43,434 nt of DNA, taken from a virus. Under the pieces are notes generated by a model. That model was not told the DNA's origin, did not search any database, and saw nothing but the letters and a program-made list of their open reading frames with translations. Of the stretch, positions 1-43,434 are shown piece after piece. The position numbers and the translations under genes are program-made. Positions within the stretch are counted from its first letter, which is position 1, and each line of letters opens with the position of its first letter. The stretch covers positions 1 through 43,434 of the IMG/VR virus record IMGVR_UViG_3300009161_000085; one strand, 5' to 3'.

Positions 1-3
1 AAC

Positions 4-858
4 ATGTTCTGCTCTGAAAAAAAATTAAAAAATACTATCAAACTCATTCAACCCATATTTGTGAATGACACACACCAATCTTATGATTCAGGATTGGGAG
101 AACACAATCAAAACTATTGTGTGACGGATGCTGTGCAAAGAATTCGCACAGATATTTCTTTGGGACAACAGAATTTTTTATTGTTCGTTACCACAAAAAA
201 CAAATCAGATCAGCCCAATTGGCAGTCACATCAACACATAGCTCAACAGATCAAAACAACATTTGGTGATCAAATATACTTGATTGCTGATGTTTGTTTG
301 TGTGGTGTTAGAACAGATGGTCATTGCTGTGTGCCTGATGATGCTGTGTTAACACAAAAACATTTGGGTGAATTGGCACAAGCATATCTCACAGCAGGTG
401 TGGATTGTGTGGCACCCAGTGACATGCAACCATTCACAGTGGCCACTATAAAATCCATCACTGACCGACCAGTGATGAGTTATTCCACCAAGTTTCGCAG
501 TGCTTTGTATGCACCTTTTAGATTGGCAGTGGACAGCACGCCCAACACAGAACGTTGGTATCAATTGGATGTGCGGGATCGTGATGCTGCTGTGAAAAGT
601 TCTATCAATTATTCAAGTCAAGGTGCAGATTTTTTAATGGTTAAACCAGGCATGAGCAGCATTGATTTGATCAAGCCCATCATGGATGCCACTGGTAAAC
701 CTGTGGGAGTGTATCAAACTTCAGGAGAATGGGTGGCCATACAATCCAGCACAGTGAAGGATAAATTGTTGCAGGAAAGCATGTGGGTATTCATCAGAGC
801 AGGTGCAGATTTTATGATATCATATGGGGCAAGACTGCTGCAAAAATCACTTAAATAA
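4..858 (+). CDS. hemB: Porphobilinogen synthase (delta-aminolevulinate dehydratase), possibly 5'-truncated by the window edge
   Basis: HemB condenses two 5-aminolevulinate molecules into porphobilinogen, the first common step toward heme, siroheme, cobalamin and chlorophylls. Family hallmarks are visible. The metal-site loop DVCLCGVRTDGHC carries Cys98, Cys100 and Cys108. MSYSTKF holds Lys163 and LMVKP holds Lys214, the two Schiff-base lysines. APFRLAVDS and YQTSGEW match substrate-binding segments. The family's MDG segment after APS reads MQP instead, and the usual SGEY is SGEW. At 284 aa it is shorter than typical HemB (about 320-340). Most of the loss is in the N-terminal arm, since the LIxPIFV strand begins near residue 14. 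The Met at base 4 may therefore be internal, with the true start outside the window. The next gene begins 4 nt after the stop. The identification is firm; activity is inferred. Confidence 0.92.
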   Translation: MFCSEKKLKNTIKLIQPIFVNDTHQSYDSGLGEHNQNYCVTDAVQRIRTDISLGQQNFLLFVTTKNKSDQPNWQSHQHIAQQIKTTFGDQIYLIADVCLCGVRTDGHCCVPDDAVLTQKHLGELAQAYLTAGVDCVAPSDMQPFTVATIKSITDRPVMSYSTKFRSALYAPFRLAVDSTPNTERWYQLDVRDRDAAVKSSINYSSQGADFLMVKPGMSSIDLIKPIMDATGKPVGVYQTSGEWVAIQSSTVKDKLLQESMWVFIRAGADFMISYGARLLQKSLK

Positions 859-862
859 TTGC

Positions 863-1144
863 ATGGCAGATCAAACAGAAAAAGAATTGATGCAATCATA
901 CCTAGCTCAGAGGAAACAACTGGACACATGGATCCGACATCACCCCATGTTTGCACATGAAATACAAAGAATCAAAAAACACATTGACAAACTGATGAAC
1001 CAGCGTGCGGATCTGTTGATACAGTATCGTCAAACTCGTCGAGAACACTTCAAAGAGCAGGCCAGAATAGTGTTGTTGCAGGCTCAAAATCATCTGAAAA
1101 CATTTTCAAAACTAGAGCTATTAGCTACCCTGTCCAAAAGATAA
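863..1144 (+). CDS. Small helical, highly charged protein of unknown function
   Basis: This 93-aa protein starts at the ATG 4 nt after the hemB stop. An in-frame ATG at 824 lies inside hemB and adds 13 unlikely residues, so 863 is preferred. The sequence is rich in Lys, Arg, Gln, Glu and Leu and is predicted almost entirely helical, with a heptad-like run in the middle (IQRIKKHIDKLMNQRADLL), suggesting a coiled coil. No signal peptide, membrane segment or catalytic motif is visible. It is probably co-transcribed with hemB. A late-promoter-like element overlaps its last codons. It could be a small virion or scaffold-like protein, but no family is recognised. Confidence 0.7.
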   Translation: MADQTEKELMQSYLAQRKQLDTWIRHHPMFAHEIQRIKKHIDKLMNQRADLLIQYRQTRREHFKEQARIVLLQAQNHLKTFSKLELLATLSKR

Positions 1145-1147
1145 ATA
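1140..1147 (+). promoter_or_regulatory. T4-type late promoter (GATAAATA)
   Basis: The octamer is a 7/8 match to the T4 late -10 element TATAAATA, followed by C as in most copies in this window. It lies about 78 nt before the next start codon, leaving a leader of roughly 70 nt that holds two hairpins. In T4-like phages such sites are read by host polymerase with the phage late sigma factor, gp33 and the sliding clamp. Confidence 0.7.
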
Positions 1148-1152
1148 CTTGC

Positions 1153-1192
1153 GTTCAACACATGGTTGAACTTATGCGGTTTAACCCACCGC
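1153..1192 (+). promoter_or_regulatory. Two consecutive hairpins in a 5' leader
   Basis: Hairpin 1 has a perfect 7-bp stem (GTTCAAC at 1153-1159 with GTTGAAC at 1165-1171) and a 5-nt loop. Hairpin 2 has a 5-bp stem (GCGGT at 1176-1180 with ACCGC at 1188-1192) and a 7-nt loop. Both lie between the late promoter and the AGGAG ribosome-binding site at 1213-1217. They may protect the message or tune translation of the 130-aa virion protein. Confidence 0.5.
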
Positions 1193-1224
1193 GTATAACA
1201 TAGAACGTTAACAGGAGAAAACAA

Positions 1225-1617
1225 ATGGGAAGACCAGTAAGATCAGACCGTAATGGAGTGCAAGTATTTGGAACATACGTGGGCGCTGCAGAAGGTATCA
1301 GATGTGAAGCCTACATAGGTGGAACAAACCAATCAGATGTGTTTATCATAAAACAATTAGGTGCTAGAAGATACAAAGTACAAGAAGTATCAGGATCAGT
1401 CACAGCAAGAGCTAAACTTGTGTCTGGTGTACCAGCAGCAGCAGGTGAAATGAGATTGACCGGACATTTAAACGGTGATCCAGCTCAACCAATTGTGTTG
1501 AGCAAATTGAACAAACGCACAGCAGCGAGCTACGCAGGAGCCAGATATAAATGGGTACTGAATGATGACTCAGCTACAGGCGAAGAAGGCAGAATAAATT
1601 TAACACTAATATCATAA
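1225..1617 (+). CDS. Small putative virion structural protein
   Basis: This 130-aa protein begins MGRPVRSDRNGVQVFGTYVG and is predicted mostly beta. It resembles the short structural proteins encoded beside fibre genes in T4-like marine phages, though I cannot give a precise family name. The start is supported by an AGGAG ribosome-binding site 7 nt upstream and a late promoter about 80 nt upstream with a structured leader. A strong GC hairpin follows the stop. Having its own promoter, a strong RBS and a downstream hairpin suggests a separately controlled, abundant product. There is no signal peptide and no catalytic motif. The reading frame is certain; the role is inferred from position. Confidence 0.8.
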   Translation: MGRPVRSDRNGVQVFGTYVGAAEGIRCEAYIGGTNQSDVFIIKQLGARRYKVQEVSGSVTARAKLVSGVPAAAGEMRLTGHLNGDPAQPIVLSKLNKRTAASYAGARYKWVLNDDSATGEEGRINLTLIS

Positions 1618-1627
1618 TACCACCACA

Positions 1628-1649
1628 TTGGGGGGAGCAATCCCCCCAA
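1628..1649 (+). other. Perfect GC-rich hairpin followed by an A-tract
   Basis: TTGGGGGG at 1628-1635 pairs with CCCCCCAA at 1642-1649 around the loop AGCAAT. On the + strand it is followed by an A-rich run (1648-1661), not the U-tract of a canonical intrinsic terminator. It may stabilise the 3' end of the upstream message or act as a partial terminator. The downstream gene starts at 1663 with no obvious Shine-Dalgarno. Confidence 0.6.
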
Positions 1650-1662
1650 ATTAAAAAAAAAT

Positions 1663-2625
1663 ATGTCAAAGTTTTTGAGAGTTTTAGACGGCAATTACAA
1701 CATCAAAGTTCAGCCAGGTGGCGAAATCACACTGGACACTGGTTTGGAAGTTGGCACAGTAAGAATCACAGGCAATTTGGTTGTGGAAGGAGATGCCACC
1801 ACAGTAGAATCTGAAAATTTAGTAGTCAAAGATAACATTATCATAATCAATGATCAAGAAGCTGGTGCAGGTGTCACTCTAGGCACAGCAGGCATAAGAA
1901 TTGACCGAGGCAATCAAACAGACGCTGAACTTTTGTATGATGAATCACTCAGTCCATACAATCCTGCCACAGCAACCAATGCAGACGGAGCATTTGTTTT
2001 ACAATTTGCAAATTCAGATCCCATAGGATTGAGAACCAACAGCATCAGTTCTGGTGGAGAAATTGCTCTACAACCAGGCGGCAGCGGAGCAGTGTTGGCA
2101 TACAAAGTCAACTATGAAACATTTGTTACACAAAACAATCACATTCCCAATAAAAAATATGTGGATGATGAAATTGCCACTGCTGTTGCCACACTAGCAC
2201 CCACATTCATTGAGCGAGGAGACACCGAAGTCAGAGTGTATGACACCACATTGGGAGATCCCATCAGCAAAGCCACAGTGGAAATTGATGGAACGCTGAC
2301 CAATACTTTTTTAGCCAATCAAGTGGATTTCTTGCAAGATCAGATCAACTTGGCAGAAATCAGAATTGAAGAAAGCACCATTTCAGCACCAGGCACTGGT
2401 GGTGATTTAGTACTGCAGGCTCAAGGATCACAATCAGTAAGAATTGATGACACACTGCTGATCAAATCAGCAGCAATTGCACCCACATATGACGGAATTG
2501 GTTTAAAACTGTACACTGGCGCTCAAAGCACAGGCAAAACTGGATTGTTTTATGTAAATAGTACTAACACCAGAGACGAGATCATCAGTAAAAATAGATC
2601 TTTGCTCTTTAGCATGATATTTTAG
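1663..2625 (+). CDS. Putative fibre/virion structural protein
   Basis: The protein has 320 aa. Its N-terminal half holds short beta-repeat phrases typical of T4-like marine phage fibre proteins (VRITGNLVVEGDATTVES, ENLVVKDNIIIINDQE, GTAGIRIDRG). A segment PNKKYVDDEIATAV resembles the region that often precedes fibre trimerisation segments. Low-complexity beta repeats suggest an elongated trimer. No enzymatic motif is seen. The ATG lies 13 nt after the GC hairpin and lacks a clear Shine-Dalgarno, unlike the next gene, which has AGGAG overlapping this stop. It is part of a run of three structural genes ending at 4279. The coding call is secure; the exact virion location is unknown. Confidence 0.8.
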   Translation: MSKFLRVLDGNYNIKVQPGGEITLDTGLEVGTVRITGNLVVEGDATTVESENLVVKDNIIIINDQEAGAGVTLGTAGIRIDRGNQTDAELLYDESLSPYNPATATNADGAFVLQFANSDPIGLRTNSISSGGEIALQPGGSGAVLAYKVNYETFVTQNNHIPNKKYVDDEIATAVATLAPTFIERGDTEVRVYDTTLGDPISKATVEIDGTLTNTFLANQVDFLQDQINLAEIRIEESTISAPGTGGDLVLQAQGSQSVRIDDTLLIKSAAIAPTYDGIGLKLYTGAQSTGKTGLFYVNSTNTRDEIISKNRSLLFSMIF

Positions 2626-2633
2626 GAGTAGAT

Positions 2634-2957
2634 ATGGCCATTGACAACGCACAATTAAGCACAGGATCACCAATAGCATTCACAGTGCCTGCCAACCAAA
2701 GTTGGGCATTCACCACCATACTGGTGTGCAACAAAGGATCTGGCAGTTGTACTTTTTCATTGTATGCTGTGAAAGATACAGAAGCTGTGAGCGACACCAA
2801 AAATAAAATTGTTAACACTGCCACAGTGGAAGCTGGCGACACTTTTATTATGGACAGTGAAAAAATTATTTTAGAGGATGGCGACAAACTGTCATTTCAA
2901 CAAAACGGTGGCACTAATGGTGACTTACTGGTGACGGTGAGTTACATTATAGTGTAA
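2634..2957 (+). CDS. Small beta-sandwich virion protein
   Basis: This 107-aa protein begins MAIDNAQLSTGSPIAFTVPA and alternates beta strands throughout. It ends in LLVTVSYIIV, close to the VVMSYVEIT end of the 109-aa protein at 12218. The two look like distant members of one small family, perhaps with the 106-aa protein at 26214. An AGGAG Shine-Dalgarno overlaps the stop of the previous gene, and the next gene starts in the TAATG overlap. A small decoration or fibre-attachment protein is plausible, but there is no direct evidence. Confidence 0.75.
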   Translation: MAIDNAQLSTGSPIAFTVPANQSWAFTTILVCNKGSGSCTFSLYAVKDTEAVSDTKNKIVNTATVEAGDTFIMDSEKIILEDGDKLSFQQNGGTNGDLLVTVSYIIV

Positions 2958-4279
2958 TGAGATATTTAAAAAAACAAACCACCAATCAATCTTCTTTGAA
3001 TGGCCGAGGCATCAAATTCAGTGCGCAAGAATTAGCCACCATAGACAGTGTGAGTGCATTGCTGTTGCCCAAAGGCAGCACAGGTGCAAGACCTTCACCA
3101 GTGGAAGGCATGATACGCTACAATACCACCACTCAGAATTTTGAAGCATATGAAGCCAATCCTGCATTTGGAACTCCAGGTTGGAAAAAATTTAGAACTG
3201 ATGAACCCAAAACTATTTATTCGCAAAACTTAGGCAACGGCGACAATGTGGAACAACTGTTCGGACCATTGGATGCCAATGATCCAGTGTCACCAGTGCC
3301 CAGTGCTCCAGCACAGGTGTTGACCATGGTGGAGAACGTGTTGCAGATTCCCACCACCAACTACATATTCATACAAAATCCCTGCTATTACAGCAGTGCT
3401 CTAATAAGTTTTTTTGCTGATATTAGCACATCCGGTAAGTCAGGTGCAGGTGCATTTGCTCCAGGCACATCTGCCGCATTCAGCAACAACGCAGCAGTGG
3501 TGGATTTTGCAGACGCAGGTTTTTATGTGGGACAGACTATTTTTGTGTCTGGCAGCACCAACAACAACGGATACTACACCGTGGCTTCAGTGGCTCCTAC
3601 TTTTTTAGAAATCAATGAAACATTCATCAATGAAAATGATCCAGGTTATGCCACCACAGAAACTATTGAAGGTTTGGTGAACCAATCTGTAGTGACTGGC
3701 ACATTCAGCCAAACACAGGACAGCACAGCAGATGTGATAGTGCTCAACAGCACTGCTGGTCTGGAAGTGAACAACATGATTATATTTGATACTGCTTCAG
3801 GCAATATCATTGCTGACACCATATACTTTGTAAAAACTATTTCTGGCAATCAGATCAGCATCAGTGCCACTGCAGGCGGCAGCACATTTAATTTGGGCGA
3901 TTCTGCTATCACAGGCAACTGGTGTGCAGGAGTGGGATATGGTAGACAACCTTCAGGCAGCACCATAGCATCTGCGACCACCACTGGCACCAATCTAATC
4001 ACAGTTGTAACCACAGCCAGCATGGCAGTGGGTCAGGAGATCAGTTTCACAGGCACAGCATTTGGCAATCTAGTGGATGGCACAACTTATTACATTGTTA
4101 ACATAGCATCAGGCACCACTTTGCAGATCAGTGCCACATACGGTGGCCCAGTGTTTGCACTCACCACTGCAACTGGATACATGCAAGTGTCCACATTGGG
4201 CAACAATCTATACATGTATTTCGGCACACCAGTGCCAGCAGGCAAACCTGTCACTGTGTTGCACAACTTTGACAAATAA
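2957..4279 (+). CDS. Fibre-like structural protein with repeated modules
   Basis: The protein has 440 aa and its start overlaps the previous stop (TAATG). Near residues 35-75 it carries the phrase TGARPSPVEGMIRYNTTT, followed by NFEAYE and W, a motif that recurs in the large fibre proteins here. The C-terminal half holds at least two copies of a module of about 70 residues at 3715-3920 and 3970-4200. Key residues are a bulky acceptance strand (EISFTGTAFGN), then TTYYIV, then LQISATYGG. The same module recurs in the giant proteins at 14744 and 20165. No catalytic residues are seen. It is probably a virion adhesin or fibre component of the late operon. The family has no name I can assign. Confidence 0.8.
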   Translation: MRYLKKQTTNQSSLNGRGIKFSAQELATIDSVSALLLPKGSTGARPSPVEGMIRYNTTTQNFEAYEANPAFGTPGWKKFRTDEPKTIYSQNLGNGDNVEQLFGPLDANDPVSPVPSAPAQVLTMVENVLQIPTTNYIFIQNPCYYSSALISFFADISTSGKSGAGAFAPGTSAAFSNNAAVVDFADAGFYVGQTIFVSGSTNNNGYYTVASVAPTFLEINETFINENDPGYATTETIEGLVNQSVVTGTFSQTQDSTADVIVLNSTAGLEVNNMIIFDTASGNIIADTIYFVKTISGNQISISATAGGSTFNLGDSAITGNWCAGVGYGRQPSGSTIASATTTGTNLITVVTTASMAVGQEISFTGTAFGNLVDGTTYYIVNIASGTTLQISATYGGPVFALTTATGYMQVSTLGNNLYMYFGTPVPAGKPVTVLHNFDK

Positions 4280-4296
4280 TATTTGTTATCACAGCA

Positions 4297-4304
4297 AATA
4301 AATA
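4297..4304 (+). promoter_or_regulatory. T4-type late promoter (AATAAATA)
   Basis: This is a 7/8 match to TATAAATA followed by C. It lies 21 nt before the start codon at 4326, with AAGGAG at 4316-4321 as ribosome-binding site. The element is intergenic and directly upstream of the 1317-aa fibre gene. Confidence 0.75.
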
Positions 4305-4325
4305 CTACACACAACAAGGAGACGC

Positions 4326-7300
4326 ATGCCTAATCCGGTAGGACGAATATCAGGCCCTTTGCTGAGAAGCAATCTACAACGCACAGATGATCTGGCTTTT
4401 GAAACAGATCTGTTGTACATCAACCATTCAGGGTCTCGCATAGGTGTCAAAACAGATTCACCCACCAGACCTCTTCAGGTCAATGGCACATTAAATTCCA
4501 ACAACATCATAGCCACCAATTCAGCTGTGTTTGGCGACATGACATTCAACAGCACTGGTATCAGTGCATTGAGCGGTGTGATATCCATCACATCTGCAGG
4601 CACCATTGAAGCTCCGAATTTGCGTGTGGGCGATATTTTTTTCGATGGCAATGTGTTAGGTACCTATACCACTGATTCAGATCTGCAGCTGGAAGCCAAC
4701 GGCACAGGTTCTGTGATGTTCAACAGCAGCGTGGAAGTGACCGGCAACATACATGCCACAGGAGATATCACAGCAGATGGCAACATTGTGATAGGCACTG
4801 GTGATGAAGACAATCTATCTTTTGGTGCTGATCTTGCTTCAGACATTTTACCCAATGTTTCTGCCACACCTCTCACAGCAGCCGTGATCACATCAGGCAG
4901 TTGTCCTGAAACTTGGGCTGTGCCAAGAACATTGTCAGTGATAGGCACACTGAATGGCAAAAATCGTTACAACTATTTTAATGAATATTTGGAGTGGACC
5001 GGAACATTTTGGAAATATTGGAACACCACTGTGGGTCCTGCTGCATACTATCGCAGTGATGATGTGACCACTTTTCCTTGGCAAGCCACCACATGGACTG
5101 CTGTGGGAGGACTGGGGACACCAGTGCCTATTTTTTCTCAACAGAGCAGCACAGGTTTCAACATAGGTGGTTCTCCCAGCAAACGTTGGGCAAATTACGA
5201 AGGCAAACAGGGTGATGTGGCTAATAATATTTTAGTGGATGACAATGTGAGTTTGGCAGGTATCACAGTGAATTTGGGCATTGAAAACAAATTCTATGTG
5301 AGTGTTAATGGAGTAGACACCAATCCTGGAGATCATCCTAATTTTGCTTTTGCCACATTATCCACAGCATTGTCTGCTGCTCAAACAGCAGGTGGCAACA
5401 ATCTCATAATGATCATGCCAGGTGAATACACAGAAACTTTTCCTTTGACCATTCCTGCCAACACCACTGTGAAAGGATCAGGAATCAGAACAGTGAGCAT
5501 CATGCCAGACACCAGTTCACAAAGTCAAGATGCTTTCAGACTCAACAACAACACCACAGTGAGTGATTTGACCATTAGAAATTTTTACAGTCCAGGATAT
5601 GCTTTTAGATTTGCCAACAATATAAATGTGACCACCAAATCCCCCTACATACAAAATGTCACTGTGATCACTGCAGGTTCTGTGACATCAGGTTCAGATC
5701 CTAGAGGATTTGACGCAGGTGATGCGGGTAAAGGAGCACTGGTGGATGGCAGTGTGGTGAATGCAGCCAGCAATCAAGCCAGCATGTTGTTCAATGCAGT
5801 GACGTTTATCACACCTGGTGTGGATGCTGTGACCATGACCAACGGAGTGAGGGTGGAGTTTATTGATTCATTCACTTATTTTGCCAACAGAAGTTTGTAT
5901 GCCACCAACGGCTCTTTGGGATTTGCCAGTATAGGTAATTCTGTTTATGGATTTGACAGTATTGTAGCATTTTATGGACAAAACGGAATTGTACTAACCG
6001 GAGCAGGCGGCAAAACGGTAACTGTTAACGTTTCAAATGTTGGAGTAGTAACTGTTGTTAGCGTAGATACAGGCGCTGAATCTGGATACTATACATCCAC
6101 TGGCGGAACTACCTGGGTTTTTACAGCAGGCAAATTTGGTGCTGAAGTGAGAGTGATTGCCAGTGCATCTGTGTACGGAAATTATGGCGCAGTTGCAGAT
6201 GGTGATCAAACACTGATGTATCTGATCAATCACAACATGGCTTATGTGGGTTCTGGCAAAGATGTGACCAATGATAGAAGTTTAGTAGTGCAGGCACAGG
6301 AAACTGTGGAATTAAATTCTGGAAGGATCTATTATCAGAGTCAAGATCAGAGTGGCAATTTTAGAGTGGGAGATGTGTTTGAAGTAAACTTTGATACAGG
6401 ATTTGTTGATCTGGCTCCTGGCAGTTTTGCTTTCAGTGGTTCCAGCCTCACAGTGGGCACTCCTGGATCTCAAACATTCATAGACGCAGACAAAATCACG
6501 TTGCCCAACTTTACCATATCAGGCAACACCATCAAAAGTGATATCAATGAAGTGAACATCACTGCAGCAGACAACAATATTAATTTTTTAACCAACACCA
6601 ATATCAATAATGATTTAGCAATATCAGGCGACGTTACTATTGGTGGCAGTCTAATCAATCTAGGTAATCAGGTCACTGATACCATTGATTTTGAAATGGA
6701 ATTCATCAGTGATATCATACCAGCTGTGGACAATGTGTACAATCTAGGTCAAGGAAGTGGTGGTAGTTTAACTTTTTCTAGTAGTAATTATCTTTCTTTA
6801 AGTGCTCCTCAAACGATAGGCACACAAGCGTTTACCTTTGAATGTTTCTTTTATACAGCTAGTAATGGACTACAGACACTGCTAGGAGCGACGTCTGCTG
6901 GAGCAATGTCAATATGGTTGTTTGGTGACGGAACTAATCCAGTAACCACTATACAAATTGATAGATCCTATGTTGATGCTGCTCAATACACAGTTAGTCC
7001 CATAACCATAAACACATGGCATCACATTGCAGTCACAAGAGACAGTTCAAACAATATGTCAGTATTTTTAGATGGTGTCAAAGCTACTGGATCCACATCA
7101 AATACCACAAACTACACTGGACCCAGCGGGTTAATTGGAGCAGTTGCAGGATCTGGTTATTATTTTACAGGATATTTGACGCAGATAAAATTAGCTGTAG
7201 GCTCAAACTATTACAATCCAACTGCATCCAGTATCTCAGTTCCCACAACATCATTAACAACCAGTGCAAATACAAAGTTATTGTTAACTGTGGCTACTAG

Positions 7301-8279
7301 TGGTGCATACCTTACAGATATCAGCGGAACACAAACAATATCTAATATAGGTGTAGTTACTTACGGCACAGTTTCACCATTCACAGCATTGAATTGGGAC
7401 AATGTGTACACCCGTGAGTTTGTGGTGGGAGATATCACTATCTCAGACAATTACATGGTGGCCAATCAGAGCAACATAGATCTAGTGATTCAAGCCAATG
7501 GCACTGGCAGAGTGGTTGTGGACAATTTAAGATTCAAAACATTGGTGGACAGCACCTCGGGCAACATCAACATTGCCAACAGCAGCAGAACCACAAATTT
7601 TACCGGCAAAGCCATACAGTTGCCCACAGGCAATGCAGCACAGCGACCCAATGTGAATGCAGATCTGCGATACAATTCTGTCACTGGACAGTTTGAAGGC
7701 TACAATGGCGCTGCTTTGATTTTGGGAGGTGTGAAAGATTTAGATCAGGACACCAGAATTGAACTCAACAGTGATCAATTTTATTTCTATGCCAATGGAG
7801 TTAACACTGGAAGAATAGACACTGCAGGTAACTTGATCGTGAATCGTTTTCACAGTCAATCACAATTTGCCTTGAACGACAACACAGTCACAGTGGGATC
7901 TGCCACACCAGGCACAGTGGCAGGCATGACTGCCAACGGCACAGGAGTGGTGCAGTTTGACACCAGCAATTATGTGTTCAACAACGGCACCATACGCAAC
8001 ACAGTCACCAACAGTGACATACTGTTTCAGATGACTGGTGTACAGAAAGAACAAAAAGTAGAATTTCGTGCCAACAACAAAGCAGTGCGTGTGCCATTTG
8101 GTAATACTCTTCAAAGAAATCCTGGAGTGGTTGGAGAAATATACTACAACACTCAAGCACAAAAACTGCAGGTTTACAGCGGCAGCACTTGGAATGATGC
8201 TGCTGGAGCTACCTTGGTCACAGTGACCACTGAAGTGGCTCAAGACTTGGATGTCATCTACAACTTAATTCTAGCATAA
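4326..8279 (+). CDS. Large beta-helix tail-fibre-like protein with inserted LamG-like domain
   Basis: The protein has 1317 aa. Its N-terminus (VGRISG, DLAFETDLLYI, SRIGVKT, VNGTL) is shared with the paralogue at 8439. From about residue 321 a pectin-lyase-like right-handed beta-helix is indicated by FYVSVNGVDTNPG, IMIMPGEYTETFPL and VKGSGIRTVSIMP, then TKSPYIQNV. The motif RIYYQSQDQSGNFRVGD lies near residues 668-684. Residues about 812-1017 form a LamG/concanavalin-like domain (FTFECFFY, NTWHHIAVTRD, VFLDGVK). The C-terminus has two RYN-type repeats (DLRYNSVTGQFEGY and EIYYNTQAQKLQVY). Two segments look inserted compared with the paralogue. Late promoter and AAGGAG precede the start. The role is probably an elongated host-binding fibre; polysaccharide binding or cleavage is possible but no catalytic set is identified. 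Confidence 0.85.
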   Translation: MPNPVGRISGPLLRSNLQRTDDLAFETDLLYINHSGSRIGVKTDSPTRPLQVNGTLNSNNIIATNSAVFGDMTFNSTGISALSGVISITSAGTIEAPNLRVGDIFFDGNVLGTYTTDSDLQLEANGTGSVMFNSSVEVTGNIHATGDITADGNIVIGTGDEDNLSFGADLASDILPNVSATPLTAAVITSGSCPETWAVPRTLSVIGTLNGKNRYNYFNEYLEWTGTFWKYWNTTVGPAAYYRSDDVTTFPWQATTWTAVGGLGTPVPIFSQQSSTGFNIGGSPSKRWANYEGKQGDVANNILVDDNVSLAGITVNLGIENKFYVSVNGVDTNPGDHPNFAFATLSTALSAAQTAGGNNLIMIMPGEYTETFPLTIPANTTVKGSGIRTVSIMPDTSSQSQDAFRLNNNTTVSDLTIRNFYSPGYAFRFANNINVTTKSPYIQNVTVITAGSVTSGSDPRGFDAGDAGKGALVDGSVVNAASNQASMLFNAVTFITPGVDAVTMTNGVRVEFIDSFTYFANRSLYATNGSLGFASIGNSVYGFDSIVAFYGQNGIVLTGAGGKTVTVNVSNVGVVTVVSVDTGAESGYYTSTGGTTWVFTAGKFGAEVRVIASASVYGNYGAVADGDQTLMYLINHNMAYVGSGKDVTNDRSLVVQAQETVELNSGRIYYQSQDQSGNFRVGDVFEVNFDTGFVDLAPGSFAFSGSSLTVGTPGSQTFIDADKITLPNFTISGNTIKSDINEVNITAADNNINFLTNTNINNDLAISGDVTIGGSLINLGNQVTDTIDFEMEFISDIIPAVDNVYNLGQGSGGSLTFSSSNYLSLSAPQTIGTQAFTFECFFYTASNGLQTLLGATSAGAMSIWLFGDGTNPVTTIQIDRSYVDAAQYTVSPITINTWHHIAVTRDSSNNMSVFLDGVKATGSTSNTTNYTGPSGLIGAVAGSGYYFTGYLTQIKLAVGSNYYNPTASSISVPTTSLTTSANTKLLLTVATSGAYLTDISGTQTISNIGVVTYGTVSPFTALNWDNVYTREFVVGDITISDNYMVANQSNIDLVIQANGTGRVVVDNLRFKTLVDSTSGNINIANSSRTTNFTGKAIQLPTGNAAQRPNVNADLRYNSVTGQFEGYNGAALILGGVKDLDQDTRIELNSDQFYFYANGVNTGRIDTAGNLIVNRFHSQSQFALNDNTVTVGSATPGTVAGMTANGTGVVQFDTSNYVFNNGTIRNTVTNSDILFQMTGVQKEQKVEFRANNKAVRVPFGNTLQRNPGVVGEIYYNTQAQKLQVYSGSTWNDAAGATLVTVTTEVAQDLDVIYNLILA
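6760..7375 (+). other. LamG-like domain inserted into the YNLG..W..VY motif of the 1317-aa protein
   Basis: The segment encodes a concanavalin-like jelly roll (LTFSSSNYLSLSAP, FTFECFFYTAS, NTWHHIAVTRDSS, LLTVATSG). In the paralogue the flanking motif is continuous (YNLGSAAKNWNTVYS), whereas here YNLGQ and WDNVYT are separated by about 200 residues. Its codon style is visibly different from its surroundings, with more AT and fewer CAC/CAG runs. Confidence 0.7.
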
Positions 8280-8301
8280 CAGAACTAAATCCACCAAAAT
8301 C

Positions 8302-8309
8302 AATAAATA
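8302..8309 (+). promoter_or_regulatory. T4-type late promoter (AATAAATA) with long leader
   Basis: A 7/8 match to TATAAATA followed by C. The start codon is 129 nt downstream, so the leader is about 120 nt, unusually long for this window. Confidence 0.7.
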
Positions 8310-8438
8310 CACTTAATGCTGAGATCTGACCAAGATTTCTGCAGGACAAACCGTGGTTCAACCCGCGAAGAGCTTTGATCTATCCAAAGATGAAAAGGTG
8401 GTTGGTGGCACAAGGATGCCCGTTTAAAGGAGAAAAGC
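8310..8438 (+). promoter_or_regulatory. Long structured 5' leader without a coding region
   Basis: The stretch from the late promoter to the start codon at 8439 holds no credible ORF. A hairpin is visible: CGTGG at 8352-8356 with CCGCG at 8363-8367 (one G-U pair), loop TTCAAC. Its loop resembles that of the second hairpin in the 1225 leader. A shorter GGCA/TGCC stem occurs near 8407-8420, and AAGGAG precedes the ATG. I found no tRNA cloverleaf. It could be an RNA control element. Confidence 0.45.
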
Positions 8439-11400
8439 ATGGCCGTTGGTCGAATTTCCGGTCAGCTCTTGAAGGATAACCTGATCCGTTCCACACTACC
8501 AGTGGGCGAACAGAATATTGCCTTTGAGACTGATCTGTTATATATTGATATAATAAATTCTAGGATCGGTATAAAAACTGCCAATCCTCAATATCCTTTA
8601 GATGTAAACGGAACCACCAGAACTGTAAATTTAGAAGTCACCAACACTGCCAACATCAGCGATTTAACCTTGACTGGCACTTCAATAACCACCACCAATC
8701 CTGTGTTGTCCATTGCTTCACCTGACAAAATTTTATACAACAATGCCATTATAGTGGATGATTTTCAAATATCCAACAACCTCATTGAGACAACCACTTC
8801 TAACACAGATCTACAAATCAGTGCAAATGGCACAGGTATTGTGGACATTCTCAGTGATGTGGAAGTGACTGGAAATATATATGCCACGGGCAACATCACA
8901 GCAGATGGCAATATCACATTGGGAAATCAGGACACTGACAATGTGACCATCAATGCTGACATCAACAGCGATATTATACCCAATACCACAGACACTTATG
9001 ATTTAGGCACTGGTGCAAAACGTTGGAATGAAATGTTTGTTTCTGACCTAACTGTGGACAACTTAACAGTGGGCGGCAACATACTAGTGGGTGGATTGGA
9101 TCTAACTCAAACTCCTGGCAACATCATATATGTGGCCACCAATGGTGACAATGCCAACACCGGCACGCATCAAAATGATCCAGTATTGACCATTCAACAA
9201 GCCATCACATTGGCCACTGCAGGAGATTTGATACACATTTATCCAGGCACCTACACAGAAACATTTCCCATCACTGTGCCTGTGGGAGTAACTATCAAAG
9301 GCGAATCATTGCGATCAGTGTTTATTCAACCCACTGGTGGCACCATTGACCAGAATGCTTTCATATTGAATGGTGAAACCACTATTGAAGATTTAACAGT
9401 GGGCAATTTCCGTTTCAATGCTGGATTAAACAGAGGATATGCTTTTAGATATGCTGCATCATTCACAGTGACCACACGTTCACCCTATATCAAAAACGTG
9501 AGTGTGATCACCACAGGTTCTGTGACATCTGGCGCAGATCCCAGAGGATTCAACACTGGTGATGCTGGCAAAGGAGCTTATTTGGATGGCAGTTTGGCCA
9601 CAGCAGGCAGCAATGAAGCCAGTTGTTTGTTTCAAAATTGCACATTCATAACTCCAGGTGTGGATGCCATCACCATGACCAATGGAGTGAGAGTGGAATG
9701 GTTGAATTCATTCACATATTTTGCCAATAGAAGTTTGTATGCAGTGGATGGTGTGTCTGGTTTGAAAGGCACTGGAAAAACACTGCTGAAAGTGGATGGC
9801 TTATCAGGACCTGCAGTGATTGCTGGTCAAACCATCACTTACAAAGATGTGGACAATGTTACAGTTTTGGGCACAGGCACCATTGCCACAGTGGATGGAA
9901 CAAAAATTTATCTCACAGGCAAAGTTGTAGGATTTGAAAATGCCACAGACCGTCCAGGTAAAACTGTCACATCTCATGGCAATGCACAATTGAGCACAGC
10001 TCAAATTAAATATGGCAGCAGTAGTTTATTATTGGATGGTGTAGGCGATTATTTGAGCATTGCCACGCAGGCAGACTTTGGCTATGCATCTGGAAATTTT
10101 ACCATTGAGTTCTGGTTAAGAATCACCAGCTTGGGCAATCAAGTGATCATCGAACAGAGATCAGCATCGGCTCTCAACAATCCAATGATCCATATTAATA
10201 GTGGAGTAATAAAATATTACGCAGCTGCCGCTAACAGAATCACAGGCTCCACTACTATTGCCATCAACACTTGGTATCATGTGGCTGTAAGCAAAAGCAG
10301 TGGCACCACCAAACTGTTCGTGAATGGCACACAGGAAGGCAGTTCTTATGTGGACGCCAACGACTATGGCAGCACATCCACTTTGATTGTGGGAGCTGAC
10401 TATTTGTACGCCAATACGCTATCTGCCTATCTAGATGATTTAAGAATTGTCAAAAGCGCAGCAATATACACCAGTAATTTTACAGCACCCACCACTCAGT
10501 TGACTGCTACTCCCAACACTGTGCTGTTGTTGAATTTCAACGGTATTAATGCAGCTACCACTATGGAAGACTCAGTGGAAGGCGCACAATTTATAAGTTT
10601 TTCAGGCGGAGGTGTGGCCACCAGTTTTGTTAATGTGGACTACACAGACTTTGGCGCAGAAGTGAGAAGCATAGCATCTGCTTCTATCTATGGCAATTAC
10701 GGAGCATACGGTTCTGGAGCAGGAGTATTGATGTATTTGATTGGACACAATTTTGCCTACATTGGTTTAGGCAAAGAAGTGGACAATGATCCATCCACGG
10801 CCATACAGGTCAACGAAGTGATAGAATTATCCAACGCAAGAATATTTTACAGTTCAGTGGATCACAAAGGTGATTTCCGAGTGGGAGATTTATTCTATGT
10901 GAATCAAGCAGACGGTACAGTAACGTTCACTTCTGCTTTCACCAACATTGCTTCCAGCAGCACATTAACTTTCACTTCTGGTGGACATACCACTATCATT
11001 GATGGATCTTATATTCAACAAGACAATGTGAAATTGAGCGGCAACACCATTGAAAGTACCACAGGAGCATTGAATTTGGATGCAGACAATGGACAGATCA
11101 ATCTATTGGACAATGTGAGCATCTCAGGCGACTTGGATGTCACAGGAGATGTCAGCATTGGTGGAAATATTACCATTGGTGATCAAACCACTGACACTTT
11201 GAGCATTGTGGCAGCTATTACCAGCGACATCATTCCACAAACCACTAACACATACAATTTGGGCAGTGCAGCTAAAAATTGGAACACAGTGTACAGTTCC
11301 ACCATCAATGTGGATGGCAACATCAGAATTGAAAACAATTTGATCACCACACAGACCACCAATTCAAATCTACAATTGAGTGGTGCTGGCACAGGCAGTG

Positions 11401-12167
11401 TGGAGATAGAAAATTTTAGAATCAACGACAACACCATCACCAATACCACTGGTGATATGACCTTTACTCCGGCCACAGGTGTCACGGTGTTCACAGGCAC
11501 AGGCAGTGTGAGATTGCCAGCAGGTGGTAACGCTGCCAGACCTGCCATACCCACTGCGGGCATGATCAGATACAACACTGATTCCAATCTATTTGAAGGT
11601 TATGATGGCAGTTGGACTGTGCTGCAAGGTGTGTATGATTTGGATCGCAACACCTACATCACTCCAGAATTAACTCCTGGAGCCAATGACAACACCATAA
11701 GATTTTACAGCAACAACACTTTGGTGGCAGATGTCAACAGCACTCGTTTTGATGTGAACACATTACAAGTGGACAGCATCACCATATCAGGCAACACATT
11801 GACCACCACAGGTACTAACCAAGATTTGATATTGAATGCCAACGGCACAGGCATCATCAGAATTGAAAATTTAAATTTTCAAACCAACACCATTACCAAT
11901 TATGTGACAAATGCTCCCATCATATTTGAAACCACCGGTGATGGTTATGTGGATTTGAGTCAGGCAGGCGGAGTGCGTATACCTTATGGATTGTCTGCAC
12001 AGAAACCCTCTGCTCCTGTGATAGGATTGATGAGATACAATCAAGATGATTTGTATGTGGAAATTTATGACGGGTCAAACTGGGTGTCTGTGGCAGGATC
12101 AGGCGGTGCTGTAACACTCACACAAGCAGAGCAATTTGCAATAGAATATGCACTTACTTTAGGATAA
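8439..12167 (+). CDS. Large beta-helix tail-fibre-like protein, paralogue of the 1317-aa protein, with its own LamG-like insertion
   Basis: The protein has 1242 aa. The N-terminus (VGRISGQLLKDNL, AFETDLLYI, SRIGIKT, LDVNGTT) and the beta-helix core from about residue 228 (IIYVATNGDNANTG, IHIYPGTYTETFPI, IKGESLRSVFIQP, TRSPYIKNV) match the preceding gene. RIFYSSVDHKGDFRVGD occurs near 10846-10896. A LamG-like domain occupies about residues 518-734 (FTIEFWLRI, NTWYHVAVSKSSG, LFVNGTQEG, AYLDDLRIVKSA), at a different place from the LamG of the paralogue. Two RYN repeats (MIRYNTDSNLFEGYDGSW, LMRYNQDDLYVEIYDGSNW) close the C-terminus. AAGGAG precedes the start. Probably a receptor-binding or side-fibre protein, with trimeric assembly inferred from family behaviour. 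Confidence 0.85.
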   Translation: MAVGRISGQLLKDNLIRSTLPVGEQNIAFETDLLYIDIINSRIGIKTANPQYPLDVNGTTRTVNLEVTNTANISDLTLTGTSITTTNPVLSIASPDKILYNNAIIVDDFQISNNLIETTTSNTDLQISANGTGIVDILSDVEVTGNIYATGNITADGNITLGNQDTDNVTINADINSDIIPNTTDTYDLGTGAKRWNEMFVSDLTVDNLTVGGNILVGGLDLTQTPGNIIYVATNGDNANTGTHQNDPVLTIQQAITLATAGDLIHIYPGTYTETFPITVPVGVTIKGESLRSVFIQPTGGTIDQNAFILNGETTIEDLTVGNFRFNAGLNRGYAFRYAASFTVTTRSPYIKNVSVITTGSVTSGADPRGFNTGDAGKGAYLDGSLATAGSNEASCLFQNCTFITPGVDAITMTNGVRVEWLNSFTYFANRSLYAVDGVSGLKGTGKTLLKVDGLSGPAVIAGQTITYKDVDNVTVLGTGTIATVDGTKIYLTGKVVGFENATDRPGKTVTSHGNAQLSTAQIKYGSSSLLLDGVGDYLSIATQADFGYASGNFTIEFWLRITSLGNQVIIEQRSASALNNPMIHINSGVIKYYAAAANRITGSTTIAINTWYHVAVSKSSGTTKLFVNGTQEGSSYVDANDYGSTSTLIVGADYLYANTLSAYLDDLRIVKSAAIYTSNFTAPTTQLTATPNTVLLLNFNGINAATTMEDSVEGAQFISFSGGGVATSFVNVDYTDFGAEVRSIASASIYGNYGAYGSGAGVLMYLIGHNFAYIGLGKEVDNDPSTAIQVNEVIELSNARIFYSSVDHKGDFRVGDLFYVNQADGTVTFTSAFTNIASSSTLTFTSGGHTTIIDGSYIQQDNVKLSGNTIESTTGALNLDADNGQINLLDNVSISGDLDVTGDVSIGGNITIGDQTTDTLSIVAAITSDIIPQTTNTYNLGSAAKNWNTVYSSTINVDGNIRIENNLITTQTTNSNLQLSGAGTGSVEIENFRINDNTITNTTGDMTFTPATGVTVFTGTGSVRLPAGGNAARPAIPTAGMIRYNTDSNLFEGYDGSWTVLQGVYDLDRNTYITPELTPGANDNTIRFYSNNTLVADVNSTRFDVNTLQVDSITISGNTLTTTGTNQDLILNANGTGIIRIENLNFQTNTITNYVTNAPIIFETTGDGYVDLSQAGGVRIPYGLSAQKPSAPVIGLMRYNQDDLYVEIYDGSNWVSVAGSGGAVTLTQAEQFAIEYALTLG
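9990..10640 (+). other. LamG-like domain inserted within the beta-helix region of the 1242-aa protein
   Basis: The jelly-roll pattern is YLSIATQADFG, FTIEFWLRITS, NTWYHVAVSKSSG, LFVNGTQEG, LDDLRIVKSAAIYTSNF. It sits between SFTYFANRSLYA and FGAEVRSIASASIYGNYGA, two motifs that are only about 65 residues apart in the paralogue. LamG-type domains usually bind glycans or proteins. Base composition resembles the surrounding gene, unlike the LamG at 6760-7375. Confidence 0.7.
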
Positions 12168-12184
12168 AACATATGACACAAACG

Positions 12185-12192
12185 GTTAAATA
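12185..12192 (+). promoter_or_regulatory. T4-type late promoter (GTTAAATA)
   Basis: Matches TAAATA of the late consensus, followed by CAC. It is intergenic, 25 nt before the start codon at 12218. Confidence 0.55.
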
Positions 12193-12217
12193 CACACAGA
12201 AATAGGACACAAATCAC

Positions 12218-12547
12218 ATGGCAACAGCGTTCAAAAACAAGATTATCAGTGCAGTAGGCACCAGTCCTGTGAAGATATATGAAGGTCCTGTGGGAGTGGA
12301 AACCACTGTGATTGGGCTCAGTTTGGCCAATATTTCTGCAGGCATAATCACTGTCAGTGTGTTTGTGCAGGACGACACCAGTGCTCAAGCATTTTACATA
12401 AAAAACGCACAGATATCACCAGCATCATCATTGAGAGTGGTGGTGAGCGGAGAAAAATTAATCATACCAGCTGAATATGATCTGTTTGTGGAGAGCAACA
12501 CAGCAGCAGCAGTGGATGTGGTAATGAGCTATGTGGAGATAACATAA
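12218..12547 (+). CDS. Small beta-sandwich virion protein
   Basis: This 109-aa protein starts MATAFKNKIISAVGTSPVKIY and is predicted to be all beta. It ends in DVVMSYVEIT, resembling the end of the 107-aa protein at 2634. The order of strands (IISAVG, VIGLSLANIS, ISVFVQD-like, LRVVVSGEKLIIPAEYDLFV) suggests a capsid-decoration or fibre-associated fold. It follows its own late-type promoter. The next gene starts 2 nt after its stop, indicating translational coupling. No enzymatic motif is visible and I cannot name the family. Confidence 0.75.
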   Translation: MATAFKNKIISAVGTSPVKIYEGPVGVETTVIGLSLANISAGIITVSVFVQDDTSAQAFYIKNAQISPASSLRVVVSGEKLIIPAEYDLFVESNTAAAVDVVMSYVEIT

Positions 12548-12548
12548 T

Positions 12549-13025
12549 ATGCAATACATCGGTCAAACAATTGCCAACACCATTAAAAGTCACAAGGATA
12601 GATATTTCTATGGCCTGCGTAGAACTGATGCAGGTGAACTGTATCTGGCCAAGGTGGATCAAACAGAACTAGGTGACAGTGTGACCATCAACAACCCAGG
12701 ATTGGCATCTGCCAACTATGAGGAATGGGCTGAAGGACAGGATTTTTTTGATGGTAGAGATGTGAATCACGATAAAATTTATACCAATTTAAAATATGAA
12801 CAGTACAGATGGGATGATGTCAACTTGTATTACTATATCAATTCCGAAGGTGAATTGGTGGTGCGAATCAATCATCCTATTGATATGGAAAATCCAGGAG
12901 CAGCAGCCAGCGCTTACACCTATCCCAATGTGAGCGAAATACCTCTGTTCACAGGAGCTTCTATCAAATGGGATCAAGACACCATCACTTTTGACAACAA
13001 TGAATCTTCATGGGACAGAACTTAA
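12549..13025 (+). CDS. Structural protein with YFYGLRRTDAGELYL motif
   Basis: This 158-aa protein contains RYFYGLRRTDAGELYLAKVD near residues 18-37, then DFFDGRDVNHDKIY, YEQYRWDD and YYYINSEGELVVRIN. All of these recur in the 119-aa protein at 14383, so the two are paralogues flanking the 433-aa fibre gene. This copy has an extra C-terminal extension of about 40 residues. Similar proteins occur among structural genes of T4-like marine phages, but their function is not established. There is no Shine-Dalgarno; the start is 2 nt after the previous stop, so coupling is likely. Confidence 0.8.
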   Translation: MQYIGQTIANTIKSHKDRYFYGLRRTDAGELYLAKVDQTELGDSVTINNPGLASANYEEWAEGQDFFDGRDVNHDKIYTNLKYEQYRWDDVNLYYYINSEGELVVRINHPIDMENPGAAASAYTYPNVSEIPLFTGASIKWDQDTITFDNNESSWDRT

Positions 13026-13043
13026 AAGGTATATTTGTATTAT

Positions 13044-13051
13044 GGTAAATA
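13044..13051 (+). promoter_or_regulatory. Possible late promoter (GGTAAATA)
   Basis: Matches TAAATA but is followed by T, not the C seen at most other sites. It lies in the 51-nt gap before the 433-aa fibre gene, 25 nt upstream of the ATG. Confidence 0.45.
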
Positions 13052-13076
13052 TTAACAAACACAATCAAGGACACAC

Positions 13077-14378
13077 ATGGTAAAACAGATAATCAATGAT
13101 GGCGTAACACCCAATGATGGTCAGGGAGATAATCTAAGAGCCGGAGCTATCAAAATCAATTCAAATTTTGACGAAATTTACTCAGCCTTGGGCAATGGAG
13201 TCAGTCTGACTGTGATCAACAACAATCTGATCACTGCCACAGGTCAAAATAAAATCACTTTCAAATACAACAATTTGGCAGGTTTGCCCAATGCTACCAC
13301 CTACAGTGGCATGTTTGGTTTCACCAGTGACACTGACAAGGCTTATGTGGCTGTGGATGGCACATGGACAGAATTATTAACCACTGCTTCCAGCATCAAC
13401 TCTCTGAGTGATGTGAACACCACAGCAGTGCCTGCAGATGGACAAGCTCTATTATGGAACGCAGCCACTTCCAATTGGATTCCTGGCACAGTCAGCGGAG
13501 GAGGCGGAGGCGCAGCAGCCACTACTTTTTTAGCTCTCACAGACACTCCAGCCAACTACACAGCAGCCGGCAGTAGATTTGTCAAAGTCAACAGTGGAGC
13601 AACTGGATTAGAATTTGTGGCAGGCATTCAAAGTTCTGATGTCAGTGCCATATCAATCAATTCACTGTCAGATGTGGACACAGCCACAACATTGCCTTCA
13701 GTGGGACAGGTTTTAAAATGGAATGGCACCAATTGGGTACCAGCAGCAGATGCCACGTCAGGTGGTGGTGGAACCAATGCTGACACACTGGATGGATTTG
13801 ACAGCACATATTTCTTAAATTATCAGAATTTGACCAACCAGCCCACCATACCAACCACTTTTTTAGCTCTCACAGACACTCCAGCCAACTACACATCAGC
13901 AGGTGGCAGATTTGTCAAAGTGAACGCAGGAGCCACTGCACTGGAATTTACCAGCGTGAGTATTCCTGCCACATTGGATGATCTCACAGATGTGGTGATA
14001 TCTGCACCCACAGTGGGAGACATGCTGTACTACAATGGCACCAACTGGGTCAAACAGAATGGTCCCATAATCAGATGGAGTTTGTCTGCCAGTGGCAGTG
14101 CTGATTACGTGTACACTGGTCCAGGTTTTTATGCATCCACCAATGATCCCACTCTGTATCTGCACAGAGGAACCACATACATTTTCAGCAACACTGTGCA
14201 TGCCACTCATCCTTTGGAAATCAGAGTGAGCAATGGAGGTGCTGCATACACCAATGGAATATCTGGTGCTGGCACTGACACTGTAACTTTCACAGTGCCC
14301 ATGGATGCTCCCGGCACACTGTATTATCAATGCACAGTGCATTCAAGCATGGGCAATACCATCAACATTGTAACTTAA
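13077..14378 (+). CDS. Fibre protein with internal repeats and a C-terminal cupredoxin-like domain
   Basis: The protein has 433 aa. The N-terminus (QIINDGVTPNDGQGDNLR, INSNFDEIYSALG) is a familiar phage structural opening. The middle holds repeats: SINSLSDV..T and WNxxxxNWxP phrases, and two copies of FLALTDTPANYT.AG.RFVKVN.GAT.LEF, partly as a 39-bp identical DNA repeat. The last 105 residues form a cupredoxin-like beta-sandwich (PTLYLHRGTTYIFSN, TVHATHPLEIR, TFTVPMDAPGTLYYQCTVHSSMG). His375 or His378, Cys419, His422 and Met425 match the spacing of type-1 copper ligands. Copper binding is inferred, and the domain could instead be purely structural. It sits between two paralogous small structural genes. 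Confidence 0.8.
   Translation: MVKQIINDGVTPNDGQGDNLRAGAIKINSNFDEIYSALGNGVSLTVINNNLITATGQNKITFKYNNLAGLPNATTYSGMFGFTSDTDKAYVAVDGTWTELLTTASSINSLSDVNTTAVPADGQALLWNAATSNWIPGTVSGGGGGAAATTFLALTDTPANYTAAGSRFVKVNSGATGLEFVAGIQSSDVSAISINSLSDVDTATTLPSVGQVLKWNGTNWVPAADATSGGGGTNADTLDGFDSTYFLNYQNLTNQPTIPTTFLALTDTPANYTSAGGRFVKVNAGATALEFTSVSIPATLDDLTDVVISAPTVGDMLYYNGTNWVKQNGPIIRWSLSASGSADYVYTGPGFYASTNDPTLYLHRGTTYIFSNTVHATHPLEIRVSNGGAAYTNGISGAGTDTVTFTVPMDAPGTLYYQCTVHSSMGNTINIVT
13524..13895 (+). repeat. 39-bp direct repeat inside the 433-aa fibre gene (13524-13562 and 13857-13895)
   Basis: Both copies begin ACTTTTTTAGCTCTCACAGA and continue identically for 39 bases, encoding FLALTDTPANYT. They start 333 bp apart, a multiple of three, so recombination between them would delete or duplicate 111 codons in frame. 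Confidence 0.9.
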
Positions 14379-14382
14379 AAAT

Positions 14383-14742
14383 ATGAACAACGAACAACAC
14401 ATTGAACAGATAGAAGAAACACTGGGATCCAGCAGATATTTCTATGGCCTGCGCAGAACTGATGCAGGTGAATTGTATCTGGGCAAGGTGGATCTCATGA
14501 GTGCCAACAGCACAGATGCATTGCAGATCAATCTGCCAGGCAATCCCACTGAAAATCTACCCAGCTTTGCCAGAGGAGTGGATTTTTTTGAAGGCAGAGA
14601 TGTGGAGCACACTAAAATTTATGATAATTTAAACTATGAACAATTTCGTTGGGACAGCAGAAATATTTTGTATTACATTGATTCTGAAGGACAACTGGTT
14701 CTCAGAGTGAATGAACCATACACTTACCCTGTAGGAATATAA
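14383..14742 (+). CDS. Structural protein, short paralogue of the 158-aa protein at 12549
   Basis: The protein has 119 aa, with RYFYGLRRTDAGELYLGKVD near residues 19-38, then DFFEGRDVEHTKIYDNLNYE, FRWDSRNILYYIDSEGQL and VLRVNEPYTYPVGI. It is collinear with the 158-aa protein and lacks that protein's C-terminal tail. It begins 4 nt after the 433-aa gene and ends 1 nt before the 1794-aa gene, so it is clearly in the same transcript. The repetition of this gene type before fibre genes suggests a fibre-attachment or chaperone-like role, but that is only inference from position. Confidence 0.8.
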   Translation: MNNEQHIEQIEETLGSSRYFYGLRRTDAGELYLGKVDLMSANSTDALQINLPGNPTENLPSFARGVDFFEGRDVEHTKIYDNLNYEQFRWDSRNILYYIDSEGQLVLRVNEPYTYPVGI

Positions 14743-14743
14743 C

Positions 14744-16440
14744 ATGCCAGAATTTAAAATTGAACGCATACGTTTTAGATGGAGAGACTCTTGGTCTGCC
14801 ACCACAGTGTACATCAAAGATGATGTGGTGCGTTTCGGAGCCAAAGTGTATGTGTGCTTGATAGCTCACACTGCCAATGCAAATTTTTACACAGATTTTG
14901 ACAATGCCTCTCCCAAATGGAGTCAGATGTTGGATGGACAAAGCTGGACTGGTGATTGGACTCCCAGCACTTTCTACAAGATCAATGACATAGCCAAACT
15001 GGGTTCCACATTGTGGATCTGTTTGGAACCACACACCTCCAATGCAGATGCAGAAGATGCATTATCAGGTGATGAAGCCAAATGGACTGTGTTTGCAGAA
15101 GGTGAAAACTGGCGCGGTGATTGGACTCCCAGCACTGCATACATCAAAGGTGATTTGATTCGTTATGGTGGAAGATTATATCTCTGCGCATTGTATCATG
15201 TGAGTGCCACAGCGTTGGAAGGATTGGAATTGGATCTACCCAACTGGACCTTGTACACAAGAAATTTAGATTACAAACTGGAATGGAATGTCAACACCAG
15301 ATACCGATCAGATGAGTTGGTCAAGTATGGTGGCATAGTGTACAGAGTGATCACAGGACATCAAAGTGCTGTGAGCAATGTGTATGTGAATCCCAACTTC
15401 ACCACAGACAGTGTGGCTGGCATGGGTGCTGCTTTCAAAGTTTTTAGAGTGGGTGCTGTGTATCACGTGCAGTTCACCAACACTGGAATGGATTTCAGTG
15501 CGTCTGATCAGATCACTGTATTGGGCACACAGTTGGGTGGATTTGCACCCAGCAACAATCTCATAATCACTGCATTGTCAGTGGAGACAGATGGAGCCAT
15601 CATAAATTATTCTGTCACAGGCACAGCAGAAATCACTGCAGATGGATTGGAAGCTGATTTTGGAAAATTTGAAACAGTGATTGACGGCATAGAATACAAA
15701 GGCGATTACACTCAATACACCAGATACAAAAAAAATGATATTGTGAAGTATGGTGGATCCAGTCTTTGGATCTGTATGGATGCAACGAATGTAGGTGTAT
15801 TTGCTGACAGCGCAGTGCTGGATGAAAGCAAATGGGATATCTGGTTGCCTGGTTTGGGATTTGAAGCACTATGGAGTGCAACCACTTATTATCAACAGGG
15901 TGATGTGGTGATGTATGGCGGATACAGCTATGTGTGTTTGTTGAGCAACATAAATGTACTGCCCACTGTGGCAGTTGACAGCAGCAGTGCTTGGGAATTA
16001 ATGGTACCAGGTTATAACTTGAGAGGTGACTGGCAGGATGATGACAGCACAGCAACCACTCAGTACAAAACTGGTGACGTGGTGCGCAGCGGAGGTAATT
16101 TATACATTGCTGTGCGAGACAATGCAGGTGATCTACCACTGGAAGAAACTGCTTATGATCCTGGCACTGATTCACCTTATCCTTGGCAATTGTTGGTCAC
16201 AGGTAAAAGATGGAGAGGACCTTGGTACGAGGTTGATCCCGTAACTCAACAGAATAGATTTTATTATCCTGGTGACGTGGTCACTGTGGCAGGCACCACT
16301 TTTGCCTGTGTGGAATATCATGAAGCTGACATATCAGCTGCCAAACCCACTCTGGATTTGGAGAGTGAAGCTGTAGGACCTTTGTGGGTCAAATTAGCTC
16401 AAGGTGGCGTGGCCAATGTGTTGGAACATGTGGGAGATAT
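14744..16440 (+). repeat. Eight CBM5/12-like repeats in protein A
   Basis: Each unit is about 50-70 residues with pattern W.G.W...T.Y..GD.V.YGG..Y.C...H.......W. Examples are the units starting WTGDWTPSTFY, WRGDWTPSTAY, YKGDYTQYTRY, FEALWSATTYY and LRGDWQDD. The aromatic spacing is that of chitin/cellulose-binding type-3 modules. Unit 4 carries a foreign insertion at about 15420-15650. Confidence 0.75.
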
Positions 16441-19400
16441 CAAAACCATAGGTGACGACAGTGTGACCTTTGCTCTCAACATAGGAACTTCAGGAGAATC
16501 ACTACAGATCACCAACAGCATACCAGACTGGAAACCACAAGATGTGATCACCAACGTTTTCTATGTGTCCACAGAAGGTGTGAATGCACTGAACAGAGGA
16601 ACCACATTGCAGACTGCATTTAGAACTGTGAAATATGCCTGTGATTTTGTGAATGCTGACAAATTATCTCGAACACCGGCCACAATTTTTATCAAGACAG
16701 GAATTTATGAAGAAATATTGCCCATCAACGTGCCCTATGACACAGCATTAGTGGGAGATGAATTAAGAAGCACCAGCATCAGACCAGCTGAAGGTTATGA
16801 AGGATCCAACATGTTTTATGTGAACAATGGATCAGGCATAAGAAACATGAGTCTACAAGGACTGTATGGCACACTTGGAGCAAATAATCAATATCTAACC
16901 AAGAGACCCAGTGGTGGAGCATTTGTTTCTCTTAACCCTGGAAATTCTCCATCAGATACCACTGCATGGATCACTACTAAATCACCCTATGTGCAAAATG
17001 TCAGTACCTTTGGCACAGGTTGTGTGGGATTAAAAGTGGATGGAGATCTACACAATGGTGGCAACAAATCAGTGGTGGCCAATGACTTCACACAGATTAT
17101 TTCAGACGGTATAGGATTTTGGGTCAAAGGTGAAGGAAAATCAGAATTAGTTTCTGTGTTTACATACTACTGTCACATAGGATACTTGGCAGAAGACGGC
17201 GGCAAAGTGCGTGGAACCAACGGCAACAATTCATATGGTGCATATGGTGCTGTGGCAGAAGGTTTTTCTTTGGCAGAAACTCCCATCACTGCTGAAATAG
17301 ACAATCAATCTGGAGAAGCATTGATCAACAGTGTGTACAACGATGAAAATCAGATATTTTGTTTTGGATATTCACACACAGGTCAAGATTACACCAGCGC
17401 CACAGTGACCATCACAGGTTCAGGTGCAGGAGCAGCTGCCTTCATAGGTTATGACAACACACGCTATCAGTCCATCAGCGAAGTGAGATTGACAGATCCT
17501 TTGGACAGCGGAATTACAGGAGGATTAGGTTACACCAACATACTGGGCAATGCTCAAGGTGGTGATGATAACAGCATACTGTTGGCTGCACAATATGAAC
17601 CACAATATGAAAAACTTTTCACAGCCACCAGCGGAAACCCAGCCAACACCATCACTGTGCAAAACATCACAGAAATGAATGTGAATGATGCAATTATTTT
17701 TCCAAGTTCGGCTTTTGGCAACATAGTGCCAGACACTGTGTACTATGTGAAAGAATTAGTGAATGCTGCCACCATAAGAATAAGTGAAACTCCTGGTGGT
17801 GCAGTGTTTGTGCTCACAGGAGCCACTGGTGTAGGATATTTTGTAGCGGGTAGAATAATAGGACAAAGAGTGCAAATCATAGAAGGCACAGGCAGAGGTC
17901 AGTACGGAGTGATATCCTACTATGACCATCCCAACAAAAGTATCAGCGTGGTGAGACAGTTTGATGGATTACCTGGTTTTGAACATCTTTTGGGAGGGTT
18001 GGCCATTGAACCTGTGTTGGATGGATCCACCAAATACAGCATTGAACCTTTGGCATCTTTTTCAGATCCCACATATTCTGTCAGCAACACCACACTGCCC
18101 ATCAGTGCCACATGGGGAGTGGTAGGATCAGCGCGATTCGGCAGCACCAATGTCACTGTGGTACTCAGTGCCAGCGGTGGATATTTTACCACCAACGGCA
18201 GCACTTGGACAGCCTGCACAGGATTGGCTCCAGTGAATTATCTTTATACAGCTCGCAGCAGCACTCATTTATTGGCCATATCTACCAATGCTATATCCGG
18301 CACCACCACAGGATCCACTTGGACAGGATTAACCACTCCAGGAGGTTATGGTTCATTCACCAGCATCTCATGTGAACAGGATATTTTTATTATTACCACC
18401 AATCAGGGTTTTGTATTGAGATCCGCAGACAATGGAGTATCGTGGACTGCAGCAGAAGTAGCGCCTTATGATGGATCCACACCAGCGCTCACACATTCAG
18501 CCGGTGGATCAGGTCTGTTTATTGTGTGTGATGATCTGGGACAAACTTATGAAAGTCCCAATCTAGGTGTGAGTTGGTATCAAGGACCTGACATAGGCAG
18601 CACAGGAATAAATGTGAAGGACATTGTGTATGGCAACAATAGATTTGTGGCAGCTTGCAATGATAATCCCAATGACTCCAGCACATTGAGCAACAGATTT
18701 TATTACACACTGGCCAACCAGAGCACTGTGGCAGCATCTAACATCACTGTGTGGCAGCCCAGTGAATTACCACCAGAGTCAGATCAATATGTGATCAGTT
18801 ACAGTCAAGGATGTTTTGTGGCTGTCACTGAATCAGGAGATCTTGCAGAAAGTATTGACGGTAAGCATTGGAAAGTTTTAGGCACTCAGTTGCCCATCGG
18901 AGGTCCTGGAATTTTTGTACAAATCACTGGTGGATCAGTGAATGGTCCATGTTTTATTCCTTTGACTGATACAAGTACCAATCAGATCAAGGTGATCAGA
19001 TATGGAGCAAGAGCTTTGGGTAGAATAAGAACTAATGCTGGAAGAATCAGTCAGATTGAATTGATAGAACCAGGCAGTGGATATTCAATCGCACCTACCA
19101 TCACAGTGGTGGATAATGAAAATGTTATTGATGCTCTTTATTCCGTGAGAACCAACAATGGTACCATAAGTCAACCCACATTTACCAACAGAGGCACAGG
19201 ATTTTTAAACGTGAGTGCCACAGTTAGCGGCGATGGATTGGCTGACAAATATCAAACAGGAAAATTTTTAACAATTAAAAATTTATCTAGATTGCCCAGC
19301 CCAGGTGACAATGTGGAATTTGCTAACATTCCCAACTCACTGTTTAAATTGGGTAATTTTGTTCAATTGGGTGGTGTAGAACCTAATATTTTCGGCACAT

Positions 19401-20128
19401 TAAGAGTGAGTCCAGGAGTGGATGCTTTCTTGTCACCAGGTCATAATGAGTCAATCACCATCAGACAAAATTACAGTCAGGTTAGATTGACAGGTCATGA
19501 TTTTTTAGACATCGGCACAGGTAATAAATTCACAACCAATTATCCAGATCTTTACAAAACAGGATTCACTGCAGGTTATGAACCTGCACAATTCAATGAA
19601 GTGGTTGAGTCAGGTGGAGGACGTGTGTTCTACACCAGCACAGATCAAAATGGTAACTTCCGAGTGGGAGAACAATTCAGAGTGGAACAGAACACTGGTA
19701 TTGTGACATTAAGTGCAGATTTCTTCACACTGGATGGTCTGACTGAATTGGCTCTGGGTGGAGTGGTATTGGGTGGATCAGGAGCAGTGATACGTGAATT
19801 CAGCATAGATGCCACCATGGCAGCCAACAGTGACAACATAGTACCCACACAGAAAGCAATCATAGCTTACATACAAAGTAGAATTTCAGGTGGTGGATCC
19901 TCTTTGAACGTGTCTATTCTAAGGGCAGGTGCCATACAGATACAAAATGACTTCATATTTAATGTGGGTGGAGAGCCTATACAGATAAATTCACCGGTGA
20001 ATTTCAAGGCAGGAATCAAAGGATCCATGCTGGCATTGAATTATTTCTTGGGTGGAGTAGCTTCCACAGAGCTCAACGAAGGTGATGCTGTGAGTGGGAT
20101 AGACACCAGCAATGGATATGGTAGTTAG
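14744..20128 (+). CDS. Giant modular adhesin/fibre protein A (CBM-like repeats, beta-helix, Asp-box propeller)
   Basis: The protein has 1794 aa. Residues 1 to about 565 are eight repeats of the CBM5/12-like pattern W..W...T.Y..GD.V.YGG..Y.C...H....W. A different module (GAAFKVFRVG, VLGTQLGGFAPSNNLIITA) interrupts repeat 4. From about residue 605 a pectin-lyase-like beta-helix follows (FYVSTEGVNA, IFIKTGIYEEILPI, VGDELRSTSIRP, TKSPYVQNVSTFGTG). Bases 18106-18965 encode a beta-propeller with Asp-box-like motifs (TTNGSTW, SADNGVSW, SPNLGVSW, SIDGKHW). The C-terminus has EPGSGYSIAPTITVVD, RVFYTSTDQNGNFRVGE and a final GGSSLNVSILRAG region. It is paralogous to the next gene. It probably binds host surface polysaccharide; no catalytic residues are assigned. 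Confidence 0.85.
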   Translation: MPEFKIERIRFRWRDSWSATTVYIKDDVVRFGAKVYVCLIAHTANANFYTDFDNASPKWSQMLDGQSWTGDWTPSTFYKINDIAKLGSTLWICLEPHTSNADAEDALSGDEAKWTVFAEGENWRGDWTPSTAYIKGDLIRYGGRLYLCALYHVSATALEGLELDLPNWTLYTRNLDYKLEWNVNTRYRSDELVKYGGIVYRVITGHQSAVSNVYVNPNFTTDSVAGMGAAFKVFRVGAVYHVQFTNTGMDFSASDQITVLGTQLGGFAPSNNLIITALSVETDGAIINYSVTGTAEITADGLEADFGKFETVIDGIEYKGDYTQYTRYKKNDIVKYGGSSLWICMDATNVGVFADSAVLDESKWDIWLPGLGFEALWSATTYYQQGDVVMYGGYSYVCLLSNINVLPTVAVDSSSAWELMVPGYNLRGDWQDDDSTATTQYKTGDVVRSGGNLYIAVRDNAGDLPLEETAYDPGTDSPYPWQLLVTGKRWRGPWYEVDPVTQQNRFYYPGDVVTVAGTTFACVEYHEADISAAKPTLDLESEAVGPLWVKLAQGGVANVLEHVGDIKTIGDDSVTFALNIGTSGESLQITNSIPDWKPQDVITNVFYVSTEGVNALNRGTTLQTAFRTVKYACDFVNADKLSRTPATIFIKTGIYEEILPINVPYDTALVGDELRSTSIRPAEGYEGSNMFYVNNGSGIRNMSLQGLYGTLGANNQYLTKRPSGGAFVSLNPGNSPSDTTAWITTKSPYVQNVSTFGTGCVGLKVDGDLHNGGNKSVVANDFTQIISDGIGFWVKGEGKSELVSVFTYYCHIGYLAEDGGKVRGTNGNNSYGAYGAVAEGFSLAETPITAEIDNQSGEALINSVYNDENQIFCFGYSHTGQDYTSATVTITGSGAGAAAFIGYDNTRYQSISEVRLTDPLDSGITGGLGYTNILGNAQGGDDNSILLAAQYEPQYEKLFTATSGNPANTITVQNITEMNVNDAIIFPSSAFGNIVPDTVYYVKELVNAATIRISETPGGAVFVLTGATGVGYFVAGRIIGQRVQIIEGTGRGQYGVISYYDHPNKSISVVRQFDGLPGFEHLLGGLAIEPVLDGSTKYSIEPLASFSDPTYSVSNTTLPISATWGVVGSARFGSTNVTVVLSASGGYFTTNGSTWTACTGLAPVNYLYTARSSTHLLAISTNAISGTTTGSTWTGLTTPGGYGSFTSISCEQDIFIITTNQGFVLRSADNGVSWTAAEVAPYDGSTPALTHSAGGSGLFIVCDDLGQTYESPNLGVSWYQGPDIGSTGINVKDIVYGNNRFVAACNDNPNDSSTLSNRFYYTLANQSTVAASNITVWQPSELPPESDQYVISYSQGCFVAVTESGDLAESIDGKHWKVLGTQLPIGGPGIFVQITGGSVNGPCFIPLTDTSTNQIKVIRYGARALGRIRTNAGRISQIELIEPGSGYSIAPTITVVDNENVIDALYSVRTNNGTISQPTFTNRGTGFLNVSATVSGDGLADKYQTGKFLTIKNLSRLPSPGDNVEFANIPNSLFKLGNFVQLGGVEPNIFGTLRVSPGVDAFLSPGHNESITIRQNYSQVRLTGHDFLDIGTGNKFTTNYPDLYKTGFTAGYEPAQFNEVVESGGGRVFYTSTDQNGNFRVGEQFRVEQNTGIVTLSADFFTLDGLTELALGGVVLGGSGAVIREFSIDATMAANSDNIVPTQKAIIAYIQSRISGGGSSLNVSILRAGAIQIQNDFIFNVGGEPIQINSPVNFKAGIKGSMLALNYFLGGVASTELNEGDAVSGIDTSNGYGS
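18106..18965 (+). other. Asp-box (BNR-like) propeller domain in protein A
   Basis: Recurrent S/T.D/N.G..W turns at 18188-18208, 18422-18445, 18553-18577 and 18850-18871 mark blades of a sialidase- or photosynthesis-repeat-like propeller. Protein B lacks it at the equivalent position, so it is an insertion between LDGSTKY and IEPGSGY. No sialidase active-site arginine triad is evident. Confidence 0.6.
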
Positions 20129-20131
20129 TAT

Positions 20132-20139
20132 GATAAATA
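20132..20139 (+). promoter_or_regulatory. T4-type late promoter (GATAAATA)
   Basis: A 7/8 match to TATAAATA in the short gap between the two giant genes. The start codon at 20165 lies 25 nt downstream, with AAGGA at 20150-20154 as ribosome-binding site. Confidence 0.7.
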
Positions 20140-20164
20140 ACAACACAACAAGGAAATCATAACA

Positions 20165-21520
20165 ATGGCTGAGTTTAAATTAGGTAGGATTAGGTTCATT
20201 TGGAAAGGTGCCTGGATCACTGCCGTTGAGTATTTTATCGATGATGTGATAAGATATGGTGGCCGTACCTATATCTGCGTGGTGGGACACACCAGCGGTA
20301 CTTTTCAAACAGATTTAACTGCTGCAAAATGGAACCTGATGAGTGATGGTCAGGAGTGGAAAGCCAACTGGTCTTTGAACACCACATATAAACCCAATGA
20401 CATTGTGAAATATGGTGGGTATTTGTACATTGCCAACGAAGGACACACTTCAGCTGCCACAACCACTTTGGGATTGGAAGCAGATCAATCCAAATGGGAT
20501 TTATTTTCAGAAGGATTTGATTACAAATCAGATTGGGCAATCAGTACCAGATACAAAGTAAATGATTTAGTCAAGTACGGTGCATACATCTACACCTGTA
20601 TCACTGCACACACATCAGCTGCCACCACCACTTTAGGTTTGGAAAATGATATTGGCAACTGGGAAGTTTTCTCCAAAGGATTCAATTGGTTGAATGCTTG
20701 GGCTACCACTACCAGATACAAATTGGGAGACGTGGTCAGATACGGTGGACAACTGTACGTGGCCAACCTAGGACACACTTCAAATGCATCAGCCACACTG
20801 TTGGGTGGTGGATTGGAAGCGGATCAAGCCAAGTGGGATTATCTACACAAAGGTATTGAATATAAATCAGATTGGGCAGGTACCACCAGATACAAAATCA
20901 ATGATGTGGTCAAGTGGGGACCAAGTCTTTGGATCTGTACCACTTATCACGTTTCTACTGCCACACTCACTGCAGATCAAGCCAACTGGGCTGTGTTTGT
21001 ACCAGGATTAGAATTTGAAGATTCATGGAGTTCCGCAACCAACTATCAGATAGGTGACTTTGTGACCTATGGTGGTTATGGTTACGTGGCCAAGACCAAT
21101 AGTTTGAATAAAAACCCCAACACCTATGCAGGTGTGGATTGGGATCTATTTGTAACAGGATTCCGTCTAAGAGGTGATTACAACAACGGCACTGCATATC
21201 TCAATGGTGATGTGGTACGCTTGGGAGGATTCACTTATATCTGTATTGAAGACAGCACAGGCAACAGACCACCCAATGTGACCTACTGGGACAAACTCAA
21301 CGAAGGAATCTATTGGAAAGGCAACTGGGCCAATGCCACTCTGTATGACAAAGGTGATGTGGTACGAGGAATTATTAATACCAACAATTCATATATTTGT
21401 ATACTGGCTCACACTTCCAACAACGTGGGACCTGCCACAATCACACAACCAGATTATGCACCAGGAGCTGGAGTGGACACTGGCACATATTGGCAACTAT
21501 TATCGGGAGGTGCAGAAAGC
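20165..21520 (+). repeat. Eight CBM5/12-like repeats in protein B
   Basis: Units carry the same W...T.Y..ND/GD.V.YGG..Y......H.S......W pattern as protein A. Units 6, 7 and 8 align one-to-one with protein A by their FE..WS, LRGD and W.G.W openings, so the whole array was duplicated with the gene. Units 2-4 are close to each other (H-TSAATTTLGLE), suggesting later local duplication. Confidence 0.75.
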
Positions 21521-24500
21521 ACAGCACTGACCACACAAGGAGATTTATTATTGTACGGACCATCAGGTCCTACTAGATTACCAATTGGACTTTCAGGTCA
21601 AACATTATTGGTGAACTCTGCAGGCACGCTGCCTGAATGGGGTTACTTTGGAAAGATTGACAATGTATGGTACGTGGCTCTATCAGGTGTGGATGCACCA
21701 GCTCCAGACTACGGTGCCACATTGAACCAACCTTGGAGAACCATTCAATATGCTCTTAAAGAAATAGACAAAGGACCGTTGTATCCTAAAGCAAAAAATT
21801 TATTAGTGAGAAACAAAGCATTCATACAGAGAGAAACTGTGGCCTACATAAATGCCACGTTCCAAGCCACTTGTACCAACACCACCACAAGCACCAATCT
21901 AATCACCTGCAACAGCACTGTGAATCTTAGAGTGGGCATGAGAGTGGAATTCACTGGCACCACATTTGGCGGAGTAAGCACTGTGACTGAATATTATATC
22001 ATCACTAAAACATCTACGCAGATCAGTGTGAGTCTCACACCCACAGGTTCAGCAGTTGCACTCAGCACCGCTGCAGGAACTATGGTGGTAAAATTAAAAT
22101 ATGACAGTGCCAAATGTCTAAGAGATATAGGACAAATCATTGATGCTGTGCAATGGGATTTGAGTCATGGTGGCAATGAGAAATCAAGATTGGCTGCTAT
22201 TTCTTATTACACAGGCAGCGGATCATATGTGTATGGTCAGGAAACAGAGACCAGTGCTGCTATTGAATTTGCCAAGACCGTGATTGATGCTGCCATTTCC
22301 AATGACGCAGCTTATGTAGAATTGCAAGCGGTTGTGTCACAAGTGATTGACAACGATATTATGGAAGAACCTCAAGCACAAGGTTTGATAGAATCATTAA
22401 TGGACATCATCATAGATGCAATCACAGCAGGCGATGTAGATGATGTGCCAGCTGAGATTATTGCCGGCAACACTGTGAATGTGAAGACAGGAATATTTTA
22501 TGAAGTATTGCCCATACGTGTGCGCGAAAGCACAGCCATTGTGGGAGATGAGTTGAGAAGCACCAACATCAGACCTGCTCCCAGCTATGTAAATATTTCA
22601 GACACTCCATACACATTGCTAGGCATTGACAGATTAGAAAATATCATTGATGATATTATTACCAACACTCCTGTATCAGCCACAGCAGCTGGATATGTCA
22701 CATCAGTGTCCACACCAGTACAAGATGTCAACAGAACTTCTGGAGTATACACCAACAGAACAGTGACTGGTGGAACAGGCAGTGGCGCAACATTTAATGT
22801 CACTGTGAATGCCACAGGTTTCGTAACTCTAATCACTGTGAACACTTCAGGCACAGGCTACACAGTGGGCAACACTCTTACCATAGCATCAGGACAATTG
22901 GGAGTCAGCAGTTTGGCTGCCACTTTCACTGTGAGCACTGTGGGCGCCGGCAACACTATTACACAAAATGTGAGTGCTCCAGCAGGATCTGCTCCAGCAG
23001 CAGCCGCAGCAGTGAGCATTGTGGAAGACATTTATGATTATATCAACTACAATGTGATTGGTGACAGTTCCAGTCCCGAGCCCACTGTGAGTGGTTCTAA
23101 TCTGCCTCAGACTGCAATTGGTTACACAGATGCTGTGTTGAGATTGATTGAAAATAGAGAATTTTTAGCCACTGAAGTGGTGGAATACACCAAAAAAACC
23201 AATCCTGGTGCTTTCCTTACATATTTCACAGCAGACAACGAGTTGTCTTGCAAAAGAGATGTGAGAGAATATGTGGATGCAGTGGCCCATGATTTGATCT
23301 ACACCGGCAATTACAAAGCCATCGTGGCTGCCAAGTATTATGAAACTGCTGTGACCGGCAGTGTGGCTTCGGACATGTTCTACATGAGAAACGGCACAGG
23401 ATTAAGAAACTGCACACTGCAAGGATTGACAGGCTCATTGGGTGCTGCTAACGCCTACGGCACACAGAGACCCACTGCTGGAGCCTACGTATCATTGGAT
23501 GCAGGTTGGGGACCATCACATGAAGATGTGTGGATCACTAACAAATCACCCTATGTGCAAAACGTATCCACATTCGGCACAGGTTGTGTGGGATTAAAAG
23601 TGGATGGCGCACTGCACAACGGTGGAAATGATTCAGTGGTGGCCAATGACTTCACACAAATTTTATCAGATGGTATCGGATTCTGGGTGACCAACCTAGG
23701 TAGATCAGAATTAGTTTCTGTGTTCAGTTACTACAATCACATTGGATACCTAGCTGAAAATGGTGGCAAAGTGCGTGCTACCAACGGTAATAACTCATAT
23801 GGAAAATTTGGATCAGTGTCTGAAGGTGGAGATGCTTCAGAAGTTCCAGTCACATGCGTGGTCAACAACAAAAGCACAGATGCCACAGTGGGAAATACTT
23901 TCACAGATGGTGATAGAATATTGGCTTTGGAGTATACCAATGCTGGAACCAATTACACCACAGCAGCCACACTGACCATATCAGGAGATGGTTTTGGTCT
24001 TGCTGGTACCACTGCCACAGTGCGCAACGGTGCTGTGTATGAAATTAGATTAGATGAAACTGTCACATCACCTGAGAGCAACTATGGTGGTGATGGATAT
24101 ATCACAGCCAGCAACGTGTCTCAAAACGGCACTGATAAAACTATCACTATTTCCAACACTGACACATCATTGGCCAGTCAGTTGACCGGATTATCCATAT
24201 ACATCACTGAAGGATTAGGAGCAGGACAGTATGCTTACGTGGTGGGATTCAATGCAGGTACCAAGGTTGTCAAAGTGGCCCGACCTTCATTCACATCATT
24301 CACAGTCACAGCTGCCACAGCGTCAAATGATAGATTCACTTGTGCTAGCAGCAGCACATTAGACATTAACATGCCCATCATGTTCAGCGGCACAGCATTT
24401 GGTGGAGTGACCACCACTGCTACCAATCCAACCATTTACTATGTGTTGAGCAAGCCCACTGGAACCACATTCACTATCAGTACCACACCAGGTGGATCAA

Positions 24501-26185
24501 CTTTTGATGTCTCGGCTGATGCTGTAGGCACCATGACCATACACAAAGCAGGTTGGGATCATTTGGTTAACACCACTTGTACCAACACCACAGTGAGCAC
24601 AGATGTGATCACCTGTGCATCCACTGCAGGATTGTATGTGGGTGCAGCAGTGCAGTTTGATGGCACCACATTTGGTGGCATAAATCCATACACTCAATAC
24701 TATGTGATCAGCACAGGATTCACAGCAACACAATTCAAAGTCAGCACTTCTTTGGGCGGCGCAGCAGTCACGCTCAGCACTGCTGCAGGCACCATGAGTG
24801 TGAGATTGGTAGAAGTTATATTAGACGGTACCACCAAGTATGACTATGCTCCACGCATTATTGTGAGTGCTCCTCCTTCAGGTATCACAACCATTGCCAG
24901 AGCAGTGGTCACAGCAGAAAAAATATCTGCCATTAGAATTATTGAACCAGGTTCAGGCTATGTGACGGCTCCTACAGTGACCATAGTGGATCCCAGCAAC
25001 ACAGTGGAAGCACCTGTGGAAGTTTTCATTGGCAATGGAGCTTTGGGTCAACCCACATTCACCAACAGAGGATTATCATTTTTGACAGCCGTAACCACAG
25101 TGACCGAAACAGGCGTGGTACGCACTGTGAGTGGCATCACCAATGCCAACCCAGGAGTGGTCACAACTTCAACCAACCACACTTACACCAGTGGACAAAA
25201 AGTTATTTTTGCAAACGTGGCTGGCATGTTCCAAATCAACAGCGGAGTGTACTACTATGTGAATGTGTTGACTCCAACCACTTTTTCATTGTATGTGGAT
25301 TCAGCACTGACTGTGCCTTTGAACACCACTGACTACGGAGTTTACATTGCTTCATTGGGCACTGTGACAGAATTTGGCGGATTTAGAAACAGTCTACAGA
25401 ATGGCAAATTCATACAAGTGGAAGGATTGACGCAAATTCCACAGGCAGGAGCCAATGTAGAATTTGCTTCATTGCCAGGCAACTATTACAAACTGGTAAC
25501 TGTGCAGAATCTATTGGGCACACAGTATCCATTCACTGCACTGTTGCAAGTGAGCCCACAGATAGAAGTGTCAGAAGCACCACCGCATGGTGATCCTGTC
25601 ACAATTAAAATTAGATATTCGCAAATCAGATTAACAGGTCACGATTTCTTAGACATAGGTACAGGTGGTTTTACTAGCACAAACTATCCTGGCATACCTT
25701 TAACTCCTGCTGATCCAGACAACGAGACTGTGGAATCAGGTGGAGGACGTGTGTTCTTTACCAGCACAGATCAAGACGGTAACTTCCGAGTGGGAGATTT
25801 ATTCTCAGTGGAGCAGAGCACAGGTGTGGCCACATTGAATGCTGATGCGTTCAATATTTCAGGATTACAAGAACTTCAGTTGGGTGAATTAGTATTGGGA
25901 GGCAGCAGTGCTTCTATCAATGAATTCTCCACAGATGGTACAATGGCAGCCAACAGTGACCAAATTGTGCCCACACAGAGAGCGATTAGAACATATATAG
26001 CTAGTCAAATCGGTGGTGGAGCCAGCAGTTTGAACGTGAACCAAATCACAGCAGGTTTGATCACAATATTTGCTTCAACCATTGAGACCACCACTGGAGT
26101 GACAATAAACTTTGAATCCCCTGTGAATTTCACAGCAGGAGTTAACGGAGCGCCCGTAGCAATGGGGCTTTTCCTACAAGGATAA
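20165..26185 (+). CDS. Giant modular adhesin/fibre protein B, paralogue of protein A
   Basis: The protein has 2006 aa. Residues 1 to about 452 hold eight CBM5/12-like repeats in the same order as protein A (WKANWSLNTTY, YKSDWAISTRY, FEDSWSSATNY, LRGDYNNGTAY, WKGNWANATLY). The beta-helix (VWYVALSGVDAPAPDYG, VKTGIFYEVLPI, VGDELRSTNIRP, TNKSPYVQNVSTFGTG) is interrupted twice, at about 21800-22470 and 22585-23365. Both inserts carry a CxRD..Y/I.DAV..DL module. Three copies of the FTGTTFGG / YYVI module occur at 21866-22090, 24310-24540 and 24570-24805. The C-terminus (IEPGSGYVTAPTVTIVD, RVFFTSTDQDGNFRVGD, GASSLNVNQITAG) matches protein A, but the propeller is absent. Late promoter and AAGGA precede it. 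The probable role is surface binding. Confidence 0.85.
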   Translation: MAEFKLGRIRFIWKGAWITAVEYFIDDVIRYGGRTYICVVGHTSGTFQTDLTAAKWNLMSDGQEWKANWSLNTTYKPNDIVKYGGYLYIANEGHTSAATTTLGLEADQSKWDLFSEGFDYKSDWAISTRYKVNDLVKYGAYIYTCITAHTSAATTTLGLENDIGNWEVFSKGFNWLNAWATTTRYKLGDVVRYGGQLYVANLGHTSNASATLLGGGLEADQAKWDYLHKGIEYKSDWAGTTRYKINDVVKWGPSLWICTTYHVSTATLTADQANWAVFVPGLEFEDSWSSATNYQIGDFVTYGGYGYVAKTNSLNKNPNTYAGVDWDLFVTGFRLRGDYNNGTAYLNGDVVRLGGFTYICIEDSTGNRPPNVTYWDKLNEGIYWKGNWANATLYDKGDVVRGIINTNNSYICILAHTSNNVGPATITQPDYAPGAGVDTGTYWQLLSGGAESTALTTQGDLLLYGPSGPTRLPIGLSGQTLLVNSAGTLPEWGYFGKIDNVWYVALSGVDAPAPDYGATLNQPWRTIQYALKEIDKGPLYPKAKNLLVRNKAFIQRETVAYINATFQATCTNTTTSTNLITCNSTVNLRVGMRVEFTGTTFGGVSTVTEYYIITKTSTQISVSLTPTGSAVALSTAAGTMVVKLKYDSAKCLRDIGQIIDAVQWDLSHGGNEKSRLAAISYYTGSGSYVYGQETETSAAIEFAKTVIDAAISNDAAYVELQAVVSQVIDNDIMEEPQAQGLIESLMDIIIDAITAGDVDDVPAEIIAGNTVNVKTGIFYEVLPIRVRESTAIVGDELRSTNIRPAPSYVNISDTPYTLLGIDRLENIIDDIITNTPVSATAAGYVTSVSTPVQDVNRTSGVYTNRTVTGGTGSGATFNVTVNATGFVTLITVNTSGTGYTVGNTLTIASGQLGVSSLAATFTVSTVGAGNTITQNVSAPAGSAPAAAAAVSIVEDIYDYINYNVIGDSSSPEPTVSGSNLPQTAIGYTDAVLRLIENREFLATEVVEYTKKTNPGAFLTYFTADNELSCKRDVREYVDAVAHDLIYTGNYKAIVAAKYYETAVTGSVASDMFYMRNGTGLRNCTLQGLTGSLGAANAYGTQRPTAGAYVSLDAGWGPSHEDVWITNKSPYVQNVSTFGTGCVGLKVDGALHNGGNDSVVANDFTQILSDGIGFWVTNLGRSELVSVFSYYNHIGYLAENGGKVRATNGNNSYGKFGSVSEGGDASEVPVTCVVNNKSTDATVGNTFTDGDRILALEYTNAGTNYTTAATLTISGDGFGLAGTTATVRNGAVYEIRLDETVTSPESNYGGDGYITASNVSQNGTDKTITISNTDTSLASQLTGLSIYITEGLGAGQYAYVVGFNAGTKVVKVARPSFTSFTVTAATASNDRFTCASSSTLDINMPIMFSGTAFGGVTTTATNPTIYYVLSKPTGTTFTISTTPGGSTFDVSADAVGTMTIHKAGWDHLVNTTCTNTTVSTDVITCASTAGLYVGAAVQFDGTTFGGINPYTQYYVISTGFTATQFKVSTSLGGAAVTLSTAAGTMSVRLVEVILDGTTKYDYAPRIIVSAPPSGITTIARAVVTAEKISAIRIIEPGSGYVTAPTVTIVDPSNTVEAPVEVFIGNGALGQPTFTNRGLSFLTAVTTVTETGVVRTVSGITNANPGVVTTSTNHTYTSGQKVIFANVAGMFQINSGVYYYVNVLTPTTFSLYVDSALTVPLNTTDYGVYIASLGTVTEFGGFRNSLQNGKFIQVEGLTQIPQAGANVEFASLPGNYYKLVTVQNLLGTQYPFTALLQVSPQIEVSEAPPHGDPVTIKIRYSQIRLTGHDFLDIGTGGFTSTNYPGIPLTPADPDNETVESGGGRVFFTSTDQDGNFRVGDLFSVEQSTGVATLNADAFNISGLQELQLGELVLGGSSASINEFSTDGTMAANSDQIVPTQRAIRTYIASQIGGGASSLNVNQITAGLITIFASTIETTTGVTINFESPVNFTAGVNGAPVAMGLFLQG

Positions 26186-26213
26186 CAAGAGTACAACAAA
26201 AGGAGAACAGTAA

Positions 26214-26534
26214 ATGGCAACAGGAAGATTGGGAGCGTCGGATTTAACCGCAGCTGCCTTAACAACAGTATATACCTGTCCAGCTGATACGTTTGCAATA
26301 GTTGCTGTAAACTTCCTAAATCGAGGCAATCAAGCTCAAACTTTTAGATTGGCTGTGGCTACCACAGCTACTCCTACAGTGGGTGAGTACATTGAATACG
26401 ATGTGGAAGTGCTGTCCAAAGGAGTTCTAGAAAGAACTGGTTTGGTATTGGCAGCAACACAAAGATTAGTGGCATACGCATCGGGTGGCAACGCTAGCGT
26501 GGTGGTTTACGGCATTGAAACATCAACTGCATAA
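26214..26534 (+). CDS. Small beta-rich virion protein
   Basis: The protein has 106 aa, starting MATGRLGASDLTAAALTTVYTCPA and continuing with IVAVNFLNRGNQAQTFRLAV and YIEYDVEVLSKGVLERTGLV. The plan (short N-terminal lead, beta-sandwich with a mid-chain LERTGLVLAA loop) is typical of small structural proteins in marine myoviruses. It may be related to the 107- and 109-aa proteins at 2634 and 12218. A strong AAGGAG lies 9 nt upstream of the ATG. No catalytic motif or signal peptide is visible. Its place just before another small protein and the Cys-rich adhesins suggests an accessory of the distal fibre. Confidence 0.75.
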   Translation: MATGRLGASDLTAAALTTVYTCPADTFAIVAVNFLNRGNQAQTFRLAVATTATPTVGEYIEYDVEVLSKGVLERTGLVLAATQRLVAYASGGNASVVVYGIETSTA

Positions 26535-26547
26535 ATCACGGCAATAG

Positions 26548-26555
26548 CATAAATA
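26548..26555 (+). promoter_or_regulatory. T4-type late promoter (CATAAATA)
   Basis: A 7/8 match to TATAAATA followed by C, intergenic, 23 nt before the start codon at 26579, with a weak AAGG near 26567-26570. Confidence 0.7.
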
Positions 26556-26578
26556 CAAGCAAACATAAGGACTAAAAC

Positions 26579-26911
26579 ATGGGAAGATACATATCAACAA
26601 CCGGAACCGCTGGTATAGTTATACGTGAAGTTAGTACAACGTATCAAGCAGTTGTGAATGATAGAATTTTGGCTAACTCTGCAGCAGCAGCCTTCACTAT
26701 CACTTTGCCACTGAGCACTGGACTGTTGAACAATGACACCATTCAAATCATAGACGTTGGCAACTTAGCAGGAACCAACAACATCACTGTGGCTAGAAAC
26801 GGTGCACTGATCAACGGAGCAGCTGACAATTTAACAATTGACTTGAATCAAGCAATTGTGACTTTGATTTATACAGGCGTAACTTATGGTTGGATTGTTG
26901 CCGCAGTGTAA
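26579..26911 (+). CDS. Small beta-rich virion protein with ITLP strand
   Basis: The protein has 110 aa. The sequence VVNDRILANS, FTITLPLSTGLLNNDTIQIID, NITVARNGALING and VTLIYTGVTYGWIVAAV matches the short repeat domain found at the ends of many phage tail and fibre proteins (FTITLP...G..I.I.D..G......TI). Here it stands alone. It has its own late promoter. The next gene, the first of the cysteine-rich triplet, begins 49 nt later without a clear promoter, so this protein may be the lead gene of that transcript. Function beyond a virion component is unknown. Confidence 0.75.
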   Translation: MGRYISTTGTAGIVIREVSTTYQAVVNDRILANSAAAAFTITLPLSTGLLNNDTIQIIDVGNLAGTNNITVARNGALINGAADNLTIDLNQAIVTLIYTGVTYGWIVAAV

Positions 26912-26960
26912 TTGATTTTAATAATCACACAGCATCACAATCTACAAAAGAATTAATAGT

Positions 26961-27932
26961 ATGGCAAGTTTGAAAAACCTTACGGCAACCAAGAACAACA
27001 ACTTTCCACAAGTGACGGAAACCAATGTGGAATCTGGTCAGATATATAATTTTCAAGCCAACAATTTTGAATCACTGCACGCAGGCATTTGTTTTCATCC
27101 CTGTCAATCAGGCACAGCAATAATTGAGATATGGGGCGCAGGTGGCTCTGGAGCCAAAATGTGCTGTTGTGGATTTGGTACTCCTGGTAACCCAGGCGCA
27201 TACAGTAAAAAAACAGTCACTCTCACATGCTGCGGATATATCACAGGATCACCAGGCATAGCCTGCGGCAATGATGCACTGTGTTTCAGAGGCTGTTCAG
27301 ATGCCACTGGAGTGACCATTTATGCCAATGGCAGCAGCACAGGTTGTATGTGTGCTCAAGGTGGCCGAGGCGGAATTTCTTATTGCAGCACAGGCACAGA
27401 TGCCTACTGTTGTTTCACAGCAGGCGGTTTTTATACCACTTTGGGAGTGAACGGCAACTGCGGCATAGTGTGCAACAAATGTTGTTCAGGTGGATGGTGC
27501 GCACTGGCATATGGTGGAGACTTCAACTGTCCAGGCGGATTCAGTTGTGTGAGTTTCCTAGGAGCTTCAGGATCATCTTGTCCATGCAGCACACATTTTC
27601 ACATGCAAGGACCAGCAGGATATTTTTCCAAATGCGGAGTGGTGGTGAGTTTCAATTCAGATGACGGCAATGGTTTTGCCAACTGGTCAGGACAAGGCCG
27701 AAGTCAATATTCTCAAGCACTGGCAGGAGCCAGCAGATGGCCTCAGATGGGATCACATTTTGCTACCTGTTGGGGATTTTCAGGAGCTTGTGGATGTTAT
27801 GAAAATGAAGGCTGCATGAATCTATTGCCTCCAGGATTTCCGTCGGCAGGACCACATCCATGTCCAGGTGTGAGAGATCATGCCAGCAAAGGTGGCAATG
27901 GTGCCATCAGAATTAAATTTATAGCAGGATAA
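26961..27932 (+). CDS. Cysteine- and glycine-rich adhesin-like protein 1
   Basis: The protein has 323 aa with 30 Cys by my count (9%). After a short N-terminal segment (ASLKNLTATKNN) come the Gly-rich strand IIEIWGAGGSGAKMCCCGFG and PGNPGAYSKKTVTLTCC, then MCAQGGRGGISYCS, CCFTAGGF, CSGGWC, CPGGFSC, CPCSTHFH and the C-terminal HPCPGVRDHASKGGNGAIRIKF. The WGAGGSG..PGNPGAYS part resembles the glycine-rich domain of phage tail adhesins. It is the first of three tandem paralogues. Cysteines are aligned across all three, so they must matter structurally (metal, late disulfides or buried thiols). There is no signal peptide. It is likely a fibre tip; receptor unknown. Confidence 0.8.
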   Translation: MASLKNLTATKNNNFPQVTETNVESGQIYNFQANNFESLHAGICFHPCQSGTAIIEIWGAGGSGAKMCCCGFGTPGNPGAYSKKTVTLTCCGYITGSPGIACGNDALCFRGCSDATGVTIYANGSSTGCMCAQGGRGGISYCSTGTDAYCCFTAGGFYTTLGVNGNCGIVCNKCCSGGWCALAYGGDFNCPGGFSCVSFLGASGSSCPCSTHFHMQGPAGYFSKCGVVVSFNSDDGNGFANWSGQGRSQYSQALAGASRWPQMGSHFATCWGFSGACGCYENEGCMNLLPPGFPSAGPHPCPGVRDHASKGGNGAIRIKFIAG

Positions 27933-27937
27933 ACATT

Positions 27938-28939
27938 ATGGCCACACTGAGATCATTATTAGAAACCAAACTGTCGTTCCAGTTGAACGGTTTAGAAAGC
28001 AACACTGAAGAAGGTAGAATTTGGGCCTACACTCCAGGCACCACAGTGGGCACCAACTTCTGTTGTGGTGTGTGTTGGATATCACCAGGCACAGGCACAG
28101 CCACCATTGAGATATGGGGTGCAGGTGGTTCTGGAGCCAAAATGTGCTGCTGCGGATTCGGATTGCCTGGCAATCCAGGTGCTTATTCTTCAAGAACAGT
28201 CAACGTCACCATAGGCTGTTGTATCAGAGGCAACGTGGGATTATCCTGCGGTAACTCAGACGATTTATGTTACAGAGGTAGATCAGAAAGCACAGGAGTG
28301 TGCTGGCAGGGCAATGGCACCAATGGTTGTATGTGTGCAGAAGGTGGTCAAGGTGGCTACAGCTATTGTTCTACCACTCCATCAGCCTATTGCTGCTTTG
28401 GAGCCAACGGATTTTGCAACACCAAAACCGCTGGTGAAAACTGCGGAATAATTTGCAACTACAGAGGCGCAGGTTGTGCTGTGCATGAAGCTCAAGGATA
28501 CGGCGGCACCTGCAACATGGCAGCTGGATTCAGTTGTGTGAGTTTCTTTGGATGCTTGCCATCATGTCCATGTTCATTTTGGTATCACACCAGAACACCA
28601 CCCAAGATGTATGCAGACTGTGGAGCATGGATCACCTACACCAATGATGTGGACAATGGAGCCTACAACTGGAGCGGTGGCGCTCAGTATGGTTACATAC
28701 ACACATTAGGACTTACTTCGCGCAATCCCACCATGGGCGGTCACTATACATCCTGTTGGAGTGGTGGTCATAGATATTGCGGTTGCTACAACATGAATGG
28801 TTGCATAGCATTTGTGCCACCAGGTCATGCAGGAGCACCACCACATCCATGTCCAGATGTGAGAGATCATGCCTACCGAGGTGGACATGGTATAATTAGG
28901 ATTAAATACGTGGGAACAGGATATTTGGGGTTAAACTAA
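27938..28939 (+). CDS. Cysteine- and glycine-rich adhesin-like protein 2
   Basis: The protein has 333 aa and 31 Cys, and is collinear with protein 1: CCGVCW, IEIWGAGGSGAKMCCCGFG, PGNPGAYSSRTVNV, CCIRGNVGLSC, MCAEGGQGGYSYCS, YCCFGANGFC, CGIICN, FSCVSFFGC, CPCSFWYH, CGCYNMNGC and HPCPDVRDHAYRGGHGIIRIKY. It starts 5 nt after protein 1, and its stop overlaps the start of protein 3 (TAATG), so the three are one operon. It has a short extra tail (VGTGYLGLN). Variation concentrates in loops between conserved Cys, as expected for receptor-binding variation. Function is inferred from Gly-rich adhesin similarity and fibre-region context. Confidence 0.8.
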   Translation: MATLRSLLETKLSFQLNGLESNTEEGRIWAYTPGTTVGTNFCCGVCWISPGTGTATIEIWGAGGSGAKMCCCGFGLPGNPGAYSSRTVNVTIGCCIRGNVGLSCGNSDDLCYRGRSESTGVCWQGNGTNGCMCAEGGQGGYSYCSTTPSAYCCFGANGFCNTKTAGENCGIICNYRGAGCAVHEAQGYGGTCNMAAGFSCVSFFGCLPSCPCSFWYHTRTPPKMYADCGAWITYTNDVDNGAYNWSGGAQYGYIHTLGLTSRNPTMGGHYTSCWSGGHRYCGCYNMNGCIAFVPPGHAGAPPHPCPDVRDHAYRGGHGIIRIKYVGTGYLGLN

Positions 28940-29901
28940 TGGCTGGATTAAAAAGTATATTATCATCAAAAGTATCATACACAATAACTGAGAACAACCT
29001 TGAACAGGGTGTGATCTATGCATTCTCACCCGGCACATTCTACACCAATTACTGCAACGGCTTCTGTTGGAAACCACCAGCCACAGGTTGTGCCATTGTG
29101 GAGATATGGGGTGCTGGTGGCTCAGGATCTCGTATGTGTTGTTGTGGTGGAGGACTGCCCGGCAATGCAGGTGGATATTCAAGAAAAAGCATAGCAGTGA
29201 CCACTGCCAACTTTGTGTGTGGCTGTGTGGGCTTTCCCAGATATTCTCATGATTTATGTTTTTCAGGTTGCGGTGATCCCAGCACAGTGTGTTGGACCAG
29301 CACTTCTTCCAATGGTTGCTTGTGTGCCAGAGGTGGCCGAGGTGGCACCAGTTTCTGCAGCACTGGTACCAGCATGTTCTGTTGCTACAGAGCCAACGGA
29401 TTTTGTAGTTTTGGACCCATCAACGACAACTGCGGCATTGTGTGCAATCATTGTTCAGGTGGTTGGGAATCACTGGCATACGGTGGTGACATCAACTGCT
29501 GCGGCACCATAGGTTGTACATCATTTTTAGGTTGCTATCCCACATGTCCTTGTCAAACACATCATCATGCTCCTCTGCCAGCCTACATATTTGCAGAAAA
29601 AGGCGCTAGAGTGAGTTTTCAAACATCAGACGGACAAGCCAACACAAGTGGTATGTCAGGCAGTCAGCTGCCTGCTTATCTACAATCACTGGCAGCACTC
29701 AGCAAACAGCCTACCAGAGGCACTTTCAACTCCTATTGTTGGGTATCAAACAGATCCTGCGGATGTTATGAGATGCAAGGATGTTCACCATTTTTACCCA
29801 TAGGCGCAGGTGGTCTACCTCCACAACCTTGTCCAGATGTGAGAGATCATGGAATCAGAGGCGGCTGGGGTGGCATGCGTATCAGATTTATAGCAAGTTA
29901 A
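28939..29901 (+). CDS. Cysteine- and glycine-rich adhesin-like protein 3
   Basis: The protein has 320 aa and 31 Cys. It contains CNGFCW, VEIWGAGGSGSRMCCCGGG, PGNAGGYSRKSIAV, LCARGGRGGTSFCS, FCCYRANGFC, CGIVCN, CSGGW, INCCGTIGC, YPTCPCQTHHH, CGCYEMQGC and QPCPDVRDHGIRGGWGGMRIRF. It overlaps the previous gene by one base (TAATG). It is the most divergent of the triplet in the middle region. No late promoter is visible inside the triplet, so all three are probably made together. Like its paralogues it lacks a signal peptide and catalytic motif. Alternative ideas are a metal-rich tip domain or a shuffling reservoir for adhesin tips. Confidence 0.8.
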   Translation: MAGLKSILSSKVSYTITENNLEQGVIYAFSPGTFYTNYCNGFCWKPPATGCAIVEIWGAGGSGSRMCCCGGGLPGNAGGYSRKSIAVTTANFVCGCVGFPRYSHDLCFSGCGDPSTVCWTSTSSNGCLCARGGRGGTSFCSTGTSMFCCYRANGFCSFGPINDNCGIVCNHCSGGWESLAYGGDINCCGTIGCTSFLGCYPTCPCQTHHHAPLPAYIFAEKGARVSFQTSDGQANTSGMSGSQLPAYLQSLAALSKQPTRGTFNSYCWVSNRSCGCYEMQGCSPFLPIGAGGLPPQPCPDVRDHGIRGGWGGMRIRFIAS

Positions 29902-29912
29902 TATAATATGTT

Positions 29913-29920
29913 GATAAATA
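29913..29920 (+). promoter_or_regulatory. T4-type late promoter (GATAAATA)
   Basis: A 7/8 match to TATAAATA followed by C, between the Cys-rich triplet and the 217-aa gene, 26 nt before its start codon at 29947. GAGGAA at 29935-29940 serves as a ribosome-binding site. Confidence 0.7.
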
Positions 29921-29946
29921 CACTAAATAGCACAGAGGAATAAAAT

Positions 29947-30600
29947 ATGATAAACAAAAATTTCACAATACCTTTGGCAGATGAGCCATATCTAGATACC
30001 ACCACACAGAATAAAACATACCCTGCCACCTACACAGGCCCAAGATATTTAAAAGTGTGTGTGGATAAAGAAACCAAAATAGTGGAAAGATATGTGGCTG
30101 GTGCTGACACCATGGATGGCCTAAGTGCAATCATCGCTATTGAAGAAGCTGAAAAAATGTATCAAATTTTAAATGCAGAAACACACACATTTGAAGCTGC
30201 TTATCTCACAGGCATGTACACCACCGGACCAGTGGAGAATTATACAGAAACACTGCCAACCAAAGATGCTGAAGGAGTGGATGAAACTTTTGAATATGTT
30301 TGGAACGACAACACAGGAATGATTTCACAACAGTATTACAACATAGATTTAAAATTTGTAAACGGAGCATATGTAAGACCTAGATTTAGAACTCATGCAC
30401 TGACCAGAGCAAGTTTTTTAGCCAGTTTGGTTGTGCAGGCCACAGCAATTGAAGCTGCCATTGAAAGCAACGAAACACTGTCTGATGCAGACATTGCCCA
30501 ACTGGAAACCTATGTGACCTGGTTGAGAAATGTACCTACCAAATATGCAAATGTCAAGCATTGGAAAATTCCATTCAAAATCACAGTACCAATTTACTAG
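29947..30600 (+). CDS. Protein of unknown function, putative late virion or assembly protein
   Basis: This 217-aa protein is not recognised as any named family. The first half is mixed alpha/beta (PATYTGPRYLKVCVDKET, IVERYVAGADTMDG, AIEEAEKMYQIL). The C-terminal part is helical (RASFLASLVVQATAIEAAIE, DADIAQLETYVTWLRNVPTKYANVKHWKIPF). The helical TxW-LRNxPxxY phrase resembles C-terminal tails of phage tail-fibre assembly proteins and fibre-associated proteins, in which a helix is followed by a W..P segment. It has a late promoter and a GAGGAA ribosome-binding site. It is the last late gene before the glycan-modification operon. A role in adhesin assembly is possible but not shown. Confidence 0.7.
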   Translation: MINKNFTIPLADEPYLDTTTQNKTYPATYTGPRYLKVCVDKETKIVERYVAGADTMDGLSAIIAIEEAEKMYQILNAETHTFEAAYLTGMYTTGPVENYTETLPTKDAEGVDETFEYVWNDNTGMISQQYYNIDLKFVNGAYVRPRFRTHALTRASFLASLVVQATAIEAAIESNETLSDADIAQLETYVTWLRNVPTKYANVKHWKIPFKITVPIY

Positions 30601-30610
30601 TCAAGAATAA

Positions 30611-30640
30611 TTCACAACAAAATCACTGTTGATATATAAT
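30611..30640 (+). promoter_or_regulatory. Sigma70-like promoter for the glycosyltransferase/carbamoyltransferase operon
   Basis: TTCACA at 30611-30616 (5/6 to TTGACA) and TATAAT at 30635-30640 (6/6) are separated by 18 bp. There is no TAAATA late element in this gap. This suggests transcription by the host housekeeping polymerase, that is, earlier than the surrounding virion genes. Confidence 0.55.
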
Positions 30641-30666
30641 ACTGTGTGTAAATTCGCACAGTATTA
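30637..30666 (+). promoter_or_regulatory. Long inverted repeat overlapping the -10 and start region
   Basis: TAATACTGTG at 30637-30646 is the exact reverse complement of CACAGTATTA at 30657-30666. With two further inner pairs (one G-U) the stem is 12 bp with a 6-nt loop. It overlaps the -10 hexamer and ends 5 nt before the start codon, and no U-tract follows. It could be an operator or an mRNA 5' hairpin occluding translation; a terminator is less likely. Confidence 0.6.
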
Positions 30667-30671
30667 CATAT

Positions 30672-31616
30672 ATGAATAGATCCAAAGCATTTTTTTTAAA
30701 CGGAGGTATTGGCCGAATTTTGTGTGCTATTCCTGCACTGGAAAAATACGCAGAAGAATCGGGCGATAAAGATTTTTTAGTCATTTGCGAAGGAGCTGTG
30801 GACATACTCAAAGGTCATCCCATACTGGATCAAAAAACCTACGATATTTTTCATAAAAATTTATTTCATTCTAAATTACAATCCAGAGAAATAGTAAGTT
30901 TGGAGCCTTATAGAGTTTGGGAATATTACAATCAAAAATGCAATCTATCTCAGGCTTTTGATATATTGATCAACGCCAAAGGAGTGAGGTCATTGCCCAA
31001 ACCCACCATCCATCTCAGCAAGGAAGAAACTGCTCAAGGACAAAAATTGATGGAAGAAATCAAAGCAAAAATTAAAAAAGATAAAGCCATTGTGTTTCAA
31101 CCATTTGGCAGAGGCGTAGAGCACATGGATAAAACTCTTTTGGATAAAACTGGACGCAGTTTTGAATACAAAGATGTTAAGAACTTGATACGAAAACTAC
31201 AAAAAGAAAACTTTGCAGTGATACTGATGTCAGAATTTGGCATGGATCTTAAGGATCAAAAATACACAGATGATGTGGCCATGCCCGAAGGATTGAATCT
31301 AAGAGTGTGGACAGCACTGATCAAACAAGCTGATCATTTCTTAGGCTGTGACAGTGTGGGTCAGCACTTGGCCTACATAGTAGGCACCACTTCCACTGTG
31401 GTATTGGGACCTACCTATCCCGTCAATACCACTTATCCCGATTGTGACTATTTTAACATAATGGATATGGGAGAAATAGATAGGGAGTATGATCCAATTA
31501 GAATCACCATGGACGAAAGAATTGCTAGAAAAAATGAAATATTGATGTCTATGAACGAAGAGATTGAAGACTATGTGATCAACGGAGTAATGAGAAGAAA
31601 TCAAGATGACAAGTAA
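30672..31616 (+). CDS. GT9 (heptosyltransferase-like) glycosyltransferase 1
   Basis: The protein has 314 aa. GT9 enzymes of the WaaC/WaaF type transfer L-glycero-D-manno-heptose from ADP-heptose. The N-terminal nucleotide-fold motif GGIGRILCAIPALEKY (residues 11-26) matches the GG.GD....PAL family pattern. The C-terminal donor-site motif is FLGCDSVGQHLAYIVGTTSTVVLGPTYP (from residue 223, split here by family loops). AIVFQPFGRG lies between the two Rossmann-like halves. The length fits GT9. The stop overlaps the carbamoyltransferase start by 11 nt, and a second copy follows that gene. No Shine-Dalgarno is visible. Sugar specificity is inferred from the nearby HldD/HldE genes. Confidence 0.75.
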   Translation: MNRSKAFFLNGGIGRILCAIPALEKYAEESGDKDFLVICEGAVDILKGHPILDQKTYDIFHKNLFHSKLQSREIVSLEPYRVWEYYNQKCNLSQAFDILINAKGVRSLPKPTIHLSKEETAQGQKLMEEIKAKIKKDKAIVFQPFGRGVEHMDKTLLDKTGRSFEYKDVKNLIRKLQKENFAVILMSEFGMDLKDQKYTDDVAMPEGLNLRVWTALIKQADHFLGCDSVGQHLAYIVGTTSTVVLGPTYPVNTTYPDCDYFNIMDMGEIDREYDPIRITMDERIARKNEILMSMNEEIEDYVINGVMRRNQDDK

Positions 31617-33420
31617 GCCTTCAGGTTATATTGCTGCCATTGCTAGAGGACACAATGCCGGAGTGTGTTTGTTAAAAGATGGCAACGTTGTTTTTTCCAT
31701 AGAAGAAGAAAGATTAAGTAGACAAAAATATGATGGCGGACCTTATGCCAGCATGATGGAAATATTAAAATACACTGACAAAATAGATTATTTGATTGTG
31801 GCTCACACACAAAAACTCAAAGACACAGCAGGCAAAGTGGATTTTACAGGTGATGACGTGTACACTGGACTGGCACGTAAAATGGGATTGATTGATAGAA
31901 CAGCTGATCCTCACAACCATCCTCAAGTGATTGATCTCAGTCACATACATCACAAATTACATGCTGCATGTGCTTTTTACAGATCTGGTTGGGAAAGTGC
32001 TGTGTCGGTGATTGTAGATGGTGCTGGAACATTCATTGGCATTAATAATAATATTCAAGGACAGACCACTGTTTGGGAAGTGGAATCAATTATAAATTGT
32101 GCATATCCTTCAAACTTTCATTCATTGTACAAACATTATGCCACTCGTGATGCTATGATTGGTGCAATATTAAAAAATTTTCCTTCGGACATTACTGACG
32201 AAGCTGGTAAAACTCACGAAGCAATATTCAGTGACAGAGCCGGCATAGTAAAAGTATACGAAGCTGTGACACAATATTGTGGATTCCAAGCAATTGAAGC
32301 AGGCAAAACCATGGGATTATTTCCCTATGGCAAACCCAATGATAAAATTCCGCAATTATTTGAAACTGAAGGAAAATCACCTTTGTCCAATAGAAATTTA
32401 ATTGTACCAACCTACCCTAGTGCAGCGTTAGTGAACGCTCTTATTTTTGATTATCTGGAAGATGAAATAGGAAAATCTCATGATGATGTAACATTATTAC
32501 AAAATCGTAGAGATTTGGCTTATGCTTGCCAAACACAAACTCAAGAACAAGTTTTAAAATTAATTCGTAAAGCAGTGTCCATGAGCAACAATAAGAGAGT
32601 GGTGTTGTCAGGAGGATATGGATTAAATTGTGTGGCCAACTATTATTATTTAGAACATTTGAAAGAAGAAGGAATTGAACTGTATGTGGAACCAACTTCC
32701 AACGATGCTGGCACAGCAATGGGTGCAGCATTGATGTTCTATCATCAGATATTTGCTGACAAAACTCCAAAAGTGCATAACACATTATACTTGGGTCCTA
32801 TAAGAGAATACACATTGGCAGACATTGAAAAAAGAGCCAGCATCAGTGAAAATAAAAATGTTAAAATAACAGATGCCACACACAAAGATATAGTAAAACT
32901 TTTAAAATCAAAAAATATAGTGGCCATGTTCCAAGGTAGATCAGAAAACGGTCCTAGAGCATTGGGCAATAGATCCATATTGTTTGACCCAACATTCAAA
33001 GATGGCAAAGATTTTGTAAATCTAGTTAAAAAGAGAGAATACTTCCGTCCATTTGCTGGAACTATATTGCAAGATGATGTGCATGAATGGTTTGATTTGC
33101 GTGGCATGAAAGATTCTCCGTTTATGATGTATGCTGTGAATTGTCAACCAGGTGTTGAAGAAAAAATTCCTGCAATTATTCATGTGGATGGCACTTGTAG
33201 AATACAAACAGTTACTGAAGAACAAAATAAACATTATTATGATTTAATTAAAACATTCAAAGATGAAACAGGTATACCTATATTATTCAATACTTCATTT
33301 AATTTGGGTGGTGAACCTTTGGTTGAAACTTTGGATGATGCATTTAGAACTCTAGAAAATTCCAAAATTGAATATCTATACTTGCCCGAGCATAAAAAAT
33401 TAATACACATGCCGAATTAA
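31606..33420 (+). CDS. O-carbamoyltransferase, NodU/TobZ family
   Basis: The protein has 604 aa, the usual family length. This family uses carbamoyl phosphate and ATP to place a carbamoyl group on a hydroxyl, often of a sugar. The N-terminal ASKHA-fold (Kae1-like) domain shows RGHNAGVCLL (residues 14-23), SIEEERLSR (31-39), SHIHHKLHAACAFY, VIVDGAGTF, VVLSGGYGLNCVANYYY and PTSNDAGTAMGAAL. The C-terminal carbamoyl-transfer domain shows FQGRSENGPRALGNRSI, REYFRPFAGTIL, DGTCRIQTV and LFNTSFNLGGEPLV. It is translationally coupled to GT9 copy 1 and followed 2 nt later by GT9 copy 2. The likely substrate is the sugar added by its neighbours. An alternative is modified-base carbamoylation, known for some phage relatives. 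Confidence 0.9.
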   Translation: MTSKPSGYIAAIARGHNAGVCLLKDGNVVFSIEEERLSRQKYDGGPYASMMEILKYTDKIDYLIVAHTQKLKDTAGKVDFTGDDVYTGLARKMGLIDRTADPHNHPQVIDLSHIHHKLHAACAFYRSGWESAVSVIVDGAGTFIGINNNIQGQTTVWEVESIINCAYPSNFHSLYKHYATRDAMIGAILKNFPSDITDEAGKTHEAIFSDRAGIVKVYEAVTQYCGFQAIEAGKTMGLFPYGKPNDKIPQLFETEGKSPLSNRNLIVPTYPSAALVNALIFDYLEDEIGKSHDDVTLLQNRRDLAYACQTQTQEQVLKLIRKAVSMSNNKRVVLSGGYGLNCVANYYYLEHLKEEGIELYVEPTSNDAGTAMGAALMFYHQIFADKTPKVHNTLYLGPIREYTLADIEKRASISENKNVKITDATHKDIVKLLKSKNIVAMFQGRSENGPRALGNRSILFDPTFKDGKDFVNLVKKREYFRPFAGTILQDDVHEWFDLRGMKDSPFMMYAVNCQPGVEEKIPAIIHVDGTCRIQTVTEEQNKHYYDLIKTFKDETGIPILFNTSFNLGGEPLVETLDDAFRTLENSKIEYLYLPEHKKLIHMPN

Positions 33421-33421
33421 T

Positions 33422-34372
33422 ATGAACAAAGCATTTTTTATTAACGGAGGAGCAGGTAGAACATTGTGTTCAGTGCCAGCACTAGAAAATTATGCCAACG
33501 ATAATCCCAATGATGATTTTATTATTGTGTGTGAAGGTGGCACTGATTTCTACAAAGGACATCCTAAATTACATTTTAGAGCGTATGATGTTTGGCACAA
33601 GAATCTATTCAATGAATACTTAAAAGATAGACAACTGATAACTCCTGAACCATACAGGGTTTGGGAATACTACAATCAAAAATGTAATATTGCACAAGCA
33701 TATGACATAGAGATTAATGGCAAAGGACTACGCACATTAGAAAAACCCAAAATTTATCTTTCCAAAGAAGAACTGATCATGGCAAGACAGATGATTAAAG
33801 AAATAAAAGAAACCACTAAAAAAGAAAAAATAGTAGTGTTTCAACCTTTTGGTAGAGTATCTAAAAAAGACAACGATAGTTTTATAGATGTGAGTGGTAG
33901 AAGTTTTGAATTGGAAAACATTATCAATCTAATTAGACAGTTGGGCAAACAATATGCTGTGATGGTGATGTCAGAATTTCCCATAGATTTTAGTAAACAT
34001 CAGATAAATTTTCCAGTGGCTGTGCCTCAGAATATACATATAAGAATTTGGAGTGCTGTGATAAAAATGTGTGATCATTTCTTAGGCTGTGACAGTTTGG
34101 GCCAACATCTTGCACATGCTTTTGACAAAACAGCCACAGTGGTATTTGGTTCAACATTTCCCAATAATGTTTCTTATCCAGACAATAATAAATTTGATAT
34201 CATTGACATGAACAAAGACAGTAGAATTTACAGTCCTATACGCATAACCATGGATGAATATGCTGACAGAGCCAATGAAGATGCTATGAAAATGGACAAA
34301 GAAGTGGAAAATAGAATTATGCAATCTGTCAACAGCATGATCAAACACGGCTACAAAAAGAATAAAAAATAA
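33422..34372 (+). CDS. GT9 (heptosyltransferase-like) glycosyltransferase 2
   Basis: The protein has 316 aa and is clearly paralogous to copy 1 along its whole length: NGGAGRTLCSVPALENYA, VCEG, GHP, PEPYRVWEYYNQKCN, VVFQPFGR, SGRSFELEN, MVMSEF, then DHFLGCDSLGQHLAHAF (from residue 218) and PIRITMDE. It starts 2 nt after the carbamoyltransferase stop. The two copies have diverged enough to have different acceptors, such as successive sugars or two acceptor sites. Its lysine-rich tail (HGYKKNKK) differs from copy 1. No transcription terminator is obvious; an AT-only inverted repeat surrounds 34365-34382. Confidence 0.75.
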   Translation: MNKAFFINGGAGRTLCSVPALENYANDNPNDDFIIVCEGGTDFYKGHPKLHFRAYDVWHKNLFNEYLKDRQLITPEPYRVWEYYNQKCNIAQAYDIEINGKGLRTLEKPKIYLSKEELIMARQMIKEIKETTKKEKIVVFQPFGRVSKKDNDSFIDVSGRSFELENIINLIRQLGKQYAVMVMSEFPIDFSKHQINFPVAVPQNIHIRIWSAVIKMCDHFLGCDSLGQHLAHAFDKTATVVFGSTFPNNVSYPDNNKFDIIDMNKDSRIYSPIRITMDEYADRANEDAMKMDKEVENRIMQSVNSMIKHGYKKNKK

Positions 34373-34383
34373 AATTATTTTAA

Positions 34384-34391
34384 GGTAAATA
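34384..34391 (+). promoter_or_regulatory. Late promoter (GGTAAATA) 5 nt before a start codon
   Basis: Matches TAAATAC but lies only 5 nt before the ATG at 34397. With T4-like spacing the transcript would begin at or next to the ATG, so the message may be leaderless. Confidence 0.55.
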
Positions 34392-34396
34392 CACAC

Positions 34397-34813
34397 ATGT
34401 TCAATGTAAACAACTTGTTTGGCAAGGGTGTAAAGAATACTCTACTGTTAAAAAATGGTTTAAATTTTTCAGTGGGAGGTCCTTTTACCAGTGTGCAAAC
34501 AGACACATTAATAGATAGATGGCAATTCACATCTGTATCAGCTGCTGAGTACACCATGATGGTGGACTATGATACCAACAACAAAGAAATTATAAGATGT
34601 TTGCTGGTGGGTGGACCAAACGCTGCCACAGTGACCATATATGGTCGTGGAAATCTTGGCAATGAATTAATCACCCTTACTGCCACTGTAAACGATTCAT
34701 ATGTGGAGTTACGAGCCACTGCTGCACAAGGTGCTGACAGCACCATATACTATGGTTCTAAATGCATCTTCCAAGCCACCTATTTCGAAACTCTTAATCC
34801 TATCACACGTTAA
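34397..34813 (+). CDS. Small putative virion protein
   Basis: This 138-aa, beta-rich protein begins MFNVNNLFGKGVKNTLLLKNG, with VSAAEYTMMVDYDTNNKEII, AATVTIYGRGNLGNELI and YYGSKCIFQATYFETL. It has no named family, signal peptide or catalytic motif. Composition and position, between a late promoter and a fibre-like gene, fit a late structural protein. The start has no Shine-Dalgarno and lies almost at the predicted transcription start. No in-frame alternative start is better supported by conservation that I can judge, so leaderless translation is a real possibility. Confidence 0.75.
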   Translation: MFNVNNLFGKGVKNTLLLKNGLNFSVGGPFTSVQTDTLIDRWQFTSVSAAEYTMMVDYDTNNKEIIRCLLVGGPNAATVTIYGRGNLGNELITLTATVNDSYVELRATAAQGADSTIYYGSKCIFQATYFETLNPITR

Positions 34814-34830
34814 AATAGCAGCTGGTTTTA

Positions 34831-34838
34831 GATAAATA
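34831..34838 (+). promoter_or_regulatory. T4-type late promoter (GATAAATA)
   Basis: A 7/8 match to TATAAATA followed by CAC. The start codon at 34858 is 19 nt downstream, leaving a leader of about 13 nt without a clear Shine-Dalgarno. Confidence 0.7.
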
Positions 34839-34857
34839 CACTAAAAACTAGACATTT

Positions 34858-35568
34858 ATGCCAGTAGTTAATAATCCATTAAAATCGTTGTATGGCTTTC
34901 AAAGTCCATCATTCAGCGTGAATGCTGCAGGCAATCTTGTGGCCAACAACATTACCACCAACAATATCACAGCCAACAGTATATCAGTGATTGATATTGA
35001 CTCCACAGGCACCAGCACTCTTACAGATTTATTGGTCACAGGTTCTACAGAATTGCAAAACACTTTGGCAGTGGATGGTGATTCCATTTTTAATTCCACA
35101 GTATCCATCACAGATTCAACTGCTGCCACTTCACTGGTAGCGGCTGCTTTGATTGTGACCGGAGGAGTGGCCATACAAAGCAATTTGAGAGTCAACAGCG
35201 ATATCAACATAGGTCAAAATTTATTAGCACAGAACAATGTGCAAGCCAACAATTCTTTGGTGTCCAACAGTATCACCACTGTGGATGATGGCAGCACTTT
35301 GAGCGATCTCACCATTGAACCTTTGGGTGATGTGATTTTTAGAACTGCCAGTCAAAGTGTGGAAGTGGGCAGAATAGATGCCACAGGATCCAACTTGCCT
35401 GTGCAAAACACCACCATCAACAATACCACCATAGGATTAACTGTGGCCAGCACTGCTGCTTTTGTCAGCGGCACTGTGGTGAATACTCCCACCAATGCAG
35501 CCAATATCACCAGAAAAGACTACGTGGATCGTACTGCTGTGGCTTTTGCTGTGGCTTTGGGAGCATAG
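34858..35568 (+). CDS. Fibre-like structural protein
   Basis: The protein has 236 aa. It opens with MPVVNNPLKSLYGFQSPSF followed by short beta-repeat phrases (GNLVANNITTNNITANSISV, VTGSTELQNTLAV, ALIVTGGVAIQSNLRVNSD, INIGQNLLAQNNV). The GGVAI..NLRV..DI.IG phrase is a common repeat in T4-like marine phage fibres. The end (ANITRKDYVDRTAVAFAVALGA) resembles the hinge or attachment end found before trimerisation. Low complexity and Asn/Thr richness suggest an elongated trimeric beta structure. It is probably co-expressed with the 2146-aa protein that follows, although another late promoter lies between. Confidence 0.8.
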   Translation: MPVVNNPLKSLYGFQSPSFSVNAAGNLVANNITTNNITANSISVIDIDSTGTSTLTDLLVTGSTELQNTLAVDGDSIFNSTVSITDSTAATSLVAAALIVTGGVAIQSNLRVNSDINIGQNLLAQNNVQANNSLVSNSITTVDDGSTLSDLTIEPLGDVIFRTASQSVEVGRIDATGSNLPVQNTTINNTTIGLTVASTAAFVSGTVVNTPTNAANITRKDYVDRTAVAFAVALGA

Positions 35569-35575
35569 GTAAATA
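35568..35575 (+). promoter_or_regulatory. Late promoter (GGTAAATA) overlapping the previous stop codon
   Basis: TAAATAC starts within the stop region of the 236-aa gene. A first ATG at 35578 opens an 11-codon reading frame that overlaps the real start of the 2146-aa gene at 35603. Confidence 0.55.
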
Positions 35576-35602
35576 CAATGTCTAAACACAACTCTGTAAA
35601 AA

Positions 35603-38600
35603 ATGGCTAAAAAACAGTTAAAAAATTTTATATTTGAACCAGGTATTGGCAAGGATGATGGTCTATATCCCAATGCTGCCACACTGGTACTGGCCAACAA
35701 AGCATTTTTACAACAACAGGTTGTAGCATACATCAACTACAACATCGCCAACAGCATTGCACCTTATGTGGGATATACCTACGCTTCACAAAAATGTATC
35801 AGAGACGTGGGGTATTTCATAGACGCAGTCACACACGATTTAAGATATGGTGGCAATGTTAAATGTCGTCAGGTGGCAGATTATTTTTGGATAGACGGAG
35901 AACCTCAGATCCGAGGTGATGTCACACCAGAGACCACTGGACAGGCCTATCTGCGTGATATTATCAATCAATTCATACTGACCAAAACACCAGTCACTCC
36001 CACCTACGGCAATACCACACCTCAGGTATTCACTGCAGGCATCAGCACAGAGAGTGATGCTGCCACTGCCAACATAGTGTTGTGGAATATTTTCAGCACA
36101 GTGATCACCAACGGTCCCAGTGCAATGCCAGCCAAGGTACCAGGTGTGTCTTCCATCAGAGTGATTGGACAGATTGATCCCGCCAGCATATTATTGATTA
36201 CTGATGTGGATTCAGGAAATATCTTATACAGTTTTGCTGATCCTGCCAATAGTATTTCTGTGACCTATAAACAAGGACGCAGCAGCGGCGACGGCAATTT
36301 ATTAAGTGATTTGGATTGGCCCACTTGGTGGCAGACCAGTGATTCAATCACCACCATAGACTTGAGTGCTGATACCAGCACACTCACTGTGGATTCTAAT
36401 ATACAATTTTTTGTGGAAGAAGCTGCACAAACAATCAGACCTTGGGAATTCGGCACAGATGCCATTGAACGTATGCGTGTGGCAGCGCCTCAGGCCATGT
36501 TGGATGCTGACTTTGAATATGGATTACAACCAACCAAATGGCAGGCTCTGGGCACTTTGAGAATGTATCCTTCCACATATGAAGTACCTGGCAGCGATCT
36601 GACTGTGTTGAGTTGTGTTACTGATGCATCAGTGAACACTGGATTTTTTGGTAGTTCATTGATCACTGTGACCACTTCAGGAGTGCATGGATTCACAGTG
36701 GGTCAACCCATTTCTGTGAAAGGATTAAACAGCACTGTGTCAGGATTTGCCAGAGCAGAAGGATCTTTTTTAGTGTACAGTGTGCCTAGTTCTGTGAGTT
36801 TCACTTACTATGCCAGTGCTAGAGTAGGCACCAGCAACGAACAAAGTTTGTTGACTTCATTCATACAGATACGTCAAGCACAATTTTTCACAGGTGCTTC
36901 CATAGGTCAGCCCAGTTTTTCAGTGTTCACCAATGGTACCACACTCAGCATAGTCACTGCATTATTGGCCACCACAGGAGCCACGTCATTTGTTTACATC
37001 GGATCAGCACCTACTGTGGGTTCACCCATAACAGGTCCTGCAGAAATTCCAGTGGGCACCAGTGTGTCAGGCACAGTGGGCGCTGCTTCTGTGACCACCA
37101 ATGTGTTATTGAACACTCTGGTCACTGACACTCAAATTAGTTTGACCAATCTCACTGGCATACAAACCAGCATGGCTTTGGACGTGGGCGGCACAGCATC
37201 CACCATCAACACCATAGTGGGCAGTGCATTATCATTGAGCAATCAATTGGGCGTGGCATACAAAGGTAGAGATGGTGTCAACAATGCTGTGACTGGCACT
37301 CTCACTGCTCCAGTAGGAGTAGGTGCACAATTTAATGTGACTCGCAGTGCTGGAGTATACACTTTGGTTCAAACTCCAGGAGCATCACCCACACCATTCA
37401 ACTATCAAAAAGGTGACAGATTAAAAATATTAGGCACCAGTTTGGGTGGCGCTACACCAGCCAATGACGTTAATATTTTAATCACTGCCGCAGGCACTGG
37501 TGGTGACATAGACTCATTCACATTCACAGGCACTTCCATCTTGGGCGGTGCCACTTACCTCAACATAGGACACACCGGTTACACCGGCAGCACAGGCAGT
37601 GGATTTCAAATCAATGTCACCAGAACAGGTGGCACAGGCACATATTCTATCAGCTCAGTAGCAGCAGGCACTGGTTATGTTGTGACTGAACAGGTCACAT
37701 TTGCAGGCACTCTTTTTGGTGGCACATCACCAGCCAATGACATTGTGTTGGAAATAGCTTCTGTGACTGGCACAGGCGATGTATTAACTTTCACACCAGT
37801 GGGCTCACCAGTGGGGTCATCAGGAGATGTCACTTATTCAGGCACACCAGCTCCCAACGTGTCACACTTGGGCAATGGAGCAGAATTTAACATAACCAGA
37901 AGCAATGGAGCATATTCAGTCACACTGAACAATGCAGGCACATTGTATGAAGAAGGCAACACAGTTGCAGTATCGGGCACCACACTGAATGGTGCTACTC
38001 CAACCAACGATGCCACCATTGAAATCACAGGAGTCACAGGAGGAGTCATAGACACAATCACCATCAGTGGAGTGGGTTATGCAGGTGATTCCATCACAGT
38101 GTATCCTACAGTGAGCATCAGTGAACCCATCACTGGCAACATCGCTGCTGGCACAGCTCTAAACGTGGGAGCCATTGCCACTGTACAAGTGGATTTTCAA
38201 GCTCCACACGGATTGGTTCCAGGCACCACCATATTGAGTCAGGTCACTTCGCAACCTGCACCAGAATTAGCATCCACAGCTAGAACCATCACAGGCAGCG
38301 GCACATGGTCTGTGGCTGCTCTGGGTGGAACTTTTGTGGCAGTGAGATCCGGTGCCACAGCCACACAGAGATCCACCAACGGACAAACTTGGGCAGCAGG
38401 CGGAGCATTGGATTCAACAGCTTCATGGATTTCCGTGGCAGCTGGCAGAGTGAGTGGCGTTGATTATTTTGTGGTTATAGCTTCTGGCAGCACTTCTGCT
38501 GCTTGGTCTGTGAACAGTGGACAGAGTTGGACTGCTGCTGCTCTACCCAGCGGCGCCAACTGGAGCAAAGTGGCCTATGGTGACGGTGTATTTGTGGCTG

Positions 38601-41600
38601 TGTCCACAGGTGGCACTGCTGCTGCCTACAGCACTGATGGTGGAGCCAATTGGTCAGCCAGCACACTGCCCAGCAGCGGCACATGGACCGGCGTAGCCTC
38701 AGGTTTGATAGGAACTTCCACATATTTTGTAGCAGTGGCTTCAGGCGGCACGGTGGCTGCATATTCACCAGACTATGGAGTCAACTGGATTGCCACAGGA
38801 GCACTGCCAGCCTCAGCCACATGGAGTGCTGTGAGTTACGGCAACAACAGGTTTGTGGCCATCAGCTCCGGCAGTACCAATGCAGCATTTTCCACCAATG
38901 GAACCACTTGGACACTGAGCACTCTGCCCAGCAGCACCACATGGAATGAAATAATTTACGGCGATGACGTATTTTTAATCACTGCCACAGGCACCACATC
39001 AGCTCTCACTTCATTCACTGGTGAAACAGGATCATTCACTGCAAGAACTTTGGCCACTTCATCCACTTGGGATTCTTTGGCTTACACTTATTACACTGGT
39101 CAAGGATTTGGAAGATTTGTGCTCACTGATCAATCAACCACTGCATTGGAAATCAATCTCACTTCAGCCAATCACCAGTTGGGCACAGGACCACACGTGG
39201 TATCTTCAGTGCCCAGCCCAGCTACCATAAGATTTGTGGCCAGAACCACAGGCATCATCAATATCTCCGGCAGTTCTATCACAGGAGTGGTGTATGCCAG
39301 ACCAGACAGTTTCTTTGTGCATAGACCATTTGATGGTGGAGTACAGTTGGGCACAGGTAACCCCAGCCATGGTGCACAGGCCATCAGACAGAGCAAGAAA
39401 TATATCAGATATCAATCAGGCAAAGGCATCATGTACACCACTGGAGGATTATTTGCTCCCAGTTACAATTTGTCAGGAGCCACAGCATCTGGCACAGCAG
39501 TGAACAGTTTGATCACATTCACAGCAGATGACACAGATCACGGAGTGCAGGCAGGCTGTGTGATAGAAACCATAGGATTTGTGAGTTTTGAATACAATGG
39601 AGAATTCACTGTGGAGAGTGTGATAGATGCACGCAGTTTCACTGCCAGATCAGCAGTGGTATTGAGCACCACCACAGCACTGTTGGGCACTGAATGCAAA
39701 ATGCTTATCAAATATTGGCATGGTTCAACTGTGCGTATAGGTGCATTTGATGAACAGAACGGAATATTCTATCAGTATGATGGCGAAGAGATGGCAGTGG
39801 TGCGCAGAAGCAGCACCAATCAATTGACAGGTACCATTGCTGTGAACACAGACAGCAATCAAATCACTGGCACAGGCACAAGATTTCAAGATCAATTAAA
39901 AGTAGGAGATAAGATTGTAATCAGAGGCATGAGTCATTTGGTGACTCAATTGAATTCTCAAACAGCCATGACAGTGGCTCCAGACTGGCGAGGTGCCAAC
40001 AGTATTGTGGGAGCCCGAGTGTGTATCACTGAAGAATTATATGTGCCACAGAGTCAATGGAATTTGGACAAATTGGATGGCACAGGACCCAGCGGATATA
40101 ATCTACTACCATGGCGCATGCAGATGTTGGGCATGCAGTATTCATGGTATGCAGCAGGATTCATTGAATGGATGCTGCGAGGAGCTGACGGAAAATTTGT
40201 GTTCTTACACAAGATAAGAAATTCCAATACCAACACCGAAGCTTACATGCGTACTGCCAACTTGCCTGTGAGATATGAAGTGGAAAATCGTTCAGCATTG
40301 AGTGAATTATACTCTGCAGTGAATTCTTCTCAAACCACCATAGAATTAGTTGATGCTCGTAGATTTCCTGACAATGGTGTAATTTACGTAGGCAATGAAT
40401 TGATATCATACAATGGAAAATCAGGCAGATCTTTGACTGGATGTACCCGATCAGCTTCATTTGGTTCATTCACTTCTGGAATCAACAGAGTATACACAGG
40501 TGGCACAGCATCATCATATTCCGTGGGCACTGGAGTCACATTGGTCAGTTGCACAGCCACTCCCACTATCAGTCACTGGGGGTCAGCGTTGCTCACTGAT
40601 GGTTTATTTGATGAAGACCGAGGATACATTTTTAACTATGCTGCCACAGGATTGAGTGTGAGCACTGCCAAACAGACTGCCTTTATGATCAGATTGGCTC
40701 CATCTGTTTCCAATGCATTGGTGGGAGATTTGGGTGAAAGAGATTTATTAAACAGAGCACAATTGTTATTGAATGAAGTGGCAGTGACCACTGACACAGG
40801 CTCAGGCACTGTGGTTATAGAAGGAGTATTGAATCCAAGAAATTATCCTGCCAATCCATCCAACATCACTTGGACAGGTCTGGCCAGCTCTGCTGCAGGA
40901 GGTCAACCAAGTTTTGCGCAGATAGCACTGGGGGGTTCTATCAACTGGGGAGGTGTGCCACTGACCACCACCACTGCTACCATACAAGGAGCACTGACCA
41001 CCACTGTGAATGCTAGAGGATTCTCCACTGTCACACAGAACTTGACAGCCATTGCCAACTCAGGATTTAGAACTCGTTCGTTTCAAACCACCTCCAATGA
41101 TTTTTATATCACCAACACAGCTTATGATGCATTAACCAGTACTCCTTTGAGAGTGGGTGACAGACTGTCAGAGGGTACTTTTGTCACTGCAGGACAGAGT
41201 ATTTCCAATATTACTCGTGCATATTTGGGGAGTATATACACCAGAATTGAAATGAGTTCTGCTGCCAACGGCAACAGTACTATTGGTGTCAACGTGACCA
41301 TCAGTGTGCAGAACAGTATCTCAACCAACTATGCCAGCGCCTATGTGAATGGCAGAACAGATTTTTTAATCACTAACGCAGAAGCAACATCTTCCAACAT
41401 CACAGTGGGTGATGTATTGCTGGTCTCCACTTTTGTGATCAGCAGTCAGACAGTGGCCACCATCACCAGTTCATATGCCACGGTCAGCGGAGTAGCTTAC
41501 ACACGCATAGTGATGAGCAGTGCAGCCAATGCCACTCAGGCAGTGAACACCGCCACTGCTACCACAGTCACAGCTGCCGGCACAGGAGCAACTTACACAG

Positions 41601-42043
41601 GTAACTTCATATTCTTCACACAGGCCACTTGGAACAACTCGGGCGCTTCCAATGGTACCAGAGTGGCCACTTCATTCACACAATTTCCAGCCAACACTTC
41701 TGTGAGTGCTGTGAGCAATAGAAGATTGGGCAGCACCACTGTGATCAGAGCCACGTTCACACAGACACTGGCCACTTTGGTGTCAGCTGCAGGCACAGTG
41801 ACCTTCCAGTTTGGCGATCCACAGTTTGCACTGCCAGGTGAACAGGTGTTTTCATTCTTGTTGCAACCAGGAGCATTGGCTGCTTTGAGTTTGAAAGAAT
41901 TAAAAGAGTTAACCACCACTGCCATAGGTGGCAGAGGCACGTTCCCCAATGGTCCAGACGTGTTGGCCATCAATATCTACAAGATATCAGGCTCAGCAGT
42001 GAATGGATCTGTTATTTTGCGATGGGGTGAAGCTCAGGCGTAA
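35603..42043 (+). CDS. Giant modular virion protein C
   Basis: The protein has 2146 aa. Residues 1-100 hold FIFEPGIGKDDGLYPNAATL, NKAFLQQQVVAYI and SQKCIRDVGYFIDAVTHDLRYGGN. Next is APQAMLDADFEYGLQPTKWQ (near 36490), a phrase seen in large T4-like cyanophage structural proteins. Three copies of an LGG..P.ND module follow (37312-37560, 37585-37830, 37870-38105), then a propeller with Asp-box turns (38280-39100). After that come KKYIRYQSGKGIMYTTGG, the TTIELVDARRFPDNGVIYVG module (40330-40400), a twofold repeat (41055-41590) and the conserved end LKELTTTAIGGRGTFPNGPD. The start is the ATG at 35603; no strong ribosome-binding site is seen. Its last 32 bases overlap the convergent cupin gene. Virion location is unknown; a baseplate-proximal or fibre protein is likely. 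Confidence 0.85.
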   Translation: MAKKQLKNFIFEPGIGKDDGLYPNAATLVLANKAFLQQQVVAYINYNIANSIAPYVGYTYASQKCIRDVGYFIDAVTHDLRYGGNVKCRQVADYFWIDGEPQIRGDVTPETTGQAYLRDIINQFILTKTPVTPTYGNTTPQVFTAGISTESDAATANIVLWNIFSTVITNGPSAMPAKVPGVSSIRVIGQIDPASILLITDVDSGNILYSFADPANSISVTYKQGRSSGDGNLLSDLDWPTWWQTSDSITTIDLSADTSTLTVDSNIQFFVEEAAQTIRPWEFGTDAIERMRVAAPQAMLDADFEYGLQPTKWQALGTLRMYPSTYEVPGSDLTVLSCVTDASVNTGFFGSSLITVTTSGVHGFTVGQPISVKGLNSTVSGFARAEGSFLVYSVPSSVSFTYYASARVGTSNEQSLLTSFIQIRQAQFFTGASIGQPSFSVFTNGTTLSIVTALLATTGATSFVYIGSAPTVGSPITGPAEIPVGTSVSGTVGAASVTTNVLLNTLVTDTQISLTNLTGIQTSMALDVGGTASTINTIVGSALSLSNQLGVAYKGRDGVNNAVTGTLTAPVGVGAQFNVTRSAGVYTLVQTPGASPTPFNYQKGDRLKILGTSLGGATPANDVNILITAAGTGGDIDSFTFTGTSILGGATYLNIGHTGYTGSTGSGFQINVTRTGGTGTYSISSVAAGTGYVVTEQVTFAGTLFGGTSPANDIVLEIASVTGTGDVLTFTPVGSPVGSSGDVTYSGTPAPNVSHLGNGAEFNITRSNGAYSVTLNNAGTLYEEGNTVAVSGTTLNGATPTNDATIEITGVTGGVIDTITISGVGYAGDSITVYPTVSISEPITGNIAAGTALNVGAIATVQVDFQAPHGLVPGTTILSQVTSQPAPELASTARTITGSGTWSVAALGGTFVAVRSGATATQRSTNGQTWAAGGALDSTASWISVAAGRVSGVDYFVVIASGSTSAAWSVNSGQSWTAAALPSGANWSKVAYGDGVFVAVSTGGTAAAYSTDGGANWSASTLPSSGTWTGVASGLIGTSTYFVAVASGGTVAAYSPDYGVNWIATGALPASATWSAVSYGNNRFVAISSGSTNAAFSTNGTTWTLSTLPSSTTWNEIIYGDDVFLITATGTTSALTSFTGETGSFTARTLATSSTWDSLAYTYYTGQGFGRFVLTDQSTTALEINLTSANHQLGTGPHVVSSVPSPATIRFVARTTGIINISGSSITGVVYARPDSFFVHRPFDGGVQLGTGNPSHGAQAIRQSKKYIRYQSGKGIMYTTGGLFAPSYNLSGATASGTAVNSLITFTADDTDHGVQAGCVIETIGFVSFEYNGEFTVESVIDARSFTARSAVVLSTTTALLGTECKMLIKYWHGSTVRIGAFDEQNGIFYQYDGEEMAVVRRSSTNQLTGTIAVNTDSNQITGTGTRFQDQLKVGDKIVIRGMSHLVTQLNSQTAMTVAPDWRGANSIVGARVCITEELYVPQSQWNLDKLDGTGPSGYNLLPWRMQMLGMQYSWYAAGFIEWMLRGADGKFVFLHKIRNSNTNTEAYMRTANLPVRYEVENRSALSELYSAVNSSQTTIELVDARRFPDNGVIYVGNELISYNGKSGRSLTGCTRSASFGSFTSGINRVYTGGTASSYSVGTGVTLVSCTATPTISHWGSALLTDGLFDEDRGYIFNYAATGLSVSTAKQTAFMIRLAPSVSNALVGDLGERDLLNRAQLLLNEVAVTTDTGSGTVVIEGVLNPRNYPANPSNITWTGLASSAAGGQPSFAQIALGGSINWGGVPLTTTTATIQGALTTTVNARGFSTVTQNLTAIANSGFRTRSFQTTSNDFYITNTAYDALTSTPLRVGDRLSEGTFVTAGQSISNITRAYLGSIYTRIEMSSAANGNSTIGVNVTISVQNSISTNYASAYVNGRTDFLITNAEATSSNITVGDVLLVSTFVISSQTVATITSSYATVSGVAYTRIVMSSAANATQAVNTATATTVTAAGTGATYTGNFIFFTQATWNNSGASNGTRVATSFTQFPANTSVSAVSNRRLGSTTVIRATFTQTLATLVSAAGTVTFQFGDPQFALPGEQVFSFLLQPGALAALSLKELKELTTTAIGGRGTFPNGPDVLAINIYKISGSAVNGSVILRWGEAQA
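37312..38105 (+). repeat. Three LGG/NGxTPxND modules in protein C
   Basis: The pattern is GA.FN.TR..G.Y.V....G..Y..GD.....GT.LGG.TP.ND..I.I. Copies are at 37312-37560, 37585-37830 and 37870-38105. Single related copies occur in protein A (15420-15650) and, more weakly, protein B (22775-22970). Confidence 0.7.
38280..39100 (+). other. Asp-box (BNR-like) propeller domain in protein C
   Basis: Five Asp-box-like turns at regular spacing of about 40-45 residues: STNGQTW (38372-38392), SVNSGQSW (38507-38530), STDGGANW (38630-38653), SPDYGVNW (38764-38787), STNGTTW (38891-38911). Each is preceded by a strand such as GVFVAVSTGG or RFVAISSGS. Related to the propeller in protein A but in an otherwise different protein. 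Confidence 0.7.
41055..41590 (+). repeat. Twofold repeat near the C-terminus of protein C
   Basis: Two units of about 90 residues share R..F......F.IT......... VGD.L...TFV...Q....I...Y....G..YTRI.MSSAAN. Copy 1 spans about 41055-41310 and copy 2 about 41335-41590. Confidence 0.65.
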
Positions 42044-42416
42044 CAGTTTTTTGACTGTCACCAGGCACTATTCTATAATTGTCTTCCACGCTGTCTGCAG
42101 TGGAAACTTCTGTGATTGAACTGTTGTCCAACACAGCTTCCAATTGATGAGGTTGTAGAGGAGGATTGTGCCAAGTTTGACCTTCGCTTAATTCCTTCTG
42201 ATATATTTTAGCATCCTTGGTGTCTATCCAACGCACTAAAAATTTTCCAGAATTCACAAACCAAGTTTCCTCTTTGTGTTTGTGAAAATGCAGTGAACAC
42301 TTGTTGCCTGCTTTGGTAAACACTAAAATTTTTCCACAGTAATTGTCATTGGTGGCCCATATTAATTCATAACCCCAACCTTTGTCTATTTTGCCTTCTT
42401 GTCTATTCACGGTCAT
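42012..42416 (-). CDS. Cupin-domain protein similar to the phosphomannose-isomerase C-terminal type
   Basis: The protein has 134 aa and is a single cupin barrel. GWGYELIW (residues 13-20) and KILVFTKAGNKCSLHFHKHKEETWFV give candidate metal ligands His43, His45 and Glu49 or Glu50. A second-motif histidine is His90 (PPLQPHQLEAV). The pattern matches the sugar-phosphate isomerase/cupin domain fused to mannose-1-phosphate guanylyltransferases, though here it stands alone. Such proteins often act in nucleotide-sugar metabolism. Its start overlaps the end of hldD by 14 nt, so the genes are co-transcribed. Its 3' end overlaps the convergent giant gene by 32 nt. Isomerase or epimerase substrate unknown. 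Confidence 0.75.
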   Translation of the reverse strand: MTVNRQEGKIDKGWGYELIWATNDNYCGKILVFTKAGNKCSLHFHKHKEETWFVNSGKFLVRWIDTKDAKIYQKELSEGQTWHNPPLQPHQLEAVLDNSSITEVSTADSVEDNYRIVPGDSQKTVTPELHPIAK

Positions 42417-43230
42417 TGCGAATATATTCCTCTATGGTTTTGTATTGGATGTTCACATGAGTATTTAAAAGAGTTGTGTCAGCACAGGTATAAGTTTGAT
42501 ACTGTGCTTTTAATTGTGTTGGCATGGGCACTAATTCTATACGAGCATTGTATTTTTTGGCAATTATTTCTGCTACTTCAGCAAAACTTGTGGGTGTTCC
42601 TGTGCCCACATTAAAAATACCACTCACATCTTTGGTCAACATTTGTTCATGCACATCACAAACATCATCCACGCACACAAAATCTCTCAGATATTTTTCA
42701 CTATTTTCAAAAAGTTTAATTACTCCTGCTTGTTGAGCTTGTTGAATAAATTTTGAAATGGGCGATGCTTGGTTGCCTTTGTGTTCTTCATGTGCTCCAT
42801 ACACATTAAAATATCTAAATCCTTGCACTGATATGTTGTATTCACTGTAAGGAACAGATTTAATCATTCTATCAAACAAAAATTTACTCCAAGCATAAGC
42901 ACTCAATGGAGACATGGCAGCATCTTCTTTGAAATTTTTTGTTAGACCATACACACTGGCTGAGCTGGCGTATTGAAAATTAATACCCATCATATCACAC
43001 AGGTACAATAATTTACAACTGAAATCAAAATTTTGAATCATTATTTTTTCCACATCTGTTTCTGTGGTGCTGCTGATAGCACCCAAGTGTATCACTTGAT
43101 CGTGTTTGGTTACATCTGGCATCACATCAGGAATATAATCATATCCTTCCACTGTGTGTCCTTTGTTCACAAGATGTTTGAATAGATTTTGACCGATAAA
43201 TCCTTTGTGTCCTGTGATTAATATTCTCAT
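42403..43230 (-). CDS. hldD: ADP-L-glycero-D-manno-heptose 6-epimerase
   Basis: HldD converts ADP-D-glycero- to ADP-L-glycero-D-manno-heptose, the donor for LPS inner-core heptosyltransferases. This 275-aa protein is a short-chain dehydrogenase/epimerase with ITGHKGFIG (residues 5-13) for NAD(P) binding and Tyr112-x-x-x-Lys116 (YAWSK). It also has features specific to HldD: HLGAISSTTETD, YASSASVYG, GFRYFNVYGAHEEHKGNQAS (Lys151 at the expected second catalytic position), LFENSEKYLRDFVCVDDVCDV, GIFNVGTGTPTSF and LKAQYQTYTCAD. It is slightly shorter than the about 310-aa bacterial enzyme. ATG overlaps the stop of the upstream HldE-type gene (ATGA), giving an operon HldE-HldD-cupin. Identification is strong. 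Confidence 0.88.
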   Translation of the reverse strand: MRILITGHKGFIGQNLFKHLVNKGHTVEGYDYIPDVMPDVTKHDQVIHLGAISSTTETDVEKIMIQNFDFSCKLLYLCDMMGINFQYASSASVYGLTKNFKEDAAMSPLSAYAWSKFLFDRMIKSVPYSEYNISVQGFRYFNVYGAHEEHKGNQASPISKFIQQAQQAGVIKLFENSEKYLRDFVCVDDVCDVHEQMLTKDVSGIFNVGTGTPTSFAEVAEIIAKKYNARIELVPMPTQLKAQYQTYTCADTTLLNTHVNIQYKTIEEYIRNDRE

Positions 43231-43434
43231 GATTGTAATCTATCTATAATTTTTGTGGTGGAAAATCCTTCCACGGTGGGAAATATAATCACTCGTGCCA
43301 ACTCATTGCCTACTGTGGTGGACACTGTGTAATCTCCACCTTTGACAATAATGTCTGGTTTAATTTCTTCTATGATTCTTTGTGGAGTATCTTCTGTGAA
43401 TAGCACTACTTCGTCCACCCAAGGCAACATTTCC
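43227..43434 (-). CDS. HldE/RfaE C-terminal-type sugar nucleotidyltransferase, partial (N-terminus outside the window)
   Basis: Only the last 68 or so codons are present; the frame stays open to the window edge. VDEVVLFTEDTPQRIIEEIKPD, IIVKGGDYTVSTTVG and IIFPTVEGFSTTKIIDRL match the C-terminal adenylyltransferase domain of HldE, which makes ADP-D-glycero-beta-D-manno-heptose from heptose-1-phosphate and ATP. Related cytidylyltransferases share the fold, but the VKGGDYTV and VEG.STT pair is characteristic of HldE. The stop overlaps hldD by 4 nt. Whether it is a stand-alone nucleotidyltransferase or a fusion with the kinase domain cannot be seen here. Confidence 0.8.
   Translation of the reverse strand, partial: EMLPWVDEVVLFTEDTPQRIIEEIKPDIIVKGGDYTVSTTVGNELARVIIFPTVEGFSTTKIIDRLQS

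Follow-up and report, generated by a model that had tools for sequence, protein, structure and literature searches.

Why does a virus of bacteria make an activated seven-carbon sugar, and to what would the sugar be attached? The question is raised by the IMG/VR record IMGVR_UViG_3300009161_000085, a T4-like virus of bacteria, from which a stretch of 43,434 nucleotides, here called the window, was analyzed. The virus has genes that make such a sugar, and its attachment and further tagging are most likely also the work of virus genes. According to passages of two commentaries (PMC11461863, PMC11573728) on the study by Tang et al. (Science 2024), ADP-heptose enzymes are present in viruses, and the reason why viruses produce the sugar is unsolved. 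The gene set itself is already known from the cyanophages P-SSM2, S-SSM7 and S-CAM1, where it lies near fibre genes, and a passage of Sullivan et al. 2010 (PMC3037559) reports that four of its genes co-occur. Added here are a GT9 fold and donor motif combined with an Asp to Arg exchange, differing promoter-like signals, and the cupin-heptose operon context. The cassette helps to ask why viruses make an activated seven-carbon sugar: it links its ADP-heptose enzymes with particular transferases and places them in the fibre region, so that the question can be tested directly in cultured cyanophages.

Layout of the cassette

The cassette consists of two units, and all of the genes named are intact open reading frames. 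As the preliminary description had proposed, the minus strand encodes HldD and the C-terminal end of HldE, and the plus strand encodes a NodU/TobZ-type carbamoyltransferase between two GT9-type proteins (30672-34372). A second record, G001, overlaps the window with 0 mismatches in 33,681 bases. Past the right edge of the window 13.7 kb are known. The preliminary description had suggested looking there for gmhA and gmhB; neither was found, which weakens its interpretation, and the 13.7 kb contain the kinase half of HldE, then a NUDIX gene and genes of the virion. The donor unit stands behind two virion genes that share its strand and were identified by profile and position as gp14 and gp15; neighbouring genes overlap or are separated by no more than 13 bases. 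No tRNA was found in the window, CsgG was found in 0/14 related IMG/VR records, and a near-identity search of window positions 20000-43434 against 50,697 phage records gave no match. Each neighbourhood profile rests on 3-5 seed sequences; 76 of 90 stretches were kept before counting, and in another case the best 80 of 462 were used.

The donor unit

HldD (42403..43230, minus strand) matches TIGR02197 at 4.2e-71 (239.7 bits, under the cut-off of 274.6). Its best PDB match is Escherichia coli HldD (1EQ2, 6.7e-51), the top four PDB matches are all named HldD, and the alignment with 1EQ2 displays the YxxSK and EHKG/GHKG stretches. HldE is cut by the window edge, leaving a 68-residue C-terminal end (43227..43433, minus strand; TIGR02199, 3.1e-17). 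The complete protein was recovered from G001 (ORF L208:75-1325); it is a 416-residue fusion of kinase and adenylyltransferase whose best families are TIGR02198 (8.4e-70), TIGR02199 (4e-44) and PRK11316 (2.1e-105), all under the curated cut-offs. The adenylyltransferase is present in 9/14 related IMG/VR records. The STTR5 motif, given in a passage of PMC11461863 as an Arg in (F/L)xxGxSTT, is absent from the phage HldE, which reads TVEGFSTT. Together these matches support an ADP-heptose route encoded by the phage genome.

GmhA of the SIS fold (PF13580) was found in 0/14 related IMG/VR records, which are of the linear class and possibly fragments, and in 0/3 cyanophage records searched whole; the 17 phage records, of which the majority are fragments, thus gave no GmhA. 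A GmhB-like gene (TIGR00213) occurs in 1/17 phage records, the studied phage not being among them; it adjoins the carbamoyltransferase in a record without HldE. A host enzyme could take over the GmhB step.

A cupin behind HldD

A gene that the preliminary description had not mentioned accompanies the heptose genes. It encodes a metal-cupin (42012..42416, minus strand; phrog_7851, labelled "cysteine dioxygenase"), which is proposed to be a sugar-phosphate isomerase. The metal ligands H43, H45, E50 and H90 are invariant in 34/34 aligned phage and cellular relatives (alignment A5, the window protein and 33 of 48 non-redundant sequences from 82). A His, His, Glu, His ligand set is common to many other cupins. 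The model folds as a cupin rather than as an SIS protein; the protein is therefore not a GmhA, and only a GmhA-like role is proposed. In profile searches oxalate decarboxylases and quercetinase came just before D-lyxose isomerase (1.6e-5 to 5.5e-5), and the D-lyxose isomerase family PF07385 matches 8/14 members; the cupin alignment A2 comprised 14 sequences. VIA-align ranked CapF first (15.9), followed by PMI (14.3), D-lyxose isomerase (13.8) and cysteine dioxygenase 4qm9 (13.4). An archaeal relative matches the PMI family TIGR01479 at 1.1e-7, far under the cut-off.

Among the archaeal and CPR bacterial relatives of the cupin some are located in heptose operons, and the cupin is fused to a heptose kinase in 5/76 cellular loci. 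The substrate is proposed from context: the cupin would be a non-orthologous sedoheptulose-7-phosphate isomerase. Two sets of counts weaken the proposal. First, at 39/76 cupin loci the 5 kb around the cupin gave no match to the kinase, the adenylyltransferase or the epimerase; the "HldD" and "Kin" neighbour profiles are loose, so that other SDR and PfkB proteins can match, and the NCBIfam check of neighbours covered 10 proteins of 5 loci. Second, some cupin genomes contain GmhA. SIS_2 matches at E <= 0.001 in 19/28 cellular cupin genomes (15 over the cut-off), several of the matches being ends of 580-630-residue frames and not GmhA-sized; TIGR00441 matches at E <= 0.001 in 20/27, none over its cut-off; and a GmhA-like protein is present in 9/27 by our own cut (TIGR00441 at E <= 1e-10 over at least 110 positions). 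If right, the proposal would supply the first pathway step for phages as well as for those archaea and CPR bacteria that have no GmhA, and would correct the database label. The broadest form, in which the T4-GC 307 cupin takes the place of GmhA not only in phages but also in DPANN archaea and CPR bacteria, giving an alternative and self-sufficient entry into ADP-heptose with which phages heptosylate and carbamoylate their own fibres, is on present evidence less likely than not.

Another cyanophage protein, T4-GC 306, is labelled "phosphoheptose isomerase", and this label was rejected. It is a DxDxT protein with no Pfam match in 3/3, one of the three searched matched the capsule biosynthesis protein 9iqw in the PDB (1.1e-10), and no SIS_2 match was found in the records that bear it.

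The transfer unit

The carbamoyltransferase (31606..33420, plus strand; phrog_1601, 604 residues) matches PF16861 at 3.6e-59 (199.6 bits, cut-off 27) and PF02543 at 2.7e-24 (86.7 bits, cut-off 24), and its PDB matches are 7xb6, GdmN and TobZ (3ven). Its assignment to the NodU/TobZ type is supported by these sequence matches. The carbamoyltransferase alignment used 15 of 24 non-redundant sequences from 77. In the clade with a single GT9 gene a protein stands between the GT9 gene and the carbamoyltransferase. Oxygenase-like genes were also noticed.

The flanking genes encode GT9-type glycosyltransferase A (30672..31616, plus strand; 314 residues) and its paralogue B (33422..34372, plus strand; 316 residues), both phrog_8954. 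The two proteins score 17.5 and 15.2 bits against PF01075, under the Pfam cut-off of 22, and are also under the NCBIfam cut-offs; 25/38 family members match PF01075 at E <= 0.1, the best at 6.5e-7. The AlphaFold2 model of protein A (pLDDT 89.8) has a GT-B fold of the GT9 kind. VIA-align placed the GT9 entry 3TOV first (Z 23.7, 3.6 A over 280 residues), then WaaF (21.2), TibC (20.4) and WaaC (19.3); GT9 entries span 23.7-18.8 versus at most 11.6 for UDP-sugar enzymes, the exception to this margin being photosystem NDH subunits (18.6-18.4). Foldseek gave TibC as the top match, nearly level with 3TOV and WaaF, both of which VIA-align places above it. TibC is a protein heptosyltransferase.

Alignment A1 (38 of 41 non-redundant sequences from 127, three cyanophage isolates omitted) located the functional residues. 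Equivalents of D261 and H266, the donor-site Asp and His of WaaC, are kept in 38/38 members. At the position of D13, the catalytic Asp of WaaC, all 38/38 have Arg. Arg also occupies the position of Lys192 in 38/38, in a column that is less certain at such divergence. A search of PDB sequences with the alignment profile gave one hit, a non-transferase (E 0.044), and was outperformed by the fold search; hhalign against E. coli WaaC and WaaF aligned the C-terminal part only, with a probability of 16%. The proteins agree with GT9 in the predicted fold and the donor motif and depart from it at the catalytic Asp. WaaC-type catalysis is doubtful because the catalytic Asp is Arg throughout, and the proteins are therefore called GT9-type by fold and not proven GT9 heptosyltransferases.

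Promoter-like signals

A sigma-70-like site, TTCACA-18-TATAAT (30611..30640, plus strand), precedes the triad as a consensus match. It has 11/12 matches and is the best of 25 sites in 29900-34500, where 19.2 are expected. After removal of duplicate upstream stretches, its TATATAATA was found 5' of the first GT9 gene in 8/48 stretches versus 0/473 for other genes. The T4-late-like TATAA[AG]TA, seen in other clades, stands 5' of the first GT9 gene in 13/48 versus 13/473. An inverted repeat (30637..30666, plus strand) overlaps the -10 element and the 5' leader of the triad and would form a hairpin whose stem has 12 bp (z -6.15 at -15.5 kcal/mol); L009 and L016 likewise gave hairpins (3/3 folded). 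Promoter-like scores of at least 10 of 12 were reached by 11/46 first-GT9 genes, 6/533 other genes and 4.3% of shuffles of the same stretches. The 46 include L041, a second GT9 copy with a truncated neighbour, and many of the stretches are closely related to each other. Scores of at least 9 occurred in 18/46, 61/533 and 24.7%, respectively, so weaker scores mean little.

On the other strand, ATAAATA lies just 5' of the first of the two virion genes that head the donor unit. The window has 8 such sites versus 5.9 expected, a number that is unremarkable since 25/100 shuffles reach it; 5/8 lie 27-34 bases 5' of a gene start, the genes being unassigned open reading frames of the fibre region. No TATAAATA was found in the window. 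The consensus matches support the view that the two units bear different promoter-like signals, and so give a sequence basis to the two separately promoted operons of the preliminary description.

Distribution

A GT9 match was found in 53 phage records. Relatives of at least 34.7% identity occur in 23, many of them duplicates of about ten distinct viruses, and 22 of these also have the cupin, the one without it being a fragment of 4,094 bases. The other 30, from Vibrio and Aeromonas phages, are without it, and their GT9 identity is at most 28.7% in the 7 listed of the 30. Four large related records (G008, G009, G010 and G012; 165-223 kb) have GT9 and carbamoyltransferase genes and no HldE match; the units are therefore separable. 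By annotation, Synechococcus phage Bellamy has heptose-type genes embedded in a broader cluster that also contains genes for other sugars and for glycosyltransferases. Cyanophages carry the cassette although, according to passages of PMC4390846 and PMC4515613, cyanobacterial LPS is mostly without heptose.

Proposed mechanism and acceptor

The following pathway is envisaged. The cupin would convert sedoheptulose 7-phosphate to D,D-heptose 7-phosphate, which HldE would phosphorylate; a host or other phosphatase would remove the 7-phosphate, HldE would then adenylylate the product, and HldD would convert ADP-D,D-heptose to ADP-L,D-heptose. Both GT9-type enzymes would attach heptose to an acceptor, and the carbamoyltransferase would add a carbamoyl group to the heptosylated product. 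In the tentatively preferred reading, given slightly less than an even chance, the donor and transfer units in the tail-fibre region would decorate the phage's own fibres or adhesins. Two candidate acceptors lie close by: a group of three adhesin-like, Cys/Gly-rich paralogues that lies upstream of the triad (26961..29901, plus strand), the third matching phrog_4205 (2.3e-9), a family with no assigned function, and a 2146-residue open reading frame between the two units (35603..42043, plus strand), fibre-like by its size and place.

The strongest competitor, less probable yet substantial, is that the GT9 enzymes put carbamoylated heptose on a glycan of the host envelope, LPS or another one, and thereby mask receptors and keep other phages out. 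The GT9 fold does not tell the acceptor, and among its solved relatives are WaaC and WaaF, two enzymes of the LPS core. Passages of pelagimyophage work (PMC7029224) favour O-chain modification, and the Bellamy cluster agrees with such a role. The sigma-70-like site of the triad, with the bias of its TATATAATA to first GT9 genes, would fit early expression and host modification; however, other clades have the late-like TATAA[AG]TA at the same place. Also against a host target are the contiguity of the donor unit with virion genes and the fact that, in three cyanophages as in the window clade, the genes stay close to those for fibres. The scarcity of heptose in cyanobacterial LPS argues in the same direction, but psbA was found in 0/14 related IMG/VR records, and this argument may therefore not apply to the studied phage. 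On balance we favour, tentatively, fibres or adhesins of the phage itself over host LPS.

It is unlikely that the donor of the GT9-like proteins is a different nucleotide sugar, or that they are no longer catalytic, the heptose genes serving a different transferase. The Arg residues at the Asp13 and, less certainly, Lys192 positions, the scores under the Pfam and NCBIfam cut-offs, the four large records without HldE and the 30 distant records without the cupin would agree with this; the invariant D261 and H266 equivalents, the predicted whole-length GT9 fold with its clear margin, the cupin in 22/23 closer records and the GmhB-like gene beside the carbamoyltransferase of an HldE-less record speak against it. 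Filler DNA for headful packaging, with no selected function in infection, was suggested for cyanophage LPS genes in a passage of Sullivan et al. (PMC3037559), who describe the use of these genes as unknown. It is very improbable here, given intact reading frames, motifs conserved across large divergence, a fused HldE, overlapping genes and one gene order throughout those 79 of 80 loci that have more than one cassette gene.

Comparison with known systems

As in the ADP-L,D-heptose pathway, the phage has HldD and both domains of HldE; unlike that pathway, its gene set includes the cupin, and an SIS-type GmhA and GmhB were not found in it. The cupin shares with mannose-6-phosphate isomerase and D-lyxose isomerase the metal-cupin fold, three His and one Glu ligands and weak profile matches, but other cupins, including the putative cysteine dioxygenase 4qm9, fit the fold about equally. 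The carbamoyltransferase resembles the NodU/CmcH/TobZ O-carbamoyltransferases in having both Pfam domains above cut-off. The GT9-type proteins share the fold and the Asp-x-x-x-x-His donor motif with WaaC, WaaF and TibC and differ from them in the Arg for Asp13, at about 11-13% identity.

The closest known sets are those of the Kyanoviridae, T4-GC 302-308 (PSSM2_307-313 of P-SSM2, S-SSM7 and S-CAM1), which likewise combine a phrog_8954 GT9-type protein, carbamoyltransferase, HldE adenylyltransferase, kinase, cupin and HldD near fibre genes. The window clade differs in a second GT9 copy after the carbamoyltransferase, in the fused HldE, in a donor unit that is encoded on the opposite strand and preceded by a NUDIX gene and two virion genes, in having no match to the cyanophage HAD-like gene, and in the absence of psbA from its 14 related records. 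The set is flanked by fibre genes in P-SSM2 and interrupted by other genes in S-SSM7. The cassette lies beside fibre genes in the window and in all three cyanophages, and directly before the neck genes in the window, S-SSM7 and S-CAM1.

Gene content of the window

The window is a virus record of IMG/VR with a length of 43,434 bases. The heptose and transferase genes named in the preliminary description are present as intact open reading frames. The plus-strand transfer unit consists of a GT9-like protein A (30672-31616), a carbamoyltransferase (31606-33420) and a GT9-like protein B (33422-34372). The minus-strand donor unit contains HldD (42403-43230) and the terminal part of HldE (43227-43433), which runs off the window edge. 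It also contains an intact cupin gene (42012-42416, minus strand) absent from the preliminary gene list. A related IMG/VR record, G001 (47,378 bases), matches the window with no mismatch over 33,681 bases and extends 13,697 bases beyond its right edge. The full-length HldE has 416 residues and joins a PfkB-type kinase to an adenylyltransferase (PRK11316, 2.1e-105). It is preceded on the same strand by a NUDIX gene (PF00293, 6.3e-14), a gene with matches to tail sheath and sheath stabiliser families (phrog_11196, phrog_227), taken from its position to be gp15, and a gene for a virion structural protein (phrog_11591), taken likewise to be gp14. The plus strand beyond the edge carries head-tail adaptor, tail sheath and tail tube genes. 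The search for gmhA and gmhB there, suggested earlier, found neither among the open reading frames, and both profiles were negative in G001.

The window begins with a phage porphobilinogen synthase gene, HemB (4-858, plus strand; NCBIfam PRK09283, 2.4e-52, below cut-off). Relatives are found on 16 IMG/VR contigs, down to 59% identity. Phage records gave nine matches at 29-36% identity, six of which are on records no longer than 5.4 kb. A term search of the main text of a phage tetrapyrrole paper (PMC11480375) found neither "HemB" nor "porphobilinogen synthase".

Enzyme identities

The proposed identities held for HldD, whose four best PDB matches are all HldD proteins, 1EQ2 first, and for the carbamoyltransferase, which has both Pfam domains over cut-off and matches PDB carbamoyltransferases including TobZ. 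Both GT9 proteins fall in phrog_8954, and the GT9 fold is supported by the structure modelled for protein A (pLDDT 89.8). The nearest known structures are 3TOV (Z 23.7), WaaF (21.2), TibC (20.4) and WaaC (19.3), followed by photosystem NDH subunits (18.6-18.4) and UDP-sugar enzymes (11.6 and below). The best Foldseek E-values are nearly tied: TibC 1.5e-10, 3TOV 1.7e-10 and WaaF 2.2e-10. When 38 GT9 sequences were aligned with E. coli WaaC and WaaF, D261 and H266 of WaaC, its donor-site residues, were conserved in all 38. However, D13, the catalytic Asp of WaaC, is replaced by Arg in every sequence, as is K192; at the ~12% identity of this alignment, single columns outside motifs are uncertain.

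Conservation

IMG/VR was scanned with protein B and the best 80 of 462 relatives were used, as fragments of up to 21 kb. Among these 80 loci the GT9-carbamoyltransferase-GT9 order occurs in 43. A single GT9 precedes the carbamoyltransferase in 30, at least two of which (L080, L081) end within the carbamoyltransferase gene. Six cut loci show only carbamoyltransferase-GT9, and one a lone GT9. Apart from L066 and L071, which have no gene between GT9 and carbamoyltransferase, five single-GT9 loci were inspected; in four of them (L060, L057, L084 and L054) one or two extra genes separate the two. The intervening genes at L060:10993-12816 and L057:10960-11778 are unclassified and start with MSRLFTFGCSYT; two such proteins gave no Pfam match.

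The cupin-HldD-HldE unit comes next in many loci. HldE is present in 9 of 14 related records searched whole; among the five others, G002 stops within the unit and the remaining four have lengths of 165-223 kb. Records G011, G013 and G014 each have a second, weaker heptose-adenylyltransferase-type match elsewhere (7.2e-24 to 2.4e-22). At L066:12936-13574 (minus strand) a GmhB-like heptose bisphosphate phosphatase (PRK08942, 1.2e-28, below cut-off) adjoins the carbamoyltransferase; the phage record of this locus has no HldE match. Extra genes in or after the minus-strand unit occur at L087:4254-4850 (phrog_274, labelled "DNA endonuclease V", 1.1e-44; weakly 2OG-Fe(II) oxygenases) and at L094:6246-6842 (no match to anything tested).

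Expression signals

Five genes of the window have the motif ATAAATA 27-34 bases ahead of their start; it also lies 13 bases ahead of the start assumed for the gene that leads the minus-strand unit. The transfer unit is preceded by TTCACA-18-TATAAT, with 11 of 12 consensus matches. Judged by these motifs, the window clade probably has two separate signals, in agreement with the different apparent promoters described for the two units; read-through from an upstream site is possible. Of 48 stretches upstream of a first GT9 gene, 8 contain TATATAATA, whereas it precedes 0 of 473 other genes. All eight belong to closer relatives of the window; locus L013, in the same identity range, is without it. 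An inverted repeat (30637-30666) overlaps the -10 of the transfer-unit site and may act as an operator or form a hairpin in the leader; hairpins were also seen in two relatives. In other clades, a T4-late-like TATAA[AG]TA precedes the first GT9 gene (13/48 versus 13/473 other genes), which speaks for late expression there.

The cupin

The 3-His-1-Glu metal ligands of the cupin are invariant across 34 aligned relatives. Its profile scores weakly with oxalate decarboxylases, quercetinases, and D-lyxose and L-ribose isomerases, and 8 of 14 members match PF07385 (D-lyxose isomerase). The model (pLDDT 90.6) has a cupin fold nearest to CapF (Z 15.9), closely followed by quercetinase, KdgF, phosphomannose isomerase (14.3), D-lyxose isomerase (13.8) and a putative cysteine dioxygenase (13.4). 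The fold is therefore compatible with more than one reaction.

Scanning a species genome collection gave 76 cupin loci. Within 5 kb, by home-made profiles, kinase matches occur in 29 loci, HldE adenylyltransferase matches in 27, HldD matches in 26 and all three in 20; 39 have no match to any of them. Five loci have the cupin fused to the kinase, and one has it fused to HldD; the kinase part of three tested fusions best matched TIGR02198 heptose-7-phosphate kinase, below cut-off. In the Woesearchaeota locus L149 the genes run cupin, HldD, heptose kinase and a fusion of GmhB with the HldE adenylyltransferase; HldD and the kinase score over cut-off, both parts of the fusion just below. By these profiles the locus has all pathway steps except GmhA. 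Proteins were counted as GmhA-like at TIGR00441 E <= 1e-10 over at least 110 positions, a cut of our own. None was found in 18 of 27 cupin genomes, most of them metagenome-assembled with completeness unstated, and some contigs may be phage. By the same cut none was found for 11 of 18 genomes searched from the 20 three-neighbour loci, or for four of the five kinase-fusion loci.

The GmhA reaction is the seven-carbon counterpart of that of mannose-6-phosphate isomerase, a conversion known from cupins. On these grounds the cupin is proposed as a GmhA substitute that would carry out the sedoheptulose-7-phosphate isomerase step. We know of no published report of such a role; the one match in a limited literature search was a review of cold-active enzymes. 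The cupin is the most useful new lead.

In addition, L132 (NZVE01000039.1), a contig titled as a Rhodobacteraceae MAG, carries the cyanophage-type cassette; it probably comes from a phage and was binned with a bacterium. In a Neomarinimicrobiota MAG (L098, L099), HldE, HldD, cupin and carbamoyltransferase lie within ~14 kb; the cupin is 73% identical to that of the window.

Candidate acceptors and comparison with known phages

Virion and host are both candidate acceptors. Proximity to fibre genes, a donor unit that directly adjoins virion genes and the absence of heptose from most cyanobacterial LPS favour the virion. The promoter site of the transfer unit, the role of WaaC and WaaF in LPS and published work on phages and LPS point to the host. 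PMC4390846 and PMC4515613 describe heptose as absent from most cyanobacterial LPS and list Spirulina as having it.

Among phage records, 35 contain the cupin, and each of these is from a cyanophage or a marine virus. GT9 matches were found in 53 phage records. The 23 at 34.7% identity or more are cyanophages and marine single-cell viruses, 22 of them with the cupin; it was found in none of the other 30 (Vibrio and Aeromonas phages). The "phosphoheptose isomerase" label in cyanophage loci (L002:24459-24794, L003:16912-17256, L004:16762-17085) is on a gene whose product looks like a DxDxT HAD-like protein rather than a GmhA-kind isomerase.

In P-SSM2, S-SSM7 and S-CAM1, genes for a GT9-like protein, a carbamoyltransferase, the HldE adenylyltransferase, a kinase, a HAD-like protein, the cupin and HldD lie close to fibre genes. 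Sullivan et al. 2010 (PMC3037559) report that P-SSM2, S-SM2 and S-SSM7 share T4-GCs 304, 305, 307 and 308 (adenylyltransferase, kinase, cupin and HldD, respectively), which co-occur there with three others, and name them LPS genes, leaving undecided whether they are functional. PMC7378029 describes heptose genes in SynMITS9220M01. In phage Bellamy, genes so labelled sit within a larger sugar gene cluster. The cassette is already known in phages, and that of the window is a real, well conserved, new variant of it.
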